In this document: positions 1 to 64,000 of the stretch, piece after piece
How the letters are laid out: every line of letters begins with the position of its first letter
How positions within the stretch are numbered: the stretch's first letter is position 1
Source: an uncultured Alphaproteobacteria bacterium
GTDB lineage: Bacteria; Pseudomonadota; Alphaproteobacteria; RF32; CAG-239
Direction: 5' to 3'
Length of the DNA: 64,000 nucleotides
Assembly (NCBI GenBank): GCA_944391475.1
Contig: CALXTR010000007.1
Span: 1 to 64,000 of the forward strand
Translations under genes and position numbers: made by a program
The notes under the pieces: model-generated
Told to the model about the DNA's origin: nothing
Seen by the model: only the letters and a program-made list of their open reading frames with translations
Databases searched by the model: none

Positions 1-69
1 TGTGCATAAAATGATTTCGATATTAAATGCTCGCCTGCGTGATTTTTATGCTTGACTTCTAATATCGTT

Positions 70-271
70 GCTTTTTTGTAAATGGCGAGCAGTCGAGGGC
101 GTACTCTGCGCTCCGCTTGAGTTGCACTGGCGCTCATGAGCTAACGCTCACCGGCGTACTCCCGTCCGCCTTTCGCTTGTAGTCGAACCCTCTTCTCCGA
201 GGGTTCAAATCCCAAAATAACATACATATACAAAAAAACCTCCACAAGGGAGGGCTTTTTTGTAAATGGCG
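70..271. repeat. 184-bp period duplication beside tRNA-Ser
   Basis: An 18-base direct repeat lies at 70-87 and 254-271, exactly 184 bases apart. It covers the last bases of the tRNA-Ser gene plus 13 flanking bases. The unit between the copies holds a perfect 8-bp hairpin (185-192 with 199-206) whose right arm runs into a T-arm-like sequence matching the neighbouring tRNA-Ser T arm but on the opposite strand. It also has short GC-rich direct and inverted repeats (for example GAGCG and CGCTC motifs at 130-160). No protein is credible here. Bases 1-69 show nothing recognisable. The same 184-base period occurs at the tRNA-Ala locus (6719-7118). Confidence 0.7.
232..253 (-). terminator. Terminator of tRNA-Ser
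   Basis: A 5-bp GC-rich stem (239-243 with 249-253) is followed on the minus strand by seven T residues (complement of 232-238), just downstream of the tRNA-Ser 3' end. A T-run on the plus side (256-261) could make it bidirectional. Confidence 0.7.
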
Positions 272-357
272 GATAGAGAGGGATTCGAACCCTCGGTACC
301 CTTTGGGGGTACACACGATTTCCAATCGTGCGCCTTCGACCACTCGGCCATCTATCC
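267..357 (-). tRNA. tRNA-Ser (anticodon GGA)
   Basis: On the minus strand the sequence folds as a class II tRNA. It has acceptor GGATAGA paired with TCTATCC, D arm GCCGAGTGGTCGAAGGC, anticodon loop TTGGAAA (anticodon GGA, reads UCC/UCU), a long variable arm with a CCC/GGG stem, T loop TTCGAAT, discriminator G and an encoded CCA. It is 91 bases long including CCA. It has its own promoter and terminator. Confidence 0.96.
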
Positions 358-370
358 AAGGTCTTCCAAG

Positions 371-399
371 CTTATAGCTTAAACAAATTCATTTTGCAA
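371..399 (-). promoter_or_regulatory. Promoter of tRNA-Ser
   Basis: Minus-strand -35 TTGCAA (394-399), 17-base spacer, -10 TATAAG (371-376). The predicted start is about 7 bases before the mature tRNA-Ser 5' end at 357. Confidence 0.65.
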
Positions 400-409
400 T
401 AGTTTTTTA

Positions 410-438
410 TTGAAATATTCGCAAGTTTTATTTATAAC
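410..438 (+). promoter_or_regulatory. Promoter of tRNA-Arg
   Basis: -35 TTGAAA (410-415), 17-base spacer, -10 TATAAC (433-438), with the tRNA starting 12 bases further on. It is divergent from the tRNA-Ser promoter. Confidence 0.65.
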
Positions 439-449
439 TGTGGCAGGTT

Positions 450-526
450 GTCAGCGTAGCTCACCAGGATAGAGCGACGGTTTCCTAAACCGTAGGTAGC
501 AGGTTCGAGTCCTGTCGCTGACGCCA
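450..526 (+). tRNA. tRNA-Arg (anticodon CCU)
   Basis: Full cloverleaf with acceptor GTCAGCG paired with CGCTGAC, anticodon stem ACGGT/ACCGT around loop TTCCTAA (anticodon CCT, reads AGG), T loop TTCGAGT, discriminator G and encoded CCA. It is 77 bases long. Confidence 0.95.
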
Positions 527-541
527 TTTTTTTATAAGAAA

Positions 542-567
542 ATACCTTCCGTTAATTAGGAAGGTAT
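542..567. terminator. Hairpin between tRNA-Arg and phosphatase
   Basis: A 9-bp inverted repeat (542-550 with 559-567) sits between the tRNA-Arg 3' end and the stop codon of the convergent phosphatase gene. T-rich sequence lies on both sides, so it probably ends both transcripts. Confidence 0.6.
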
Positions 568-580
568 TTAAGTTTTAAGC

Positions 581-1156
581 TCATACCAAGCGATATTGTC
601 CTTCATCTGAGCGTTGAATATGGATATATTCACCATTGCCAATTTTGGGTTTATCTACGCCCAAATAAGCAAGCAGCAATGCAATGCTTCCCCCATGAAT
701 AGAAATACCCACGCAATTATATTGCGCATTTTCTGCCAAAGCTTCAAATACCAAGAATATTCGGTCTAGGACTTCTTGCTGAGTTTCGCCGTTTTCAAAG
801 CCAATATCAAAATCCTGAGCATTGGGAACAATCCATCTCGCAAATACTTCAGGCCAATTTTGCTTAACTTCATCAAAGTTCAACCCTTCCGCCACTCCAT
901 AGTCGGCTTCTTGCAAACTACTTTGGGTCAAAAACGGAACTTGGCATTCTTCGGCCACAATTTTGCCGGTATGATAAGCCCGAACCAACGGACTGCTAAC
1001 CACTAACTGCAAGTTTTTGTCTTTTAAGCTTTTAGCTAAAGCACGTGCTTGCTCTACTCCGGTTGCGTTCAAATCAATATTAATTTGACAGCCCTGCCAG
1101 ATTCGTTTTTGGTTATTGTCGGTTTGCCCGTGTCTAAATACATAAAAATCCATCAT
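581..1156 (-). CDS. Histidine phosphatase family protein (copy 1)
   Basis: A 191-residue protein of the histidine phosphatase (phosphoglycerate mutase-like) superfamily. The catalytic RHGQT motif is at residues 8-12, with SSPLVRAYHTG near residue 55 (second phosphate-pocket arginine) and the late catalytic histidine in SIHGGS near residue 154. Family members remove phosphate from sugars, nucleotides or proteins, and the substrate here cannot be told. The length fits the single-domain GpmB/CobC type. The start could be either of the two first methionines, and no clear ribosome site is visible. A paralogue of the same layout lies at 2343-2942, with an HD phosphohydrolase between. Confidence 0.88.
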   Translation of the reverse strand: MMDFYVFRHGQTDNNQKRIWQGCQINIDLNATGVEQARALAKSLKDKNLQLVVSSPLVRAYHTGKIVAEECQVPFLTQSSLQEADYGVAEGLNFDEVKQNWPEVFARWIVPNAQDFDIGFENGETQQEVLDRIFLVFEALAENAQYNCVGISIHGGSIALLLAYLGVDKPKIGNGEYIHIQRSDEGQYRLV

Positions 1157-1250
1157 ATCAAATAATTTAATGTTAAAAACTAAAATTCTTCTTCAAGATA
1201 GAAGACAAAGTTTTTATAATCAAGCAAAATCGCCAATGTAAGGAAATAGT

Positions 1251-2282
1251 ATGTATTTAGACGATGAAATATACGGGAAGGTCGAAGTTAACGAACCGGT
1301 ATTGGTAGAAATTATCAATTCTTATGAGTTGCAACGTCTCAAAGAAATTTCCATGGCCGGATATTATCCCGGCTGTCCGGAGTTTAACAATCCCGAATAT
1401 AATCGCTATAATCATAGTATCGGAGTGTTGCTGCTACTGCGTCGCTATGGTGCTTCTCTTTCTGAACAAATTGCAGGACTAATCCACGATGTATCCCATT
1501 CTGCCTTCTCGCACACAATTGATTATATCAAAAAAGACCAAGAAGGTGAAAAAACGCATGATGGGCAAGACAAAGTGCACGAAAGCTTTGTTATGAACTC
1601 TGGGTTAAAAGAGATTCTTGAACGCCACGGCTATGATGTGGCTTTCATTTTAGATGATAAAAATTTTCCCTTAAAAGAAAATGACTTGCCCGATGTCTGT
1701 GCCGACCGTCTGGACTATTCTGTGCGTCAAGCTTATTATGATTATCATTACCTTTCCTTAGATGAGGTCAAACAAATTTGGGACGGTTTGGTGGTTCATA
1801 ATGGTTCGTTCGTGTTTAGCAATATCAAAGCCGCCGAGCTTTATACTTGGAGTTTTTATCGCCAAAATGAGCTTTGGTGGTCAGGGCTCCCCACAGCGAT
1901 TATGTTTTCAATTTCTGCGCAAATGTTTCGCCATGCCTTAAACCAAGGCTATGTGACTTTGTCTGATTTTTATCATCACGGCGATACTTGGGTGATAAAT
2001 AAGCTCAAAGAATATCTGCCACAAGATACCAAATTGGCTGAGTATTACCAGCTCTTGCAGCGTCCGGCTACAGATTTTTGTAATCATTCGGGCGAAGATG
2101 ATAACGAGGATACAATCTTTTGCAAAAGCCGAATTGTTAACCCTTATGTGTTGCAAGCTGACGGTAGTTTGCGTCGTTATGGTGAGTTAGATACCGACTA
2201 TGGAGCAAAAATTGCTAACTTGCCCAAGTTTAATCAATATAGTGTCCGTCTGAGAGATAATTTAGAAAAAATGGCCGGATAA
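1251..2282 (+). CDS. HD-domain phosphohydrolase
   Basis: A 343-residue cytoplasmic protein of the HD superfamily (COG1078-like). An early histidine lies in RYNHSIG (about residue 56), followed by the metal-binding HDVSHSAFSHT motif (about residues 79-89) and a later aspartate in CADRLDYS (about residue 154). Relatives include dNTP triphosphohydrolases and other nucleotide phosphohydrolases, but the substrate cannot be assigned from sequence. A ribosome site (AAGGA) stands just upstream of the ATG, and a strong terminator follows. It lies between two histidine phosphatase genes on the opposite strand. Confidence 0.85.
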   Translation: MYLDDEIYGKVEVNEPVLVEIINSYELQRLKEISMAGYYPGCPEFNNPEYNRYNHSIGVLLLLRRYGASLSEQIAGLIHDVSHSAFSHTIDYIKKDQEGEKTHDGQDKVHESFVMNSGLKEILERHGYDVAFILDDKNFPLKENDLPDVCADRLDYSVRQAYYDYHYLSLDEVKQIWDGLVVHNGSFVFSNIKAAELYTWSFYRQNELWWSGLPTAIMFSISAQMFRHALNQGYVTLSDFYHHGDTWVINKLKEYLPQDTKLAEYYQLLQRPATDFCNHSGEDDNEDTIFCKSRIVNPYVLQADGSLRRYGELDTDYGAKIANLPKFNQYSVRLRDNLEKMAG

Positions 2283-2301
2283 GGTCAGAGTTATAAAATA
2301 A

Positions 2302-2330
2302 ACACTATCTTTGCAGATAGTGTTTTTTTG
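2302..2330 (+). terminator. Terminator after HD phosphohydrolase
   Basis: A 9-bp perfect stem (2302-2310 with 2317-2325), loop TTTGCA, then a run of T residues on the plus strand. Confidence 0.85.
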
Positions 2331-2342
2331 ATTTGGTAAATG

Positions 2343-2942
2343 TTAGTGGGTTTTGTGTAGGGTGCCTATGACTTTATAGCCATTGTCTGCATCGCCTTCC
2401 ACCACAAAATAAGAACAATGCGGAATAATCGGGTGGTCAACACCAAGATTAGCCATAATCATGACCATCACTCCGCCATGAACCGAAATTCCGACTGTTT
2501 GGTAATTTTTCTCCCGCGAAATACGGTCAAATACACCAAAGACCCTATCAGCCATCTCCTGAATGCTTTCTCCTTCCGGAAAACGAGAGGCAAAGTTTTC
2601 TTTTTTGAAGATGTGCCAATTTTTAGCAATTTCTGGCCAGCGTTCTTCAGCTTCTCTGATGCTGAGTTTTTCTGCCAAACCACAGTTACCTTTGCGGAGT
2701 TCTAAAAGCGGATAAACAGGAATATTTCCTTGCACTTTCGCTACGACTTCTGCCGTATGCACTGCCCTAATAAGTGAGCTGGAATAAATGACATCAAGCT
2801 TAACATTGTGAGCTAAATCCTGAGCCAGAAAAGCTGCCTGATTAAACCCATTTTCATTTAGATCGACATCAGTTTGTTGTCCAACCCACAATTTTTTTGC
2901 GTTACTATCCGTCTGTCCATGACGGAAGACATAATACTTCAT
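2343..2942 (-). CDS. Histidine phosphatase family protein (copy 2)
   Basis: A 199-residue histidine phosphatase, clearly paralogous to the product of 581-1156. It begins with a near-identical strand carrying RHGQTDSN, has SSSLIRAVHTAE in the middle and the catalytic histidine in SVHGGV near residue 155. The shared motif SVHGG/SIHGG and equal layout suggest duplication followed by divergence. The substrate is unknown. It ends convergently with the HD gene across the terminator at 2302-2330. Confidence 0.87.
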   Translation of the reverse strand: MKYYVFRHGQTDSNAKKLWVGQQTDVDLNENGFNQAAFLAQDLAHNVKLDVIYSSSLIRAVHTAEVVAKVQGNIPVYPLLELRKGNCGLAEKLSIREAEERWPEIAKNWHIFKKENFASRFPEGESIQEMADRVFGVFDRISREKNYQTVGISVHGGVMVMIMANLGVDHPIIPHCSYFVVEGDADNGYKVIGTLHKTH

Positions 2943-3036
2943 ATCAAAAAAATTTTAAGATTAATAAATTTATTGAGCCTTATGCATACCACAAATTATG
3001 TGTGACGTCAGTGTTTTTGACTATAATTTTGTCAAT

Positions 3037-3603
3037 TTATTCCAAATCGAGAGCCTTAAGGGTACAATTAAACGGCTGGTCTTGTGGGCTGCAAGCATAA
3101 GCTCCGACCTTGATTATCGGGCTTTCGCTATGAAAAGTCACCAACCGGAGCTGAAAGAAATTCTGCCCGTCCACTGAGGCAAAAAATACATAATCTCCTT
3201 TAAGCCGACGCACGCGAAACCAGATATTGCCGTTAAGGCTTGGGATATTGTGTACTGCCCAATCCGAATTGCCCCGATGAGTAACCACGGTTCCGACTTG
3301 CGGATTGTTAGGCTCGGTGCTCATAAGCCCGACCTTAATCCAGTTACGCTCATCAAGCCTAAGCATTAAGCCGCATTGTCGGAAGTTGGAACAGTTTTCA
3401 AAAAACCATTGAGTAGTTAGCGTAAAGTTACCATCTCGCGGCGTGAAAAAGAAATGCCCGTTATCTTTTTTGATTTGATGTTGGACGCTTTGCCAAAAGT
3501 CAGTTTGCGGCTCAGTTACAATCGTCATACCTTCATCGCTATAAGTGATACGGCGCGGTTCATTGAGCCATTCAAAGTCTTTTAGTACGTCCAACAGCAT
3601 CAA
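3037..3603 (-). CDS. DUF1349-type concanavalin-like protein
   Basis: A 188-residue soluble protein resembling the DUF1349 family, a beta-sandwich with a concanavalin/glucanase-like fold. Supporting segments are [36 protein letters not shown] and SDWAVHNIP, which match the family's typical order. No signal peptide is present. The molecular role of the family is unclear (some are annotated as enolase-regulating without good support). Its ATG overlaps the stop of the upstream dnaJ-like gene (TGATG), so the two are probably translationally coupled. Confidence 0.75.
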
Positions 3604-4535
3604 AAGTTCCTTATTGGTTCGTCTTTAATTGCAGACAGAGCTTTCTCTAAATCGGGATTAGCCGTTGTCGGCGTCACAATTTTCAAGGTCACGATTTCAT
3701 CGCCCTGACCTTTGGTGTTTTTGATACCTTTGCCTTTAAGACGCAATTTCTCTCCGCTGGAAGAATAAGGTGGAACCGTCACCATAACTTTGCCAGAGAT
3801 TGTTGGCACGGTAACTTTACCACCCAATACTGCTTCTTTAATGCTAATCGGAAGTTCCAGATGAATATCTAATCCGTCGGCTGAGAAATAGGGGTGTTTA
3901 TCAACATTAACCGTAATAAGCACATCACCATTCGGACCATTGTTAGGGCCGGGGTTGCCAAGCCCTTTAAGGCGCAAAGTCTGTCCATCAGTAGTTCCGG
4001 CCGGAATTTTCACATTAATAGATTTTCCTTGTATCATTACCGTTTTTTCGGTTCCAAGCGCGGCCGAAAGAAAATCCAACCTCATGGTGTAGGCTAAATC
4101 ATCGCCTTTGCGAGGACGACGCGAACTAGCTCCAAAACCACGCGCTCCACCTCCAAATTGGGAGAAAATATCCTCACCAAAAATGGAAGAAAAATCAAAA
4201 TTGGCACCCCCGCCTTGGAAACCTTCGGCTCCAAACGGATTACCGCCAGCCCCAAATGGGTTACCTCCATAAGCTCCGCCATGAAAACCGCCCGCACCAA
4301 ATCCGGTCGGTTTCCCTTCGGCATCAATTTCGTTATTATCATATTTCTGGCGTTTTTCTTTATTACCCAGAATATCATAAGCGCAAGAAACTTCTTTAAA
4401 CTTATCGGCAGCTTCTTTGTTGTCTTTGTTGACATCAGGGTGATATTTTCGCGCCAATTTCCGATAAGCAGATTTTATTTCTGCCTCGGTAGCATCTTTG
4501 GAAACTCCCAATACATGATATAAATTTTTATCCAT
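3600..4535 (-). CDS. DnaJ-domain co-chaperone, CbpA-like
   Basis: A 311-residue Hsp40 of the zinc-finger-less type. The N-terminal J domain (residues 4-68) has the HPD motif in YHPDVNKD. A Gly/Phe-rich linker follows (about 78-135), then the two C-terminal substrate-binding beta domains (about 140-300) with RLKGLGNPG and LKGKGIKN motifs. It lacks the four CxxCxGxG repeats of true DnaJ, so CbpA/DjlA-like stimulation of DnaK is the expected role. A ribosome site (TTAGGA) precedes the ATG. It is followed without gap by the DUF1349 gene. Confidence 0.9.
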
Positions 4536-4607
4536 TTTTCCTAACTCTACCCAAACCTTTCTTTATAAAAATATATAGGAATTCCCAAACTACAATGCAA
4601 GATTTAG

Positions 4608-4949
4608 CTATTTGCTGCTACAATAAAACGAGGCTCTGCGGCGATTGTTTTTATAAAGATTAATTTTTTCAAGATAAGCGTTACGATTCCCATGGTCTTG
4701 GCAGTACATCGAAGCTAATAAAGAGATCTCATCTACTCTTACATCTTGATATTCGTACACAACGGTTGAAGGTGTTTTCTCAGCCACAATCACTTTGCCG
4801 ACAAATTTATTGAAGTCAATTTGCTTTCCCTCAGGTTGGGGTTCAATCGGTTGCATGGTTGGTTGAGTAGATTCGCAAGCCGATAAGCAAACAAGCGCCC
4901 AAAAAGTTAGGGCTAATATAGATTTGTTAGTTTTCCAACACTTTAACAT
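4608..4949 (-). CDS. Small lipoprotein of unknown function
   Basis: A 113-residue protein with a signal sequence ending in a lipobox (LSAC, cysteine about residue 25), so it is probably a periplasm-facing lipoprotein. The mature part has a Pro/Gln-rich linker, a strand-rich segment (FVGKVIVAE) and two further cysteines (MYCQDHG, FYCSSK) that could form a disulfide. No family recognised. Its start overlaps the end of the small ORF at 4927-5085, suggesting coupled translation. Confidence 0.65.
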   Translation of the reverse strand: MLKCWKTNKSILALTFWALVCLSACESTQPTMQPIEPQPEGKQIDFNKFVGKVIVAEKTPSTVVYEYQDVRVDEISLLASMYCQDHGNRNAYLEKINLYKNNRRRASFYCSSK

Positions 4950-5085
4950 TTTTAATCCTTTTGATTTTGGGTTGTTTGACTTCAGAGTTCACCACATTAA
5001 AGACGGATTTCCCTTTAATTTCGATAACCTTCTGGCGCAATTTTTGAATTTTGGTCATCATACGATCGATTTCAATTTTTTTCAT
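4927..5085 (-). CDS. Small basic ORF, 52 residues
   Basis: A short ORF reading MKKIEIDRMMTKIQK at its start, lysine-rich and without signal peptide or membrane segment. A good ribosome site (AGGTGAGG) lies about 9 bases before the ATG, and the ORF's end overlaps the first codons of the lipoprotein gene downstream by 23 bases. The ribosome site, the fully open frame and the tight overlap argue that it is translated, at least as a coupling leader. Function unknown. Confidence 0.5.
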   Translation of the reverse strand: MKKIEIDRMMTKIQKLRQKVIEIKGKSVFNVVNSEVKQPKIKRIKNVKVLEN

Positions 5086-5148
5086 TGCACAATCCTCACC
5101 TGATTAATGGCGGCATTATATCACTTTTCGGTTAAGCAAAGTTTAATC

Positions 5149-5454
5149 TCATTTGAGTTCATCATAGATATCTTTACCGGCTTGTTTCAAAATTTTGAGG
5201 ATGCGCTGATTTTTCGCATCTTTGTTGCGGGAGTTAGAAAGTTTTTGCACCATTTCATAAAGTTTCTTATTAAACTTTGGATCTTGGCGCAGTCGGTTGA
5301 CACTATCAAGCTCTTCGGCATCATTAATTTTGAAATCAGCCACAGCCTTGATGGTAGCAAGATAAGCCGCATCTTTATCCGCAGCAAATTGCGCATGTGA
5401 GCTGTTGATATTACATAATAAAATTGCCAATATGAAGATAGGTAAGCGCCACAT
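5149..5454 (-). CDS. Small exported protein, unknown
   Basis: A 101-residue protein with an N-terminal signal peptide (hydrophobic residues 4-14, likely cleavage after SSHA). The mature part is a charged, helical, periplasmic domain of about 80 residues rich in Lys and Asp, without cysteines. A ribosome site (GAGGAG) precedes the ATG. The promoter region is shared with the divergent ELM1-family gene. No family recognised. Confidence 0.6.
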   Translation of the reverse strand: MWRLPIFILAILLCNINSSHAQFAADKDAAYLATIKAVADFKINDAEELDSVNRLRQDPKFNKKLYEMVQKLSNSRNKDAKNQRILKILKQAGKDIYDELK

Positions 5455-5533
5455 GTTCTACTCCTCTTGTTTTGTTTTTATATTTGTGTATATTAAATGT
5501 AAATTTAGATTTTTTCTAGGGATAATCTGCAAG

Positions 5534-6514
5534 ATGGGAAAAAATGTTTGGATATTGATAGACAACCGAGCCGGAAGTAACAGCCAAGCCCGTGGTGTCG
5601 CTGAGGCTTTAGGTTGGTCGGTTGTTGAAAAAAATATATCATACAACAAGTGGTCTGATTTGCCCAATATCTTTTTGGGTGCAAGTTTAAGAGGAATTGA
5701 GCCGCGCAGCCGCGAGTTGTTAAAACCCCCATTCCCCGATGTGGTGATTGCTGCCAGTAGACGTTCGGCACCGGTTGCACGTTGGATAAAGAAAAAGACT
5801 TTTGGACAGGTTAAAATTGTGCAGATTATGCACCCTGGTAGTTGTGGTTTGGGTGATTTTGACCGTGTGTTTGTGCCAGACCACGATTCTGGTAAAAAAC
5901 ATAACCGCAATATATATTATATCACTGGCTGCGCTCATCGCATTACACCTCAAACCTTGGCCGAAGGGAAAGAAAAATGGGCCGCTGAGTTTGCGCATTT
6001 ACCCCGTCCGCTAACAGCGGTAATTGTAGGCGGAACTTATAAAGGCCATAAGTTCACCGATGAAAATGCCCGCACATTTGGAAGAGAAGTGAAGGCTTAT
6101 AAGGATAAAATCGGCGGCGGGGTATTGATTACCGATTCGCGCCGCACCGGCAATTCGGCGCAAGATGCCATCATGCGAGAACTAGATGGAGTTCCTCAGT
6201 ATAGTTATCTTTGGGATAAAGATATGGGGCAAAATCCGTATTTAGGTTTTTTAGCTTGTGCCGATGATATAATTGTGACCGGAGATTCGGTTAGCATGTG
6301 TTGCGAGGCTTGTGGTACTGGTAAGAAAGTGCAGATTTATAGTGGAAGAAATTGGCTTGATGGTAAACACCGGCGATTTTTACAAAACTTGTTTTCTCGT
6401 CAGTTAGCTTTTCCGTTAGGATCCGAAATTCCGAGAGGCATCAAATATCAGGCCTATAATCCGGCGCAAGAGATCGCCTCAGAAATAAAAAAACTTTTTC
6501 CTTCTGAAGATTAA
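5534..6514 (+). CDS. ELM1-family (DUF1022) protein
   Basis: A 326-residue protein of the family named after plant ELM1 (mitochondrial fission ELM1, DUF1022), widespread in alphaproteobacteria. It resembles glycosyltransferase-B-fold proteins, with RAGSNSQARGVAEALG near the start, IQIMHPG in the middle, the GGTYKGHKF loop, and VTGDSVSMCCEACGTGK near the C-terminus (the usual TxDSxSMxxEA motif). The frame is open to 5405, but I chose the ATG at 5534 because family members begin with the first beta strand (VWILIDNRAG) there. The bacterial function is not established; an envelope-sugar role is inferred only from the fold. Confidence 0.85.
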   Translation: MGKNVWILIDNRAGSNSQARGVAEALGWSVVEKNISYNKWSDLPNIFLGASLRGIEPRSRELLKPPFPDVVIAASRRSAPVARWIKKKTFGQVKIVQIMHPGSCGLGDFDRVFVPDHDSGKKHNRNIYYITGCAHRITPQTLAEGKEKWAAEFAHLPRPLTAVIVGGTYKGHKFTDENARTFGREVKAYKDKIGGGVLITDSRRTGNSAQDAIMRELDGVPQYSYLWDKDMGQNPYLGFLACADDIIVTGDSVSMCCEACGTGKKVQIYSGRNWLDGKHRRFLQNLFSRQLAFPLGSEIPRGIKYQAYNPAQEIASEIKKLFPSED

Positions 6515-6534
6515 ACAAAGCTATTAAAAACTTG

Positions 6535-6563
6535 TTGACAATGTGGAAGTGTTTTTTTATATT
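6535..6563 (+). promoter_or_regulatory. Promoter of tRNA-Ala (GGC)
   Basis: Consensus -35 TTGACA (6535-6540), 17-base spacer and -10 TATATT (6558-6563). The tRNA begins at 6576, giving a very short leader. Confidence 0.8.
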
Positions 6564-6575
6564 AGCTTTGCTTTT

Positions 6576-6651
<76 letters not shown>

Positions 6652-6662
6652 ATTTTTTATAG

Positions 6663-6684
6663 CCGTCCGGTTGGACGGTTTTTT
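6663..6684 (+). terminator. Terminator of tRNA-Ala (GGC)
   Basis: A 6-bp GC-rich stem (6663-6668 with 6673-6678), tetraloop GGTT, then six T residues. Confidence 0.9.
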
Positions 6685-6718
6685 ACTAATAATGGTCTGT
6701 AAGGGCACATTAGAGTAG

Positions 6719-7118
6719 ATAAGGTTTATGGGGCTGTAGCTCAGTTGGGATGGCTAAGCGAAAAGACCCCAGTGGGGTGTTTTCGTCTGTAACATCTTGG
6801 CTGCCTTAGCAAGCAAGGGAAGCGGTAGCGACTGCAGCGAGCTTAGGCACCCAAGGCGAATGGTTCGCATTCGCTCGACCAAATGAATTATTTTGAATGG
6901 ATATAAGGTTTATGGGGCTGTAGCTCAGTTGGGATGGCTAAGCGAAAAGACCCCAGTGGGGTGTTTTCGTCTGTAACATCTTGGCTGCCTTAGCAAGCAA
7001 GGGAAGCGGTAGCGACTGCAGCGAGCTTAGGCACCCAAGGCGAATGGTTCGCATTCGCTCGACCAAATGAATTATTTTGAACGGATATAAGGTTTATGGG
7101 GCTGTAGCTCAGTTGGGA
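6719..7118 (+). repeat. Tandem 184-bp units with tRNA-Ala 5' half
   Basis: Two complete 184-base units (6719-6902, 6903-7086) differ at a single base near their ends. The first 32 bases of a third (7087-7118) run into the intact tRNA-Ala at 7098. Each unit begins with the flank and first 21 bases of tRNA-Ala, then diverges inside the D loop into a structured stretch. That stretch has one hairpin with arms CGAAAA and TTTTCG plus CCCC/GGGG, and a second pairing CTTGG with CCAAG. Near its end each unit carries GCGAATGGTTCGCA, identical to the tRNA's D-stem/anticodon region, here continued as a perfect GCGAATG/CATTCGC hairpin. No tRNA 3' half is present, so the units cannot give a functional tRNA. 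No gene was seen in 6685-7097. Confidence 0.9.
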
Positions 7119-7173
7119 GAGCGAATGGTTCGCAATCATTAGGTCGGGAGTTCAATCCTCCTCAGCTCCACCA
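7098..7173 (+). tRNA. tRNA-Ala (anticodon CGC)
   Basis: Cloverleaf of 76 bases with acceptor GGGGCTG paired with CAGCTCC, D arm GCTCAGTTGGGAGAGC, anticodon loop TTCGCAA (anticodon CGC, reads GCG), T loop TTCAATC and encoded CCA. Its 5' half and upstream flank are duplicated twice upstream. TATAAG at 7086-7091 is a possible -10, with no good -35. Confidence 0.93.
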
Positions 7174-7180
7174 GATAAAA

Positions 7181-7208
7181 AGGACGCCGTCATATAGCGC
7201 CCTTTTTT
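7181..7208 (+). terminator. Terminator of tRNA-Ala (CGC)
   Basis: An imperfect 7-bp stem (7181-7187 with 7197-7203, one A-C mismatch) followed by a T-run. Confidence 0.6.
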
Positions 7209-7228
7209 ATTTGCTGAAAGGTGGTTAT

Positions 7229-7777
7229 TTATTGTAATTTGATATCTGGTAATTTCTCATAAGGCTCGTTGGGCTGAAAAAATTCTTTAGTTTTTAACCG
7301 CAGTAATTTTGCCATTAAGCTTATTGGGAAGGTTTCGCGCATGTGGTTCCATTTTGACACTGCTGCATTATATGATTTTCGTGTTTCTTGTAAATATTCC
7401 TCAATTTCTACTGCCAAATTACGCATATCGGTAAACTCGCGTTTTTCCAACAATTCAGGATGTTCGCTGCTTAAGGAAAAAATCATCTTAATATCATATA
7501 AAACGGTTTTTTCGGCTTTCCCTTTTTCATATGGAGTGCGTATATCCATGGCAATTTTTCTATTTTCCATGATTTTTTCAAACATTGCCTTTTTATCATC
7601 AAGGCTAAATTCCATAAGTTCGGCTAAAGCTTTGAGGAGTTTATATCGGCGTTCCAGTTGGAGGTTAAGATTTTTCCAAGCTTGATTGCAGGTAGACTCA
7701 GCATTCATAATTACGCTATAAAGATAAAAGCTATAAATCATAGCGCATACTAATGTGATTAATAACAAAATATACAT
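7229..7777 (-). CDS. lemA: LemA family membrane protein
   Basis: A 182-residue protein with one N-terminal membrane helix (about residues 2-22) and a long helical domain with the family pattern NAWKNLNLQLERRY / YNAAVSKWN near the end. LemA proteins are single-span inner-membrane proteins with an antiparallel helical bundle; their biochemical role is unsettled. I chose the ATG at 7777 (GGAG six bases upstream) over the TTG one codon earlier. It is 15 bases after the M20 peptidase gene and probably cotranscribed with it. Confidence 0.85.
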   Translation of the reverse strand: MYILLLITLVCAMIYSFYLYSVIMNAESTCNQAWKNLNLQLERRYKLLKALAELMEFSLDDKKAMFEKIMENRKIAMDIRTPYEKGKAEKTVLYDIKMIFSLSSEHPELLEKREFTDMRNLAVEIEEYLQETRKSYNAAVSKWNHMRETFPISLMAKLLRLKTKEFFQPNEPYEKLPDIKLQ

Positions 7778-7792
7778 CAACTTCTCCGCTTT

Positions 7793-8908
7793 TTATTTAT
7801 TTTTCTCCGCTGCAAGTTTTTCCAAGAATTTGATTTGGATTTCGGCAATTTGCTTTACACTTTCAATAACCACGTATTCTCCAACAGTGTGCATACCTTC
7901 GCCGGTTCCCGAATGCATAATAACAATTGAGCCTTTAACGGCAAAAGCTCTGGAATCGGTAGCTCCGCCGATGTGCTCAAATTCAATTTTTTCACCCATA
8001 ATGTTTTCAGCAAACTGCTTGTATTCAAGAATATATTGGTTGTCTTCTGGCATGACTACAGGTGTGCTTTCGGAAACAATTTTGTAGCTGGCGCCATCAA
8101 CCATGCAGTTATCGAGATTTTTGCATAAATTATCAACGCTTGAATTTTCGGTTAGGCGAAAATCAAGCAAAGCCTCAGATTCTCCGCAAATCACGTTTGA
8201 AACTTCACCTCCGTGAAGTTTGGCCACATGAACAGTATCAATCCACTTATCGTTAGGAACATTTCCGTTTTTAGAATAATAGGGATAGATTTTGCGAATA
8301 TTGGTAATGACCTGCATCATAATCTCGTTAGCATCAGTTCCTTCCCAAGGGGTTGAGCCATGAGCTTCTTTTCCTTGGGCTTTGATTTTCACAAAAACGG
8401 GATTCTTGCATTTGGTAACGATTTTGTGAATATCGCCGCCGGTGTCATTGTCGAGTACTATTTTAGCCGAGATGTTAGGGTGTGCATTTAAGAAAGCATG
8501 AGTGCTGGCACTGCCTTTTTCCTCATCGGTTGAAAGAATCACTCCAAATTTGAGATCAAGTTTGTGTCGGAGTACATATTCCATGGAGTTGAGCGCCACT
8601 GCGGCGAAAGACTTCATATCCAAAGAACCGCGACCATAAAGCTTGCCATCTTCCAGCTTGGGCACAAACATATCATCGCTGGCCGGAACCACGTCAAGAT
8701 GCCCCAAACACAAGACATCAAAATTTTCGGTATTTTGGTTGCGGATAAATATCACCGGAGAAGCATTGGAAAAACGGGCAATTTCAATAATAGCACCGCT
8801 GTCTTTGAGTAAGGATTGGCAATAATCCAAACACTTATCAATCTCGGTAAGGTTCCCGGTTTCGGTCCGAAATTTCATCAGTTCCTGAGCAACGGTAATA
8901 ACATCCAT
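7793..8908 (-). CDS. M20 family metallopeptidase (ArgE/DapE-like)
   Basis: A 371-residue zinc amidohydrolase of the M20/ArgE/DapE/CPG2 group. The metal ligands and catalytic residues are seen in GHLDVVPA (about residue 69), GRGSLDMK (about 92, bridging Asp), TDEEKGS (about 128, catalytic Glu-Glu) and a late histidine in MHSGTGEGMHTVGE. The dimerisation domain carries HGGEVSNVI. The family hydrolyses N-acyl amino acids or dipeptides (acetylornithine, succinyl-DAP and others), and the exact substrate cannot be told from sequence. A ribosome site (GGAGAAG) precedes the ATG. It forms a pair with lemA. Confidence 0.85.
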   Translation of the reverse strand: MDVITVAQELMKFRTETGNLTEIDKCLDYCQSLLKDSGAIIEIARFSNASPVIFIRNQNTENFDVLCLGHLDVVPASDDMFVPKLEDGKLYGRGSLDMKSFAAVALNSMEYVLRHKLDLKFGVILSTDEEKGSASTHAFLNAHPNISAKIVLDNDTGGDIHKIVTKCKNPVFVKIKAQGKEAHGSTPWEGTDANEIMMQVITNIRKIYPYYSKNGNVPNDKWIDTVHVAKLHGGEVSNVICGESEALLDFRLTENSSVDNLCKNLDNCMVDGASYKIVSESTPVVMPEDNQYILEYKQFAENIMGEKIEFEHIGGATDSRAFAVKGSIVIMHSGTGEGMHTVGEYVVIESVKQIAEIQIKFLEKLAAEKNK

Positions 8909-9008
8909 TTTTTACTTCTCCATATTTCCAATTTTTACGTTTTATTCATTTTATTTAGTCATACTACAGCTAAATAACATAACAAAAGATTAAAAAGAGG
9001 GGATAAAA

Positions 9009-9515
9009 ATGAAAGCCATCTGTTGGATTTTGGCAGCTCTGATGATTTGGAGCGGTCCGGTTGCGGCACAAACCTTGGAAGAAGACGGCGAAAGCGGACT
9101 AAAATTGCCGCGGTTTGTTTCGCTGCGCTCCAACTTGATTAATGCCCGCTCCGGTCCGGGAGCTCGCTATCCGATAGAATGGGTCTATATGCAAAAAGGC
9201 GCTCCGGTTGAGATTGTGGCTGAGTTTGAGATTTGGCGTCAGATTAAAGATTGGCAAGGCTCCAAAACTTGGGTCCACAAGAGTATGCTGAGCGGACATC
9301 GTTCGGTTAAGGTCATGACCCCGGGAGAAAACAATATTTATGCCAAGGCTGATTATAATTCAAATGTAATTGCTAAGGTAGAAGATGAGGTTGTTGGTGA
9401 TATCTTAAAATGCCCTGAAGGTTCGGCTTTTTGCCAAATTAAGTTCGACCGTATCAGTGGTTGGGTCCCACGCCAAAACTTATACGGCTTATATCCAAAC
9501 GAGGTTATAGAGTAG
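9009..9515 (+). CDS. Exported SH3-domain protein
   Basis: A 168-residue protein with a cleavable signal peptide (about residues 1-20, ending VAA). The first bacterial SH3-like domain has the typical NARSGPGARYPI motif (residues about 44-55) and WRQIKDWQGSKTWVHKS, and a degenerate second SH3 repeat follows (about 100-160, ending GWVPRQNLYG). Such COG3807 proteins are periplasmic and thought to bind cell-wall material, but their function is not established. Transcribed alone with its own terminator. Confidence 0.82.
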   Translation: MKAICWILAALMIWSGPVAAQTLEEDGESGLKLPRFVSLRSNLINARSGPGARYPIEWVYMQKGAPVEIVAEFEIWRQIKDWQGSKTWVHKSMLSGHRSVKVMTPGENNIYAKADYNSNVIAKVEDEVVGDILKCPEGSAFCQIKFDRISGWVPRQNLYGLYPNEVIE

Positions 9516-9522
9516 TCAAGAG

Positions 9523-9545
9523 ACCCGGTTCAAGCCGGGTTTTTT
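9523..9545 (+). terminator. Terminator after SH3 protein gene
   Basis: Stem ACCCGG/CCGGGT (9523-9528 with 9535-9540) followed by five or more T residues. Confidence 0.88.
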
Positions 9546-9573
9546 GTTGGCGTAGCTGCAAGAAGTGAAGATG

Positions 9574-9602
9574 TTGACAAAATTTCTAAAATCTGCTATC
9601 CT
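9574..9602 (+). promoter_or_regulatory. Promoter of Ser-rich exported protein gene
   Basis: -35 TTGACA (9574-9579), 17-base spacer, -10 TATCCT (9597-9602). This leaves a leader of about 90 bases before the ATG at 9699. Confidence 0.65.
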
Positions 9603-9698
9603 AAAGCCCTAATTTATATACATATTCAGATTATTAATCAGCTTTGCGGTTTTGAAGTTTAACTAATTTCCAATCGCAAGGCATAAATATTTTTTACC

Positions 9699-10772
9699 AT
9701 GAGAAAAAGCTTTTTATGGGCAATAATTTTGGCACTCAGTGCAATTGTTGCCGGAGCGAGAGCCCAGAGGTTTTACCTTCCGGAAGATTTATCTTTCACC
9801 GGATCGCAATACGTCTGGGAAAGTCGGGCACTGTTTGAGCTCAGCGACCCCGATATGTGGTTATATTGCGAAGCAGGATATGCACCGGCCTTGCAATATC
9901 TGCCGCCTTTTAGTGAGTTGCGGCATTTGTTGCATCACCCGTGTCGCAGCTATGCTCGCTGGGGCTATCAGGGTATGATTGGATATCGGGTTTTAACTGA
10001 TTACGGGTACTATTTTTTAAGCCCGTTGTGTGATCCGATATTCTTAGGTTATAGGATTCTGGATGACTGGCTCGGTCGTCCGTTGAGAATTCTGTATCGG
10101 ACCTACGCTGATTTGTCATATTTGCACTTTAGGGTGCGGGCATTTGACAATATCTGGCGACATCACCGGTTTTACGATTATTACCCCCGCTATGGTCATC
10201 GGCACTATGGCTGGTATAATAATCATCACTGTCACGTAAGACCGTCGTACCCGCATTATGCCCCTCCGCGTTCGAACTATGCCAATGGTCGAAACGGTTA
10301 TGTTAATCGTAATCCGGTTTCCCGTGAGCATGTGTCCTATCGCAGTAGTAACGCAACCCGCAGCTCGTCTTCAGCATTGAGTAGTGGCTCTTTAACTCGA
10401 AGTACTACTAGGAACTATTCTTCCGGAATCAACAGTAGTTCTAGTCGAAGTGTTACACGCAGTGCATCGGCAGTTGTTCCGCTTACTAGGTCAAGTAGTA
10501 GTGGCTATTCTTCCGGAAGCTATAGTTCCGGACGTAGTTTCCGCTCATCTGCACCAAGTAGTAGTTATCGCGGTGCATCTATGGGTACACGCTCAAGCTC
10601 GAGCAGTTCTTATAGCCGTGGTAGTTCAAGCGGTTTTAGAAGTGGTGGTTCTGCCAGCTTTAGCCGCTCTAGCTCAAGTAGCTATAGCACTAGGAGCTCA
10701 GGAGCCTCATTTAGCCCGTCCCGCCAGTCTGGTTATTCCGGACGAGGTAGTGGAGGTTCAGGTAGAAGATAA
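9699..10772 (+). CDS. Exported protein with Ser/Arg/Gly-rich tail
   Basis: A 357-residue protein with a signal peptide (residues 1-22, ending ARA). It has an aromatic, Tyr/His/Arg-rich central domain (about 25-200; for example HHRFYDYYPRYGHRHYG) and a low-complexity tail of about 150 residues almost wholly Ser, Arg, Gly and Tyr. No catalytic motif or known family was recognised. The composition would suit a disordered, adhesive or surface-associated protein, but that is inference. Only a weak ribosome site is seen. The alternate-frame ORF inside the tail is a composition artefact. Confidence 0.72.
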   Translation: MRKSFLWAIILALSAIVAGARAQRFYLPEDLSFTGSQYVWESRALFELSDPDMWLYCEAGYAPALQYLPPFSELRHLLHHPCRSYARWGYQGMIGYRVLTDYGYYFLSPLCDPIFLGYRILDDWLGRPLRILYRTYADLSYLHFRVRAFDNIWRHHRFYDYYPRYGHRHYGWYNNHHCHVRPSYPHYAPPRSNYANGRNGYVNRNPVSREHVSYRSSNATRSSSSALSSGSLTRSTTRNYSSGINSSSSRSVTRSASAVVPLTRSSSSGYSSGSYSSGRSFRSSAPSSSYRGASMGTRSSSSSSYSRGSSSGFRSGGSASFSRSSSSSYSTRSSGASFSPSRQSGYSGRGSGGSGRR

Positions 10773-10784
10773 CAGTTAACAAGC

Positions 10785-10823
10785 GGAAACCCCGAGATTG
10801 ATAAATTCAATCCCGGGGTTTCC
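10785..10823. terminator. Long hairpin between convergent genes
   Basis: A near-perfect inverted repeat with arms GGAAACCCCG and CGGGGTTTCC, extended inward by GATTGA/TCAATC. It lies between the Ser-rich gene and convergent rquA. The T-tract is short on both sides. Confidence 0.65.
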
Positions 10824-10845
10824 TTTGGCAGATAAACTTTTTTAC

Positions 10846-11550
10846 TTAAAATTCTTCTAAGATATCTGGAGCGCGTTTAGTGGCTACTGTTTTTTGATAC
10901 ATTTTTCCAAAAAACAAATTAGTGCGCCAATTGTACTTAAGACGATTTTTGCAATAATCGGCAATATCTAAATCCCACAGTTTTTCAGCAAACGGCTGCC
11001 AGAGACGGTTAAACATTTTCACCACATAGCGCAGAGGATGATAGTAGTTTGGCCGATGATAATCCACAAATACCACTTTCCCGTTTTCTTTAATGACATG
11101 GAGAGCATTATTGATAATTTTGGCTTTGGTTTGCGGCGGTACTTCGTGCAGCAAAAGATAGCAAATCACTACATCATATCCATAGCCAGGTTTTTCAATT
11201 TTATCGGCTCCGTTTTGATGAATAAAATTCATTTGTGGAAAGATATATTGATATTTTTGTCTGGCCATATTGAGCTGGGTTAAGCTGACATCCATAATGT
11301 CATATTGTCCATATCGACCGACGATATCGGCAGTGTCTTCAATCAAATGTCCAAAAGTAACTCCAATCTGTAATACTTGGTCATATGGTTTAATTTCACG
11401 CAACACTGCTTGGGAAAGTCTGGTATTGTTCCCAAGTGTTAAAATAGTCTGCACCCAATTTTTGCTAAAAAAGGATGACCAGGCTTTGCTACCATATAGC
11501 CAAGAATAGAACTGCTTCCAATATTTGGGCAGTTTGGAATTTTCTAACAT
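10846..11550 (-). CDS. rquA: Probable rhodoquinone methyltransferase RquA
   Basis: A 234-residue class I SAM-dependent methyltransferase-like protein. The N-terminal Trp/Tyr-rich segment (KYWKQFYSWLYGSKAW) followed by WVQTILTLGNNTRL, the motif I variant VLQIGVTFGH, and the block YLLLHEVPPQ...VVFVDYHRPNYYHPLR are the pattern I know from RquA proteins. RquA converts ubiquinone to rhodoquinone, the low-potential quinone used for anaerobic fumarate respiration. It is the last gene of an operon with rsmE, a response regulator and Hpt. A generic quinone or other methyltransferase is the alternative. Confidence 0.72.
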   Translation of the reverse strand: MLENSKLPKYWKQFYSWLYGSKAWSSFFSKNWVQTILTLGNNTRLSQAVLREIKPYDQVLQIGVTFGHLIEDTADIVGRYGQYDIMDVSLTQLNMARQKYQYIFPQMNFIHQNGADKIEKPGYGYDVVICYLLLHEVPPQTKAKIINNALHVIKENGKVVFVDYHRPNYYHPLRYVVKMFNRLWQPFAEKLWDLDIADYCKNRLKYNWRTNLFFGKMYQKTVATKRAPDILEEF

Positions 11551-11559
11551 TTTTTTTAC

Positions 11560-11895
11560 CTACATATTATCGAGTAGTATGTTTACCGATTCGCAGGCAT
11601 TATAGAAAAGTTTTTTTGTTTTGTCTATGTATTTTTTAATTTCTGCAATTTTTTCGCCAGATATTACTGCTTCTTCAATAAGTTCGCAGTTTTTCGAAAG
11701 CTCATCAAGGCCAAAAACCAAGGAAGAAGAGCGAAGAGAATGGAAACATAGACGGATTTCTTCTAAAGAGCTGTTTTCAATATTTTTTAGTTTATTTTCT
11801 GTCGATTCTTTGAACTCTTGCCAAAGCGACATCATTTTTGTGGTTCCAAATACTTGCCGATATTGCTCAAAAGTATCTTTATTTATTGCTTGCAT
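11560..11895 (-). CDS. Hpt phosphotransfer domain protein
   Basis: A 111-residue all-helical protein matching the Hpt domain. The phosphorylatable histidine is in CFHSLRSSSLVFG (about residue 52), equivalent to the HxLKGSS motif. It would relay phosphate between a hybrid kinase and a response regulator. Its start overlaps the 3' end of the response regulator gene by 17 bases, and rquA follows 9 bases later. No sensor kinase is in the window, so the donor must be encoded elsewhere. Confidence 0.78.
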   Translation of the reverse strand: MQAINKDTFEQYRQVFGTTKMMSLWQEFKESTENKLKNIENSSLEEIRLCFHSLRSSSLVFGLDELSKNCELIEEAVISGEKIAEIKKYIDKTKKLFYNACESVNILLDNM

Positions 11896-12562
11896 CTTTA
11901 ATTATTCCCCACTCTTTAGCCTTAATCAAAGCGGCGGTGCGATTATAAACGCCGAGTAATTTTAAGATTGCCGTCACATATAATTTAACCGTTCCTTCGG
12001 TGATTCCAAGTTCAAAGGCAATCTGTTTGTTTGACATTCCTTTAGCAATCAGCTGCAGCACATCTCTTTGTCTGGGAGAAAGAGCAGATGTTGTTTCGCT
12101 AAATTCAGCCTGAGCGTTAAGGTCATGTTCTTCTTGTTCTAGCAAGTCTAAGTTAGCGTCAGGTTCTTTATCGAGCAAATCCTGAGGAATATATACTCCG
12201 CCGGCTAATACCAGGTCAATTGCTTGCAAAATTTCCTGATTAGGTGCGGTCTTGGAGATATAACCGGCTGCCCCGATATTGATAGACTTTTTGATAATTT
12301 CTTTTTCAAATACGGCCGAAAGAATAATAACCGGCGTTTCTGGAAGTTCTACATGGATTTTTTTCAGAGCTTCCAGCCAATAAGCTCCCGGCATTGCCAA
12401 ATCGGTCAGTACTAAATCGAAATTTTTTTGTTGAGAAATTACATTAAAAACCTCTGTATAGCTCTTTGCCGTAATAATCTCCATATTCTGACGATAATCC
12501 GACAATACCAGAGCCAAACCTTTAAGGAAAAGTTCGTGATCATCTGCAATCAAAATTTTCAT
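11879..12562 (-). CDS. LuxR/NarL-family response regulator
   Basis: A 227-residue two-domain regulator. The receiver domain (residues 1-125) has acidic pocket D7-D8, phospho-acceptor D54 in LVLTDLAMPG and the conserved lysine in YISKTA. An acidic linker follows, then a LuxR-type HTH (about 160-220) with LSPRQRDVLQLIAKGMSNKQI and ITEGTVKLYV. The start is the ATG at 12562 with AAGGAG eight bases upstream; the frame is open further but overlaps rsmE. Together with the adjacent Hpt protein it suggests a phosphorelay, and quinone or oxygen control of rquA is a testable guess. Confidence 0.9.
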   Translation of the reverse strand: MKILIADDHELFLKGLALVLSDYRQNMEIITAKSYTEVFNVISQQKNFDLVLTDLAMPGAYWLEALKKIHVELPETPVIILSAVFEKEIIKKSINIGAAGYISKTAPNQEILQAIDLVLAGGVYIPQDLLDKEPDANLDLLEQEEHDLNAQAEFSETTSALSPRQRDVLQLIAKGMSNKQIAFELGITEGTVKLYVTAILKLLGVYNRTAALIKAKEWGIIKDASNK

Positions 12563-12566
12563 GAAG

Positions 12567-13310
12567 CTATTCTCCTTTGTTGAGCCAATCTCCGCATAGG
12601 GCTTGCCAGCAAGACAAGGCAGCGGCAACGGCTGTTTCTGCTCGTAAGATTCTTTTGCCCATAGAAACTCCTTGGCAAAATTCCTGTTGCGCTAACATGT
12701 GGAGCTCTTGCTCTGCAAATCCGCCTTCTGGTCCCACTAAAATGGCTGCTTTCTGAAATTTGGGGTTAAATGCGGTCAGAATATTTTGGCCTTCTCCGGT
12801 TTCGTCCATGTAATATAATTTTCGTTCGCTTGGCCAGTTTGCTAAGAGTTTGCGGAGTTCGACGGGGGTATCAATTGTGGGAATATCCAAGCGACGACAC
12901 TGTTCGCAGGCCTCAATAGCTTGGGCTTGATATCTTTCTAATCGTACTTTATCTGAGATTGTGTGTTCGGTAATGGTTGGGATGATTTTACGCACACCGA
13001 GCTCGCATGCTTTTTCAATAATAAAATCGGTTTTGTCTTTTTTTACCGGAGCAAACAACAGCCACAAATCCGGAGATGAGTAGAATTCCCGCAATTTTTC
13101 TTGTCGCAATAGGGTTAATTTCTTTTTGCCGTTTTTCTTTACCATAAAAGCATATTCACCGCTTTGTCCGTCAAAGCCGGCAATTATGGTGTTATCTTCG
13201 ATTCTCAATACGTTGTTAAGATAGTGAACTTGAGCTTCCTCGGGAGAAAACTCCTCAATATCGGATAGATTTTTGTTAAAATAAAGCCTGATTTTAATTT
13301 TCTGTGACAC
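12567..13310 (-). CDS. rsmE: 16S rRNA m3U1498 methyltransferase RsmE
   Basis: A 247-residue SPOUT-fold methyltransferase. The N-terminal PUA-like domain starts with RLYFNKNL, and the SPOUT domain has KKDKTDFIIEKACELGV, IEACEQCRR, ILVGPEGGFAEQEL and the knot motif RILRAETAVAAAL. RsmE methylates N3 of U1498 in the decoding region of 16S rRNA. It lies 2 bases after the exported-protein gene and 4 bases before the response regulator, within a five-gene operon. Confidence 0.95.
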   Translation of the reverse strand: MSQKIKIRLYFNKNLSDIEEFSPEEAQVHYLNNVLRIEDNTIIAGFDGQSGEYAFMVKKNGKKKLTLLRQEKLREFYSSPDLWLLFAPVKKDKTDFIIEKACELGVRKIIPTITEHTISDKVRLERYQAQAIEACEQCRRLDIPTIDTPVELRKLLANWPSERKLYYMDETGEGQNILTAFNPKFQKAAILVGPEGGFAEQELHMLAQQEFCQGVSMGKRILRAETAVAAALSCWQALCGDWLNKGE

Positions 13311-13312
13311 GA

Positions 13313-13888
13313 TTAACCTATGATGACCGTAATATACTTAGATTTAATTAATTTAAACTGATTATGTGATTTGTCAACACAATCCAAATAGATCTTTGTA
13401 TTTCCGGTTTTCGTGGGTTCAAAAATAAGCTCTAATGTGTTGCCGTTTCTGGCGTAAGAAAAAAGTTTTATCCCTTCCAAACATTCCACATGCCAACGCT
13501 GATTTCCTTCTTCGGTAAGGACGATGCGTAGTTTGTCGCCCATTGGTACAAATACGCGTTTGGCACTATGATGAATATCAACTATTCTATTTTGGGGATG
13601 ATCTGGAATACCAAACAAATGTTTGGCAATTTCAATATTAGGATTAACATCTGGGGTGCCGATGTAACTTTCGCTTTCTGATGCATCATTGGTTTTGGGA
13701 GTGGTGTCATGGGCATCATTTTGCGATCGGGGAGTGTTGTCTTCATAGGTTACATCGGCTGGCAGAAACATATCATAGCTTGCGGCTTCCCCCATACTTT
13801 GAAAAGCCACGCCGTAAACATTCTTAAATGGCATAACCGACAAAACAGTAATGATGGCAGATAAATATATGGCTTTTAGTTGTTTCAT
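13313..13888 (-). CDS. Exported protein, unknown
   Basis: A 191-residue protein with a signal peptide (about residues 1-25, ending VYG). An acidic Asn/Asp/Ser-rich disordered segment (about 40-85) precedes a C-terminal beta-rich domain of about 85 residues (VFVPMGDKLRIVL ... WHVEC ... IFEPTKTGNTKIYLDCV). The C-terminal pattern faintly resembles the Ig-like chagasin/I42 protease-inhibitor fold, but I cannot claim that. It is first in the operon leading into rsmE. Confidence 0.6.
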   Translation of the reverse strand: MKQLKAIYLSAIITVLSVMPFKNVYGVAFQSMGEAASYDMFLPADVTYEDNTPRSQNDAHDTTPKTNDASESESYIGTPDVNPNIEIAKHLFGIPDHPQNRIVDIHHSAKRVFVPMGDKLRIVLTEEGNQRWHVECLEGIKLFSYARNGNTLELIFEPTKTGNTKIYLDCVDKSHNQFKLIKSKYITVIIG

Positions 13889-14010
13889 ATTGCTCTCCTG
13901 CCAATAAGTTCTGCATAAACCAAACTTTGTGCTTATAATTTTAGTTTACATTAAGTAATCTCAAAATAACAGTGAAATTTTTGTTACACCTCAAGGGTAA
14001 GAGAAAAGAT

Positions 14011-14682
14011 ATGATAATTACGATTGACGGACCTGCCGCCGCGGGTAAAGGCACCTTGGCATCAACTTTAGCAAAAAAATATCATTTGGCATATTTTGAT
14101 ACCGGAATGATATATCGCGCGGTCGGTTTAGAGATTCGTCTGTCTGGTCAAGATATAAATGATGAGGCAATAGCTGAAAGTTACGCTAAATCTCTCACAT
14201 TTCCCAAAATGATGGAACTTGCCCAAGATTCTCGCCTGCGTGATGATATTGGCGGTAAATATGCCTCGATAGTTGCTGCCCAGCCCAAGGTAAGGGCGGC
14301 TCTACTTAAGATGCAGCAAGATTTTGCGCTCAATCCGGTCTATGCTGATGGTAGTAGAGCTCAAGGCGCAATTTATGACGGCCGCGATACCGGAACGGTG
14401 GTTTGTCCTCATGCCGATATCAAATTTTATGTCACCGCCTCAGCCGAGGTTCGGGCGCAAAGAAGATACAAAGAATTTTGCGAAAAAGGGATGGGTATAT
14501 CCTATGAGCAAGTTTTAGCTGACGTAAAGGCGCGAGATGAGCGTGACCAAAACCGCAGTTCTTCTCCGCTCAAGCCGGCATCCGACGCTATTATTCTTGA
14601 TACCTCGGAGTTTAGCATTGAAGAAGTTTTGGCTCACGCTGAAAAAATCATTGCTGAGCGCAAAAAAACTCTTGAAAAATAA
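14011..14682 (+). CDS. cmk: Cytidylate kinase
   Basis: A 223-residue nucleoside monophosphate kinase. The P-loop is in DGPAAAGKGTLA (residues 5-16), followed by FDTGMIYRAV, the GRDTGTVVCPHADIKFYVTA block and lid arginines in RAQRR and RDERDQNRSSSPL. It phosphorylates CMP and dCMP. The ORF is open to 13972 but homologues start at the ATG at 14011. The gene directly precedes rpsA, the classic cmk-rpsA order. Confidence 0.95.
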   Translation: MIITIDGPAAAGKGTLASTLAKKYHLAYFDTGMIYRAVGLEIRLSGQDINDEAIAESYAKSLTFPKMMELAQDSRLRDDIGGKYASIVAAQPKVRAALLKMQQDFALNPVYADGSRAQGAIYDGRDTGTVVCPHADIKFYVTASAEVRAQRRYKEFCEKGMGISYEQVLADVKARDERDQNRSSSPLKPASDAIILDTSEFSIEEVLAHAEKIIAERKKTLEK

Positions 14683-14712
14683 ATATTTGCGTGTATAAAG
14701 AAAACACCTTTG

Positions 14713-14736
14713 CGGCAATATGGTGCGATATTGCCG
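14713..14736 (+). promoter_or_regulatory. Hairpin in the cmk-rpsA spacer
   Basis: A perfect 9-bp stem (14713-14721 with 14728-14736) with a 6-base loop lies about 75 bases before the rpsA start and is followed by a mixed T-rich stretch. It may be an attenuator or part of an S1-binding autoregulatory leader, which is known for rpsA in other bacteria. Role inferred. Confidence 0.45.
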
Positions 14737-14809
14737 TAAGTTTGGTTTTAACCTCGCACAAGTCCGCTTATTGTTATGAGCCGGCAATTTATTGAAATTT
14801 ATAAATTTA

Positions 14810-16495
14810 ATGACTAATACTGAAGTAAAAATCCCTGAAATGACCGAAAATTTTGCAGACTTGCTCAACGAGCAGTTTGGCGACAATGGTATTACCGGTT
14901 CGGTTGTTAAAGGTACCATTATCAAATTGACCCCTGACTTTGCTACTGTTGATGTTGGTTTGAAATCTGAAGGCCGCATTCCGCTCCGCGAATTTGGTCA
15001 AAACAGCGAACTCAAAGTCGGCGATCAAATTGAAGTTTATGTTGACCGCTATGAAGACCGCGATGGCAACATTGTATTGTCACGCGAAAAAGCTCGCCGC
15101 GAAGAAGTATGGATTGACTTGGAAAAAGCCATGAACGCTGGCGAACGTGTCAATGGTGTTATTTTTGGTCGTGTTAAAGGCGGCTTCACTGTAGATTTGA
15201 ACGGCGCAATTGCTTTCTTGCCTGGTTCTCAAATTGATATCCGTCCGATTCGCGACATCACTCCTTTGATGGGCATTTCACAACCCTTCCAAATTTTGAA
15301 AATGGATAAAGTACGTGGCAATATCGTAGTTTCTCGCCGTGTTGTATTGGAAGAAACCCGTGCTGAAGCTCGTGCTGAACTGATTGATACCTTAAAAGAA
15401 GGCTCAATCTTAGAAGGTGTTGTTAAAAACATTACCGATTACGGCGCATTCATTGACTTGGGCGGTGTTGACGGCTTGTTGCACGTTACCGACATTTCTT
15501 GGAAGAGAATTAACCACCCGGCCGAAGTATTGTCTGTTGGTCAAACTGTTAAAGTTCAGGTTATCAAGTTCAACGAAGACAACCAACGCATTAGCTTGGG
15601 TATGAAACAACTCGAAAACGATCCTTGGCAAGCTGTTGCCGACAAGTTTGAAGTTGGTCAAGTTTATACCGGTAAAGTTACCAACATCACCGATTATGGT
15701 GCATTTGTAGAACTCGAAGACGGTATTGAGGGCTTGGTTCACGTGTCTGAAATGAGCTGGACTCGTAAGAACGTACACCCAGGTAAGATTGTTTCTACTT
15801 CTCAAGAAGTTCAGGTTAAAGTTCTGGAAGTAGATCCTGAGAAGAGAAGAATCAGTCTTGGTATCAAACAATGCACCCCCAATCCTTGGGCTGCTTATGT
15901 TGAAGAGCATCCGGTTGGTTCGGTTATCGAAGGCAAAATCAAAAACATTACCGAATTTGGTTTGTTTGTTGGTCTGTCTGACGAAATCGATGGTATGATT
16001 CACCTCTCTGACATCTCTTGGGACAAAGCCGGAGAAGAGGCTGTTAAAGATTATACCAAAGGTCAAGATATCCAAGCCAAGATTATTGATGTAGACGTTG
16101 AAAAAGAGCGCATCAGCTTGGGCATTAAACAACTCACCGAAAACACTTTTGCTACTGCATTAGATGGCGTAAAGAAAGGTGATGTTGTTAAAGCTACCGT
16201 AACTTCTATTGATGACAAAGGTGTCAATGTAGAAGTAAACGGCGTTAGCGCATACATCAAGAAAGCTGACTTGTCTAAAGACAAAGCTTCTCAAAACCCC
16301 GAGAATTATAACGAAGGCGATGTTTTGGAAGCCAAAATTACCTCAGTTGACAAGAAGAACAACAAAATTGGACTGTCGGTAAAAGCTTTAGAGATTGAAG
16401 AAGAAAAGAAAGCTTTGGAAGAATACAGCAGCACAGCTTCTGCTGGTTCTTCTCTGGGTGATGCCTTGGGCGAAGCCTTGAAGAAAAACGCTTAA
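14810..16495 (+). CDS. rpsA: 30S ribosomal protein S1
   Basis: A 561-residue protein made of six S1 (OB-fold) RNA-binding domains in tandem. Typical repeat cores are NITDYGAFIDLGGVDGLLHVTDISW, ISLGMKQLENDPW and the matching later copies ending SLGIKQ. I chose MTNTEVKIPEM at 14810 over the in-frame ATG at 14792. Neither has a clear Shine-Dalgarno sequence, which is common for rpsA because S1 itself helps initiation. The C-terminus is a short acidic/Ala-rich tail. Its codon use is noticeably more biased than its neighbours, as expected for a highly expressed gene. Confidence 0.96.
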   Translation: MTNTEVKIPEMTENFADLLNEQFGDNGITGSVVKGTIIKLTPDFATVDVGLKSEGRIPLREFGQNSELKVGDQIEVYVDRYEDRDGNIVLSREKARREEVWIDLEKAMNAGERVNGVIFGRVKGGFTVDLNGAIAFLPGSQIDIRPIRDITPLMGISQPFQILKMDKVRGNIVVSRRVVLEETRAEARAELIDTLKEGSILEGVVKNITDYGAFIDLGGVDGLLHVTDISWKRINHPAEVLSVGQTVKVQVIKFNEDNQRISLGMKQLENDPWQAVADKFEVGQVYTGKVTNITDYGAFVELEDGIEGLVHVSEMSWTRKNVHPGKIVSTSQEVQVKVLEVDPEKRRISLGIKQCTPNPWAAYVEEHPVGSVIEGKIKNITEFGLFVGLSDEIDGMIHLSDISWDKAGEEAVKDYTKGQDIQAKIIDVDVEKERISLGIKQLTENTFATALDGVKKGDVVKATVTSIDDKGVNVEVNGVSAYIKKADLSKDKASQNPENYNEGDVLEAKITSVDKKNNKIGLSVKALEIEEEKKALEEYSSTASAGSSLGDALGEALKKNA

Positions 16496-16522
16496 TTTTC
16501 TTTTAAGCTTGCAGAAAACGAA

Positions 16523-16548
16523 AACCCCGGTTATTAGCCGGGGTTTTT
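16523..16548 (+). terminator. Terminator of rpsA
   Basis: An 8-bp GC-rich stem (16523-16530 with 16538-16545) and a T-run, ending next to the stop codon of the convergent HTH gene. Confidence 0.92.
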
Positions 16549-16549
16549 G

Positions 16550-16783
16550 CTATTGCTTGTCCACGAGTTCGATTCTAATTTCCTTGTTGTAAAAGATGAG
16601 AAGTTTTTTAATTAAGCTCAAATGGGTATAGCGGCCAATTTCGGTACGGTCAATAAATTTGGGTGGAATGTTGAACTGTGCGGCCAGTTGCTTTTGGGTG
16701 ATGCCTTTTTGCCAGCGGGTAATCATAAGTTCGTGACCAATGGCACGGCGGATTATATCAATGTGAAAGTCTTTAATAATCAT
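16550..16783 (-). CDS. XRE-type helix-turn-helix protein
   Basis: A 77-residue single-domain DNA-binding protein. The HTH is seen in ELMITRWQKGITQKQLAAQFNIP followed by IDRTEIGRY, the usual XRE/Cro order. No toxin partner or phage gene is adjacent. AGGAG lies before the start (ATG 16783; the TTG one codon earlier is possible). A structured RNA ending in an intrinsic terminator lies about 25-190 bases upstream, which may control this gene by attenuation. Confidence 0.75.
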   Translation of the reverse strand: MIIKDFHIDIIRRAIGHELMITRWQKGITQKQLAAQFNIPPKFIDRTEIGRYTHLSLIKKLLIFYNKEIRIELVDKQ

Positions 16784-16805
16784 CAATTTTGCTCCTAAGT
16801 TTGCT

Positions 16806-16974
16806 TAAAACAAAACCGCCGTTTCAAAAAGAAAAGGCGGTGGAGCTGAAAAACTGTAGAGATGCAGTCAGTCTTATTCGACACACGAGCGTGCTTATTT
16901 CGACCACTCCACCATATAGTGGATTTTACCTCTAAGGTGTTTTTCAGACACCGCAGCCTATCTCTAAACTGCAA
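16806..16974 (-). ncRNA. Structured RNA with tRNA-Ser-like core
   Basis: The minus strand carries a promoter-like start (16980-17008) and an intrinsic terminator (stem 16816-16820 with 16836-16840, then TTTTGTTTT), giving a transcript of about 165 bases. Inside, 7-base arms GGTGGAG and CTCCACC (complements of 16907-16913 and 16839-16845) pair like a tRNA acceptor. The enclosed sequence has GAGTGGTCGAA and GCACG..CGTGTGT, as in the D and anticodon arms of tRNA-Ser at 267-357, but lacks the anticodon loop and T arm. Two further long-range complementarities (16939-16952 with 16839-16854; 16960-16966 with 16857-16863) cross each other, so a pseudoknot or switch is possible. It may be a leader or attenuator for the HTH gene, a free small RNA or a decayed tRNA. 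Confidence 0.4.
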
Positions 16975-16979
16975 GAGTT

Positions 16980-17008
16980 AGATTAAAAATAAAAGAGCTA
17001 AAATGCAA
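16980..17008 (-). promoter_or_regulatory. Candidate promoter of the structured RNA
   Basis: Minus-strand -35 TTGCAT (17003-17008), 17-base spacer and -10 TAATCT (16980-16985). Confidence 0.45.
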
Positions 17009-17034
17009 GCGAAAAGTTTTTATCTAATAAAATG

Positions 17035-17102
17035 GTCATCCCTCGATTGCTTTAGCAATCGTCAAACCAAAAGAGTCATCCCTCGTTTTTCGGAGAAAAA
17101 CG
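17035..17102. repeat. Two short hairpin repeats
   Basis: GTCATCCCTCG occurs at 17035 and 17075. Each copy leads into a perfect hairpin, 17044-17050 with 17055-17061 and 17084-17091 with 17095-17102. The arms differ in sequence but the head is shared, a REP-like pattern. The second could act as a terminator. Nothing else was seen in 17009-17165. Confidence 0.6.
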
Positions 17103-17165
17103 TCCAGGGATCTTCGATTTAAAAAGGGATATTCGAGTTAAAATAACGTAAAACTCTATACCAGA

Positions 17166-17597
17166 TTAAATATCCCAAGGGAACACAATCCATTGGTCAG
17201 GAAGTTCACGCGCATAAATATCAACTTCCTTAAGGCCGGCAGGTTTGGAGTAAATCGAAACAAAACATGCCTTAGGAAACTCTTGACGGAGTAGGCGGAA
17301 GGTTTGCCCACTATCAGCCAAATCATCAATAATTAGAGTTTGGCTATTAATTTCGCCAACGTCATCTAAGTTGTCAAAGCGGTCGAGTTTGCGATGTTCA
17401 TCACCAATATAAGTTGCAATGTTAATGGCATGGCAGTTGCGGATATCAAGTTCATACGAAATAATTCCGGCCGGGATTAGTCCACCGCGGCTGATTGCTA
17501 CAATTTTATTATAATTACCCGATTGTTTAATTTTTGCACAAACATTTTTTACATCTTGGTGAAATTCACCCCATAAAATATTTAATTTATCAGTCAT
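17166..17597 (-). CDS. gpt: Xanthine-guanine phosphoribosyltransferase
   Basis: A 143-residue purine salvage enzyme. It has an early SRGGLIPAG loop, the PRPP-binding motif TLIIDDLADSGQTF (about residues 87-100) and a C-terminal WIVFPWDI, which is the ending of Gpt proteins. It converts guanine and xanthine with PRPP to GMP and XMP at the inner membrane face. A ribosome site (GGAAG) precedes the ATG. It lies 17 bases after the TlpA-like gene, probably in one transcript. Confidence 0.9.
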   Translation of the reverse strand: MTDKLNILWGEFHQDVKNVCAKIKQSGNYNKIVAISRGGLIPAGIISYELDIRNCHAINIATYIGDEHRKLDRFDNLDDVGEINSQTLIIDDLADSGQTFRLLRQEFPKACFVSIYSKPAGLKEVDIYARELPDQWIVFPWDI

Positions 17598-17614
17598 TTA
17601 GTCACTTCCAAATT

Positions 17615-18151
17615 TTAACGATTATTATTTTCGGCTTTGAGTTTGTATATATACTCAATCACTTCGGGCTTATCCCATTCGGCCGAACCACGGATTCGTC
17701 CGATTTCATGTCCTTTTGCATTAATGAGTACGGTATGCGGAGAAGTAAAAATCCCTAAGCTTTCCGCCAGATTCCCATCAGGATCGACATAAAAAGGCAA
17801 ATTCTCCGCTTTAAATTTTTTTAAGAATTGACGTTGCTCTTCCATATCGCTCCACTCATTTTCATTGGATATCAACACGAGTTCAATGTCGGTTCCTTTG
17901 GTGACATCATAAAAACCTTTAAGACTGGGTAGTTCTCTAATGCAGGGCAAACAATCTCGCGACCAGCTCATCAGCAATACAAACTTACCCTTAAAATCAG
18001 CCAATGACATTTTACGCCCGTCTGACGCATAAAAACTCTCGGTTGGTGCTTCGCGTACGGTGTCATAAATATTAACATTTTGCTCTTTGGCCAAAGCCGA
18101 AGATAAGCATAAGCAAACTGCCAATATGACTGCTGAAATATATTTTTTCAT
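17615..18151 (-). CDS. TlpA-family thiol-disulfide protein
   Basis: A 178-residue periplasmic thioredoxin-fold protein. It has a signal peptide (residues 1-21, ending ALA), SLADFKGKFVLLMSWSRDCLPC with the redox motif CLPC near residue 66, and a cis-proline loop in FTSPHTVLI. TlpA/ResA proteins reduce periplasmic thiols, for example for cytochrome or metal-centre assembly. The partner is not evident here. Upstream gene of the gpt pair. Confidence 0.85.
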   Translation of the reverse strand: MKKYISAVILAVCLCLSSALAKEQNVNIYDTVREAPTESFYASDGRKMSLADFKGKFVLLMSWSRDCLPCIRELPSLKGFYDVTKGTDIELVLISNENEWSDMEEQRQFLKKFKAENLPFYVDPDGNLAESLGIFTSPHTVLINAKGHEIGRIRGSAEWDKPEVIEYIYKLKAENNNR

Positions 18152-18252
18152 CTCAGGTTCTTAATAACTTAATTTTTACTTTTCCCTTTTAGTTTGTAAG
18201 GAGTATATAATTATTTTGGCCAATGAAACAAGTTTAAAGGTAGTTTTTTGTT

Positions 18253-18384
18253 ATGAAAAAATCATCACTATTTGCAGTTTTGGTGTTAGCAAGCATAGTT
18301 TTAGGTTTAAGTGCTTGTGGAAAAGTATCTTCGCCAGAGCCCTTAGATGGCAGCGGCTATCCGCATACTTATCCCCGCCACTGA
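18253..18384 (+). CDS. LptM-like small lipoprotein
   Basis: A 43-residue lipoprotein. The signal segment ends in LSAC (Cys about residue 22), followed by GKVSSPEP and the tail YPHTYP. This layout, cysteine then Gly-Lys, a proline and YPxTYP, is typical of the tiny alphaproteobacterial lipoproteins related to LptM/YifL, which in enterobacteria help the LptD-LptE translocon mature. In this class the gene is often beside lysA; here it lies 26 bases before the vWA gene. Confidence 0.68.
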   Translation: MKKSSLFAVLVLASIVLGLSACGKVSSPEPLDGSGYPHTYPRH

Positions 18385-18410
18385 TAACATAGATTTTTGG
18401 GAGCAGTACA

Positions 18411-19103
18411 ATGGTTGCAGATGATTCTTTTATGGAAGATATGATTCCCTATGTGGAATTTGCCGACAATGCCAACGAGCGCACTCCTTGCGTTCTGGTG
18501 TTAGATTGCTCGGGTTCCATGCGCGGCGAGCCGATAAAACAACTCAATGCCGGCCTCAAAGCCCTAGAAAAAGAGCTCAAAGAAGATATTGATGCCAGCT
18601 CCCGCGTTCAACTGCTGATTATCAAAGCTTTTGGTAAAGATGAAGCAGTCGTTTCTTCTGATTGGACCGATGCGATGAATTTTGAAGCTCCGACTATGGA
18701 AGCAGGTGGCTTGACCCCGTTGGGCAAAGCTATGGAGTTGGCCTTAAAAAAGATTGAGGAGCAAAAATGCTTGTATGATAGCTGTGGAATTACCTCCAAG
18801 CGCCCGTGGATATTCCTGATTAGCGATGGCGAACCTACCGATTATGATTGGGAGATTGTGGCCGAAAAATGTCGCTACGCTCAGCAAAATAAAAAAGTTG
18901 TGGTTCATGCGGTTGGTACACAGGGAGCCAATTTGGATAAGTTAGCCAAGTTTTCGCTCATGTCGCCCAAGCGCTTGACCGGATTAAAGTTTACGGAGTT
19001 CTTCTTATGGCTGAGTAGGAGTGTTTCTTGCATTTCCAAAGCCGCTCCCAATGTTCCCGATTTATTAGAAGATACGGCAGATTGGGATGAAAACGAAGCA
19101 TAG
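18411..19103 (+). CDS. vWA-domain protein, TerY/YegL-like
   Basis: A 230-residue von Willebrand A domain protein. It has an intact MIDAS (DCSGSMRGEP near residue 33, Thr in GGLTPLGKA, Asp in SDGEPTDYDW), as in TerY and E. coli YegL. It is the first gene of the TerY-P triad, with a PP2C phosphatase and a kinase following (as in yegL-yegK-yegI). Known families pair these three in one signalling unit; the vWA protein is taken to be a metal-dependent scaffold. Its 3' end overlaps the phosphatase gene by 17 bases. Confidence 0.87.
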   Translation: MVADDSFMEDMIPYVEFADNANERTPCVLVLDCSGSMRGEPIKQLNAGLKALEKELKEDIDASSRVQLLIIKAFGKDEAVVSSDWTDAMNFEAPTMEAGGLTPLGKAMELALKKIEEQKCLYDSCGITSKRPWIFLISDGEPTDYDWEIVAEKCRYAQQNKKVVVHAVGTQGANLDKLAKFSLMSPKRLTGLKFTEFFLWLSRSVSCISKAAPNVPDLLEDTADWDENEA

Positions 19104-19836
19104 AGTTCGAGTTGTTGCCGCTAGCGTTGCCGGTCCGTTGCATTGCCACAAAAAACTTCCCTGCCAAGATTATTTCAAATTCCGGCGAGAAGGAAAAAAT
19201 TTTGTAGCGGTGGTCTCTGACGGAGCCGGTTCGGCACGTTATGGCAAAGTCGGTGCTCGTGTTATCTGCGAAACAATCATTGATCAACTCAAAAACACTC
19301 GCCCTCATCAGATAATTGAGCGAACCTGCCAAGCGGTTGAATCTGCAAGGCGCAAATTGAGTTTGCACCGCTTAAATAAGGGTAAAAAAGCCGAGAATTT
19401 AAACGACTTTGCCGCGACCATCGTTGGTGTGGTCTATAATGAGGGGCAGGGGTGTTTTTTCCATATTGGCGATGGTGCAGCTTTAGCTTTTAATTCTGAT
19501 GGTGACTTGCGAGATTTTGTAGCCTCTCGCCCCGAAAATGGCAATTTTTCTTGCGAAACATTTTTTTATACGCAAGACAACTGGAAAGAGAATTTGCGTT
19601 TCACGCGGTTTGAAAATTTTGATACCGTGTTCCTAATGAGCGATGGTCTGACCAATTTTGCCTTTTCCGGTGATTATCAAAATTTGGAAAAAGGTTTCAT
19701 CTGGCCGATTCACGAGTTTTTGTCAGCTCAAAAGACCCAAACCCGCGCTTGCCGCGCTTTGGCCAATACCTTAGATAATGCTCAGGCCCGCAAACTCAAC
19801 TCAGATGATAAAACACTTTTATGGGCGCAGTTTTAG
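19087..19836 (+). CDS. PP2C-type protein phosphatase, YegK-like
   Basis: A 249-residue PP2C (PPM) serine/threonine phosphatase. The metal-binding aspartates appear in VVSDGAGSARYG (about residue 41), HIGDGAALAF (about 127) and LMSDGLTNF (about 182), the three classical motifs. PCQDYF near the start is the first-motif aspartate. It would oppose the kinase encoded next. Translationally linked to the vWA gene by overlap, and 12 bases before the kinase gene. Confidence 0.88.
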   Translation: MKTKHRVRVVAASVAGPLHCHKKLPCQDYFKFRREGKNFVAVVSDGAGSARYGKVGARVICETIIDQLKNTRPHQIIERTCQAVESARRKLSLHRLNKGKKAENLNDFAATIVGVVYNEGQGCFFHIGDGAALAFNSDGDLRDFVASRPENGNFSCETFFYTQDNWKENLRFTRFENFDTVFLMSDGLTNFAFSGDYQNLEKGFIWPIHEFLSAQKTQTRACRALANTLDNAQARKLNSDDKTLLWAQF

Positions 19837-19848
19837 GGGGTGGGATAG

Positions 19849-21315
19849 ATGGCAGAAACTCCGGAAACCGAAAACTTGAGCTTTAATGCCTTATACGCCG
19901 ATGGCCGTTTTGAGAAGATTCGCTTAGGCGAGCTGATAAACAAAGGTGGAGCGGCTGGTAAAATCTATCTCAATGCCGACAACCCCGAACAGGTTATCAA
20001 ACTATTTCACAAAAAACAGAAAAGCGATACCAACCGGCAAAAATTGACCGCGATGTTGCAAAACAACCCGCATATTGACCCAGTTGAAAAAGACGGAGCC
20101 AAATATGTTCAGTTGGCTTGGCCACAAGCCATTTTGGAAGACGATAAAGGCTTTTGCGTTGGCTATGTTATGCCGCTGATAAAAATGGATAAAGCCGTTT
20201 CGCTAGACCATCTGATGCAAAAAGCCATCCGCAAAAAATTGCACTTGCCCGAAAAATATGCTTGCCGAATTTTTGCGGCCTATAATGTTGCCTCCATGGT
20301 CACTTCCTTGCACAAATGCGGACATTATATTGTTGATTTGAAACCCTCAAATGTCTCGGTTTATAAAGATACCATGCTGGTTGCGATGGTCGATTGTGAT
20401 GGTTTTTCGATTAAAGGTGAGAAAAATCGCTATCCGGCGGAGTTTGTGAGTGAGGAATATATTTATCCCGAGGGCATGGAGCTCTCTTGCGACGAAATGG
20501 GCGAGGAGCAAGACAAATTTGCCCTAGCGGTAATGATTTTTAAGCTACTAAATAATGGAATTCACCCCTATTCAGGAGTACCGCGCAAAGCCGATGCTGA
20601 GATGATGACGATTCAAAACCGCATTGAGCAATACCACTATGCCTATGGTCTCTGGCCGGATACTTATCAGGCGCCACACCCCTATAGTATTCATGAATAT
20701 TTTGATAAAGCCACGCTTGAGATGTTTGAACGAGCTTTCACCAAGGGGGGCAATCGTCCCAGTGCTTATGAATGGCAGGAACATCTCTGGAAACTGATGC
20801 ATCACCTCAAAACCTGCAAAAAAGACCCCAATCACGTCTATTTCACCTCCAAGGGGTGCGGCTTGTGTATGATTGAAGAAAAATTTGCGGTTGAAATGCG
20901 CGATTTGCAGAAGCAAAAGTCTACTCCGCAAACAGTTCGCGGCATGGAGGTTTCATCGCTCTCCACCGAAAATATCCGCAAAAATGAGGTTGAAAAGCAG
21001 CTAGAACACATTCGCATCCGTAATATCACTTTTGGTGGTCTAGCCGCTTATATGCTGTTGTTTACCTTTTTGCCCTGGATGCTAACACCGCTTGGTGAGA
21101 CCATATCGTCTTGGGGACTAGGGCTACAGTCTATTCTGGTCACCATAATTATGTTGGGAATCAATATATTGCTTCACCACTATATTCCCAAGTCACCCTG
21201 GCTGCAAAACCGTGCCTTAACCCAAATGCTTCAGGTTTATGCCCTGATATGTATGCTCATCACGGTTGTCCTCTTGAATCAGCTTCCTGAAGATTTATTT
21301 TCATTAGCACCATAA
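19849..21315 (+). CDS. Serine/threonine kinase-like protein, YegI-like
   Basis: A 488-residue protein. The kinase-like domain (about residues 20-310) has a glycine loop NKGGAAGKIYL, the ATP lysine in QVIKLFHKK, the catalytic loop IVDLKPSNVSV and DCDGF in place of DFG. A short Cys-containing segment (CKKDPN.. TSKGCGLCMIEEK, about 322-345) resembles a zinc ribbon. Two or three C-terminal membrane helices follow (about 392-480). This kinase, zinc-ribbon, membrane order fits the third component of the TerY-P triad. The catalytic loop lacks the canonical HRD histidine-arginine but keeps the Asp. Confidence 0.85.
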   Translation: MAETPETENLSFNALYADGRFEKIRLGELINKGGAAGKIYLNADNPEQVIKLFHKKQKSDTNRQKLTAMLQNNPHIDPVEKDGAKYVQLAWPQAILEDDKGFCVGYVMPLIKMDKAVSLDHLMQKAIRKKLHLPEKYACRIFAAYNVASMVTSLHKCGHYIVDLKPSNVSVYKDTMLVAMVDCDGFSIKGEKNRYPAEFVSEEYIYPEGMELSCDEMGEEQDKFALAVMIFKLLNNGIHPYSGVPRKADAEMMTIQNRIEQYHYAYGLWPDTYQAPHPYSIHEYFDKATLEMFERAFTKGGNRPSAYEWQEHLWKLMHHLKTCKKDPNHVYFTSKGCGLCMIEEKFAVEMRDLQKQKSTPQTVRGMEVSSLSTENIRKNEVEKQLEHIRIRNITFGGLAAYMLLFTFLPWMLTPLGETISSWGLGLQSILVTIIMLGINILLHHYIPKSPWLQNRALTQMLQVYALICMLITVVLLNQLPEDLFSLAP

Positions 21316-21412
21316 TTTTATAAATTTTTTGAGGGATATTGTATTTTTTACTCAACAAAACTAAAAAACTGTGTTAACTTAAGCCAAAGTAACAAAATTA
21401 AGGATATTAACA

Positions 21413-22801
21413 GTGAAAAAACTTAATCCCATCATGATTTCGGGTAAAGAAGTCCTTCCGTTGATAGAAGGCGGTAAGGGTATTAATGCCAGCGATGGTC
21501 GCAGCAGCGGTGCTTGGGCACATGAGAACTGTGTCGGCACTTTTTCTGGTGTTAGTCCCGACTTTTATGATTCAGCCGGCAATGTCATCATTGAGCGGTT
21601 TTTGAAACGCGCACGTCCCGAGCGCCATGAAGAAATGGTTGAATATGCCATTCGCGGCGGCATTGCACAAGCCCAAGTAGCTCATGAAGTATCTGGCGGC
21701 AATGGGCGTATTCATATGAATATGCTTTGGGAATTAGCCGATTCTCAAAGAATTTTGACCGGAGTACTCGAAAAAGCCAAAGGCCTCATTCATGGAGTTA
21801 CCTGTGGAGCTGGTTTGCCTTATAGCTTAGGTGAGTTGGCCTCCAAGTTTGGTGTTTATTACTATCCGATTGTTTCCTCAGCTCGCGCTTTCCAAATTTT
21901 GTGGAAACGCGCTTATCACAACTTTACCGAATATTTCGGTGGTGTGGTTTATGAGGATCCGTGGTTGGCGGGCGGACACAATGGCTTATCTAACGCCGAA
22001 GACCCGACCAAACCCGAAAAACCCTATGAGCGCGTAGTCGCCTTAAGACGGGTTCTCAATGAGTTAGGTTTGCAAGATAAGCCGATTATTTTGGCCGGCG
22101 GTGTTTGGTCCTTGTCAGAATGGGAAGATTATATTGATAACCCAGATATTGGCAAAATTGCCTTCCAGTTTGGTACTCGCCCGATGATAACCAAAGAAAG
22201 TCCGGTCAGCGATGCCTGGAAAAAGGTTATGATGCAGGTCAAAAAGGGTGATGTAATTTTGCAAAAGTTCAGCCCGACCGGATTTTTCTCTTCCGCAATT
22301 AAGAATACGTTTTTAGAGAATTTGATGCGTCGCAAACAAGGCGAGGTTGAGTTTAAAAACGAACCTGATGCTGAGTTTTCACATCCGTTGAATATGACAG
22401 ATAGCAAAATTATTTTCATCAAACCCGAAGATGCCGAAAAAGCGGTTAATCAAATTAATGCTGGTTATACCGAAATTAAGGAAACTCCGGATAACACGGT
22501 TGTTTTCTTGACTCCGGAAGAATGGAAACAAATGAAGATAGATCGCGCCAATTGCGTTGGCTGTTTGTCGCAATGCCAATTTTCGACTTGGTCGCAAGCC
22601 AAAGGCACTACCGGACGTCTGCCTGATCCGCGTTCTTACTGCATTCATAAAACTTTATATGAAGTTGGACACGGCGGCAGTGTCAAAGACCATTTGTTGT
22701 TTGCCGGACATCAGGTTTACCGTTTTGCAACCGATCCTTTGTATCGCAACGGAATTCCCTCGGTTAAGGAATTAATTGAGCGGATAAAGAAAGGCGAATA
22801 A
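21413..22801 (+). CDS. Nitronate monooxygenase-like flavoprotein
   Basis: A 462-residue TIM-barrel FMN enzyme of the NPD/nitronate monooxygenase superfamily. It has GAGLPYSLGELA, WLAGGHNGL and ILAGGVWSLSEWEDY followed by AFQFGTRPM, the phosphate-binding loop of that fold. The C-terminal extension has a compact cysteine cluster (CVGCLSQC, about residue 380, plus a later YCIH) not expected in plain NMO and possibly metal-binding. The start is GTG at 21413 with AAGGAT ahead. Substrate unknown. Monocistronic, with a bidirectional terminator behind. Confidence 0.78.
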   Translation: MKKLNPIMISGKEVLPLIEGGKGINASDGRSSGAWAHENCVGTFSGVSPDFYDSAGNVIIERFLKRARPERHEEMVEYAIRGGIAQAQVAHEVSGGNGRIHMNMLWELADSQRILTGVLEKAKGLIHGVTCGAGLPYSLGELASKFGVYYYPIVSSARAFQILWKRAYHNFTEYFGGVVYEDPWLAGGHNGLSNAEDPTKPEKPYERVVALRRVLNELGLQDKPIILAGGVWSLSEWEDYIDNPDIGKIAFQFGTRPMITKESPVSDAWKKVMMQVKKGDVILQKFSPTGFFSSAIKNTFLENLMRRKQGEVEFKNEPDAEFSHPLNMTDSKIIFIKPEDAEKAVNQINAGYTEIKETPDNTVVFLTPEEWKQMKIDRANCVGCLSQCQFSTWSQAKGTTGRLPDPRSYCIHKTLYEVGHGGSVKDHLLFAGHQVYRFATDPLYRNGIPSVKELIERIKKGE

Positions 22802-22823
22802 CTTTAATAAGAAGCCTAAACAA

Positions 22824-22855
22824 ACCCCCGAAAATTAAATTTCGGGGGTGTTTTT
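22824..22855. terminator. Bidirectional terminator
   Basis: A 10-bp stem (22824-22833 with 22840-22849) plus T-run on the plus side and a weaker one on the minus side. It separates the flavoprotein gene from the convergent pilus operon. Confidence 0.85.
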
Positions 22856-22867
22856 ATAAAAGCAAGC

Positions 22868-23830
22868 TTATGTTTCCGGAAAGATATTCATACCACGGGG
22901 CAGACGGGTCATCTGCATTTCAATTGAGGTTGCAAGGTTAAGTTTACCGCTTTTAATAATACCGCGTACCTGATCGCCCTGAGTGGTATCAGGGTTTGCA
23001 AACAGGTAAGTAGTAGATGGTTTACGATTTTTGATACCAAATAAAGTCTGATGCATTACCCCAAGTATACCGCGTGAGAACAAGTCAAAGGCCAAATCCT
23101 CACTCATTTCGGTAGAGGCGGCATATTTAATTACCGAATAGATGGCATCAGTAATGTTGTTGGCATGAATGGAAGAAAGCACCAAGTGACCGGAAGTAGC
23201 AGCCCGTAAAACTTCGCTTGCCGTATCCGGAGTGCGAATTTCACCAACCAAAATATAACGCGGTTTTGAACGTAATGCTGATTTGAGCGAAGCGCCCCAG
23301 TTTCCGTTAACCGGTTGGGTTTGCTTGCAAAGTCCCAATCCTCCGCGTACCGAACGATAGACGCCGTCAAGAGGCATTTCGGTAGGATCTTCAATAGTGT
23401 ATGCAAACCCACCTTCCATTACCAAAAATTCCTTCATTAGCGATGAAATCGAGGTGGTTTTACCAGCACCGGTAGGACCTGACCACAAAATCAGTCCCGA
23501 CGACCCGCTTAAAGACAATAGCATGCGTGTAAGCTCGTTAGGAAATCCCAAGCTGGTAAATTCGGGCACTTTTTCCGGCATTTTACGAGCACAATACTGA
23601 ATGCCATATAGAGCAACTGTTCTTTCCACACGATAGAAAATGTTATCATATAACAAAGAATAGCTAGGATTAGAACCGTCCCAAGCTTGAACCAACTGTT
23701 CATAAAAGCGTTCAAAATCATCTGCACGCAATACGGCTAAACCATTTTCGGTCTTACGGTCATTAATGAAGGCAGTTTTATCTGGGGTGATATAAATATC
23801 AGAAAAGGGAATATCGTTAATTCTAGCCAT
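22868..23830 (-). CDS. PilT/DotB-family secretion ATPase
   Basis: A 320-residue hexameric ATPase of the type II/IV secretion superfamily. Walker A is GPTGAGKTT (about residue 117), the Asp box AYTIEDPTE, the Walker B region RYILVGEIRTPDTA and the His box HLVLSSIHAN. It lacks the N-terminal domain of extension ATPases and resembles PilT or DotB/TraJ, so it could drive pilus retraction or serve the neighbouring type IV secretion system. It lies last in the pilus gene run, behind a hairpin (23936-23967), and its ribosome site is poor. Confidence 0.83.
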   Translation of the reverse strand: MARINDIPFSDIYITPDKTAFINDRKTENGLAVLRADDFERFYEQLVQAWDGSNPSYSLLYDNIFYRVERTVALYGIQYCARKMPEKVPEFTSLGFPNELTRMLLSLSGSSGLILWSGPTGAGKTTSISSLMKEFLVMEGGFAYTIEDPTEMPLDGVYRSVRGGLGLCKQTQPVNGNWGASLKSALRSKPRYILVGEIRTPDTASEVLRAATSGHLVLSSIHANNITDAIYSVIKYAASTEMSEDLAFDLFSRGILGVMHQTLFGIKNRKPSTTYLFANPDTTQGDQVRGIIKSGKLNLATSIEMQMTRLPRGMNIFPET

Positions 23831-23931
23831 GTTAGGTTTACTCTACTGTACAAATTTTTATTATTATTAAGTGTAGCAATTTAGCGTAAATATTTAGTAA
23901 ACATAGCATAGATTTATTATCTACAATAATA

Positions 23932-23967
23932 CAAAACAAGCTCCGAAAATTCCTTTTCGGAGCTTGT
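23932..23967 (-). terminator. Hairpin after the prepilin gene
   Basis: A perfect 14-bp stem (23936-23949 with 23954-23967), loop TTCC, followed on the minus strand by TTTTG. It probably ends or attenuates the prepilin transcript, so the ATPase gene beyond is expressed at a lower level. Confidence 0.75.
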
Positions 23968-23985
23968 AAGCATGAGTAGAAGTAA

Positions 23986-24540
23986 TTAATAGAAGAACAG
24001 TGCCAACGATGTTTCATCATTTGCAGTGCACAAGTCAGCAGCAGTATCAAATGCAATCGGAGCTTGAGCACTTGGTGCATCAGCAAACTCATCACCAGCA
24101 GCCAAACCAGCAAATCCGGTATCACCCCATCCGGCGGTAGCCATAGCAACACAAGCTTCACGCGGGAGTTTTTTATACTGAATTGCAAAACCCATATTTG
24201 CCACAGTATTAACAGTAATAGCTTTAACTTCAACACCGCCCATAAATGGGTTTGTTAATGCATCATCGTTATCGCCGGTTACCATATCAGCTGGTACCAA
24301 ACCCCAGTCAATAGCTTTTTTAGTGGTTAAATTTTCATATGAAGCTGCACTGGCAAAAGCAGTACGAATGTTAGCTGTCAACATTGAAATTTGGTCCAAT
24401 GCTTGAGTAGTTTTATATTTTGCCATAGCTTTTGAGTAACCCGCAATACCACCGACTGATAACACGCCGATAATTGCTAACACACCGAGCATTTCCACCA
24501 TGGAACGCCCAGATTGTTCTGTTTTAAATAAATTTTTCAT
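23986..24540 (-). CDS. Type IV major prepilin (PilS-like)
   Basis: A 184-residue prepilin. A short positive leader of 11 residues ends in Gly, then RSMVEMLGVLAIIGVLS with the glutamate at position +5. This is the class III/N-methylation-type motif, followed by the long hydrophobic helix. The C-terminal globular domain has two cysteines (REACVAMATAG and AADLCTAND) likely forming the pilin disulfide loop. The length and C-terminal domain fit class b pilins such as R64 PilS. A good ribosome site (GGGAG) and the hairpin behind suggest a highly expressed subunit. Confidence 0.9.
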   Translation of the reverse strand: MKNLFKTEQSGRSMVEMLGVLAIIGVLSVGGIAGYSKAMAKYKTTQALDQISMLTANIRTAFASAASYENLTTKKAIDWGLVPADMVTGDNDDALTNPFMGGVEVKAITVNTVANMGFAIQYKKLPREACVAMATAGWGDTGFAGLAAGDEFADAPSAQAPIAFDTAADLCTANDETSLALFFY

Positions 24541-24642
24541 ATTTAATCTCCCAAAACCAAAATTCTTTCTCCACCCATGTATACAGTATAATATGTTAAC
24601 TTTTTATGAACAATACTAACTTTGGTCATAAAAATGCTCTGC

Positions 24643-25194
24643 TTATTCAAAATTCCAAATTAGGGCATTTTGTTTGTTGCAAATTTCCGCGGCTTCTTCA
24701 CTCTCAAGTGGTAACCCTTCCTTATCGCCCCATACGAAGGATTTTTCTCCGTTTTCATTAACAATTGTTAATTCAATCAGCCCTAAAGTTTGATTTTTGG
24801 GGTATTCATATGTCGCCAGAGCCACACACTCCCGTTTGGACAAATCTTTGTATACGATATCAAAACTTTTAGCACCTGGCATTAGCATTTGCCCATTGAT
24901 ACCAGCGCCTATTAACACAGGTTTACCTAAAGCATTAACTATCTGCAGACCCTGCCTCATTTCACTTGGAACCATATTGTTCTCAATCATCCACTGTGAG
25001 CTTAATTTCCAATAGTCAGGTTTAGTCTGAAAGTTTCGGTGTACAATATCCACCAACCGGATCACTTGACGAGCTGCAGGTCGCACTTCATTTCTAAAGC
25101 TACAGCTTACGCCCCATCCAAGCAATGTCAACACAACTAAAATAAACGCGATTTTTGTGCTGAGAGGTAATTGTGAAAAGATCGATTTTTGCAT
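24643..25194 (-). CDS. Pilin-like protein without prepilin leader
   Basis: A 183-residue protein with one N-terminal membrane helix (about residues 13-33). Its C-terminal domain clearly parallels the prepilin encoded next: FDIVYKDLSKRECVALAT against FAIQYKKLPREACVAMAT, and EEAAEIC..NALIWNF against TAADLC..SLALFF. It lacks the Gly-x4-Glu processing site, and its membrane helix has no +5 glutamate. The start is the ATG at 25194 directly after the GspF stop (GGGAGG upstream). Probably a membrane-tethered minor-pilin-like assembly factor; role inferred. Confidence 0.75.
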   Translation of the reverse strand: MQKSIFSQLPLSTKIAFILVVLTLLGWGVSCSFRNEVRPAARQVIRLVDIVHRNFQTKPDYWKLSSQWMIENNMVPSEMRQGLQIVNALGKPVLIGAGINGQMLMPGAKSFDIVYKDLSKRECVALATYEYPKNQTLGLIELTIVNENGEKSFVWGDKEGLPLESEEAAEICNKQNALIWNFE

Positions 25195-25195
25195 A

Positions 25196-26314
25196 TTATC
25201 CGCCTCCCATTGAACTGGTGATTTGGTCCTGCATATCAAATGTTCCCATAACAGCCCAAGCAATCACACCGGCCACCGATAACAAAGCCACCATGTTTAA
25301 CACTCCGGCTTTCTGCTCAATCATGTACACACTTTCTTCCAGCCAGTCATTAGCTAAATTCTCCAGAGCCTCTTCAAAGTTATCAAGCTCAGAATAAATT
25401 TTTAGGTCCCCGATAATTTCGGGATCAGGAAATTCAAAATTTGTTTTTGCTAATGATACCCCAAGGTTTTCACCGCTGTTAATGTATACTAAAGTAGCAT
25501 CAATCCTTTCTTTTAGATAGCGGCTGGCATCTCGCCTCAATGCTCGCATTGCTGTAGATACGGGCGTTCCGCCTTTTACCAATGCAGAAAGAGCCAATAG
25601 CCAAGTAATACCGGTAAAAATCTTGTATAAGGACCAAGGAGGGATCATATCAAAATAAGTTCTAATAAATCCGGTCCAAATACCGATTGTTGAATAAATT
25701 ATCAATACGAGTACAGGCAATGCAGAAAATGCAACGACCCAATAATCCTTAATCCAAGCAGAGACATCAACCAAATCTTTAGCTAGTCCTCGCCATCTTG
25801 TATTAGGTGCGGCATCAAGCATAGGCGGCACCATGTACACCCCGATTGCATAAATAATTAATACAGCCATCATCATCAAGAACAAAGGATAACCAATTGC
25901 CCCGATAATCGGTCTTATCATCTTGGTTGTTCCTTCGGTCACCTTAATCAAGTTTAGCAAAGCATTTTCAAGGTCAGACACGTCACCAACCGAAAGCATC
26001 AATCTCTCGCGGTCTGGAGCCCAACCTTTTAGGGCCTCAGAAAAAGGTAAACCGTTTTGTAAGGACCTAGCCCAACTTGCAATAGCAATTGCCATAGGTT
26101 CGCCTGGATTTTTACCGCCATTACTAGCGCTATCATGCAAACGATCAAGAGCATTCATCAATGAGAATCTGTTAGCCATTAATGAGGCAATTTTGCGATA
26201 AATTTTAAGTCTGGACGTATTAGACATGCGACATACCATTTTTGCATAATACACCTCAACACTATTCAATCCCTGCATAGCTTTTTGCAAAGTTACATTT
26301 TTATCTCTTGCCAT
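25196..26314 (-). CDS. Pilus platform protein, GspF/PilR family
   Basis: A 372-residue polytopic inner-membrane protein of the GspF/PilC family, with two cytoplasmic four-helix repeats separated by membrane helices. It shows IASLMANRFSLMNALDRLH with a second copy near residue 240 (ALVKGGTPVSTAMRAL). Membrane segments lie at about 170-195, 205-225 and 350-370. It is the platform that couples the ATPase to pilin polymerisation, equal in position to R64 PilR. Twelve bases after the ATPase gene. Confidence 0.88.
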   Translation of the reverse strand: MARDKNVTLQKAMQGLNSVEVYYAKMVCRMSNTSRLKIYRKIASLMANRFSLMNALDRLHDSASNGGKNPGEPMAIAIASWARSLQNGLPFSEALKGWAPDRERLMLSVGDVSDLENALLNLIKVTEGTTKMIRPIIGAIGYPLFLMMMAVLIIYAIGVYMVPPMLDAAPNTRWRGLAKDLVDVSAWIKDYWVVAFSALPVLVLIIYSTIGIWTGFIRTYFDMIPPWSLYKIFTGITWLLALSALVKGGTPVSTAMRALRRDASRYLKERIDATLVYINSGENLGVSLAKTNFEFPDPEIIGDLKIYSELDNFEEALENLANDWLEESVYMIEQKAGVLNMVALLSVAGVIAWAVMGTFDMQDQITSSMGGG

Positions 26315-26326
26315 GGCTTATCATCC

Positions 26327-28018
26327 TTAATAATCTGGTCGTTGGTCAAGCAAACCGCACCAACGCTCAATTTCATCTAAATCTAAATATCCTTTGAGCA
26401 TACGTTCAATTGCAGCATCACGAAGTGTACGCCCATTAAGATCACTAGTCCAATAATCAATCGCTTTTCTGGTTTCGCCTTTAGTCATCATTTCCAAAAA
26501 CATTGCATCTGGCAAAATAATTTCCGGCACACTCATACGCCCTTTAACACCTTGATTATTGCAATATTTACAGCCCGGACCTCGCATATAAGTATTTTCA
26601 ATACCAAAATCACCCAATGCAACTTTCAAACGCTGTACTGACGGTGTATCTAATCTTTCTTTAACAGAAATACGACAATGCGGGCATAATTTTCTAAACA
26701 GACGCTGTGAAATTAATCCTTTCATCAAACCAGGGTCTTGTAACTTAAATGGTTCCACTCCCATATCCATCAAACGAGTGATAATCGCGGGAGCTGAGTT
26801 TGCGTGCAGAGTAGTCCACATACCGTGCCCTGATAATGCTCCCTTAAAGGCCAATTGTGCTGCAGATAAAGTACGTACCTCACCCACCATAATAACATCA
26901 GGGTCAGAACGCAATGCAGCCGCCAGAGCCTTGTTAAATTGTTCATCTTTTTCCTCTTCGGTGTTAGCATTAGTCACCGGCATTTGCCGCGCACCAGGGA
27001 TTGGATATTCAGGAGGGTCTTCCACGGTTAGGAGGTTAATTTCATAGTTTTTTTCTTGCAGGAGCTTAATCATATTGCGCTGCAATGTTGTACTTTTGCC
27101 ACTTCCGGTCGGACCAGCGATGATGGAAATTCCAACTGGAACGGCGCGTAAGCGGTAAAACAGTTTTTCTTCATAATCGCCAAATCCCAAAGCGGCCAAG
27201 TCACCACTTCCATCTGGGTTATCATCGGCATAAAGCAAACGCATAACCAGATATTGCGAACCAAACGCAATCGGGTTAAACTGCAAGCGGATTGCCAACA
27301 CGTTATGAGGGAGCATCAAGCGCCCTTTTGAGCCGCGCAACGGAGTCGAACCTAGCTTTTGTGCTGCCTGAAATTCGTTTTGAGCATAGTTTGCATCAGA
27401 AATATCAGCAGATGCAAATGCAGCGCGGACAAAAGATTCACCCCAGTCCTTATTATATTCCATCTCCGTTTGCATCATGCCGTTAACACGAAACATAATT
27501 TGAGTACTATCGGCCACAATCACATGGATATCCGACACTTTTTGCGCAGCCGCTCTTGCAACCACATTTACAAAGTCTTTCTGCATCTCCATCTGATCGG
27601 CATCAAGTTCAGAATCATCTGATGTCGAAAACGCACGCTCACCATATGCATAAATAGCATTGAGCTCATTTTGAGACACATAAGTAGGCTTATTGATAAG
27701 TAACTTTTTTTTGCGGGCTAATACCTCGAAACTCAAGACGCGCCCATCAAATTTGTGGGTTTCCGAAACTAAAAAACGCCCATTCGAAAATAACGCCAAC
27801 AATCGTCTGGTATCATCATTAATCATAATTTCGCTACCAGGCAGAGTTAACAATTGAACTCCGGTTGCAAAATAATTTTCTAGACGACTAGCCGGTTTAT
27901 TTTCATTTTCTGAAGAAGTTTGCGAAGTTTCCACTCCGGCGGCACCAATCACGCCGCCAGAACTTGCCGCAGGCTTTACCTGATTAATATCATCTGGAGT
28001 TTTAGCCTCTTCATCCAT
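26327..28018 (-). CDS. pilQ: Type IVb pilus extension ATPase (PilQ/GspE)
   Basis: A 563-residue GspE/PilB-superfamily ATPase. Walker A GPTGSGKST lies at about residue 300, with an Asp box TVEDPPEYP, Walker B DPDVIMVGEVRT and His box GHGMWTTLHAN. A tetracysteine zinc motif (CPHC ... CKYC, about 440-480) is typical of extension ATPases. Gene order puts it where R64 pilQ stands; note that this is not the secretin called PilQ in type IVa systems. The N-terminal 80 residues are disordered. Confidence 0.88.
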   Translation of the reverse strand: MDEEAKTPDDINQVKPAASSGGVIGAAGVETSQTSSENENKPASRLENYFATGVQLLTLPGSEIMINDDTRRLLALFSNGRFLVSETHKFDGRVLSFEVLARKKKLLINKPTYVSQNELNAIYAYGERAFSTSDDSELDADQMEMQKDFVNVVARAAAQKVSDIHVIVADSTQIMFRVNGMMQTEMEYNKDWGESFVRAAFASADISDANYAQNEFQAAQKLGSTPLRGSKGRLMLPHNVLAIRLQFNPIAFGSQYLVMRLLYADDNPDGSGDLAALGFGDYEEKLFYRLRAVPVGISIIAGPTGSGKSTTLQRNMIKLLQEKNYEINLLTVEDPPEYPIPGARQMPVTNANTEEEKDEQFNKALAAALRSDPDVIMVGEVRTLSAAQLAFKGALSGHGMWTTLHANSAPAIITRLMDMGVEPFKLQDPGLMKGLISQRLFRKLCPHCRISVKERLDTPSVQRLKVALGDFGIENTYMRGPGCKYCNNQGVKGRMSVPEIILPDAMFLEMMTKGETRKAIDYWTSDLNGRTLRDAAIERMLKGYLDLDEIERWCGLLDQRPDY

Positions 28019-28022
28019 TATA

Positions 28023-29531
28023 TTACCTCAACATCATATCTCTGCTGACCCCAGGAACTCCCTTGCTTGTTACCAAACCGCGCGGGTTAGCTTGCGATAC
28101 ATTAGAGGTAGTCAAAGCACCTCTTGCAGCCATTGCACGTTTAGCTGCAGACCCAGATTCTGGTTCATTTTCCATCACACCGCCCGAAGCAAAGTATAAG
28201 TATGATTCTTCACCATTATTGTCAGTTTTGACATAAGTTGTAGTAATTTCGGTTACAACATCACCACTTTTAAGCTTAGTTCCATTCTTCACTAAAAATG
28301 TTTGACCTTCACGATTCATCAGTTTGGCGTTAATGTTATCATCTTGTCCGGTAATTTCCATAATTACATACAAATCACCAAGATTAATCGATTTTTTAAC
28401 AGGTGTTGCCATTGCAGAGCCATTGCCCCCAACTACAATTCCACCAGCTTCAGTAACCCCTTGCCCAAACGGATTAGTTTTTTGCTGAGCTTCCATACGA
28501 GCCTTTAAGATGGAAATTTGAGTTTGCAAGTCACTGACCTCGCGCTTATATGCTTCCATTTTAATTTGTGCATCGCGGACGACATTTTCAGATAAAGACA
28601 CCAAATTTTTCAGCTTTTCTTTATATTTAGTTGTCCATAGTTCTTGTTCTTTTTTCTGATTGGCAATTTCATCATATATTGCTTGGTTAGACTTAATCCA
28701 TTTTTGCTCTTCTTCAAGCATATGTTCTTTATAAGCATTAAGTAAGCGCTCTTGACGCAATTTCTCAAAAGCCAACTCAACTTTTCTAAGTTTTGCTTGT
28801 TCCTCAATAATTTTTTGCTCTAATTCTTTTTCCATTGCCAAACGCTTATTTTCTCGTTCAGCATTCATATCCTTTTGTTCTTCAATAGCTTTTTGGCGCT
28901 GAGCTTTCATAGCATCAATTTCAGCCCGAATTTTTTCACGCCGCAACTCCAAAGTTAACAATGCCGTTTGTTTTTCGATATCAGACATCTGATTAAACAA
29001 TTCATTATCCACTTCAGATAAAATATCTTTTTCCGTTTGGGGAGCAGCAACTTTTGCAATCAAAGGATTACCGGGTTGTAACGTAGGCAATGCCCCATTC
29101 GTATTGGTATTAATATTAGCTGACGGAGCTGTAGGATTACCCATTGCAGCATTATTTTTATTAGGAGCAATATCTCCCCCTACCGATGCCGTTTCTCCCA
29201 TAGGAGGCACATTTACACCAGACCCTGCAGCATCATTATTTGCTTCGCCATTATTTGGTGTAATCAACCCTGTACCAGGAGTTGGAATTACATTGCCATC
29301 ATCAAACAATGCAATCTCGTCTGGAATTTCAGAAGCTGCCTGTGCTGCATCTTTGTTTGCAGCATCTCCAGTATCTTTCGCAGCCTGATTTAGGGGAACC
29401 GGACCTGTAGCATTGGGGCTCCCCGGAGGCAGCAAAGCCTGAGCAGGTGAAGTTACCGCCACACCCAATCCAATCCCTAAAGCAAAGAGAGAAACTCGGC
29501 AGAATTTTTTAATCATCTCGTTAGAATACAT
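28023..29531 (-). CDS. PilP-like pilus assembly protein
   Basis: A 502-residue exported protein with a signal peptide (about residues 1-32, ending AQA), a long Asn/Pro/Ala/Gly-rich disordered stretch (33-160) and a charged coiled coil (about 185-345). A C-terminal beta domain follows (VYVIMEITGQDDN ... FLVKNGTKLKSGDVVTEI). That last domain resembles PilP/GspC-type modules that bind the secretin. Position between PilO and the ATPase matches R64 pilP, but it is much longer than plasmid PilP because of the coiled coil. AAGGAG lies before the ATG, overlapping pilO by 11 bases. Confidence 0.72.
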   Translation of the reverse strand: MYSNEMIKKFCRVSLFALGIGLGVAVTSPAQALLPPGSPNATGPVPLNQAAKDTGDAANKDAAQAASEIPDEIALFDDGNVIPTPGTGLITPNNGEANNDAAGSGVNVPPMGETASVGGDIAPNKNNAAMGNPTAPSANINTNTNGALPTLQPGNPLIAKVAAPQTEKDILSEVDNELFNQMSDIEKQTALLTLELRREKIRAEIDAMKAQRQKAIEEQKDMNAERENKRLAMEKELEQKIIEEQAKLRKVELAFEKLRQERLLNAYKEHMLEEEQKWIKSNQAIYDEIANQKKEQELWTTKYKEKLKNLVSLSENVVRDAQIKMEAYKREVSDLQTQISILKARMEAQQKTNPFGQGVTEAGGIVVGGNGSAMATPVKKSINLGDLYVIMEITGQDDNINAKLMNREGQTFLVKNGTKLKSGDVVTEITTTYVKTDNNGEESYLYFASGGVMENEPESGSAAKRAMAARGALTTSNVSQANPRGLVTSKGVPGVSRDMMLR

Positions 29532-30798
29532 AGATTACTCCTTCATAATCCCAGACTTTTGTTTCGGGGCTATATTTAATACTATTAATCTCAACTCCTG
29601 AAAATTTTGTTAACATATCTTTCCAAATATGCGGCTTAAATTTTGAAGTAAACTTAAATTTCACATGGCGATAAACATTCCGTTGAGCAGAGGTAACACT
29701 AGCACTTGCTAAACTAAATTTCATTCCAAGTGATTGCCCGAGTTCGTTTAATTCATTTTTCAAAACAGCATCTCCTCTGTTGGGAGCCGAGCTGATAATT
29801 TTTATTGTTGGATAAACCACCGAGGCAACCATGGTGTTACCATCATCTGAAAATATTTTTCCACCTAACTTAAGGTTGGGTTTTGATACAGCTTGTTTCA
29901 TCCAAGAAATGCGCCCAAATTCACGTTGAAAACTTGTTGCTGCACTGCTTTGCGTACAAGAAATATCACCCATTTTCCAACCCGGCGATACAATAGAAAT
30001 CAACTTTGCAACTGCCAATTCGCATTGCATCATTACCTCAGTTGGGTCTTTAATTTTTTCCCATGGTTTAGTTTCTGGAACTACTTCTACCTTTTTAGGA
30101 ATAACCTTAGGTGCAACCGGAACCACAACAGGTCTCTTTGGAGGTGCCAACACAATTTCCATAAATAGTGTGTATAACAACCATAAACCCACAATTGAGG
30201 ATATCGAAACCACTAAAATCAACTTAGAACCGCGCAGTCCCTTAATCTTCTGGAGTTTTGCTTTAGCACCACGTTGGATTAATTTGCTTAAATCAGGATA
30301 TTCGGTTTCTTCCAGTCCCCATTCCGGAGGAGCAATTTTGCGTCCCCAGTCTGGTACGGCTAACATCGATTCAAACTGAGTTCTGGCATCTTCCTCTTTC
30401 AAGAAGAGCATATCGCCATCAGACAAGATGATATCGTTACGAACGCAGATATACCACCAACCACTGTTTACTTTGAAAACAGCAATAAACGAAGATCTAT
30501 CTGATAACGCGGTTGCAAGAGGTACCGCAGCAGCTTCTTGGTTCTTTTTATATCCATCCGAAGAAACGCAAATACCGAATTGAGGTGCTTTACCTGGTTT
30601 AATGCAAAAAAGGTCAGCTCCTTCCAAAATACCTTGAGATGCTTCTTCCACCTCCATAAAGGGATCATCTTTATTTTGCAACGGTTGCCAAAAGAGATTG
30701 GTAGCATATTCAACACCATCTACCACAATTTCCGTTCCCAGAGATTGTTCCGTACTCTTTTCAACGTCTACATCTGTCAGATTAGCATCTTCCAGCAC
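29521..30798 (-). CDS. PilO-like pilus assembly protein
   Basis: A 425-residue bitopic membrane protein. The cytoplasmic N-terminal domain (about 1-190) has WWYICVRNDIILSDGDMLF, one membrane helix follows (about 193-216, LILVVSISSIVGLWLLYTLF), then a periplasmic domain with a proline hinge. The order matches the 'PilO2' protein of R64-type type IVb pili, which forms the inner-membrane assembly platform with the pilus ATPase and GspF-like protein. It lies 17 bases after the secretin gene. Confidence 0.75.
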   Translation of the reverse strand: MLEDANLTDVDVEKSTEQSLGTEIVVDGVEYATNLFWQPLQNKDDPFMEVEEASQGILEGADLFCIKPGKAPQFGICVSSDGYKKNQEAAAVPLATALSDRSSFIAVFKVNSGWWYICVRNDIILSDGDMLFLKEEDARTQFESMLAVPDWGRKIAPPEWGLEETEYPDLSKLIQRGAKAKLQKIKGLRGSKLILVVSISSIVGLWLLYTLFMEIVLAPPKRPVVVPVAPKVIPKKVEVVPETKPWEKIKDPTEVMMQCELAVAKLISIVSPGWKMGDISCTQSSAATSFQREFGRISWMKQAVSKPNLKLGGKIFSDDGNTMVASVVYPTIKIISSAPNRGDAVLKNELNELGQSLGMKFSLASASVTSAQRNVYRHVKFKFTSKFKPHIWKDMLTKFSGVEINSIKYSPETKVWDYEGVIYVF

Positions 30799-30815
30799 TG
30801 TTTTTCCCCTTACAG

Positions 30816-32432
30816 TTAAATGTGTCTCATTCTAGATTCTGGAACCAATGGAGAATCCAAAACCACCGGCGTCAAAATGATTACTAGCACGTTACGTAGT
30901 TTTTCTGCAGTAGCAGTTCCTCCAAATAAAGAGTTTGTGGCAGAACCAACACCTTCTTTGCTGGTTTTGTTTTCCACTCTTTCATAGCCGGTTAAAATCA
31001 AAGATTCGCCGGTTGTTAAAGCTACTTCTTGAGTGAAACCGCGAGATTCAATTTGTGGGTTTTGAATATATTGACCATTATCAGAAGAAGTGCCATCAGA
31101 GCTTTCATTCAAATAAACTTTTTCCAAAGCAATTAAATCTGAAAGGGTCAAATTAAACATCAACAACAAGCGGCCATGTTCCAAAATTCGGGGCAACACA
31201 TCCATAGTAAATCCAGTTTCAATTTCTTCAGTTTCTGTCGAAATATCATAATTGTCGCCATCACTACCACTATTGGTCTTGGTAATTTCTGAGATATACT
31301 TTTGCTTTTTAATTACCTGAATTGGCGCTGGCTTGTTATTAAGTGTTGTAACCGTACCGCTAGTCACTAAAGTTGTTGTACCTTGCGTTGAGAGCGCCTT
31401 CACAATAGCATTTGCGGTCAAATGTCCAGGGGCAATCGCCATGGTCAAGTTTCTGGCAACATCATCAGAAATACTGCTGGTCGGACTAGCTACAGAAACT
31501 ATCTTTCCACCATCTTGATAGATAGCCGATAGGTTCAAGCCATATTGATCTGAATCATCAATTGTAACTTGCAATACCTTAACGCTAATTGCGACTTGGC
31601 GAGATAATCTGCCATTTTGCTCATTTACAAATTTAGCTACTTTCTTGATGTCATTTGGGGTGGAGGTCAATGAAATAGTACCATTCGCAGGATCCATCGT
31701 CAACTTAGCTTTGCTATCGACCATACCTTTAATGGTATTTTCCACATTTTTCCACAATTCAACCTCAACCGAACTTGTAAGTGAAATGGAAGATGTACCT
31801 CCTTCACCACTGGCCGAACCGCCAATATTAACGGACAAATTCGGTTTTGTCGGCAAGCTGTAGAGTACAAAAGTTTTTGTAACATACTTGTAGAAATAAA
31901 TTTCGCCTTTTTCGTATTTCCACCAAATACCGAAACGTGATGAAATTTCATCTAACAATCCGCTTAATGGACCGCGATAAGACAAGAGCATTTTATTCGG
32001 CTCGGCCCAGTCTGCATTTATATTTGCGGCAGAAGGTTTATTCTTTTCTGCATTTTTTACCACATCTTCTTCTAATTGTGAAGCATAGCGTACCTTAAGC
32101 GAAGTTACCTTATTAATCATATCGCCGATTTCAAACAAAGTAACGGGACGATTGCTAATTAAGGTTACAGCATCTGCCTTTTCCAGATAGGTTGGTACAG
32201 GTTCTCCTTCATACTCAATTTCACTGGTGTCACCAAGCCAAATATCATTTTTAACCCGAACCAAATCAATATTTGCAGGTGTTGAAGGAGCTTTCGCGGT
32301 TTCTTTGAGTTTGGTAGCCGCGGATACTTCTCGTTCTACTGTGGCATCGAGCTGTGTCGACAAAGAGCATGAGGCCAGCAATCCGGCTGCCGTCAAAGCA
32401 ACTAAGCAGTATTTATTTTTATTCATAAGCAT
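30816..32432 (-). CDS. PilN-like secretin lipoprotein
   Basis: A 538-residue outer-membrane secretin. The lipoprotein signal ends LLASC (about residue 22). N-terminal periplasmic domains follow, with LLDEISSRFGIWWKYE (N0/STN-like) and ISLTSTPNDIKKVAKFVNEQN (N1-like). The C-terminal secretin domain has VSISVKVLQVTID, NLTMAIAPGHL and the final TTGESLILTGYER ... LVIILTPVVL. I chose the ATG at 32432 because GGAGG stands seven bases before it; the frame is open further up. The gene starts inside the 3' end of the TcpQ-like gene, hence coupled. Confidence 0.87.
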   Translation of the reverse strand: MLMNKNKYCLVALTAAGLLASCSLSTQLDATVEREVSAATKLKETAKAPSTPANIDLVRVKNDIWLGDTSEIEYEGEPVPTYLEKADAVTLISNRPVTLFEIGDMINKVTSLKVRYASQLEEDVVKNAEKNKPSAANINADWAEPNKMLLSYRGPLSGLLDEISSRFGIWWKYEKGEIYFYKYVTKTFVLYSLPTKPNLSVNIGGSASGEGGTSSISLTSSVEVELWKNVENTIKGMVDSKAKLTMDPANGTISLTSTPNDIKKVAKFVNEQNGRLSRQVAISVKVLQVTIDDSDQYGLNLSAIYQDGGKIVSVASPTSSISDDVARNLTMAIAPGHLTANAIVKALSTQGTTTLVTSGTVTTLNNKPAPIQVIKKQKYISEITKTNSGSDGDNYDISTETEEIETGFTMDVLPRILEHGRLLLMFNLTLSDLIALEKVYLNESSDGTSSDNGQYIQNPQIESRGFTQEVALTTGESLILTGYERVENKTSKEGVGSATNSLFGGTATAEKLRNVLVIILTPVVLDSPLVPESRMRHI

Positions 32433-33096
32433 TCTCATCCTCCATTGTCTCAATCACCAAGACACGATTCCCTTTATAAAATGTCGCAATTGGAGCAGGT
32501 CTTGCTCTGCCAAATGCGCGAACCAGTGCTGCACTCACATCGGCAAAACGCCCTCTAAACATCGCACCGGCACTTAAAGTGTAGTTTCGATTGGTTTTCC
32601 AAATAAGTCTCCAACCGGATTCATTACTCCACTGAGTGAGCAAAACTTTAAGAGATTGCCCTTCTTCAGCCAACCAATCTTTTACCGGATCTTCACCGCT
32701 TCCTTGGATTTGGGTATTTACATCTTCTGACGGGCTTTCTTCGGAACTTTCCTGAATTTGAATTTCCTCTTCGTAGTCTGTCACTTCTTCCTCTATGGTT
32801 GGCGGAATTGCCGCAGCCATATTGCTAGGCCCGCTTGACTGGACAATCCGTTGATCCCGAGGTGTACGCTCTCCATATTCTCTATAATCAGCGGCAACTT
32901 CGGTATAGTTTACATATTCGTCAGTCTCTGCCGGAGGTGTAATGCACGGTCCATCATTAGACTTACAAGACGGAGCTGTATTTGCAGCAGCAATAGCTGC
33001 ATCTTCTGCGCTTTCGTCAATTGGCCGAAACAAATAGCAACCATTTGTCGCAAGAAGGCACATCAGGCAGGCAGCGATACTAAATTTCTTGTCCAT
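32419..33096 (-). CDS. TcpQ/PilL-like lipoprotein
   Basis: A 225-residue lipoprotein. The signal ends ATNGC (about residue 20), then comes a long acidic, disordered linker and a C-terminal domain of about 75 residues (DWLAEEGQSLKVLLTQWS ... WRLIWKTNRNYTLSAGAMF). That last domain is the TcpQ/PilL C-terminal module, which in toxin-coregulated and R64 pili binds the secretin and helps it reach the outer membrane. I start at MDKKFSI (33096), with AAGGAT upstream; the ORF extends to 33207 without a signal. Confidence 0.78.
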   Translation of the reverse strand: MDKKFSIAACLMCLLATNGCYLFRPIDESAEDAAIAAANTAPSCKSNDGPCITPPAETDEYVNYTEVAADYREYGERTPRDQRIVQSSGPSNMAAAIPPTIEEEVTDYEEEIQIQESSEESPSEDVNTQIQGSGEDPVKDWLAEEGQSLKVLLTQWSNESGWRLIWKTNRNYTLSAGAMFRGRFADVSAALVRAFGRARPAPIATFYKGNRVLVIETMEDENAYE

Positions 33097-33184
33097 TTTT
33101 GCAATCCTTAAAGCACATTTTGTCATAAAATTTTCCTTATCATACATTTTGAAAAATAAATAATCAAGCGCTAGCCTCAACTTA

Positions 33185-34939
33185 TTACCATTGCAAATAA
33201 TAACCATTGTTGTTTTGCGTGTTATTTTTCATTGAAACCTCATTTTCGGTCTCATTAATCCAAATAGTCCTCATTACAAAAGAGTTTGGTTCCCGAGTTG
33301 TGTACACAACTTTGATTTTTTCGCGATTAACCCCTCGTCCGGTTAATATGTTGCTCAATAGGTTTAGTCTTTTTTGCTGTAAAATTCTATCATTTCCGGC
33401 ATTTAAGCGAATTTCTAAAGCGACGGCCGCCTCTTTAGCGGCTTTGTTTCCAAAAGCTTGAATCCATTGCAGCGTTGTGCCGGATATCTCAGCTCGATTG
33501 GGCTGGAAAGAAAGACGAATTTCGGTTGGTAAAATTTTACCGTCATCTTTTTTACCGCCGAATTTTTTTACCAGACTTCCCATTATGCTGCTATCGTCAC
33601 TCTCATCATTATTGCTATCTTTGTTGGCGTTGTCATCATTGCTGGAAAATATTGATGTTAAACTACTTAAAAGTCCTTCTCTGCTTTTGTGTATATTTCT
33701 GCCTTGGGCATCTAAGATTTCAATATCATTATCTTCAGTTTCTTCTTCTGCTCTGACGATTCCCTTGTCGGCTTCCAAACTTTTCTCAATTGTTTGGTTT
33801 TCCTTAGAAGATGTTAGTTGAGGGGTCAAATTTTCATCTTCTAAAATCTCTTGAGGAATAGGGATTAATAGGTTGTCAATCATTTCTCCGGCAAGCTGTA
33901 TTTCACCGCTTCTACTGGCGGAAGACATCTGCTTATTGTTAAGAGCTTTTTGGATTTCTTCTTCACTTTTGTTGGTAGATGCCTCTAAAACTAAACTATT
34001 TTTAGGAAAATCGCGCCCTTTGGCCACGGCCCAAGCAGATTGAGCTCCATCATTTTCTGCAGATATCTTTTGCTCCTTAATTTCAGCCATACTCTTCCAT
34101 GTGTCATCGTTGTTAGAGGGTTGATCTTTGGTTTCTGTGGCTGGAGTTGTGTTTCCAATGCTTTTTATAGGAATGGACTTATCTGCAGCAGCGATTTGTT
34201 GCTCGCCATCGTCATCGACAATTTGCATTTCGTGATTAGCAAATTCTGTTCCTGTTCCACGTTCCAATGGAATAAGAAGTGTGGGCTCATTGCCCGAAGA
34301 TTGCGCAACAATTGTTGCTTTAGATTGGGGTTTAATCTTTTTTAGAGGCTTACTCTCCGAAATTGCTCTGGTGCTTCGACTTTCAGAATTAGAACTAATG
34401 TCCTTATCCTCTCTTTTTACCACGACAATCTTATTGATTTCTTTTTGTTCTGATTTTGCATTAGGCTTATCTGTAGATTTCAATTCATCATCAGATAACA
34501 ATTCTTGCTTATGATTTTGCAAAACCTGATTTTTCTCTTCTGACAAATTGGTATTTGCTAGTTTGGGGGGTTGTTCGCTAGGTGTTTCTATATCTAATGG
34601 AATATAGTTAAAATCCCAAGTCTTATCGTTATCGCTAATCGTGTCGGCAGCAATTACCGTTTCATCGGCCTTTATTTCCAAAGGATTTTGCTCAAGTTTA
34701 GCAGACATATCTTTAACTTCAATGTCTGGCAAAATATTAAGTGCAATTTTTTTTGTTGGCTGTGCCTTTGCTTGTGGGGCAGGGGTATCGTTTATAAATA
34801 GTACAATATTTTTATTGGTAATAACTAAATCGTTCTCATTTTTTTTCTGCGCGCAGTCCAAAACTTTATCAACCGCAATCAGTGTTGATAAAGATAAAGA
34901 AAAACTAAAAATAAAAGCTTTTATACCTGCGTTTTCCAT
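33185..34939 (-). CDS. Long disordered protein with OmpA-like end
   Basis: A 584-residue protein with a signal peptide or anchor (residues 6-22). About 400 residues of acidic Lys/Glu/Ser/Asn-rich low-complexity sequence follow. The C-terminal region (about 485-575; LSFQPNRAEISGTTLQWI ... ILQQKRLNLLSNIL) has the order of an OmpA-type peptidoglycan-binding domain, though the usual NxxLSxxRA motif is only partly kept. It heads the pilus operon and may span or grip the cell wall; function inferred. A GAGGGG ribosome site and a promoter lie directly upstream. Confidence 0.65.
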   Translation of the reverse strand: MENAGIKAFIFSFSLSLSTLIAVDKVLDCAQKKNENDLVITNKNIVLFINDTPAPQAKAQPTKKIALNILPDIEVKDMSAKLEQNPLEIKADETVIAADTISDNDKTWDFNYIPLDIETPSEQPPKLANTNLSEEKNQVLQNHKQELLSDDELKSTDKPNAKSEQKEINKIVVVKREDKDISSNSESRSTRAISESKPLKKIKPQSKATIVAQSSGNEPTLLIPLERGTGTEFANHEMQIVDDDGEQQIAAADKSIPIKSIGNTTPATETKDQPSNNDDTWKSMAEIKEQKISAENDGAQSAWAVAKGRDFPKNSLVLEASTNKSEEEIQKALNNKQMSSASRSGEIQLAGEMIDNLLIPIPQEILEDENLTPQLTSSKENQTIEKSLEADKGIVRAEEETEDNDIEILDAQGRNIHKSREGLLSSLTSIFSSNDDNANKDSNNDESDDSSIMGSLVKKFGGKKDDGKILPTEIRLSFQPNRAEISGTTLQWIQAFGNKAAKEAAVALEIRLNAGNDRILQQKRLNLLSNILTGRGVNREKIKVVYTTREPNSFVMRTIWINETENEVSMKNNTQNNNGYYLQW

Positions 34940-34958
34940 TCATAACCCCTCACAAACC

Positions 34959-34987
34959 TTGATAAAACAAAAACAGAATCTTGGCAA
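34959..34987 (-). promoter_or_regulatory. Candidate promoter of the pilus operon
   Basis: Minus-strand -35 TTGCCA (34982-34987), 17-base spacer and -10 TATCAA (34959-34964), which would give a leader of about 15 bases before the ATG at 34939. Confidence 0.5.
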
Positions 34988-35310
34988 GGATTTATAAAAA
35001 AATGCGAATTTCTGTGGATTTTTTTGTTTTGATTTACTTTTTATTTAGAATTGTTCTTTGTAAGAGATGATAATTTATGTTTTTTAATGACTTAATAAAA
35101 AGACATCATTTGTAAAAAGCGACTGTTTATGTATGAAGTGGCTTATATTTGGTGTAAGTTAATTAAATTTCTTAGATAATAATAATGTGGCGAGGTGACT
35201 GGTTGTGTTGTTTCTGTTACATAAAATTAACTAGACTTTAAACTTTGTTTCGCTATAATGAAATAAATATCATTGAAATGTCGCTAATCTCTCCATTAAG
35301 ACTTCTTCAA
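34988..35310. other. Divergent control region, no gene
   Basis: About 320 very AT-rich bases between the pilus and secretion operons, without a credible ORF. TATAAT at 35254-35259 is a second possible -10 for the plus strand, with only a weak -35. No clear operator palindrome was found. Confidence 0.5.
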
Positions 35311-35319
35311 TGGTATAAT
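35311..35319 (+). promoter_or_regulatory. Extended -10 of the VirB2-like operon
   Basis: TGGTATAAT is a consensus extended -10 (TGnTATAAT) 27 bases before the first pilin ATG. No convincing -35 lies 15-18 bases upstream, which suits an extended -10 or activator-dependent promoter. Confidence 0.55.
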
Positions 35320-35345
35320 TATTAGTTGAATTAAGGAGAAGTTAG

Positions 35346-35711
35346 ATGAACTTTTTGAAAAAAAATATTTTGACAATTAGCTTGATGCTCATTGTTAGCT
35401 TGTGCGTATTTGCACCTGATGCTTTTGCTGCAACTGTTTTCGATACTGCAAACAAAAAAGCATCTGAAACATTTAAAGCTGTTAAAACCGTTATCTTTAT
35501 TGTTGGTGGTTTTGGTTTGGTTGCCTTGGCCTTCTTTGCTGTATTTGGTAAATTAAAATGGACATGGTTTGCCTCTCTGGCTGTAGGCCTTGCTCTCTTG
35601 GCTGCAGCTGGTGCTATCATTGACTACGCAACCACCAATTCTGGCCAAGGTCAGACCGGAAACTACACCGGAGATACTTTGACCGGAACCGGAGGATCTT
35701 CAAGCTTCTAG
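35346..35711 (+). CDS. VirB2/TrbC-like pilin, copy 1
   Basis: A 121-residue protein with a long signal peptide (about 1-28, ending AFA), then two hydrophobic helices (about 47-67 and 75-95) joined by a short basic loop (GKLKWTWF) and a polar Gly/Thr/Ser tail. This is the VirB2/TrbC pilin layout: a cleaved leader with two membrane helices around a cytoplasmic loop. It is paralogous to the next two genes (GGFGLVALAFFAVFG, with W/F pair in the loop). AAGGAG precedes the ATG and a strong terminator follows, so this copy is probably made in excess. Confidence 0.8.
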   Translation: MNFLKKNILTISLMLIVSLCVFAPDAFAATVFDTANKKASETFKAVKTVIFIVGGFGLVALAFFAVFGKLKWTWFASLAVGLALLAAAGAIIDYATTNSGQGQTGNYTGDTLTGTGGSSSF

Positions 35712-35732
35712 TTAAATGCTTGAGTTATTTTG

Positions 35733-35758
35733 GGGCACGAGTTTTCGTGCCCTTTTTT
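35733..35758 (+). terminator. Terminator after first pilin
   Basis: An 8-bp stem (35733-35740 with 35745-35752), loop GTTT and six T residues. It separates the first pilin from the rest and allows high pilin output with read-through to later genes. Confidence 0.88.
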
Positions 35759-35890
35759 GTTGGTTGGTTGGTCATTGTAACAATATCTTAACTCTTTCGT
35801 ATTATAAAATAACTGGAAAGATTTTTATTTTTTTGCTAAAATCATAAGAAATACACCGCCTGTTAAGTGAAAGTTTCAAAGGGGAAAAAT

Positions 35891-36289
35891 ATGGGGTCGG
35901 ACATAATCACTACAATCTTAGTCCTTTTGATTGGTGCCAATTTGAGTACTTGGCTTAGGTCTTTTGCGCTGTCTCGAGGTATGCATATTGTGCTTTGTTC
36001 GGTGTTGATGTTTTTTCTGATATCGCTATTTGCTCCCACAGATTCTTATGCACTTTTTGAAGAGTTGACCGATAAAGGTATTGAAATCTTTACCGGCATG
36101 CGCGAAATTATTTACGTGGTTGCAGGTTTTGGTATTATCGGTATTGCGGTTGGCGGTTTTTTTGGAAACCTCAACTGGAAATGGTTGGGTGCAGTCATTA
36201 TCGGTTTGGTAATTATTGCGGTTACGGCGGCATTTATTAATTACGTAGCCGGAGAAGATGTAGTTGCTGTGCAAGACACTCTCAAATAG
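35891..36289 (+). CDS. VirB2/TrbC-like pilin, copy 2
   Basis: A 132-residue protein with an unusually long N-terminal region holding two hydrophobic stretches (about 5-20 and 33-46) before a cleavage-like SYA. The paired pilin helices follow with AGFGIIGIAVGGFFGNLNWKWLG. I chose the ATG at 35891 (GGGG six bases upstream); a GTG at 35867 and an ATG at 35981 are alternatives, the last giving a normal signal peptide. Same family as the flanking copies. Confidence 0.7.
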   Translation: MGSDIITTILVLLIGANLSTWLRSFALSRGMHIVLCSVLMFFLISLFAPTDSYALFEELTDKGIEIFTGMREIIYVVAGFGIIGIAVGGFFGNLNWKWLGAVIIGLVIIAVTAAFINYVAGEDVVAVQDTLK

Positions 36290-36301
36290 CGGAGGAACAT
36301 T

Positions 36302-36805
36302 ATGAAAACTTTGGTATCTGCCTGTGTTAAATATTTTTGTTCTATTGCACTGTTTGGCCTGCTGTGTGCCGTGCCATATGAGGCATTTGCTGCAGAAGGA
36401 AACATATTTTCTACTATCAGCTCTCGTGCTGCACAAGCGCTAAGAGATTCTAGCAAGTTAGTATATCTGCTGGGAGGTTTTGGCTTAATCGGCTTTGCAT
36501 TTATGGCTGTTTTTAATAAAATCAGTTGGAAGTGGTTCGCTAACATTGCAATAGGCTTGTTTTTGGTTGCTGTGATGGGTATGTTAATCAGTTATTTTAC
36601 TGGAGATGATAAGATAGCAGAAAAGCTCGATTTTGGCTATGATATGGGTACAAGTACAGAAAATCCGGGTACTTCGCCTTCTGCTGGCGGTGATGGAGGA
36701 GACTGTAAGTCAGATCCTTCTTTGCCTGGTTGTGATGGCCGTATATGTCCTGATGGGCAAAAGTGGATTGATGGTATGTGCAAATCAATCAATCCTGATT
36801 ATTAG
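36302..36805 (+). CDS. VirB2/TrbC-like pilin, copy 3 with Cys tail
   Basis: A 167-residue protein with a signal peptide (about 1-30, ending AFA) and the two-helix pilin core (GGFGLIGFAFMAVFNKISWKWF). A C-terminal extension of about 60 residues contains five cysteines (GGDCKSD, PGCDGRICPDG, DGMCKS), absent from the other copies. The tail could be a disulfide-bonded exposed tip. GGAGG precedes the ATG, and it is 12 bases after copy 2. Confidence 0.78.
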   Translation: MKTLVSACVKYFCSIALFGLLCAVPYEAFAAEGNIFSTISSRAAQALRDSSKLVYLLGGFGLIGFAFMAVFNKISWKWFANIAIGLFLVAVMGMLISYFTGDDKIAEKLDFGYDMGTSTENPGTSPSAGGDGGDCKSDPSLPGCDGRICPDGQKWIDGMCKSINPDY

Positions 36806-36813
36806 GAGGCATA

Positions 36814-37290
36814 ATGCGAATAATTTTGCTTATGTGTCTTCTGCTTGTTTCATTGCCGGTTCGTGCTGCAGATCAACCAATTAAAGTATATTCTGCGCAA
36901 GAGCTGCAAAAAATTGCTGATAGTGTATATCAAAGCCTTAATAATCGTGATGTTAAAGCCGCCGATGTTGAATTAATTCAAAATCAGCTTAATCAGCAGC
37001 CTAATCATTCAGATACGCTTAAACAACTTGAAAAAGCATTTGCCGCAGATAAAACAGATAGTTTGCGGCACATTTATCGTGCTGTCAATGCAGTGTCAAC
37101 GGATGTTAAGACCAAAGAGCCGACTGCTCAAGATGACATTTCGGCAAATAATCCGGCCCCACAAGTGTCGATTGAAAAGCCAGAGCCTGCTCGTCGTCCC
37201 AGTCAAAGATTAGATATTTGGTTGGAACGGCAAAATGCAGCCAATTCTGAGGCTCGTATTGTCCCCCAATCTGCTAAAACTATGCAGTAG
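36814..37290 (+). CDS. Exported protein, unknown
   Basis: A 158-residue protein with a signal peptide (1-18, ending VRA), a helical mid part (SAQELQKIADSVYQSL) and a Pro/Asp-rich C-terminal half. No cysteines in the mature part. It belongs to the pilin operon (8 bases after copy 3). Not recognised; a periplasmic helper of the secretion system is only a guess from location. Confidence 0.65.
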   Translation: MRIILLMCLLLVSLPVRAADQPIKVYSAQELQKIADSVYQSLNNRDVKAADVELIQNQLNQQPNHSDTLKQLEKAFAADKTDSLRHIYRAVNAVSTDVKTKEPTAQDDISANNPAPQVSIEKPEPARRPSQRLDIWLERQNAANSEARIVPQSAKTMQ

Positions 37291-37392
37291 TTCCTAGTAT
37301 TTATTTGTTCTTAACTATATTTTCATAATAAAAAGATATATTGCAATAAGTTATATCAGCTATTTACCATGGTGGAAAACCCACCTTATTTA

Positions 37393-37421
37393 TTGCATAA
37401 AACTTAGTTTTTTTTTATGAT
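37393..37421 (+). promoter_or_regulatory. Promoter before virB3-virB4
   Basis: -35 TTGCAT (37393-37398), 17-base spacer and -10 TATGAT (37416-37421). It follows a small hairpin (37371-37375 with 37381-37385) that may end the pilin transcript. Confidence 0.6.
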
Positions 37422-37453
37422 ATTTAAAGGTGAATATTTGACACGGTGTTTGC

Positions 37454-37744
37454 ATGAAAGAACCAATATTAAAAGCAGTCGCCAATCCCCCCAAAATCTT
37501 ATGGGGGCCGTTTCTCCCGGTTTTATTAAACTTTGGGATACAGTTTCCGTTGATGTTTATCTTTATTGGTACTTTTAATATGAACCCGCTGACATTTATC
37601 TTTCTGATTGTTGTGGCACACGTGGCAATCATTGCAATTGGCGCTAAAGAGCCTCATATCGGAAATATGATACAAGCTTTTGGGCAAAGTAATAAGACGT
37701 CAAACAATCTCTATCAAGTAAAGGGGAATAAATTTGCACCCTGA
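37454..37744 (+). CDS. VirB3-like membrane protein
   Basis: A 96-residue protein with a short N-terminal PPKILWGP segment, two hydrophobic helices (about 20-38 and 46-63) and a polar tail starting AKEPHIGNM. Size, helix pair, the Lys-Glu-Pro-His tail (compare the KxDPxxF tail of VirB3/TrbD) and position directly before the VirB4 ATPase support VirB3. IcmT of Dot/Icm systems is a similar-sized alternative. It overlaps virB4 by 11 bases. Confidence 0.7.
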   Translation: MKEPILKAVANPPKILWGPFLPVLLNFGIQFPLMFIFIGTFNMNPLTFIFLIVVAHVAIIAIGAKEPHIGNMIQAFGQSNKTSNNLYQVKGNKFAP

Positions 37745-40166
37745 TTTTGACTTTTTTAAGATATTCGTTGAAGGGCTATCCGGAGTAGATGTTTTAGTCG
37801 CTTTGGTTGGTTTTATATCAGCAGCTGCATTTGCCGGATTTTGGGCGACCAAAATCGGTCATTTTGTGTTGCCGCAGCCACGAGAATCTCGTGTTTCTGA
37901 CTTTTTGCCGTTTAGTAAGTTGTTGTCAGATGGTATTACTGTGCGTTGCTATAATGGTTCTTTAATGCGCGTGTTTAAGGTTGAAGGTATAGACCTGGCC
38001 TTTGTGGAAGATGAAAAAGTCATTTCCATGCTGGAGGCTCGTAAGTCTTGGATTGATGGTATGGCTGGTATGCAAGTCTATAGCCGTGTAATCACCATGC
38101 GAGAAAGGATTCCCTTAGATGCCGAAGTTAGAGATTTTAATAACCCATTGTTAGAGAAAGTTTCTGATGTATGGCGCGGAACGCTTGATCGAGTATATAA
38201 TAATGCACATTACATTATCTTGAGTGTGGCTGACCGTGATGATGCGCTCAAAGATTTGAACTATGCATCGCAATCATTGCTTGCGACTTTAAATGATTAT
38301 GGCATTAAAGCTATGTATGAAACCGAAGATAGCAAGGTTGAAGATAGTCCTTTTTCTTTATTTGCAAAATTGTGTAGTCCGGTTTCTCGTCCCCAGCCCA
38401 AGATTCGCAATGCTGAAGGCCCTCAATTAAATGAACTTTTGACTGCTGATCACATTCACTTTACCGGAGAAGAAGGTATTATTCGTTTCTTTTCTGGGAA
38501 CAAAGAAAAATTAGCGATTGTAATGGGAATACGCAGCCCCGGAGACTTTATGGACGAGTCTATGGTTGCCTCTTTGCTTTCTATTGATTGTGAGCTTAAT
38601 TTGCTTCACAATATCAAACCGATATTTAAACCCAAGGCTCGAGCCTTGCTCATGCAGCAGCAGCGCATGGCCCGCGTAACCAGTTTTTCTCCCGAAGTGA
38701 TAGAACAGTATGCTATCGCCCTGTCTTCCATTGAGGATAGCGATGCAGATTATCAATCTTTAACCGAGTATGCTATGTCAATCATTCTCTTGGGGGATAG
38801 TACGGAAGAGTTAGACTTTGCGGAATCAGAGGTTCAAAGAATATGCCGTACTTTTGGTGTGACACCGGTTCGCGAAGGCTGGGTTACTCAGGCAACCTTC
38901 TTTAACCAGTTTCCAACATATGAAACATTTCCTCGGACCTACCGTTATTTATCACGCGTGGTAGCTGCAGCAGTTTGTTTTGAAAAACCATCTTCAGGGT
39001 TTAACAAAAGTGACTGGGGTCCTGGGCCGATTTCAATTTTTAGAACTACAACGGGTTCTGCCTATAAGTTCCAGTTCCATGTTAGTGCCGAAGAGGCTGC
39101 CGTGGCTCACTGTTGTATTATTGGTCCGACCGGACAAGGTAAAACCACATTGCTGACCTTTTTAGCTGGACAGGCAATGCGCCACCATGATTTGAAAGTA
39201 TTTTTCTTTGACCGCTACCGCGGTGCTGAAATTTTTACTCGCTCCATTGGTGGTGCATATGTAGGGTTTGATGGTGATGAAAAAAATGTATCTATCAACC
39301 CGTTTGACTGCGCCAACACCCCCAACAATCGTGCATTTTTGCGCCGCTGGATGAGGGCGATTACCCTTGTAGATGATGCTCAGTCGGAAAAAGAAATCGC
39401 TCGTGCTGTTACGACGGCATTTGACTATCTCAAACCCGAAGAGCGCATTATGAGCAATCTCTATAAGAGTTGTTTTTCTCCAACCGGCAATATGAGAAGA
39501 GAGCTGTTTAAGTGGGTTAATCCTGAGCAATATGGTAGCATTTTTAATGCTGTTAACGATAGTTTGGATTTGAAATCCAAGCGGTTCATGGCATTTGACT
39601 TTACACACATTTTTGAAGATGAAACATTAGCTCCGGCCGTAATTAGCTATATCATGCATCGTATTCAAGGCGAAACCGGCGAAACGGGTGTGCCTTCCTT
39701 GATTATGATCGATGAAACGGCGCCAATGTTAAAGCACCCGATGTTTCGTGACTACTTTATTATTGGTTTGCAAGAAGGTCGTAAAAAACGTCAGGCATAT
39801 TTGTGCGCTTTCCAGCAGCCCAATATTATTGATAAATTGGGTATTGGTGAGGTTGTCCGCGGTCAGTGTCAGACGGTTATCTTCTTCCGCAATCCTCAAG
39901 CTCAGCTTGAAGATTATGCCAACTGGAATTTAACCAAAAGCGAAATGGACTTTATTTTTGGTAAATCCTACCGCGATTTTCCATATGCGATTTTGCTTTC
40001 ACGTCCCGCTACAGGTGAGTCGGTAATTTTAGATGTTGATTTAAGTGGACTTGGGCCATATCTCAAACTATATAATTCCAGCCGCAAGAATGTTTTGCTT
40101 GTCCAAGAACTTATTAAAGAATATGGCGAGGAAAACTTTGTTACAAAATATTTAAATATTGCCTGA
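37734..40166 (+). CDS. virB4: VirB4-family type IV secretion ATPase
   Basis: An 810-residue ATPase with an N-terminal membrane-associated stretch (about 14-40), a CagE/TrbE/VirB4 N-terminal domain and a RecA-like motor. Walker A is IIGPTGQGKTTLL (about residue 462-474), FFFDRYRGAEIF follows it, and Walker B is LIMIDETAPML (about 655). A conserved glutamine motif is in CAFQQPN. VirB4 powers pilus biogenesis and substrate passage at the inner membrane. The start is TTG at 37734 with AAGGGG seven bases upstream. A possible extended -10 (40203-40211) after the gene may serve the next one. Confidence 0.92.
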   Translation: MHPDFDFFKIFVEGLSGVDVLVALVGFISAAAFAGFWATKIGHFVLPQPRESRVSDFLPFSKLLSDGITVRCYNGSLMRVFKVEGIDLAFVEDEKVISMLEARKSWIDGMAGMQVYSRVITMRERIPLDAEVRDFNNPLLEKVSDVWRGTLDRVYNNAHYIILSVADRDDALKDLNYASQSLLATLNDYGIKAMYETEDSKVEDSPFSLFAKLCSPVSRPQPKIRNAEGPQLNELLTADHIHFTGEEGIIRFFSGNKEKLAIVMGIRSPGDFMDESMVASLLSIDCELNLLHNIKPIFKPKARALLMQQQRMARVTSFSPEVIEQYAIALSSIEDSDADYQSLTEYAMSIILLGDSTEELDFAESEVQRICRTFGVTPVREGWVTQATFFNQFPTYETFPRTYRYLSRVVAAAVCFEKPSSGFNKSDWGPGPISIFRTTTGSAYKFQFHVSAEEAAVAHCCIIGPTGQGKTTLLTFLAGQAMRHHDLKVFFFDRYRGAEIFTRSIGGAYVGFDGDEKNVSINPFDCANTPNNRAFLRRWMRAITLVDDAQSEKEIARAVTTAFDYLKPEERIMSNLYKSCFSPTGNMRRELFKWVNPEQYGSIFNAVNDSLDLKSKRFMAFDFTHIFEDETLAPAVISYIMHRIQGETGETGVPSLIMIDETAPMLKHPMFRDYFIIGLQEGRKKRQAYLCAFQQPNIIDKLGIGEVVRGQCQTVIFFRNPQAQLEDYANWNLTKSEMDFIFGKSYRDFPYAILLSRPATGESVILDVDLSGLGPYLKLYNSSRKNVLLVQELIKEYGEENFVTKYLNIA

Positions 40167-40247
40167 TTTACGTAAAATTAATTTCTCCTGATGTATTTTG
40201 TATGGTATTATTAAAGATAATGCACAGATGATCCACGGAGGTGTGAA

Positions 40248-41339
40248 ATGAAGATTTCCAATTTGCCACAGCTTAAGTTGTTGTTCTGCACAGCATTCTT
40301 CTGTAGCCTATCGTATGGGTCTCATGCAGGGATTCCGGTAACCGACCCGGGTACCTTGGCTCAGACAATTGAAAATAATATTAATCTGGGCTTGGAGTTT
40401 AAGTCGGTTAAAAAAGTAGTTGAGTTGGCAGGTACGATTAACACTACAATCGGAGACAGTATCAGTACCTTTAATGAATATGTAGACACCTACAATCAGT
40501 ATAAAGATAAAGTAAATAACGTATTAGATGAAGCTGATAAATATACCGGCATGGTTGATGGTGTTTTAGGTACGAATTTGGGTGGAGTTGTCGATGGAGC
40601 TCAAGGTGTCACTGATGGTATAACCAATGCTGGTGATAGTATTGTTAATAAAGGAAACGAGTACGCTGGTATCGGTGCAGATATTCAAGGCGGAATTAAT
40701 TCCGGTCTTGGAGCAATAAATGACTTTAAGAACAAGCAAAACAATAAAAACGGAAACACAGCAGAAGGGGCCCCGGCGGCCGGCAATACCAATACGTCTG
40801 GGGGCAGCAACACCACTGGAGGAAGCGCTAGCGGAGGTACGAGTGGATTGGGTATGACTTCGGCGCTAACCGGTCCCGGAACCAACAATGGTTATGCTGT
40901 TTTACCAAATGAATTGGCAGATTATTGTGGCATTCAAGCCGCAGACATCAACGATGTTACCAAAAAAGGTGTTGTAGTTAATTGCCTTAAAAAACTAATT
41001 ACGTATCGCAACAGTAAAACGCTGGAAGATCAGCGCGCGGCTAGAGATATTTATGTAAAATCATTTCATGATACAGCTTATGCCAACGTTGCCGAAGCAG
41101 TAGTAATGAGAAACTATGCGGTTAACTATGAGCGGGAAGTTCTCACTCCGCTAAGTGAAAAACTCAAAAAAGCTAAAACCATTCGCGATGACTATTCCGG
41201 TGTAGTCATTGTCAACAAAGAGGTTGCCAATTTACTCAATCGAATTTTGATGGTATATGCCTCCAAAGTATCTTTTGATGCCCTAAGGGATTATGGTGAT
41301 TTTGAAATTTATCCTGAGGACTTGCTGGAGCTTGACTAA
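40248..41339 (+). CDS. VirB5-like exported protein
   Basis: A 363-residue protein with a signal peptide (about 1-27) and an N-terminus GIPVTDPGTLAQTIENN, the classic VirB5 start (GIPV.D...). Helical regions flank a Gly/Asn/Ser/Thr linker (about 170-210). The C-terminal helical block TAYANVAEAVVMRNYA recurs, in changed form, in the next two proteins. VirB5 proteins sit at the pilus tip and act in adhesion. GGAGG precedes the ATG. Confidence 0.68.
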   Translation: MKISNLPQLKLLFCTAFFCSLSYGSHAGIPVTDPGTLAQTIENNINLGLEFKSVKKVVELAGTINTTIGDSISTFNEYVDTYNQYKDKVNNVLDEADKYTGMVDGVLGTNLGGVVDGAQGVTDGITNAGDSIVNKGNEYAGIGADIQGGINSGLGAINDFKNKQNNKNGNTAEGAPAAGNTNTSGGSNTTGGSASGGTSGLGMTSALTGPGTNNGYAVLPNELADYCGIQAADINDVTKKGVVVNCLKKLITYRNSKTLEDQRAARDIYVKSFHDTAYANVAEAVVMRNYAVNYEREVLTPLSEKLKKAKTIRDDYSGVVIVNKEVANLLNRILMVYASKVSFDALRDYGDFEIYPEDLLELD

Positions 41340-41350
41340 AGGAGTGCATC

Positions 41351-42043
41351 ATGAAGAACTATCGTTACATAATATTGTTGCTAATTTTCATGCTTATTCC
41401 AAGTGGACAAGCACAAGCATTTGTAATTTTTGACGTTAGCACCAAGGTGCAAGATATAGTTGAGAAAGTGACCGAATGGGCAAAATTTGCAAATGAGAAG
41501 ATTAGTGCTGCGGAAAATAAGGTTCGCGATAGTAAATTAGGTCAAATGGGTGCAAAGGCTCATACCCACTACACCAAGCTAAACAAGTTTCTGATACAAG
41601 AACGCAAACTTGGAATGCTAAAAGTACCAAGCTACATGACCAATGTAGCTACCAGTGTCGATGGTACGTATAGTCAAGTAAGGAACAAATATGTTCAGGT
41701 TTTTGGTGGTGGTGATACTGCTAAAAAGAAGAATGACCAAACCAGACATAATATGGAAGTCCAGCATAACTTGGTAGCAGATGTTTATGCGAGAGCCTTT
41801 GTCTTGCGTAATAATTTGATTGAAGAACGCAAGAAAGGAGAATTATCCGTTGAACCCACCAATACGCGCGAGTTAATTGAAGCAGGCCGTGCTTATAACG
41901 AAAAAATGATACAGCGCTACGTCGATATATTGAGTATGGAATCTGCTATGCTGGATTTTGATAATACGGCCATTTTGATGTCTGCAGATCCCAGAAGATT
42001 GCAGCGAGCCAAAGATTCAAGTGATGAGGGGAGTAACCAGTGA
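41351..42043 (+). CDS. VirB5-like helical exported protein
   Basis: A 230-residue protein with a signal peptide (about 1-24, ending AQA). Its mature start FVIFDVSTKVQDIVEKVTEW is like that of the neighbours. It is helical throughout, with DVYARAFVLRNNLIEE matching the ANVAEAVVMRNY block of the preceding protein, and ILSMESAMLDF near the end. It is probably a shortened VirB5 paralogue; the assignment rests on these shared blocks and position. Stop and next start overlap (TGATG). Confidence 0.6.
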   Translation: MKNYRYIILLLIFMLIPSGQAQAFVIFDVSTKVQDIVEKVTEWAKFANEKISAAENKVRDSKLGQMGAKAHTHYTKLNKFLIQERKLGMLKVPSYMTNVATSVDGTYSQVRNKYVQVFGGGDTAKKKNDQTRHNMEVQHNLVADVYARAFVLRNNLIEERKKGELSVEPTNTRELIEAGRAYNEKMIQRYVDILSMESAMLDFDNTAILMSADPRRLQRAKDSSDEGSNQ

Positions 42044-43791
42044 TGCAACGCCATAATCTGACATTCTCCATTAGTTTATTGTTGGGATTGCTTTGTAGCA
42101 TTTCACAGGTATCTGCTTTTGTAACTACAGACGTTGCTGAGGCTGCGGGTCGAATAGTTGATACCGTCGGCGATGGCATACGCGCCGGAGGTATAGAATT
42201 AGAAAAAATAGAACATAAAATTTTTGGTGAAAAAATCAAAGGTCCGGAAGGTAAGGACAAAGAAATCAATAGCTATGTCTCCAAGATTAAAGGCTGGACA
42301 ACCAAATATGCAAAAGACCGTTCTAAAGCCGGAGATCCTAACAAAAAGACAATTAAAGACAATGCCTTACGCTTAGCTGAGCTTGAAGCCGAAATTGCAG
42401 AGCTAAAGCTTAAAAAATCACTGGCTCGCAAAGAAATGGAAGCTTATTACAATATTATTGAAAAAAATTATCAAGAGAAGCTTGCGGCATACGAGGCCAA
42501 CAAATCAGCCTTATTAGGTATGGTTCAAGGACAAATTTCCAATATGAACCTTTCTGCAATTGCCCAACAACAATTAGATGCATTTAAGGCCAAAGCCATG
42601 GAAGAACTAAATGCTAAATTGGGAGAAGAATTGGCATTGGCGCAAGGTGCGGTTGGGATGATAACATCTGGATACGAAACGGCTAAATCAACACTGGATA
42701 AAGAATATGAAAAAGATAAAGCCGAACTTGATGCCGACTTAAAAGATGTAACCGCTCGCCGTGATGCGTTAAACGCAGAAATTCAGCAACTAACTATTGA
42801 ATATGAAAAAGCAGACGAGTTGCATCAAGATACCATGGCAACCGAAATGAAAATCACCGCAGCCAAAGCCGAGTTAGAAAAACTAAATCAGCAAATTAAT
42901 GTAGAAATTCCTGCTAAACATGACAGCTTAGAAAAAGATGCGATAGCTAAGGCAGATAGCTTGTTAGATGATTTTGAAAAACAAAAACAAGAGAAAATCG
43001 ATGCCTATGCTGCCAAGCGTGCTGAATTAGAAGTCTCTTATGAGGACAAGGTAAACGAGTTTATGGAAACATTAGTCGCCGAGGATGTAGATGTTGGTTC
43101 CATACTTGATGGTAGTGCAGCAAATGAGGGTGTTAATAACAATCTTCAAATTATGGAAGATGAAATCAAGCTTTCTGCAAGCGAATTAATGGAATATAAA
43201 ACTTCGTTTGAGGATAAATTAGCCAATAGGGTTAGAGATTTCGAAGCTCAAATCCAAGATAAAGAAGATTTAAAACAGCGCTTAAAAGAGCAGATGACTA
43301 AGCAGGTTGAAGATAATATTAAAGCCGAACTTGGTGTCAAGGTCGATTCTCCCGATACTGCCTTAAAAACTGCTATGTCCAAGAACTACATTGATCCAAG
43401 TAAACCGGAAAGTGCCGAAAACATTGATGAGATTCGCCGCAATCGGTTCATTGAACGCCGAGATGCCTATTTATCCTCATATGCAGACGCAATCATGATA
43501 AAAAATAGAATTATCCCTGATTTGGCCATAATTGAGAATTTTGCCCGCAATACTGATAGTATGGATACGGTAATGGGTGTAATTGAAGCCGATACGGATA
43601 TTAAAATAAAAACTATCGAATCCCTGATGCAGTATGCGGAGATTTTGGTAGCGCAACTCAGAATGGATACAGCCACAGAATATGGCAAACTCTTGTCTTA
43701 TAAGGTTAAAAATCCAGATAAAGACATTACGAACTTCAATTTGGACGATTATATCTATAATTGTACCGTTGAGCAAGGAGACGAGCAATGA
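42043..43791 (+). CDS. Coiled-coil exported protein, VirB5-like ends
   Basis: A 582-residue protein with a signal peptide (about 1-24, ending VSA). It starts FVTTDVAEAAGRIVDTV and has a long Lys/Glu/Ala-rich coiled coil over about residues 100-470. Its C-terminal block SSYADAIMIKNRIIPDL ... YAEILVAQLRMDTATEY corresponds to the ends of the two preceding proteins. So it looks like a VirB5-type protein with a large coiled-coil insert, able to span tens of nanometres. The ATG at 42043 is preferred over GTG at 42040. Confidence 0.6.
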   Translation: MQRHNLTFSISLLLGLLCSISQVSAFVTTDVAEAAGRIVDTVGDGIRAGGIELEKIEHKIFGEKIKGPEGKDKEINSYVSKIKGWTTKYAKDRSKAGDPNKKTIKDNALRLAELEAEIAELKLKKSLARKEMEAYYNIIEKNYQEKLAAYEANKSALLGMVQGQISNMNLSAIAQQQLDAFKAKAMEELNAKLGEELALAQGAVGMITSGYETAKSTLDKEYEKDKAELDADLKDVTARRDALNAEIQQLTIEYEKADELHQDTMATEMKITAAKAELEKLNQQINVEIPAKHDSLEKDAIAKADSLLDDFEKQKQEKIDAYAAKRAELEVSYEDKVNEFMETLVAEDVDVGSILDGSAANEGVNNNLQIMEDEIKLSASELMEYKTSFEDKLANRVRDFEAQIQDKEDLKQRLKEQMTKQVEDNIKAELGVKVDSPDTALKTAMSKNYIDPSKPESAENIDEIRRNRFIERRDAYLSSYADAIMIKNRIIPDLAIIENFARNTDSMDTVMGVIEADTDIKIKTIESLMQYAEILVAQLRMDTATEYGKLLSYKVKNPDKDITNFNLDDYIYNCTVEQGDEQ

Positions 43792-46700
43792 GAAAGTCAC
43801 CAATTATATCAGCTAAAAAAATTGTTTTTAGCCTCGTTTTAGCTACAATGCTTAGTCTTAGTTCCACATGCCACGCATTTTTTGGCTTGTTTGGCTTTGG
43901 TATTCCGGTTATTGAGCCGGCATCTACAGCCAGCCAATTAGGCAAGACTATCTCAGTTGCAGTAACCGAATATAAAGCTTTGCTCAATAAGTTGCGTCAG
44001 GTATATGACAATAAGGTCACAGCCGGAGCGTTGAAATATTTGACCAAGTTTGAAAACAAATTGGGCGAGCACAATCAACTTCCCGGTACCAAATTTATTC
44101 AAGAACCAAAGACTTTAGAAGAAGAATTGGGTGTTAAAGACCTCAATTATGATGAAGCAGCAGTTAAACGCGCTATCTATCGTTTGTTCTTAGAATATCC
44201 AAGCGATGATATCATTATCCAGATGAACTACCGTAATAAAGCTCGTGAATTTTATGATGATACCGTATTAGATGTTTATTCCGGCAGTCGCGAGCTGAGT
44301 AAGTATTTAACCAATGATGTGTCAGCCAAGTTTGCCAACTTGCGTGAAAATATGCAAAGAGGGGAAGCCGGTGCGCAAAAAGCTGAAGATATGAACGCGG
44401 TAATCTATAACAATTATATTGCCACACACATGACTATGGACAGCATTATTGCCGTTGTTCAAGAAGCAACCGCACTAAAAGCCCAGTTGGAGGCGGCTAA
44501 AGCTATTCGAGATACGCTTAAACCATTAATTTATGAAAATACCAAGCAATGCCCTATTGGCAATGGCTATAATGGAGATGCGCAAGGCGCAACAGTTTCT
44601 TATAACCTTCCTGTATCAGGTAGCGTCAGTGGAGAATATGAAACGGCATTTGCACAAATCACTACCCCAAGTGAAAGAGGGGAAGCCTATAATCCAGATG
44701 AAGATATGTTCAAGCGTGAAGACTATCAAGACCGAGATAGTCAAGGAAGTGTTGAGTTTGAATTAGGTGTTGATCCTAAGATTGAATATCCGTTGTATAA
44801 TAATCGTTATAAAATCAATGAATTAGATAAGCTTGAACCTATTTATGATAATATACAAAAGGCAATGATTGCGCACAATTTGATTAAAAAACTACGCTCA
44901 GCCAAAGAAAGCTTTGATCGCTATAATGATATTGTACGTCTGCATGAACGCTCCAAGGTTCAACTCGCCATGAGTGACCAATGCGGTGTTAACTTCTTGT
45001 CTAATATATATGTAAACCCCGGACAAGTTTGGTGTGGTTCATCAGATTGTCAGTACATTGATGATTTTGGCGTTAGAAAAGGTATTACCGCCTGGGCAAT
45101 AGATGCTTATGATACAGCTAAAGCAGCGCACACCAATTCTATACCTGAAAGTGCATGGAAAATACCAACTCCCAAAGCATCGCCGAACCCAGATCCTGTC
45201 ACGCTTGAAACTGAGCCGCTGTTTATAGATTCGCAAGCTCCCGAAAAAGCCAATGTTGAATCTCAATTAACCACGATAGGGGGAGATGAGCTATCTGATG
45301 AAGGGCGAAAAGCAGAACTTTTGCCCTGGCAAGTTGGTGCAGTAGGTATTGAAGCCCTAGCAGACAATCCGGAGAGTTGGGGAACAACCTGGGATAATTT
45401 CCGGATATGGAATGATGTTCGTAGTTTTTATGTTCAATTCATAATGATAAAATACGAGAATTTTTATACCCGTACTCGTTCAGATACCGCAGAATACATT
45501 ATTCATGAAGGCATGAGAGGTTGGAACATTGCCAACCGTAATAATGCCAAAAAGAAGGTTAAAGAAGAAGCTGAAAAAGCTCGACAAGAAGCTCGTGCAG
45601 CCGCCGCGGCCGCTAAAAGTGCCGCCTATGCTCGTGCGGCTGAAGCCTCCAGAAAAGGTGAAAGTTATAATTTGAGTGGAGCCTTAAGTTCCATCGAAAG
45701 TAATTTGCAAAGTACCTTAGCCGCAATTGAGGAAGACTTAAAAAAGAAACTTAAAGCAATTGATCAAGAATTTGGTATTAATAACAGCTTTATACCGCAG
45801 TTTAGCCCGATTGTAACTGATTTGGGTGAGCGAGGCGATATTGTAGATGAATCTGCCTGTGATGCAGCAACGGCTGCCGGAGAAGCTGCAAAAGCCGGTT
45901 TATACTACCGTAGTAATCCGCTTGGTTCTTTGTATCAACAAGGCAAGTCGGTTTATTTCACCTCAGACAGCTATTTGTTGACTCAAATTGAAAATGCCAA
46001 GAAAGAAATGTGCCCATATGGTGAAGATTTGTATCTTGGCAAGATTTCCGCCGCCGGAATACATGCTAGCATGATAGATGCGCTTAAGGCCTACTATATT
46101 CCAATTATTGATGCTTATGGAGTTGTTGTCTACACAGTATATCCGTACCGCGATTATTTTAATAGTCATGATACCACGGCGGAAACTGAAGAATACTTCG
46201 TAGGCAGCATGGCCAAAGTGCGCGATTTGAAGGCGCCTAAAGCTCCTCCGTCATCAACCACGGCGCCGCTTAGAGAAATTTTCCACTATGATAATGTTGA
46301 TTTTGATAATTCAAAACCAATCAGCAAAAAGCAATTCTTAAACCATGGAGGAAAGATACCAGAGATATGGCAGATGTTATTGGCTCCAACCACACCGTTT
46401 GTTGAACATGAGCTAGATTTAGCTGGTATTTTAGATGGTAAGTATCTGCATAAGAAGGCGTTTTATGTTCTCGAAAAACGTCAAGGACATTGGTGTCCGG
46501 CAGTTAAGCTTGCTTTTGGTTCAAAATTGGCTGCCAGATATTTAACCTTGACCAGAGGAGGTATTACTCCTTGTATTATGCACAATGTTGAAACTAATGA
46601 AGTTGATGGCCCTTCAACCAGTTACTTTACCGAGCCTGAACTTGTTGGTGTTGACGTAATTGAAATTAACCAAAGCCCCTATAAATATATGCCCAAAATC

Positions 46701-47633
46701 ATCATTAAAGACGGCTTGAGTTCCAACTCCAGAGGGGTTAATCCCTGTGTTGGTATGACGCGTCGTAAGGGTTTTTCAGCCTTTGACATCGCCACCAACA
46801 AAGATGTATTTTATCATCAGCGTTCTGGCTCTAAATTTGGCTTAAGCTTTGCCGATATTCCAAGTACGCAAGGTCGCAGTGAGTTAGGTGTATTCTTATA
46901 TGCTGAAGGCAATAACATCTATTTTAGGGAAGACTTTTTGGAATTAGTTAATAAGATTAATGCCATTGAGGGAGAATACAATGGAGGTCGCGATATTGGT
47001 AAAGATAGAGATATGAGTGATGGTCAGAAAAATGAAGAACATATGCTTTATATGACCCCATTTATCAATAACCAAATCGGAGGATATCTCCTTTCTGCCG
47101 ATGAAGAGCGGCAGTACCGCAAAGCCCGTGAAGATATGGAAAAAGAGATAGCCGATCTACGCCAAGATTTGCTTGAAGAATTCGCTCGTCTTGGGCTTGA
47201 AGCACCTGCAGATCTAGATTTGCACCGCGAGAAAGACTACGATGACTGCAGTAGTATTCTTAATGGCTACAAAGGAGCTCGCCTGATTGATATCAAAGAT
47301 GGCATCAAAAATACTGATGTTGGAGACAATGAGGTATTAAAAACCCGCATTGACCGCTTCCAAGAAAATTTGGATGCTATGGTTCAAGATGAAGACGAGA
47401 TGGTAAACATGGGTGAGAATGCCAAGGGCGGTCCGGAATTGGCCGAAGAAATAGCCACCGAAAAAGCCGATCTTGAAGCCAAGAAACCATTCAAAGATGA
47501 TGAAAAAGAAGCGGTGGAACGCGCACTGCGGGATATGTCCGCACCTTATTGCACTAACATTAATGATGGCAGCTACACCAAAACCTGCCCCGCTAATCAG
47601 ATTATGAAAGTTCTTGATTTGAGAGGAAAATAA
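43788..47633 (+). CDS. Giant exported protein with VirB5-like start
   Basis: A 1281-residue protein with a signal peptide (about 1-29, ending CHA), then FFGLFGFGIPVIEPASTASQLG. The GIPVIEP segment again recalls VirB5. Residues about 120-250 repeat the helical pattern of the smaller neighbours (RNKAREFYDDTV ... YNNYIATHMTMDSI). A central Ala/Glu/Lys coiled-coil stretch lies at about 580-660. The second half is cysteine-containing and globular without recognised domain (GHWCPAVKLAFGSK, GVNPCVGMTRRKG). No membrane helix besides the signal, so it is not VirB6. Starts on the upstream stop (ATGA). Confidence 0.6.
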   Translation: MRKSPIISAKKIVFSLVLATMLSLSSTCHAFFGLFGFGIPVIEPASTASQLGKTISVAVTEYKALLNKLRQVYDNKVTAGALKYLTKFENKLGEHNQLPGTKFIQEPKTLEEELGVKDLNYDEAAVKRAIYRLFLEYPSDDIIIQMNYRNKAREFYDDTVLDVYSGSRELSKYLTNDVSAKFANLRENMQRGEAGAQKAEDMNAVIYNNYIATHMTMDSIIAVVQEATALKAQLEAAKAIRDTLKPLIYENTKQCPIGNGYNGDAQGATVSYNLPVSGSVSGEYETAFAQITTPSERGEAYNPDEDMFKREDYQDRDSQGSVEFELGVDPKIEYPLYNNRYKINELDKLEPIYDNIQKAMIAHNLIKKLRSAKESFDRYNDIVRLHERSKVQLAMSDQCGVNFLSNIYVNPGQVWCGSSDCQYIDDFGVRKGITAWAIDAYDTAKAAHTNSIPESAWKIPTPKASPNPDPVTLETEPLFIDSQAPEKANVESQLTTIGGDELSDEGRKAELLPWQVGAVGIEALADNPESWGTTWDNFRIWNDVRSFYVQFIMIKYENFYTRTRSDTAEYIIHEGMRGWNIANRNNAKKKVKEEAEKARQEARAAAAAAKSAAYARAAEASRKGESYNLSGALSSIESNLQSTLAAIEEDLKKKLKAIDQEFGINNSFIPQFSPIVTDLGERGDIVDESACDAATAAGEAAKAGLYYRSNPLGSLYQQGKSVYFTSDSYLLTQIENAKKEMCPYGEDLYLGKISAAGIHASMIDALKAYYIPIIDAYGVVVYTVYPYRDYFNSHDTTAETEEYFVGSMAKVRDLKAPKAPPSSTTAPLREIFHYDNVDFDNSKPISKKQFLNHGGKIPEIWQMLLAPTTPFVEHELDLAGILDGKYLHKKAFYVLEKRQGHWCPAVKLAFGSKLAARYLTLTRGGITPCIMHNVETNEVDGPSTSYFTEPELVGVDVIEINQSPYKYMPKIIIKDGLSSNSRGVNPCVGMTRRKGFSAFDIATNKDVFYHQRSGSKFGLSFADIPSTQGRSELGVFLYAEGNNIYFREDFLELVNKINAIEGEYNGGRDIGKDRDMSDGQKNEEHMLYMTPFINNQIGGYLLSADEERQYRKAREDMEKEIADLRQDLLEEFARLGLEAPADLDLHREKDYDDCSSILNGYKGARLIDIKDGIKNTDVGDNEVLKTRIDRFQENLDAMVQDEDEMVNMGENAKGGPELAEEIATEKADLEAKKPFKDDEKEAVERALRDMSAPYCTNINDGSYTKTCPANQIMKVLDLRGK

Positions 47634-48392
47634 ATGGGCAATTCGCCAAAAACAATACAAGGCAGTAAAATTCTCGCCATCGAAGATAAAAACGGTGGCG
47701 AGAATGTAGCGTTTATAAACTCATTGGAGCGGGAGCGAGAAAATGCCAAGCTGTATTATTATGTTTGGTTAGCTCGCTTGTTTATATTTTTGGCAGTTTC
47801 ATCATGTGGCTATATGGTTTTATCAAGTTTATCGCTGTTTAGGCTTGCCGGTCTTATTACTATTGAGCCGTACTTAATGATAAACTCCAACACTTCACAA
47901 GAAATTGTCCGCGACGAACCCATAGCGGTCGATATGGCCTCTAAAACGCAGTTAATGGAAACTTTCGTCAAGCAATATATCCTGATTGCCAATACCATCA
48001 TTGATGATCAGATAGAAATGCGCAGCCGCTGGGAACCAGGCGGCATGGTCAATTTTTTGTCTGCCCCTGATGTGTATATGGAATTTTATAAAAACAACGT
48101 CCCACGCCTCAAAGAGTATAAGGATAAGCACTTAACTCGAGAGGTCGAGATAATTTCCATTTCGCGTCAGGGCGGTGAGAAAAGCCCGCTCTGGAAGGTC
48201 GACTTTAAAACCAATGACTTGTATAGTGACAATGGCGGAGAAGGTGGAGTTCAGTTATTTAAGGAGCGTTTTTGGACAGCCTCAGTTATGTCTTACTTCA
48301 TTCCCGAAAGAAGTTTTGTAGGTCGCCGTCTGATTAATCCGCTAGGCTTTACGGTTACTCGTTTTAATCAAAGTGCAATTGATATTCTATAA
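47634..48392 (+). CDS. VirB8-like inner-membrane protein, copy 1
   Basis: A 252-residue bitopic protein. It has a cytoplasmic N-terminus of about 45 residues, one membrane helix (about 45-68) and a periplasmic NTF2-like domain with RLAGLITIEPYLMI, EMRSRWEPGGMVNF, WKVDFKTNDL and FTVTRFNQSA. The layout and pattern fit VirB8/DotI/TraM proteins, which form the inner-membrane core ring. It is paralogous to the protein at 48807-49556. Begins directly after the upstream stop. Confidence 0.78.
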   Translation: MGNSPKTIQGSKILAIEDKNGGENVAFINSLERERENAKLYYYVWLARLFIFLAVSSCGYMVLSSLSLFRLAGLITIEPYLMINSNTSQEIVRDEPIAVDMASKTQLMETFVKQYILIANTIIDDQIEMRSRWEPGGMVNFLSAPDVYMEFYKNNVPRLKEYKDKHLTREVEIISISRQGGEKSPLWKVDFKTNDLYSDNGGEGGVQLFKERFWTASVMSYFIPERSFVGRRLINPLGFTVTRFNQSAIDIL

Positions 48393-48516
48393 TCTTAGGC
48401 TTTGATTTTTGCTAAAAATAATCGTCTTCTATTTTGCCTAAAAATCTATTTTAATCTAAACTGTTGATAAGTTGGGGATTTTGCAAGCTTGCTATTAGAC
48501 TTTTAAATGAAAAGAG

Positions 48517-48522
48517 TATAAT
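48517..48522 (+). promoter_or_regulatory. Candidate -10 element before lipoprotein gene
   Basis: TATAAT in an AT-rich gap of 211 bases between the two VirB8-like genes. The -35 region is poor. It may give a separate transcript for the outer-membrane part of the system. The rest of the gap (48393-48603) shows no gene. Confidence 0.35.
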
Positions 48523-48603
48523 TTAATAAAAAATAAATGTTTTCATGTTGAATGTTAATGGAAGCATTATGATATAAACGCTTTGTGCACGAAAGGTTTA
48601 TGA

Positions 48604-48792
48604 ATGTCTAAATACAAAATGATGTTAGCTTTTGTAACGCTGTTGTTATTGTCTGGTTGCTTTGGTTCATATTATGAACCTGAGCCGGTTGGCGTTGGTA
48701 AAGGTGGCGATGAGCTCAAACTTTCGCCTTGCGCTTGCTTGCAGGTTGAATTGCCAAAAGATTTGCCTGATTGGTTCGTTGAAACAATTTAG
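48604..48792 (+). CDS. VirB7-like small lipoprotein
   Basis: A 62-residue lipoprotein with signal ending LLSGC (Cys about residue 19), then a polar stretch and CACLQVELPKDLPDWF with two close cysteines. Size, lipobox and position just ahead of VirB8/VirB9-like genes match VirB7, the outer-membrane core lipoprotein that binds VirB9, sometimes through a disulfide. AAAGG precedes the ATG. Confidence 0.62.
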   Translation: MSKYKMMLAFVTLLLLSGCFGSYYEPEPVGVGKGGDELKLSPCACLQVELPKDLPDWFVETI

Positions 48793-48806
48793 TTGCGGAA
48801 AGACAT

Positions 48807-49556
48807 ATGGCAGACAATCGCTTAGGGGTTAATAATTCTGAACAAAAACTCATTGGTAGCGGCCGTCCTCGTCCGGGCACGCGTTCTTCTTCGCAACCTA
48901 AAAATGAGTTTTTTGTCGGCAATACCAATGAAAAAAGGTATTTGTGGACCGCGCGCGCGTTTGCTGTTATTACGGCGATAAGTGTTTGCTGCAATATAGT
49001 TTTAATGATTGCAATTACTCAAGTCATTCCTCTGTTTAGAGTTGAGCCGTTTTTGTTGACATTCCAAAACAAACAAGAACAAGTAATCAACATTGTTCCC
49101 ATCAAAAACGATATGGAAAAAGAAACGGGCATTACGGAGGTTTTTGTTCGCCAGTATATTTTGCTGCGCAGTTCGTTTACGAGAGATATTCCGGAGATGG
49201 AATCTCGCTGGATGCCGGGCGGCGCATTACAAGAAATGTCTGACAGTAGTGTATATGAAGATTTCTTAAGAAACACGGCTACGCGTGCGTTACAAATAAT
49301 TCGAGCCAAACAATTAACGAGGGAAGTTAAAATTCTTTCTGTTGTAGAATTGACCAGTGGTTTGTGGCAAGTGGAATATGAAACAAGGGATATGTATCCG
49401 GATTCGAAATCTCCGGATGTCAATTATTGGACCGCATCATTGCGTGTTGCCTATCGGCACAAAACAGTAAAATATGGCGAACGGCTTAAAAATCCGGTCG
49501 GCTTCACGGTAGTCAGGTATGCTTTAACTCACAATAAAGTTAATACCGGAAAATAG
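48807..49556 (+). CDS. VirB8-like inner-membrane protein, copy 2
   Basis: A 249-residue bitopic protein with a basic disordered N-terminus, one membrane helix (about 50-75) and a periplasmic NTF2-like domain. Blocks are shared with copy 1: LFRVEPFLLTF, FVRQYILLRS, MESRWMPGGAL, LTREVKILSV, YWTASLRV and NPVGFTVVRY. Paired VirB8-like proteins are known in I-type systems (DotI and DotJ), but here both keep a full periplasmic domain. Fourteen bases after the lipoprotein gene. Confidence 0.8.
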   Translation: MADNRLGVNNSEQKLIGSGRPRPGTRSSSQPKNEFFVGNTNEKRYLWTARAFAVITAISVCCNIVLMIAITQVIPLFRVEPFLLTFQNKQEQVINIVPIKNDMEKETGITEVFVRQYILLRSSFTRDIPEMESRWMPGGALQEMSDSSVYEDFLRNTATRALQIIRAKQLTREVKILSVVELTSGLWQVEYETRDMYPDSKSPDVNYWTASLRVAYRHKTVKYGERLKNPVGFTVVRYALTHNKVNTGK

Positions 49557-49572
49557 GGAGTTTAATTTAGTA

Positions 49573-51237
49573 ATGTTCAAAAGCTTCACAAAAAAAATCA
49601 TTCTTGCCGGCTTGTTTGGAGCGATTGTTTCAGACGCTTGCGCTCAAACCGCACAACTTGATGCCGTGGCCAACGAAAGTAGTGGTCAGTATGCTCCTAT
49701 GAATATGGGCTATGCCGGTTTTAACTCTTTAGGTATGACCCAAGCCGCCTGGTTGGATCCATTGCAAAATTTAGGAGAGGGGCAGTCTCGCCCAGCCTAT
49801 TCAAAATACTATTGGTCACCGGATTTGGTGCTGCCTATCCGTTTGCGTGAAGGTATGATTACGTTGATTAACTTCCCATCATGGGAAATGATTGAAGATG
49901 TGTTTATTGGTGATAATGCCACGTTTGATGGCCAAATTTCTGGACCCAATACTGTGCTCTTGTATCCTCGCAAAGGTGCTAATGTTGGTGTTGATACCAA
50001 TGTGATTATTTTTGGTCGCTCCGGCAATCGTTACGTGTTTTATGTTAAAAGCGAAGCCGTTAATACCGAGCGTTTGACCAACTCCATTATCGATATTGAA
50101 GTGATTGATGGTAATGGCGGTGATGGTAGTAAGGCTTCAACGCTTAACAGTCCGCTTGGTCGAGGCAGTATTAGTCGCGGAGGCTCGGGCTCATCTGGAC
50201 CAAAGTCTGTGGATTCGACTTATACGCGGCGCTTTTTGGGAGAAGATTGGCTGAAAGAAATTCCGGTTGATCCTACTAAGTTTAGATTTGATATTGAAGT
50301 ATATGTTCCCAATCCCGAAGATGTGGTGATTGCGCCTGAGCGCGTTTGGAGAGACGACATCTTTACCTATGTAGATTTTGGTAATAAAGCGCTAAATATG
50401 AACCAACGACCGATTGCCACCTTAATTGTTGAACGACTTGAAGTTCCGGTTGGCTTTCGCACTAAAGGTCCAAATGGCCGACTAATGGTTATTGAGGGTA
50501 TTGGTGATATTGTGTTGCGCAACGGCAAAAGAATAATTTGTCTCAAACTGCGCCGCGGTGACGATGAAGGTTTGGAAAATGTTGGTCTTCAAGATGATGA
50601 CTTACCAGAAAGATGGGATGTTCCAGCCCCATATCCTCAAGGCAAAACCCCACAAACGGCAGATGTTTATACCACTCCTTATCCGGGGATGGGAAATCAA
50701 TCGTCAAAAAGAGGCGGTAACTCTGGAACCTTATCTCAAATTCCGATGGCCTCTCCGATTGTCGGCAATGGAGATCGCTCAGCCTCAGGACAATATGATA
50801 TAAACGTAGGCGGCAGTGAGGTGATTGTACCTCAGTATGGCAATGGCGGATCTCAAGGTGTCAATGTTAGCTATCAAGTTCCGGCGGGTATGCAAAGAGT
50901 AAATAATCGCACGGCAGGTGTTACTGATCAGCGTTATCTGGCTCAATATGGATATGGCTCCGGCTTTACGGATTCTGATGCCAATATTTCAATTGAGCTT
51001 GGAACCGATGCGGACGTTAGCAAGCTGGAAACCTTGTGGGATGACTTGTCTCGTAAAAACGCAAAAATACTTTCAACCTACAGTCCGTTTTTCTCGGTTG
51101 ATGCTCCCGCAGACGGTCAGGGCAAAGAATTGTTTCATCTTCGCGTCGGTCCGATTGGTAGCTTAGAAGAAGGTGATTCGGTGTGTGCTCAATTAGGCCG
51201 TAACGGAGTATTTTGCAGTGTGGTGAGAACTCAATGA
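49573..51237 (+). CDS. virB9: VirB9-like protein with C-terminal SPOR-like domain
   Basis: A 554-residue periplasmic/outer-membrane core protein. It has a signal peptide (about 1-24, ending ACA) and a VirB9 N-terminal beta domain (GMITLINFPSWEMIEDVFIGD, about 85-105). The VirB9/CagX C-terminal domain follows (about 225-330; VWRDDIFTYVDFG, RPIATLIVERLEVPVGF, GDIVLRNGKRIICLKL). A Gly/Ser/Gln-rich linker leads to a last domain of about 80 residues (ISIELGTDADVSKLETLW ... LFHLRVGPIGSLEEG ... VFCSVV) with the SPOR pattern, which in other proteins binds denuded peptidoglycan. Canonical VirB9 ends near 290 residues. Confidence 0.82.
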   Translation: MFKSFTKKIILAGLFGAIVSDACAQTAQLDAVANESSGQYAPMNMGYAGFNSLGMTQAAWLDPLQNLGEGQSRPAYSKYYWSPDLVLPIRLREGMITLINFPSWEMIEDVFIGDNATFDGQISGPNTVLLYPRKGANVGVDTNVIIFGRSGNRYVFYVKSEAVNTERLTNSIIDIEVIDGNGGDGSKASTLNSPLGRGSISRGGSGSSGPKSVDSTYTRRFLGEDWLKEIPVDPTKFRFDIEVYVPNPEDVVIAPERVWRDDIFTYVDFGNKALNMNQRPIATLIVERLEVPVGFRTKGPNGRLMVIEGIGDIVLRNGKRIICLKLRRGDDEGLENVGLQDDDLPERWDVPAPYPQGKTPQTADVYTTPYPGMGNQSSKRGGNSGTLSQIPMASPIVGNGDRSASGQYDINVGGSEVIVPQYGNGGSQGVNVSYQVPAGMQRVNNRTAGVTDQRYLAQYGYGSGFTDSDANISIELGTDADVSKLETLWDDLSRKNAKILSTYSPFFSVDAPADGQGKELFHLRVGPIGSLEEGDSVCAQLGRNGVFCSVVRTQ

Positions 51238-54200
51238 GTAAAGAACCGCTAACACATTCGGAAACTTACTTAAAGAAAACCAACCGTATAATTCTTACGG
51301 TTGGTATTACCTCATTATTAATCTTTATTTTTGGCTTGGCGCTTTTGCTCTTAAGCAACGACCCCATGGTTGAATATGAAGCACCAAATTTCACCGATAA
51401 TGATGATGCTCTTAACATTACCGATCGTCCGGAAACCAGTTCGGTAGGTATAGAATTTGGTAATATTATTGAAGAAGAAATTCCTCTTACGACCACCCCA
51501 AATCCAGTACCTTTGGGACAAGTTGTAATCGGTACAGACGCCAAAAATGTTCTGACCTTAGGAACCAACGGTCGTAGCGCAGTTAAAATTCTCTCCGTAA
51601 CTCTGGCCGATCCTCCGGCAGATGGTTTTAGCTTTACCGATGGCTGTAGTGACATCACTCTTCAAGGTGATGACACTTGTCATATCCAAATTGCATGGGT
51701 TCCGGTTGTCGCCGGCAATGTTCAGAACAATTTTGTCATTTCATGGCAAGAGGTTGGTCTTGGACAAGGCAATGCCAAAGCCGAGAAAGTTCCTGTAATT
51801 GGAAACGCAGTCAACCGTGAAGATTGCAGTTACTGTGAGCCCTTGCCGGGAACGGAAAATAATACAACCGCTAAAGCTCGCGCAGTGCGCTATGCGATTG
51901 GTCCGGACGGAAATATCATTGGTGAAATTGACAGTGAAGGTTATGGTCGCGATAGCGCCGGAAATGTTATTGGTCGCGTAAACAGCAATGGCTTGGTTTT
52001 AGATAAAGACGGCAATGTTATTGGTGTTGCTCAAAACCGCCAAATTGCAATTGATAGTAATGGCAATGTGATTGGTACGGTCAACCCAGACGGCGCGGTT
52101 ACAGACAGTAACGGAAATATCATTGGCAAGGTTTTAGCAGATGGTAGTGTGGTAGATAGTGATAACAACATCATTGGTCGTGTTGCAGATACCGGTTTGG
52201 TTTATAACAACAATGGCGATATTATTGGCCGCGTAATGCCCGATGGCACTGTAGTTGATTCTAATGGCAACATAATTGGTCGGTTAAATGGTCAAGGCGA
52301 AGTGGTCGATGGCCTCGGTAATATTATTGGATATGTTAGCAGTCCTGGTCAAGTCGCTGTTGATGCCAAAGGCAATTCCCTTGGTGTGGTTATGCCCGAT
52401 GGCAGTGTAGTTGATGCCGACGGCAATACTGTAGGCTATGTTGATAAAAACGGCAATGTGGTTAGCAGTCAGCCTATAGGGAGTAAGGGTAAACAAGTGC
52501 GCTTAGCTCTTGATAAAGACGGCAAGGTTATTGGTTGGATAGATTCAGATGGCACGGCCTATGATTGGTCGGGACGGCGTATAGGAAAAATGCAGCCTGA
52601 TGGTACCATAATTGATGATAGCGGAGTTGTGATTGGCCGCAGCGGTGGCGAAAGCTATTTAGCCGTTGACGATAAAGGCAAAATTATTGGTTTTGTCGGT
52701 CTTGACAACAAGGTGTATAACACCAAAGGCGAAGAAATCGGCTATGCCGGATCAGATGAAAAACTCTATGACAGCAATGGTACAATTGTCGGTTCATTGG
52801 TTCCGCGTGGTCTTATCCCAATTATGCCAAATGGCGGAGTGTTAGGAGAAGTTACCAATACCGGGTTGGTGGTTAATCCGGCTAATAAACAGCCCTTAGG
52901 TCGGGTGATGTCTAGTCATTTGGTTCGGGACATGGCCGGAAATAGAGTTATTGCTGAGATGGTACGTGGCGGATTAGTTGTTGGCTTTGGCTGTAAACAA
53001 ATCGGCTATTTGGATTCCGATGGGATAATTAGAAAAGACAATAAAGAGACTTCATATCGCGTTTTACCCGATGGAGTAGTGGTTTCGCCCGAGGGAGCAT
53101 ATGTAGGCGAAGTCGCCAAAACCGGCAAAGTTTTTGATAATAATTGTATGTTGTTAGGTGAGGCCGGTCCAGATGGTATTGTGCGTGATGCCAATCGTCA
53201 ATATATTGGCTGCGTTAATCCCGATGGCAGCGTGTTAGATGAAAAAGGCAATTTAATTGGCGGCGTAATCAAAGAAGGATTTGCTGTTGACCAAAATGGT
53301 AGTTTTATGGGGCGCATTTCCGATGATGGCTTAGTAGTTGATAAAAACAATCAGCCCATTGGTTGCATCGGTATCCATGGCGAAGTTTTCAGTAAAACAG
53401 GCGGCTATGCCGGACAAATAAAAGAGCGATCCTATGCGTTTGATTTGAATGGAAATTTGATAGATGTAGTTAGACCAGACGGCACGGTTTTACTTCCCAA
53501 TAATCGTTTGGCAAGATTGTTTTCGCACAATTTGATACTTAACGAAAATAATGAGATAATTGGTACGGCTATATCTCAGCATACCTCGATTGCCGGTAGT
53601 GACGGCAACCTTTTAGGGCGAGTTTTTGCCGATGGTAATATTTATGATGATAAGGGTTATAACAAAGGTAAAATCACCGGCGACGGATATAGTTTTTATA
53701 GCCGAGCGATAGGTCGTCCATATCCTCGTGGATATGTGCTTAACATGAAAGGTGAGGCTCTTGGATATAGCTACTATGATGGCAGTGTGTTCAACCGTTT
53801 TGGTGATATGATTGGTCGGGTTACTCCTCAAGGAGTATTGCTCAATGAAAAAGGCGAGTATCAAGGACAGGTAATCCGTTCTGGTTCTGCCGTTGGCTAT
53901 GATGGTGCCTATATTGGCCATACCTTATCAGATGGTACGATTCTTGGCGTTGACGGCACTAAAGGAGGCCGCGCTACTGGGGATTATAAAGTTATAAATT
54001 CTTCAGGAGAAGTTTCCGGAGAAATCATTCCCGAGGGCCTCATGGTAGACATTTGGGGCAATCCGCAAGGTGTGGTTAATGGTATCAGCAATGTGGTTAA
54101 TATGCAAGGAGATATCATTACAGCCATTTTACCCGGCGGCGCAACCGATAAGAATTATACGTTGCTAAGACGAGGAACGGTTATAAGTTTTAATGGTGCG

Positions 54201-54659
54201 GTTATCGGTACGGTAATGCCCAATGGTAATATTATCGATTCGTCTAACAGCATCGTAGGCAGAGTTTTATCTGATGGTAGTGCAATTAACACCACCGGCA
54301 AACTAATTGGAGAAGTTGTTAGTGGCGACATCGTTATTGATAAGTCAGATAAAGTTGTGGGTTATGTAAATTTTGATGGAAAAATTTCTGCATTTAGCGG
54401 TAATATTATTGGCAGAGCCTTGTCTGGCGGGTTGGCAGCTGATGATAGCGGAAACATCATCGGACAAATCTTTAAGCTTGGGGCTACCGTACTGGGCAAT
54501 ACGGGAAAATATCGCGGTCGCGTAGCACCTGATGGCAAAGTGATTGATGCCAAAGGTAACATCATTGGCTATGTCAAGAATAACGGCTCGTTTATAGACT
54601 TGGATAAAAAGGTTTCCGGCTATGTTTTACAAGAAGTAGCTAAGAACCGGAGGAATTAG
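51234..54659 (+). CDS. Membrane-anchored giant repeat protein (DotG-like N part)
   Basis: A 1141-residue protein with a short cytoplasmic N-terminus, one membrane helix (about 19-41) and an ASH/Ig-like beta domain (about 85-195; FTDGCSDITLQGDDTCHIQIAW). From about 220 to the end come tandem repeats of roughly 17 residues of the form D.nGNiIGrV.pDGtVv. Legionella DotG/IcmE also has a membrane N-part, a repeat zone and a VirB10 end, but with shorter repeats. Here the ORF ends in the repeats, and the VirB10 end is on the next ORF. The start ATG overlaps the virB9 stop (ATGA). Confidence 0.75.
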   Translation: MSKEPLTHSETYLKKTNRIILTVGITSLLIFIFGLALLLLSNDPMVEYEAPNFTDNDDALNITDRPETSSVGIEFGNIIEEEIPLTTTPNPVPLGQVVIGTDAKNVLTLGTNGRSAVKILSVTLADPPADGFSFTDGCSDITLQGDDTCHIQIAWVPVVAGNVQNNFVISWQEVGLGQGNAKAEKVPVIGNAVNREDCSYCEPLPGTENNTTAKARAVRYAIGPDGNIIGEIDSEGYGRDSAGNVIGRVNSNGLVLDKDGNVIGVAQNRQIAIDSNGNVIGTVNPDGAVTDSNGNIIGKVLADGSVVDSDNNIIGRVADTGLVYNNNGDIIGRVMPDGTVVDSNGNIIGRLNGQGEVVDGLGNIIGYVSSPGQVAVDAKGNSLGVVMPDGSVVDADGNTVGYVDKNGNVVSSQPIGSKGKQVRLALDKDGKVIGWIDSDGTAYDWSGRRIGKMQPDGTIIDDSGVVIGRSGGESYLAVDDKGKIIGFVGLDNKVYNTKGEEIGYAGSDEKLYDSNGTIVGSLVPRGLIPIMPNGGVLGEVTNTGLVVNPANKQPLGRVMSSHLVRDMAGNRVIAEMVRGGLVVGFGCKQIGYLDSDGIIRKDNKETSYRVLPDGVVVSPEGAYVGEVAKTGKVFDNNCMLLGEAGPDGIVRDANRQYIGCVNPDGSVLDEKGNLIGGVIKEGFAVDQNGSFMGRISDDGLVVDKNNQPIGCIGIHGEVFSKTGGYAGQIKERSYAFDLNGNLIDVVRPDGTVLLPNNRLARLFSHNLILNENNEIIGTAISQHTSIAGSDGNLLGRVFADGNIYDDKGYNKGKITGDGYSFYSRAIGRPYPRGYVLNMKGEALGYSYYDGSVFNRFGDMIGRVTPQGVLLNEKGEYQGQVIRSGSAVGYDGAYIGHTLSDGTILGVDGTKGGRATGDYKVINSSGEVSGEIIPEGLMVDIWGNPQGVVNGISNVVNMQGDIITAILPGGATDKNYTLLRRGTVISFNGAVIGTVMPNGNIIDSSNSIVGRVLSDGSAINTTGKLIGEVVSGDIVIDKSDKVVGYVNFDGKISAFSGNIIGRALSGGLAADDSGNIIGQIFKLGATVLGNTGKYRGRVAPDGKVIDAKGNIIGYVKNNGSFIDLDKKVSGYVLQEVAKNRRN

Positions 54660-57600
54660 ATTTGCAGATGTTCAAACAAATAAGATTTTATTTTGCAGGC
54701 AAGGTAAGAACATGCCTATGTGCCATGATAATTTCGGCCACGCTACCGGTTTTAGCGTCTGCACAAGAAATAACAGCCATTGATTTTAATGGTGACCTGA
54801 TTGGTAAGGTCATCCCTGATGGTAGTGTTATTGGTTTTAAGAATGACTATATCGGAAACATCACGGCCGATAGCTTGATTGTCAATGCCGAAGGTGAGCT
54901 TATCGGTGGCGTAGTTCCGCAAGGTATTGCTATCGGAAACGATACCAAAGTTTTGGGAAAAGTTAGCAGTGATGGTTCTGTTAGGCTTTCTTCTGGTAAA
55001 ATTATTGGTAAGGTTCTTCCTAATGGTTTAGTTGTCGATGACTATTACAACATCATAGGTTCGGTTTTGTTTCCGGGTCTGGTCTATGGAGCCAATGGTC
55101 AAACGGTCGGCCGTCTGGCCGGTAACGGTGTCTATACCAATCTTAACGGTAATGAAGTTGGATATGTTGCCCCCACCGGATATGCCTACCGCCGCCAAAC
55201 CGATGGCTATCAGCTGGAAGGCCGCTTAATTTCTTCAAAGATGATTGTTTCCAACACCGGCGAGTTTATTGGTAGTGTTGTTCCCGGAGGCGAGGTCTCT
55301 GGATTTAATGCAGATACTTTAGGGCGGATACGCGCTAATGGTTTTGTCTACGATAAAGACAACAAAATAATCGGTGGTATCATCCAAACCGGCTATGCTT
55401 TCAGCGATATAGGTGAATATCTTGGATATATTGCATATAACGGTGAAGTTATCAATAAAGGGCAGAGTGTAGGTCGTTTGCGTGCCGGAGGAGAAGTTGT
55501 CGATTCTAAAGGCGAACATCTGGGATATTCTGTAGACTTAGCCGCTACCGCCACCGATACTTCTGGTAGGTATTTAGGACGTCTAGTCCCCGGAGGATTG
55601 ATTGTTAAAGGTAAAGAAACCATTGGCCGCATTGGGCCGCGTAACTGCGTTTTAGATCAAAAAGGAACCATTATCGGTTGGTTAGTAACTCCAGGCTCCG
55701 TGTTTGACTACGCCGGCCGTCTTAAAGGTATGGCTCTAAGCGGTGGTAGTTTTGTTTCATTGGGCGGTAATGTAAATGGTGTTATCAAAGCCAATCAAGC
55801 CTATGACAATGCCGGTAATGTAATCGGCGCAGTGTTGCAGCCCACGATAGCCGTAGATTTAAATAACAAAAGCTTAGGGGTGCCAAACATTAATGGCTAT
55901 ACCATCGATTCTCAACAGGTTGTTACTCCCTATGGTTATGTGCTCAATCAAAATGGCGAAATTTCCGGTTTTGCCCTTCCTTTGCGTCCTCTATATTCAT
56001 TGTTTGGAAATCCTGTAGGGCGGCCTGAGCTCGATGGTAGTATTAAAGCAATTGCCGGTACTAAGATTAATGGTCGTTTTACCGCCTCAGGTATATTGTT
56101 AGATGAACGCAACCGCATGCTAGGACAGCAGATATCGGCTCATTTTGCTGTAGATGATATGGCCAAGAGCTTAGGGCTTATTTCCGATGGAAATTTGCTT
56201 TTAAGCTCAGACAATAAGCTTTCTGGCAAAATTCTTCCCGACTATAGTGTCGTTAAAACCGGTTCGATCGAAGATAACTCACCGGTTCCGGTTGTAGGTA
56301 GCGCTTTTCATGAACAAATCGCCGTTAGCATTGATGGTAATAGGATAGGGCTGACTGCATCTGATGGCAATATTTTCGACACCAGCGGAGCTAAGGTTGG
56401 TAAGGTTTCCTCTCGTGGGCTTGCATTAGATAACAATAATATTATTACCGGTAGTGTTATCCCTTATGTTCCGGCAGTCAATTTCGGTCGCACTTGTACA
56501 TATTTAGGAGTGCTAACTCCCGAAGGAGTGGTTCGCAACTGGCGAGAAGTAAATGTTGGCCGAGTTTTAGCCAACCGTCAATTGGTTTCAGAAAATGGCC
56601 TAATCACCGGTTATCTGATTCGTCCTGAAAGTGTTATTGACTATAATGGCAACATAATTGGTGCTGTTTCAGCCAACGGACAAGTCGGTAATTATAATAA
56701 TGACTTTTTAGGTTGCGCAGATAGTTTTGGCCGTTTGTATAAAGAAAACGGGGAACTAATCGGACGCGTTGTGGAACATGAGCCGGTTATGAATTTTGAA
56801 AGTAATATTATCGGGCGCAGCATTGCCGATGGGACTGTAGTAGATGAAGGCGGCCGCGTAATTGGCTACATGCAGCCAGATGACAATGTTAACTCAAAGG
56901 TAGGGCATCCATTAGGCGAATTGTTCCGCTACAAAGTTGCTTTTGACAATCGCGGCCGCTATCTCGGACGAGTTCAGCCTAATGCAGAAGTTCTAAATGA
57001 TGCCAACGAAACAGTAGGCACAGTTGACCACGATGGCTATGTACTTTCTAATGCCAAAAGGATTGGTTTTGCACTGTATGATTTCTACATTTATAATGAA
57101 TCCGGTCAGGCAATTGGATACATCACCAAGACCGGAGAAGTTATGAGCTTCACCAATAGAAATTTAGGGCGAGTTCGCAAAGGTTTCCTTGTCGACAAGG
57201 ATGAAAAGGTAATTGGTCGCGGTTTAAGAAGCTATAACATCCGTGATAATTCCAATAATGTATTAGGTACATTGCAGTTTAATGGTAAACTGATTAATTC
57301 TAAAAATCAGGAGCTTGGTACCATTAATGAAAAAGGCGAAATCCTTGCCGAAGATGGTAAAGTGATAGCTCAGGCTCATAAGCTGCAATATTATAGCAAG
57401 TCTCCGTTAGAAGTTGTACTCGATGAAAAAGGCAACATTATCGGCTATTTGGATGAAGATGGAAACATTGTCAATTCCAAAGGCGAAATAATTGGCTATA
57501 AAAACACAGAAGGTAAACTTGTTGATGAGAACGGTAAAGAAATAGGTAAAGTTGCCAATTTGCAAAAGATATTTGACACGGACGGCAATCTTGTTGGTTA

Positions 57601-57990
57601 TGTTCGTGCTGACGGTAGTGCCGTAAATAAAGATGGCAAAGTAATTGGCCGTCTCAATGAAGATGGCACGGTTGTTGATGCCAATAATAATCTGATAGGC
57701 GGTATAGGCCTAGAGTGGTATGAGAGAGCCAAACCCAAAAAAGACAAACCCCGCCAAACTGAAGTTCCCAGCATTGGAGATCCTATAGAAGATAAGGAAA
57801 GCCCCAAGGGCGAAGCCAATCCTAACAATCAGTATCGCCGTTCATTAAATATTGCCTTAACGCCTGATGGCGAATATTTAGGTGAGATACGTGAAGATGG
57901 TACGGTTATCAATAAGCAGGGCCAAGTGGTCGGAACCAAAATGCCCGATGGTTTGATTATCAATAAAGAAGGCGAATTGGTTGGTATTGA
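51885..57990 (+). repeat. Coding repeat tract, about 51 bp per unit
   Basis: Both giant proteins are built from degenerate units of about 17 residues (51 bases) with the core GNIIG.V..DG.V.D. Clean runs are seen at 51890-52490 and again at 57410-57720. The rest is more diverged, with occasional 16- or 18-residue units. The Gly-hydrophobic-Gly spacing suggests stacked beta hairpins or a beta-solenoid. The tract is broken only by the gene junction at 54660 and the signal peptide of the second protein. Confidence 0.8.
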
Positions 57991-59266
57991 AGATATCAAA
58001 AAATCTGATGGAAATGATATATTTGTTCCGGCAGGGACCTTTGGAAAAGGTGGGGCTTATGGAACCGGCAGTGGCCCAAGTGGAGATTTGGGACCAGGTG
58101 GAGGATTTGGCCCCGGAGAACGCTATAGCCTACAACGTCAACAAGCCCTCAACATTGCTATGGCTGAACGCCGTCAAAATATTGCGGTTGGAAAAATTAG
58201 TAGTAACAGCCGTCGTGAGGCCTTTGACGGAATGCAAAAGGATTGGAGCGAGCAGGGAATACAAAAGGTCATTTCTTCTTGGCGCGTTGATATGAGCGAA
58301 ATGATATTGGCCGACAAACCAATTCCGGCCGTTATTGCCCGTTCAATTGATAGTACACACCCCACACCAGTTACCGCCTTTGTTGAGCGCAACGTCTATG
58401 CTGAAGAAGGACGCAATATCTTAATACCGGCAGGTAGCCGAGTTATCGGAACCGTGGGCGGGGTAGTTGCCACCAGCGAAAAAACATCTACTTCTGCTAA
58501 AATAGAAATTAATTGGGAGCGCCTAATTCGGCCCGATGGATCTATTTTTGTCTTCGACGGTATCACCGGAGATGCACAAGGACGCGGTGGTGCATTAGGA
58601 TATCTAGATCAACAACTCTTTAAGCGCTATGCTCTTCCGGTTATGACTAGTGCGCTTACCAGCCTGACTTCATATTATATTGATACTGAACAAAATAGTG
58701 ATGGCGAAACCGAAACATCTCAACAGCAAGCAGCCAGCGATGCCCGACAGAACTTCTTAACTCAGATGAACACTATTTTTGAGCAAATTTTGGGCGACAA
58801 AGCCAGTATTCGTCCCATGACCTATATTCCGGCTGGTACCAGAATTATTATTTATCCGAACGTTGACTTGTGGTTACGTTCATTTGAACGCGATCAGGAA
58901 GTAAGTACTTATACCCAAGTTGGTGGTGGTAAAGGACTGCTAGATGGTAAGGAAGGTGAGCGCGGACTAAGAGAAACACGCACCAGCACCGGTACCGGCA
59001 CTAACAGTACAACCGGTGGCCAAGTGATGTATGATGAAAACGGTAATGATATTGAAGCTCAAAATACGAGCGTTCTACTTGGAGATGGCGGCAATCAAAA
59101 ACAAAGGGTTGCTCCTCCGCCACCCATCTATACCGGTCAACCACCGGCTGCAGCCATGAGCACTCCGGCTACACCTAAACCAACTTATACGCAACCAAGT
59201 ACGGACCGTTCTGTTCCACCTGCTAAAAGTAGCAGCAACAGCAATGAAGTTCCTCAGCTATTCTAG
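54662..59266 (+). CDS. virB10: Giant exported repeat protein with VirB10 domain
   Basis: A 1534-residue protein with a signal peptide (about 1-34, ending ASA), some 980 residues of the same 17-residue repeats and a charged Pro-rich linker. A last pair of repeats and a Gly-rich stretch (about 1120-1150) lead to the VirB10/TrbI domain (about 1200-1402). That domain shows IPAVIARSI, NILIPAGSRVIGTV, RLIRPDGSIFVFD, ALGYLDQQLFKRYALPVMTSALT (the antenna helices) and IPAGTRIIIYPNVDLWL. A Pro/Thr-rich tail ends it. VirB10 normally crosses the inner membrane; this one starts with a cleavable signal instead. TTG start with GGAGG eight bases upstream. Confidence 0.85.
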   Translation: MQMFKQIRFYFAGKVRTCLCAMIISATLPVLASAQEITAIDFNGDLIGKVIPDGSVIGFKNDYIGNITADSLIVNAEGELIGGVVPQGIAIGNDTKVLGKVSSDGSVRLSSGKIIGKVLPNGLVVDDYYNIIGSVLFPGLVYGANGQTVGRLAGNGVYTNLNGNEVGYVAPTGYAYRRQTDGYQLEGRLISSKMIVSNTGEFIGSVVPGGEVSGFNADTLGRIRANGFVYDKDNKIIGGIIQTGYAFSDIGEYLGYIAYNGEVINKGQSVGRLRAGGEVVDSKGEHLGYSVDLAATATDTSGRYLGRLVPGGLIVKGKETIGRIGPRNCVLDQKGTIIGWLVTPGSVFDYAGRLKGMALSGGSFVSLGGNVNGVIKANQAYDNAGNVIGAVLQPTIAVDLNNKSLGVPNINGYTIDSQQVVTPYGYVLNQNGEISGFALPLRPLYSLFGNPVGRPELDGSIKAIAGTKINGRFTASGILLDERNRMLGQQISAHFAVDDMAKSLGLISDGNLLLSSDNKLSGKILPDYSVVKTGSIEDNSPVPVVGSAFHEQIAVSIDGNRIGLTASDGNIFDTSGAKVGKVSSRGLALDNNNIITGSVIPYVPAVNFGRTCTYLGVLTPEGVVRNWREVNVGRVLANRQLVSENGLITGYLIRPESVIDYNGNIIGAVSANGQVGNYNNDFLGCADSFGRLYKENGELIGRVVEHEPVMNFESNIIGRSIADGTVVDEGGRVIGYMQPDDNVNSKVGHPLGELFRYKVAFDNRGRYLGRVQPNAEVLNDANETVGTVDHDGYVLSNAKRIGFALYDFYIYNESGQAIGYITKTGEVMSFTNRNLGRVRKGFLVDKDEKVIGRGLRSYNIRDNSNNVLGTLQFNGKLINSKNQELGTINEKGEILAEDGKVIAQAHKLQYYSKSPLEVVLDEKGNIIGYLDEDGNIVNSKGEIIGYKNTEGKLVDENGKEIGKVANLQKIFDTDGNLVGYVRADGSAVNKDGKVIGRLNEDGTVVDANNNLIGGIGLEWYERAKPKKDKPRQTEVPSIGDPIEDKESPKGEANPNNQYRRSLNIALTPDGEYLGEIREDGTVINKQGQVVGTKMPDGLIINKEGELVGIEDIKKSDGNDIFVPAGTFGKGGAYGTGSGPSGDLGPGGGFGPGERYSLQRQQALNIAMAERRQNIAVGKISSNSRREAFDGMQKDWSEQGIQKVISSWRVDMSEMILADKPIPAVIARSIDSTHPTPVTAFVERNVYAEEGRNILIPAGSRVIGTVGGVVATSEKTSTSAKIEINWERLIRPDGSIFVFDGITGDAQGRGGALGYLDQQLFKRYALPVMTSALTSLTSYYIDTEQNSDGETETSQQQAASDARQNFLTQMNTIFEQILGDKASIRPMTYIPAGTRIIIYPNVDLWLRSFERDQEVSTYTQVGGGKGLLDGKEGERGLRETRTSTGTGTNSTTGGQVMYDENGNDIEAQNTSVLLGDGGNQKQRVAPPPPIYTGQPPAAAMSTPATPKPTYTQPSTDRSVPPAKSSSNSNEVPQLF

Positions 59267-59276
59267 GAGTTAAAGC

Positions 59277-60245
59277 ATGAGTTTTAAGGTATTAGAATCT
59301 GTTTTGAGACCACTTTCGTACTGGTATAACCAAGATAATATTGAAGAAGTAGCCATTAATCGCTCCAAGCAAATCTGGCTGCGCTTGCGTGGAAAAAGAG
59401 CATATCCTTGGGTAATGTATAAAGATGAAAAGCTCACTAAAGAATATTTAACTGACTTACTTTATATCATTGCCAATACCTATGAGCTTCCCTTTGATCC
59501 GGTTTCAGGCATTCCTGTTGTTTATGCGGCCATACCTGGGGAGCACCGCTTTTCTGCCATTTGTGGTCGTAACGTGATGTATGATCAGGAAGACCTTACC
59601 GGCGGTATTGCTTTAACCATACGTGTTCATAGCGAAGATGTAGCTTTTGGTCTGCAAGACTATGGTTTAAGTCAGGGTAATCAGTTGCATAAAATCAACC
59701 CTCTCAAAGACATTAAAGATCCGGAAGACCCCTATGAAAAGCTGCTCATTAGCATCAAACGCGGCGACCACATTTTGGTCAGCGGCGCAACCGCAACCGG
59801 TAAGACCACTTTCTTAAACAATTTGCTGAAGATACTTGATATCCATAAGCGCATTTTAACCATTGAAGATACTAGAGAGCTAATTGTACCTCACCCCAAT
59901 CGAGTTCACTTGGTATTGTCACGTACCGCCCAAACCAACGAACTCAACTATGCCAATGTTATCGACTTGGTTGTTCGTTTCACGCCAGATGCCATTATCG
60001 GCGGCGAGCTTTCTACCGAAAATGCAGGTGCAATATGGGAGCTGATGGGATCAGGTCACGACAACTGTTTGGCCACCATTCACGCCGAAAGTTCAGAAGC
60101 GGCTTACGCAGCTTTTGCAGACCGAATTTTGCACTCCTACCCAACAATGGATCGCAAAAAAACCATTGAAGAAATGAAACACAAGCTAAGAGTTGTGCAA
60201 ATTAACCGCGATGGCAACCTCCGTGCAGTAACAGAGGTAAGATAA
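59277..60245 (+). CDS. virB11: VirB11-family secretion ATPase
   Basis: A 322-residue hexameric ATPase. The N-terminal domain begins LRPLSYWYNQDNIEEVAINR, typical of VirB11/TrbB. Walker A is GATATGKTT (about residue 169), the Asp box ILTIEDTREL, the Walker B region FTPDAIIGGELSTENA and the His box NCLATIHAES. The glycine-rich GG-E motif replaces the usual VGE(I/V)R. It is last in the secretion operon, 10 bases after the VirB10 gene, and would energise assembly or export at the cytoplasmic face. Confidence 0.9.
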   Translation: MSFKVLESVLRPLSYWYNQDNIEEVAINRSKQIWLRLRGKRAYPWVMYKDEKLTKEYLTDLLYIIANTYELPFDPVSGIPVVYAAIPGEHRFSAICGRNVMYDQEDLTGGIALTIRVHSEDVAFGLQDYGLSQGNQLHKINPLKDIKDPEDPYEKLLISIKRGDHILVSGATATGKTTFLNNLLKILDIHKRILTIEDTRELIVPHPNRVHLVLSRTAQTNELNYANVIDLVVRFTPDAIIGGELSTENAGAIWELMGSGHDNCLATIHAESSEAAYAAFADRILHSYPTMDRKKTIEEMKHKLRVVQINRDGNLRAVTEVR

Positions 60246-60249
60246 AATT

Positions 60250-60939
60250 TTATTGGGTTAATGGTGGAATATTAAATTGCCCGATTTCGCCTGGACGGAT
60301 TTTTACATTAGAATAGCGCATATTTCCGGTCTCAATTACAAAACGCTGACGGCCTGTTAATTGTGCAGCTAAGTCATAAAAATCGCGAGCATTGAGTTCT
60401 TGACGCTGCGGATTCATCAAATACAAGACACATCCCTGACCAGCTTCCGCCATGCCGCAACGGGCTCTCCCGTGAGGAACTTCAGCATTGACCACCACTC
60501 CTTGCAGTCCATTGCGTGTAACTTTTTGCTCCGAGAAAAATAGTCTCGACACAAAAAAGCCCACCACAAAGGCCGCAAAAGCCGCTACCATAATCATTTT
60601 AGTATGACTATTAGATGTTTCTACCTGATAGTAATCTGTTCCATAAGCCGCCTCGTGTTCATCTTCAATAAACTGCGGAGTTTGAGGTTTAAATTGCGGT
60701 TGTTCAGCCGTTTTTGTTGAGGGAAGGTTATTAATATTCAATATGCTATCTACATCAAAAGCATTAGCAGATGACGAGTTTTTCTGTAAATTTTGCTCAA
60801 AAGGATTATTAGCAGCCAAACTTTTATCTTCAATTGGCGCTTGTGGTTTGATTTTTCTGATTGGTTTTTTGACTTTCTTCAAGCCAGGTTTCATCGTTTT
60901 ATTATTACTGGCCGCATCATTATTTGAAAATTCATTCAT
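60250..60939 (-). CDS. Bitopic membrane protein, unknown
   Basis: A 229-residue protein. The first 110 residues are cytoplasmic, rich in Lys, Pro, Asn and Gln. One membrane helix lies at about 113-133 (MIMVAAFAAFVVGFFVS), followed by a periplasmic domain of about 90 residues with two cysteines (ARCGMAEAGQGCVLYLM). No family recognised. It ends 4 bases from the convergent virB11 stop. Location suggests a part of the same secretion machine. Confidence 0.68.
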   Translation of the reverse strand: MNEFSNNDAASNNKTMKPGLKKVKKPIRKIKPQAPIEDKSLAANNPFEQNLQKNSSSANAFDVDSILNINNLPSTKTAEQPQFKPQTPQFIEDEHEAAYGTDYYQVETSNSHTKMIMVAAFAAFVVGFFVSRLFFSEQKVTRNGLQGVVVNAEVPHGRARCGMAEAGQGCVLYLMNPQRQELNARDFYDLAAQLTGRQRFVIETGNMRYSNVKIRPGEIGQFNIPPLTQ

Positions 60940-60950
60940 CTTAACCTCAC

Positions 60951-62198
60951 TTAAAGATTATATTCCAAATGTTTACTGGTTTTGGTCGTGCGAATAATTC
61001 TTGGTACCATAAACACCAGAGTTTCGGATTTCGGTTCAGCCACCCCAAAAATTTCATTTGGAATACCAATAATCATAAAATTATCTCCGATTTTACTACG
61101 GATATTGAATTGAGTAATTTGGCCACTAGTTTTTTCCAAAGTTATATTAGAAAATATTTTGTTACCTTGTTCTAAAGAAGCCTTCGCTAAAATTGATAAA
61201 TCAGACCAAGCATTTCCTCTGGCGCCGCATTTACCAATGTCAAACCGTGATAGCCACAAATTCGGCACGGTAATTTTGCCTTGAGACAACATTTCAACTT
61301 TTGCCTGCTGCCCAAGATAATTTTGTAAGGTTTGAATATTGATATCATTAGATGTTGTCAGCACTCGACCAATCACACCGGTTTTAGCTGTTCTAATTGT
61401 ACCATAGTCAAAGATGTTGACCATGTTTTGCCAATTAATTTCCCCATTGGGGGTGTTAGGATAGATTCTAAAAATACTAACATCAAACGCCACCAAAATC
61501 GGATTATCTTCAAAATAAGCAATTAAGGTCATAATTTTGTTTTGCAGAGCAAAATCGGCATCAAATGAAATTGTATAGTCTTCCCAATCAGTTGTAATAT
61601 CAGTAATTCCGGCGCCCCTTAAGACATCAAGTACACTTAACAGAATAGGTCTTGATTTCGGCACATGAAGACTAAAATTACTTTTTCTGGAGATACGCAA
61701 AGTTTTATTATTAGCATCATAAGTATAATAAATTTCTGCAGCCTCAGCAATCATTCTTACTACTTCAGAAAGCTCTCCGCGTAAATTTTCAGCCGAGATA
61801 CTAGCATAAGGAGCATCTTTTGCAATCACTCGAATATCGGCTTCTTTAAGGAGCTTATACAGAGCTTTTTCGGCCGGCATGGTATCAAAAGAGAAACCAT
61901 TGACCTCGTAGCGCGGCAACATATCGTTACGACCGTTTCTAACCAAATTAAAGGCTTTTATGTTAAAAGGAATAGTAGTAATGATTTGTTGAGCATTCCA
62001 GTTAACCGAGCAGCGCAAAGGAGCTTCCAAGTCCAAGTTTCTGGCCCCTTCTGAAGTATGAATGGGGAGTTGCTCAGGTTCCTCAATTTTTGCGGTAACG
62101 ACATTATTGGGCATCACAATAGTTTGTTGGGGATTAATTTTACACCCACACAACAGTGCTACTGCTATATATCCACAATATATAAATAAGCGTTTCAT
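60951..62198 (-). CDS. Secretin-N-domain-like lipoprotein
   Basis: A 415-residue lipoprotein with signal ending LLCGC (Cys about residue 19). A domain resembling secretin N0/N1 modules follows (YASISAENLRGELSEVVRMIAEAAEIYYTYD, then TLRISRK). The end is GDNFMIIGIPNE ... LVFMVPRIIR, resembling the last strands of a secretin, though the typical secretin core is short or degenerate. It may form an outer-membrane ring for the secretion system, in parallel to the pilus secretin at 30816-32432. Eleven bases separate it from the downstream gene. Confidence 0.65.
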   Translation of the reverse strand: MKRLFIYCGYIAVALLCGCKINPQQTIVMPNNVVTAKIEEPEQLPIHTSEGARNLDLEAPLRCSVNWNAQQIITTIPFNIKAFNLVRNGRNDMLPRYEVNGFSFDTMPAEKALYKLLKEADIRVIAKDAPYASISAENLRGELSEVVRMIAEAAEIYYTYDANNKTLRISRKSNFSLHVPKSRPILLSVLDVLRGAGITDITTDWEDYTISFDADFALQNKIMTLIAYFEDNPILVAFDVSIFRIYPNTPNGEINWQNMVNIFDYGTIRTAKTGVIGRVLTTSNDINIQTLQNYLGQQAKVEMLSQGKITVPNLWLSRFDIGKCGARGNAWSDLSILAKASLEQGNKIFSNITLEKTSGQITQFNIRSKIGDNFMIIGIPNEIFGVAEPKSETLVFMVPRIIRTTKTSKHLEYNL

Positions 62199-62210
62199 CT
62201 TCTCTCCGTG

Positions 62211-62777
62211 CTAAATATCTGTTTTTGGTGTAGGTGCTTGTATATCTGGTAAATCGTTGTCTATAGCATCATGAGTTGCATATTGTGACATATCACCAAT
62301 TTGTGTACTGTTTTCTCGTAAAATTTTATCAACAACTTCATCCATACTCATTCCGGCTCCGACAGTTGGATCTACGGTTTTATCGACTTCGCCTAGGGCT
62401 TTTTTCATTTTCTCCAGTTCGCTGTCATCTTGTTTAATCATATCAGGTGAAGCATTACTACGTAATTCTTGTTTGTATTCTTTTAGCTCTTTTTTTAAGC
62501 CGTTTAATCCGCCGGTAATTTTTTTCTCAATGTAAGGATAGAGTTCTTTGTGGTCAATCAGAAAATCGCCGGTATCACAAATTTCTTCCAACACATCTAG
62601 AATATACCCATAGAACGGATATTCTTCGACAGCAATATTCCCGCTGCGAACACATCTAGCCGCAATTCGAGAAATAGTTCTATCCAGATAGTCGCGCAAA
62701 CGGATATAATTATCCAAATACCATAACGTATCTTTAGATACATTATTAGCGTCGGTAAAATTTAGATTGTCAGCCAT
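62211..62777 (-). CDS. Soluble protein, unknown
   Basis: A 188-residue protein without signal or membrane helix. It is helical, with a conserved-looking N-terminal half (TLWYLDNYIRLRDYLDRT, AARCVRSGNIAVEEYPFYGYI) and a Lys/Glu coiled region (GLKKELKEYKQEL), then an acidic tail. The start is the ATG at 62777 with AGGTGG ahead, in preference to the GTG three codons earlier. No family recognised; a cytoplasmic factor of the neighbouring system is possible. Confidence 0.6.
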   Translation of the reverse strand: MADNLNFTDANNVSKDTLWYLDNYIRLRDYLDRTISRIAARCVRSGNIAVEEYPFYGYILDVLEEICDTGDFLIDHKELYPYIEKKITGGLNGLKKELKEYKQELRSNASPDMIKQDDSELEKMKKALGEVDKTVDPTVGAGMSMDEVVDKILRENSTQIGDMSQYATHDAIDNDLPDIQAPTPKTDI

Positions 62778-62844
62778 ATTAACCACCTTTCACTAACATT
62801 AATTTAATTTAGCAAAATTGGTTTGTAAATCACTTTTTAGGTTA

Positions 62845-64000
62845 TCATACACCTATATTTCCAATCAAATATGGATCAGGCGCATTTTCATAATTTCTCA
62901 GTTCGGCAATACCTATTTCTGTTTGCTTAATTACCGCTTTGGAATTAGGTGTTTGTTTAAGCGATGCTAATAAATCAGCACTACTCATTACTTTGGTTGT
63001 CGCTGATTTGGTTTTGGGCTCTTCAGTAGCATTATCTATGCCGACATTTTCTGTAGCGGTTGGGTTGAGATTTTCTTTGCTCTCGGCTGTTTGCGGACCC
63101 TTATCAAGCTCTATTTGATTTAATGGGGAGGTGTTGTCTTCCGTACTTTCATCTATGGGGAGCTGTTCATTTTCAGCCGCTGCTATAGGTAATTCTTCAT
63201 TGGGATCTTCTTCATATTCCCACTCCCAATCCTGTCCTTCTATCCCATCAATCTCGTCAACATTTTCCTCGCCACTGGTGTCTTCTTCATATTCCCACTC
63301 CCAGTCTTGACCTTCTATACCTTGGGGTTCTTCCTCTGAAGCTCCTTCTTCTTCATATTCCCACTCCCAGTCTTGACCTTCCAATCCTTGGGGTTCTTCC
63401 TCTGAAGCTCCTTCTTCTTCATATTCCCATTCCCAATCTTGACCTTCAACATTTTGAGCTTCGGGCAGATTATTTTCTTCCTGTTGATCATCTTCATGTT
63501 TTACAATATCATCACTTGAAGATTTTGTGTCACTTGAAGCTATATCGGTAATGGATTTATCGCTATCGACCTCATTGTCGCTGAAACCCCAGTCCGTGCT
63601 TGAAACATTTTGGTCGTTATCCAATGGTACGGGTTCAAATTCTGATTTTATGTATTCAGCTACATTTTGCCTAATTTCACGTGTCGAAACGGCAATATTA
63701 CGTTCGACCTCTTCTTCATCTTCAAGCAACTTAGCTTTTTCTATAGATTTTTGAATGTATGATTTTCGGCTTTTGCGATTTCCACTTTTATTCTGCTGCA
63801 GTTCAGCTTCATCATTTAAGCCAACATTTGCATTTGAAGTATTGGGCATAGGGCGAAATATCGGCAAGTTTACCTGAATATTTTGCTCCTGCAATTTTTT
63901 GAAAGTTTCAACAATTGTATCCACGGAAGATTTTTGGCTTTCTTTTAAGGCCAAAGAAATAATGGTTGATAATTCATTGGTCTGCTGTCTTGCCAATTCT
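62845..64000 (-). CDS. Acidic repeat protein, 5' end outside window
   Basis: At least 385 residues; the frame is open through the window edge, so the true start is probably beyond 64000. It is low in hydrophobic residues, with a basic patch (NRKSRKSYIQKSIEKA) and then a very acidic central part with four tandem copies of a unit containing EGQDWEWEYEE. The C-terminal end has STTKVMSSADLLASLKQ. No signal peptide or membrane helix is seen in the visible part. The repeated Trp/Tyr/Glu motif may be a protein-binding linear motif. Function unknown; it is upstream of the genes flanking virB11. Confidence 0.65.
   Translation of the reverse strand, partial: ELARQQTNELSTIISLALKESQKSSVDTIVETFKKLQEQNIQVNLPIFRPMPNTSNANVGLNDEAELQQNKSGNRKSRKSYIQKSIEKAKLLEDEEEVERNIAVSTREIRQNVAEYIKSEFEPVPLDNDQNVSSTDWGFSDNEVDSDKSITDIASSDTKSSSDDIVKHEDDQQEENNLPEAQNVEGQDWEWEYEEEGASEEEPQGLEGQDWEWEYEEEGASEEEPQGIEGQDWEWEYEEDTSGEENVDEIDGIEGQDWEWEYEEDPNEELPIAAAENEQLPIDESTEDNTSPLNQIELDKGPQTAESKENLNPTATENVGIDNATEEPKTKSATTKVMSSADLLASLKQTPNSKAVIKQTEIGIAELRNYENAPDPYLIGNIGV
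63208..63447 (-). repeat. Four 22-residue acidic repeats
   Basis: The segment encodes four copies of EGQDWEWEYEE followed by a variable acidic linker. The middle two are almost identical at DNA level and exactly 66 bases apart, showing recent duplication. Confidence 0.88.

Follow-up and report, generated by a model that had tools for sequence, protein, structure and literature searches.

VirB10-like proteins of other type IV secretion systems (T4SSs) are predicted to reach from the inner to the outer membrane as one protein (PMC9371333). CagY of Helicobacter pylori is a giant single-chain T4SS VirB10 that possesses a membrane segment and long repeat regions, the middle one of which has been described as composed of short helical motifs (PMC10706595). 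In the Legionella Dot/Icm system, a type IVB system, the VirB10-like DotG/IcmE is an integral inner-membrane protein and bears pentapeptide repeats (PMC7511231).

In the window, the 64,000-nucleotide stretch of DNA analyzed here, VirB10, normally one continuous chain tying both ends of the T4SS, is represented by two giant chains, P1 and P2 (Table 1). The hosts of this system are uncultured gut Alphaproteobacteria (CAG-239/RF32). In contrast to CagY, the chain is divided and its repeats are predicted to be beta-structured; in contrast to DotG/IcmE, the repeat has 17 residues and P2, whose core matches DotG structures, has no anchor. The likeness to the VirB10/TrbI/ComB10 family (PF03743) lies in the C-terminal core, the gene position between VirB9 and VirB11 and perhaps two helices that the P2 model places, with low confidence, at the antenna position. 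Departures from it are the location of the anchor on a separate chain, the signal peptide of P2 and, in each chain, about 900–1000 residues of putative hairpin repeats. An earlier note on this DNA had proposed such a division of VirB10 into an anchored and an exported, core-bearing repeat protein, and the division proves to be real and conserved. Searches of the open-access literature for VirB10 fission, RF32 T4SSs and DUF3659 returned nothing on the present system.

Table 1. Features of the divided VirB10 locus; coordinates refer to the window.
Feature	Details	Coordinates	Strand
VirB2-like pilins	three small membrane proteins in tandem	35346..36805	+
VirB4 ATPase		37734..40166	+
VirB8-like, copy 1		47634..48392	+
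VirB7-like lipoprotein	62 aa; LLSGC lipobox; kept in relatives	48604..48792	+
VirB8-like, copy 2		48807..49556	+
VirB9 (CagX family)	SPOR-like C-terminal tail	49573..51237	+
P1, inner-membrane-anchored repeat protein	1141 aa; N-terminal half of split VirB10	51234..54659	+
P1 transmembrane helix	residues about 19-40	51288..51353	+
P1 PapD/ASH-like Ig domain (predicted)	residues 81-195	51474..51818	+
P1 repeat array	residues 215-1134; 17-aa units, 51-aa superperiod	51876..54635	+
Shine-Dalgarno GGAGG	in last P1 codons (NRRN-stop); 8 nt before P2 TTG	54649..54653	+
P2, exported repeat protein with VirB10/TrbI core	1534 aa; C-terminal half of split VirB10	54662..59266	+
P2 Sec signal peptide	cleavage after ASA (ASA/Q)	54662..54763	+
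P2 main repeat array	residues 36-1014	54767..57703	+
TrbI/VirB10 C-terminal domain	residues 1215-1405; two predicted antenna helices	58304..58876	+
VirB11 ATPase		59277..60245	+

The T4SS at this locus appears to be VirB-type. The gene order VirB9, P1, P2, VirB11 fits the position of a VirB10/TrbI gene, and the other neighbors encode VirB2, VirB4, a VirB7-like protein and two VirB8 proteins; VirB6-like and VirD4-like genes are present elsewhere. Within the VirB2-like trio, the first protein matches TrbC and the third matches it weakly. The system had previously been labelled VirB10/DotG; the VirB10 part is borne out by the core of P2, and the DotG or Dot/Icm part finds no support in the genes identified here, which are VirB-like. 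A PF03432 relaxase was found in none of 33 genomes of the window's family, so conjugation with a relaxase of this type appears unlikely there.

P1 starts at an ATG whose ATGA overlaps the VirB9 stop codon. It possesses a single strong hydrophobic helix (residues 19–37, mean hydropathy 2.64) with basic residues before it; the cytoplasmic tail ahead of the helix is conserved and basic (S-E-x-Y-x-K-K-T-N-R). Residues 81–195 are predicted to adopt an ASH/PapD-like Ig fold: the model resembles VesB (Z 10.7) and the CEP192 ASH domain (Z 10.0), and the Pfam ASH profile scores 20.8 bits on the sequence, under its cut-off of 27. The domain has conserved cysteines 138/149 and is followed by a CxxC motif (198/201). 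Both elements, the helix and the ASH/Ig-like domain, had been recognized in the earlier note.

P2 begins with TTG, 2 nt after the end of P1, and a Shine–Dalgarno-like site is present at this junction in 71 of 71 pairs. Its signal-peptide stretch (hydropathy 1.68) is followed in rank by a segment of 1.46 within the TrbI domain; P2 has no other strong hydrophobic helix, and the membrane helix sits on P1. The cleavage site is of the AxA type in most of 72 relatives, with cysteine at the site in none. A profile search of the P2 C-terminus, which had been proposed as a check on VirB10/TrbI similarity, matches PF03743 at residues 1215–1405 (E 2.2e-35; score 122.7 bits, cut-off 35), and the predicted core fold aligns to solved VirB10-type O-layer structures with Z up to 13.3, compared with 12.3 for DotG structures. 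The earlier reading of P2 as a signal peptide and VirB10 core lacking an anchor is thus upheld by the hydropathy scan, the profile and the fold. Helices at about 1318–1339 and 1353–1378 occupy the antenna position in a low-confidence part of the model, and the region enclosing them aligns to the O-layer structures. P2 falls below the NCBIfam VirB10/ComB10 equivalog cut-offs (101.9 of 220; 119.1 of 300). By itself P2 does not qualify as a canonical VirB10, because the inner-membrane helix is on P1; it is the pair that supplies core and anchor.

The 17-residue repeat common to the two adjacent reading frames, described in the earlier note, has a periodicity that far exceeds the chance level: sequence identity at a lag of 17 residues reaches 0.241 in P1 and 0.156 in P2, against maxima of 0.119 and 0.106 at any lag in 200 shuffles. 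In both proteins repeats resemble each other most when they are 3, 6 or 9 units apart, rather than 4 or 5, giving a superperiod of three repeats, or 51 residues, and the invariant cysteine pairs 587/638 and 660/711 are spaced by exactly this length. As the structure models of both arrays are also all-beta, these features together suggest a hairpin superhelix. The same sequences match the two Pfam beta-flower profiles (PF21785/PF21784), Bflower_2 with E 3.5e-63 in P1 and 2.1e-60 in P2 and the other with E 2.4e-20 in P1 and 7.2e-20 in P2, and beta-flower is a described predicted fold with the motif [DNEQ]xxG at the hairpin tip (PMC10584680). The arrays may therefore be strings of closed four- or five-fold barrels with no continuous superhelix, which we consider possible, though the less probable arrangement: the peaks at 3, 6 and 9 speak against four- or five-fold symmetry, as do the cysteine pairs three repeats apart, although in a closed four-fold ring neighbors 1 and 4 would fit the spacing of the pairs too. 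The continuous solenoid of the earlier note accordingly agrees with the superperiod, cysteine pairs and models, while the Pfam names point to closed barrels.

Short glycine-rich hairpin repeats are also found in choline-binding solenoids, among which the LytA repeats form a left-handed hairpin superhelix (PMC12029793). With these and with beta-flowers we see resemblance only; beta-flowers are small closed barrels, and choline-binding repeats have aromatic ligand sites. Against solved structures, phmmer gave a chance-level match for the repeats (E 0.099). Foldseek matches, including Rhs and clostridial CROP repeats, had poor TM-scores and rmsd and were discarded as fold evidence; no viral structure gave a full-length match with a good TM-score among the matches listed. 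The VIA-align runs mainly probed the ASH-like and TrbI domains and have no bearing on the repeat fold.

P1 and P2 genes are adjacent in 71 of 80 named loci, fused in 2 and cut by contig ends in 7, and the split pair occurs in all complete loci of the window's family and order. In other alphaproteobacterial orders, the P1 head and TrbI core share one chain of 1,273–2,831 residues in 25 of 25 complete cases checked, with P1-head matches of 51–149 bits; TrbI lies in one frame of about 2,000–2,700 aa in 12 of 12 genomes of one order and in 30 of 35 TrbI-positive genomes of a second. These giants (L057, L060, L068–L070, L072, L155, L164 and most of L165–L184) are all single chains, with a head (tail, helix, ASH-like domain), 17-residue repeat and core as in P1/P2, and the P1 anchor head is homologous to their N-terminus. 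No publications on them were found. No unique break site emerged on the single-chain relatives when they were scanned with profiles built from the C-terminus of P1 and the N-terminus of P2, because all repeats match one another.

A fused frame in close relatives had been named as a sign of sequencing error; none occurs in the same family or order, and the fused form as the norm in other orders is evidence for fission, not error. Frameshifts that could mimic a split do exist in a few relatives (L071, L076, L056), and L071 and L076, once candidates for further fissions, appear to be frameshifted genes. However, about 70 independent assemblies keep the split together with the signal peptide and ribosome site, and the P1 alignment has a mean column identity of 61%; sequencing error is thereby rejected, and assembly error or a decaying gene is scarcely credible. 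In a tree of TrbI and VirB11, all 27 split rows fall into a single clade (support 81/97; 100/98 without L047, its most divergent member) and the split/single label requires one change; this is best explained by a single fission of the gene, during which a signal peptide was acquired. Support for placing the root between split and single-chain forms is weak (52/10), so the preference for fission over fusion depends in part on the fact that canonical VirB10 is a single chain. The weak root leaves room for an ancestral split with later fusions producing the single-chain giants, which is quite improbable, as VirB10-like proteins of other systems are predicted to span the envelope as single chains (PMC9371333) and P1 retains the N-terminal VirB10 head found in the single-chain giants.

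We hypothesize, with a probability of roughly 0.72, that P1 and P2 are the halves of a once-divided VirB10 that dock in the periplasm as a non-covalent joint. P1 would be held in the inner membrane by the ancestral VirB10 N-terminal helix, extending its PapD/ASH-like domain and about 50 17-residue hairpin repeats into the periplasm. P2, which would have acquired a separate Sec signal peptide where the chain was divided, would contribute a second array of similar length and a core that, together with VirB7 and VirB9, builds the ring and pore in the outer membrane. Both proteins are probably made from one mRNA by coupled translation and would most likely meet array to array; this joint, in place of one chain, would link the inner-membrane ATPases with the outer-membrane channel. 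We infer end-to-end docking, and a superhelical rod may pass force or signal along P1–P2. Length compensation between P1 and P2, considered as a sign of end-to-end stacking, vanishes after phylogenetic correction (Spearman -0.51 raw; independent contrasts r 0.135). The suggestion of an unusually thick periplasm or an extracellular extension found no support.

P2 could also work without touching P1, as an outer-membrane core free of any inner-membrane link, with P1 an independent scaffold for another partner, such as VirB8, VirB6 or peptidoglycan. The separate export signals would suit such an arrangement, a Dot/Icm core has been reported to form in the absence of its VirB10-like protein (PMC9371333), and the SPOR-like tail of VirB9, kept in 24 of 24 related loci, could anchor the core to peptidoglycan. 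We nevertheless regard it as unlikely: the genes stay adjacent with their junction ribosome site, the repeat is common to both proteins, and the adjoining ends, C-terminal in P1 and N-terminal in P2, are among the best-conserved parts of the arrays. With an independent scaffold, the fission would have decoupled both ends of the system.

There is about an even chance that the whole order uses a two-chain VirB10 of hairpin superhelices, in which the inner-membrane ATPases would act on the outer-membrane pore through a non-covalent, possibly regulated joint. Beyond this locus, gut bacteria appear to contain a large class of giant VirB10 proteins with hairpin repeats that has apparently gone undescribed. 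It also represents a natural experiment, in which a gene was cut mid-span with both halves under strong constraint and single-chain relatives available for comparison, and it makes directly testable whether the inner–outer link has to be covalently continuous.

A two-chain VirB10 is fixed in a whole bacterial order and has single-chain giant relatives; no earlier description of such a protein was found in the literature searched. The pair consists of P1, the first repeat protein, and P2, the second, and within the window's family and order it occurs wherever a locus has the two genes in full. Among the 80 named loci, 71 carry an adjacent pair, two a single chain (L155 and L164) and seven are cut by contig ends.

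The two ORFs, 2 nt apart, were found as the earlier note had stated, including their common 17-residue repeat: lag-17 identity (0.241 in P1, 0.156 in P2) exceeds the shuffle maxima over all lags (0.119 and 0.106, respectively). The start of P1 overlaps the VirB9 stop codon (ATGA) and only 10 nt separate P2 from VirB11, so VirB9, P1, P2 and VirB11 are contiguous. P1 ends in NRRN in 69/71 adjacent pairs (KNQRN in one further pair), and all 71 have a Shine-Dalgarno-like site at the junction, which in the window is a GGAGG within the NRRN codons, 8 nt ahead of the P2 start. With this conserved end and site, the boundary has the look of a functioning junction between translationally coupled genes. 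The giant repeat genes are broken by apparent frameshifts at L071 (genome G222; parts of 589 and 1598 aa, the second without a signal peptide), L076 (G081) and L056 (G032).

Features of the pair and its surroundings (window coordinates)
Feature	Position	Strand	Length	Remark
Type IVb pilus-like operon	22868-33207	minus		adjoins T4SS
VirB2-like pilin genes	35346-36805			three in tandem
Coiled-coil-like exported protein	42040-43791		583 aa	T4SS operon; no Pfam match
Exported protein	43788-47633		1281 aa	T4SS operon; no Pfam match
VirB8-like/VirB7-like/VirB8-like genes	47634-49556
VirB7-like lipoprotein	48604-48792
VirB9	49573-51237			SPOR-like tail about 50998-51234
P1	51234-54659		1141 aa
P2	54662-59266		1534 aa	TTG start
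VirB11	59277-60245
Three function-unassigned genes	60250-62786	minus		convergent to VirB11

P1 opens with a basic cytoplasmic tail and a single transmembrane helix (about 19-40), followed by a linker modelled with low confidence and an Ig-like domain (81-195). The latter scores under the Pfam ASH cut-off in sequence, and its predicted fold matches ASH/PapD-like domains (VesB, Z 10.7; CEP192, Z 10.0); repeats then continue almost to the C-terminus. P2 possesses a signal peptide with cleavage after ASA-34; its relatives with a recognisable mature start (n = 72) mostly show AxA-type sites, with Cys at the site in none. The P2 repeats run to about 1014, followed by a low-confidence linker holding a few further repeats and a TrbI domain (1215-1405; Pfam, E 2.2e-35). 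Structural comparison of this C-terminus gives Z 13.1-13.3 to VirB10-type proteins of known structure (pKM101 3jqo, X. citri 6gyb, CagY 6odi, R388 7o3j) and Z 12.3 to DotG. In VirB10-like proteins at L061 (7264-8856) and L062, given in oriented coordinates on the reverse strand, the N-terminus resembles a lipoprotein signal (LASC, LTAC) more than a plain anchor helix.

Outside the window's order, a P1-type head and the TrbI core were found together on one chain. The first surveys gave eight complete proteins of this kind: L057 (2831 aa), L060 (1273), L068 (2348), L069 (2521), L070 (2149), L072 (2216), L155 (2207) and L164 (2251), with P1-head scores of 74-149 bits. In two other orders, 17/17 complete proteins, which may include species already among the named loci, are single-chain with a P1 head (51-127 bits), and the frame carrying TrbI is about 2,000-2,700 residues long in 12/12 genomes of one order and 30/35 TrbI-positive genomes of the other. 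Aligned heads of P1 and single-chain proteins have a common tail motif, helix and Ig-domain cysteines, and most also share the cysteines of a CxxC after the Ig domain. These shared features identify P1 as the N-terminal part of VirB10 and no newcomer.

In a TrbI+VirB11 tree, the 27 split rows form one clade (support 81/97; 100/98 after dropping L047), and one change suffices to explain the split label; a frameshifted P2 with a signal peptide from another order (G081) neighbours this clade (69/87). Because VirB10 proteins elsewhere are single chains (PMC9371333), we lean towards fission rather than fusion, with the tree root being weakly placed.

Scanned with a 17-column matrix, P1 yields 46 units and P2 yields 48 within its first 1000 residues (consensus VVDNNGNVIGRVLPDGS); NG- and PDG-type turns suggest hairpins, judging from the residues themselves. 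Both arrays are modelled as all-beta, with strands alternating about 5 and 3 residues (mean pLDDT 80 for P1; P2, modelled over its last 1200 residues, has 69.5 overall and around 90 across most of the main array). Array length differs greatly among lineages, the extremes being L051, L058, L059, L091 and L092, with P1 reaching 2734 aa and P2 reaching 2366 aa.

Similarity between repeats peaks at separations 3, 6 and 9; in 64/66 P1, 75/75 P2 and 8/8 single-chain proteins, units at a separation of three resemble each other more closely than units at a separation of two or four. For the window's P1 and P2, 0/300 shuffles were as high; among the eight single-chain proteins, L072 (15/300) and L155 (17/300) show a weak effect. 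Since the invariant cysteines 587/638 and 660/711 are also spaced by exactly 51 residues, we tentatively read the arrays as a superhelix of hairpins that completes a turn every three repeats, similar to choline-binding modules, whose hairpins form a solenoid (PMC12029793). Duplication of three-unit blocks would likewise produce the superperiod, although the fold would still need to accommodate it. The solenoid proposed in the earlier note would fit the superperiod, the cysteine spacing and the all-beta models; Pfam instead assigns the repeat to beta-flower, in which four or five hairpins close into a barrel (PMC10584680).

We consider a two-part VirB10 with docking of P1 and P2 probable (about 0.72). 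P1 would be seated in the inner membrane, its head close to the ATPases; P2 would be exported and would build the outer-membrane ring together with VirB7 and VirB9, and the arrays would meet in the periplasm. Such a meeting is suggested by the shared repeats, conserved junction, strict adjacency and well-conserved adjoining ends. Conservation reaches 0.88 in the last 21 P1 residues, a value tempered as a docking sign by the ribosome site also constraining these codons, and 0.74 in the first 40 mature P2 residues, against about 0.3 in the P2 middle. The same features make it rather unlikely that the two chains stay undocked, although an apparent P1/P2 length trade-off turned out to be a lineage effect, which counts against docking. 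The earlier note, which had divided a VirB10/DotG between two associating rods, was right in its observation and partly so in its interpretation: a two-part VirB10 holds, its DotG label is not supported.

The genes near the pair encode VirB2-like pilins, VirB4, a VirB7-like lipoprotein, two VirB8 and VirB9; two VirB6-like genes lie farther along the contig and a VirD4-like gene on a different one. This gene set points to a VirB-type T4SS and does not support a Dot/Icm identity. The placement of the lipoprotein gene between two differing VirB8-like genes is kept in relatives. Of the three genes convergent to VirB11, the first two lack Pfam and NCBIfam matches and the third a Pfam match. The neighbouring pilus-like operon (PilS/bundlin-like pilin, TcpQ-like protein, secretin, two T2SSE ATPases) is reminiscent of IncI plasmids, which combine a T4SS with a Type IVb pilus. 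The SPOR-like VirB9 tail (Pfam E 0.001, just below the cut-off) is kept in 24/24 related loci, both split and single-chain; a VirB9 binding peptidoglycan would be unusual.

The close relatives are uncultured gut Alphaproteobacteria, including Azospirillum sp. CAG:239; CAG-239 is currently classified as a family within the order RF32 (PMC12509527), and these relatives place the window in it. Since no PF03432 relaxase was found in 33 genomes of this family and each matching genome has one TrbI copy, we infer that the system more likely serves protein export than conjugation.
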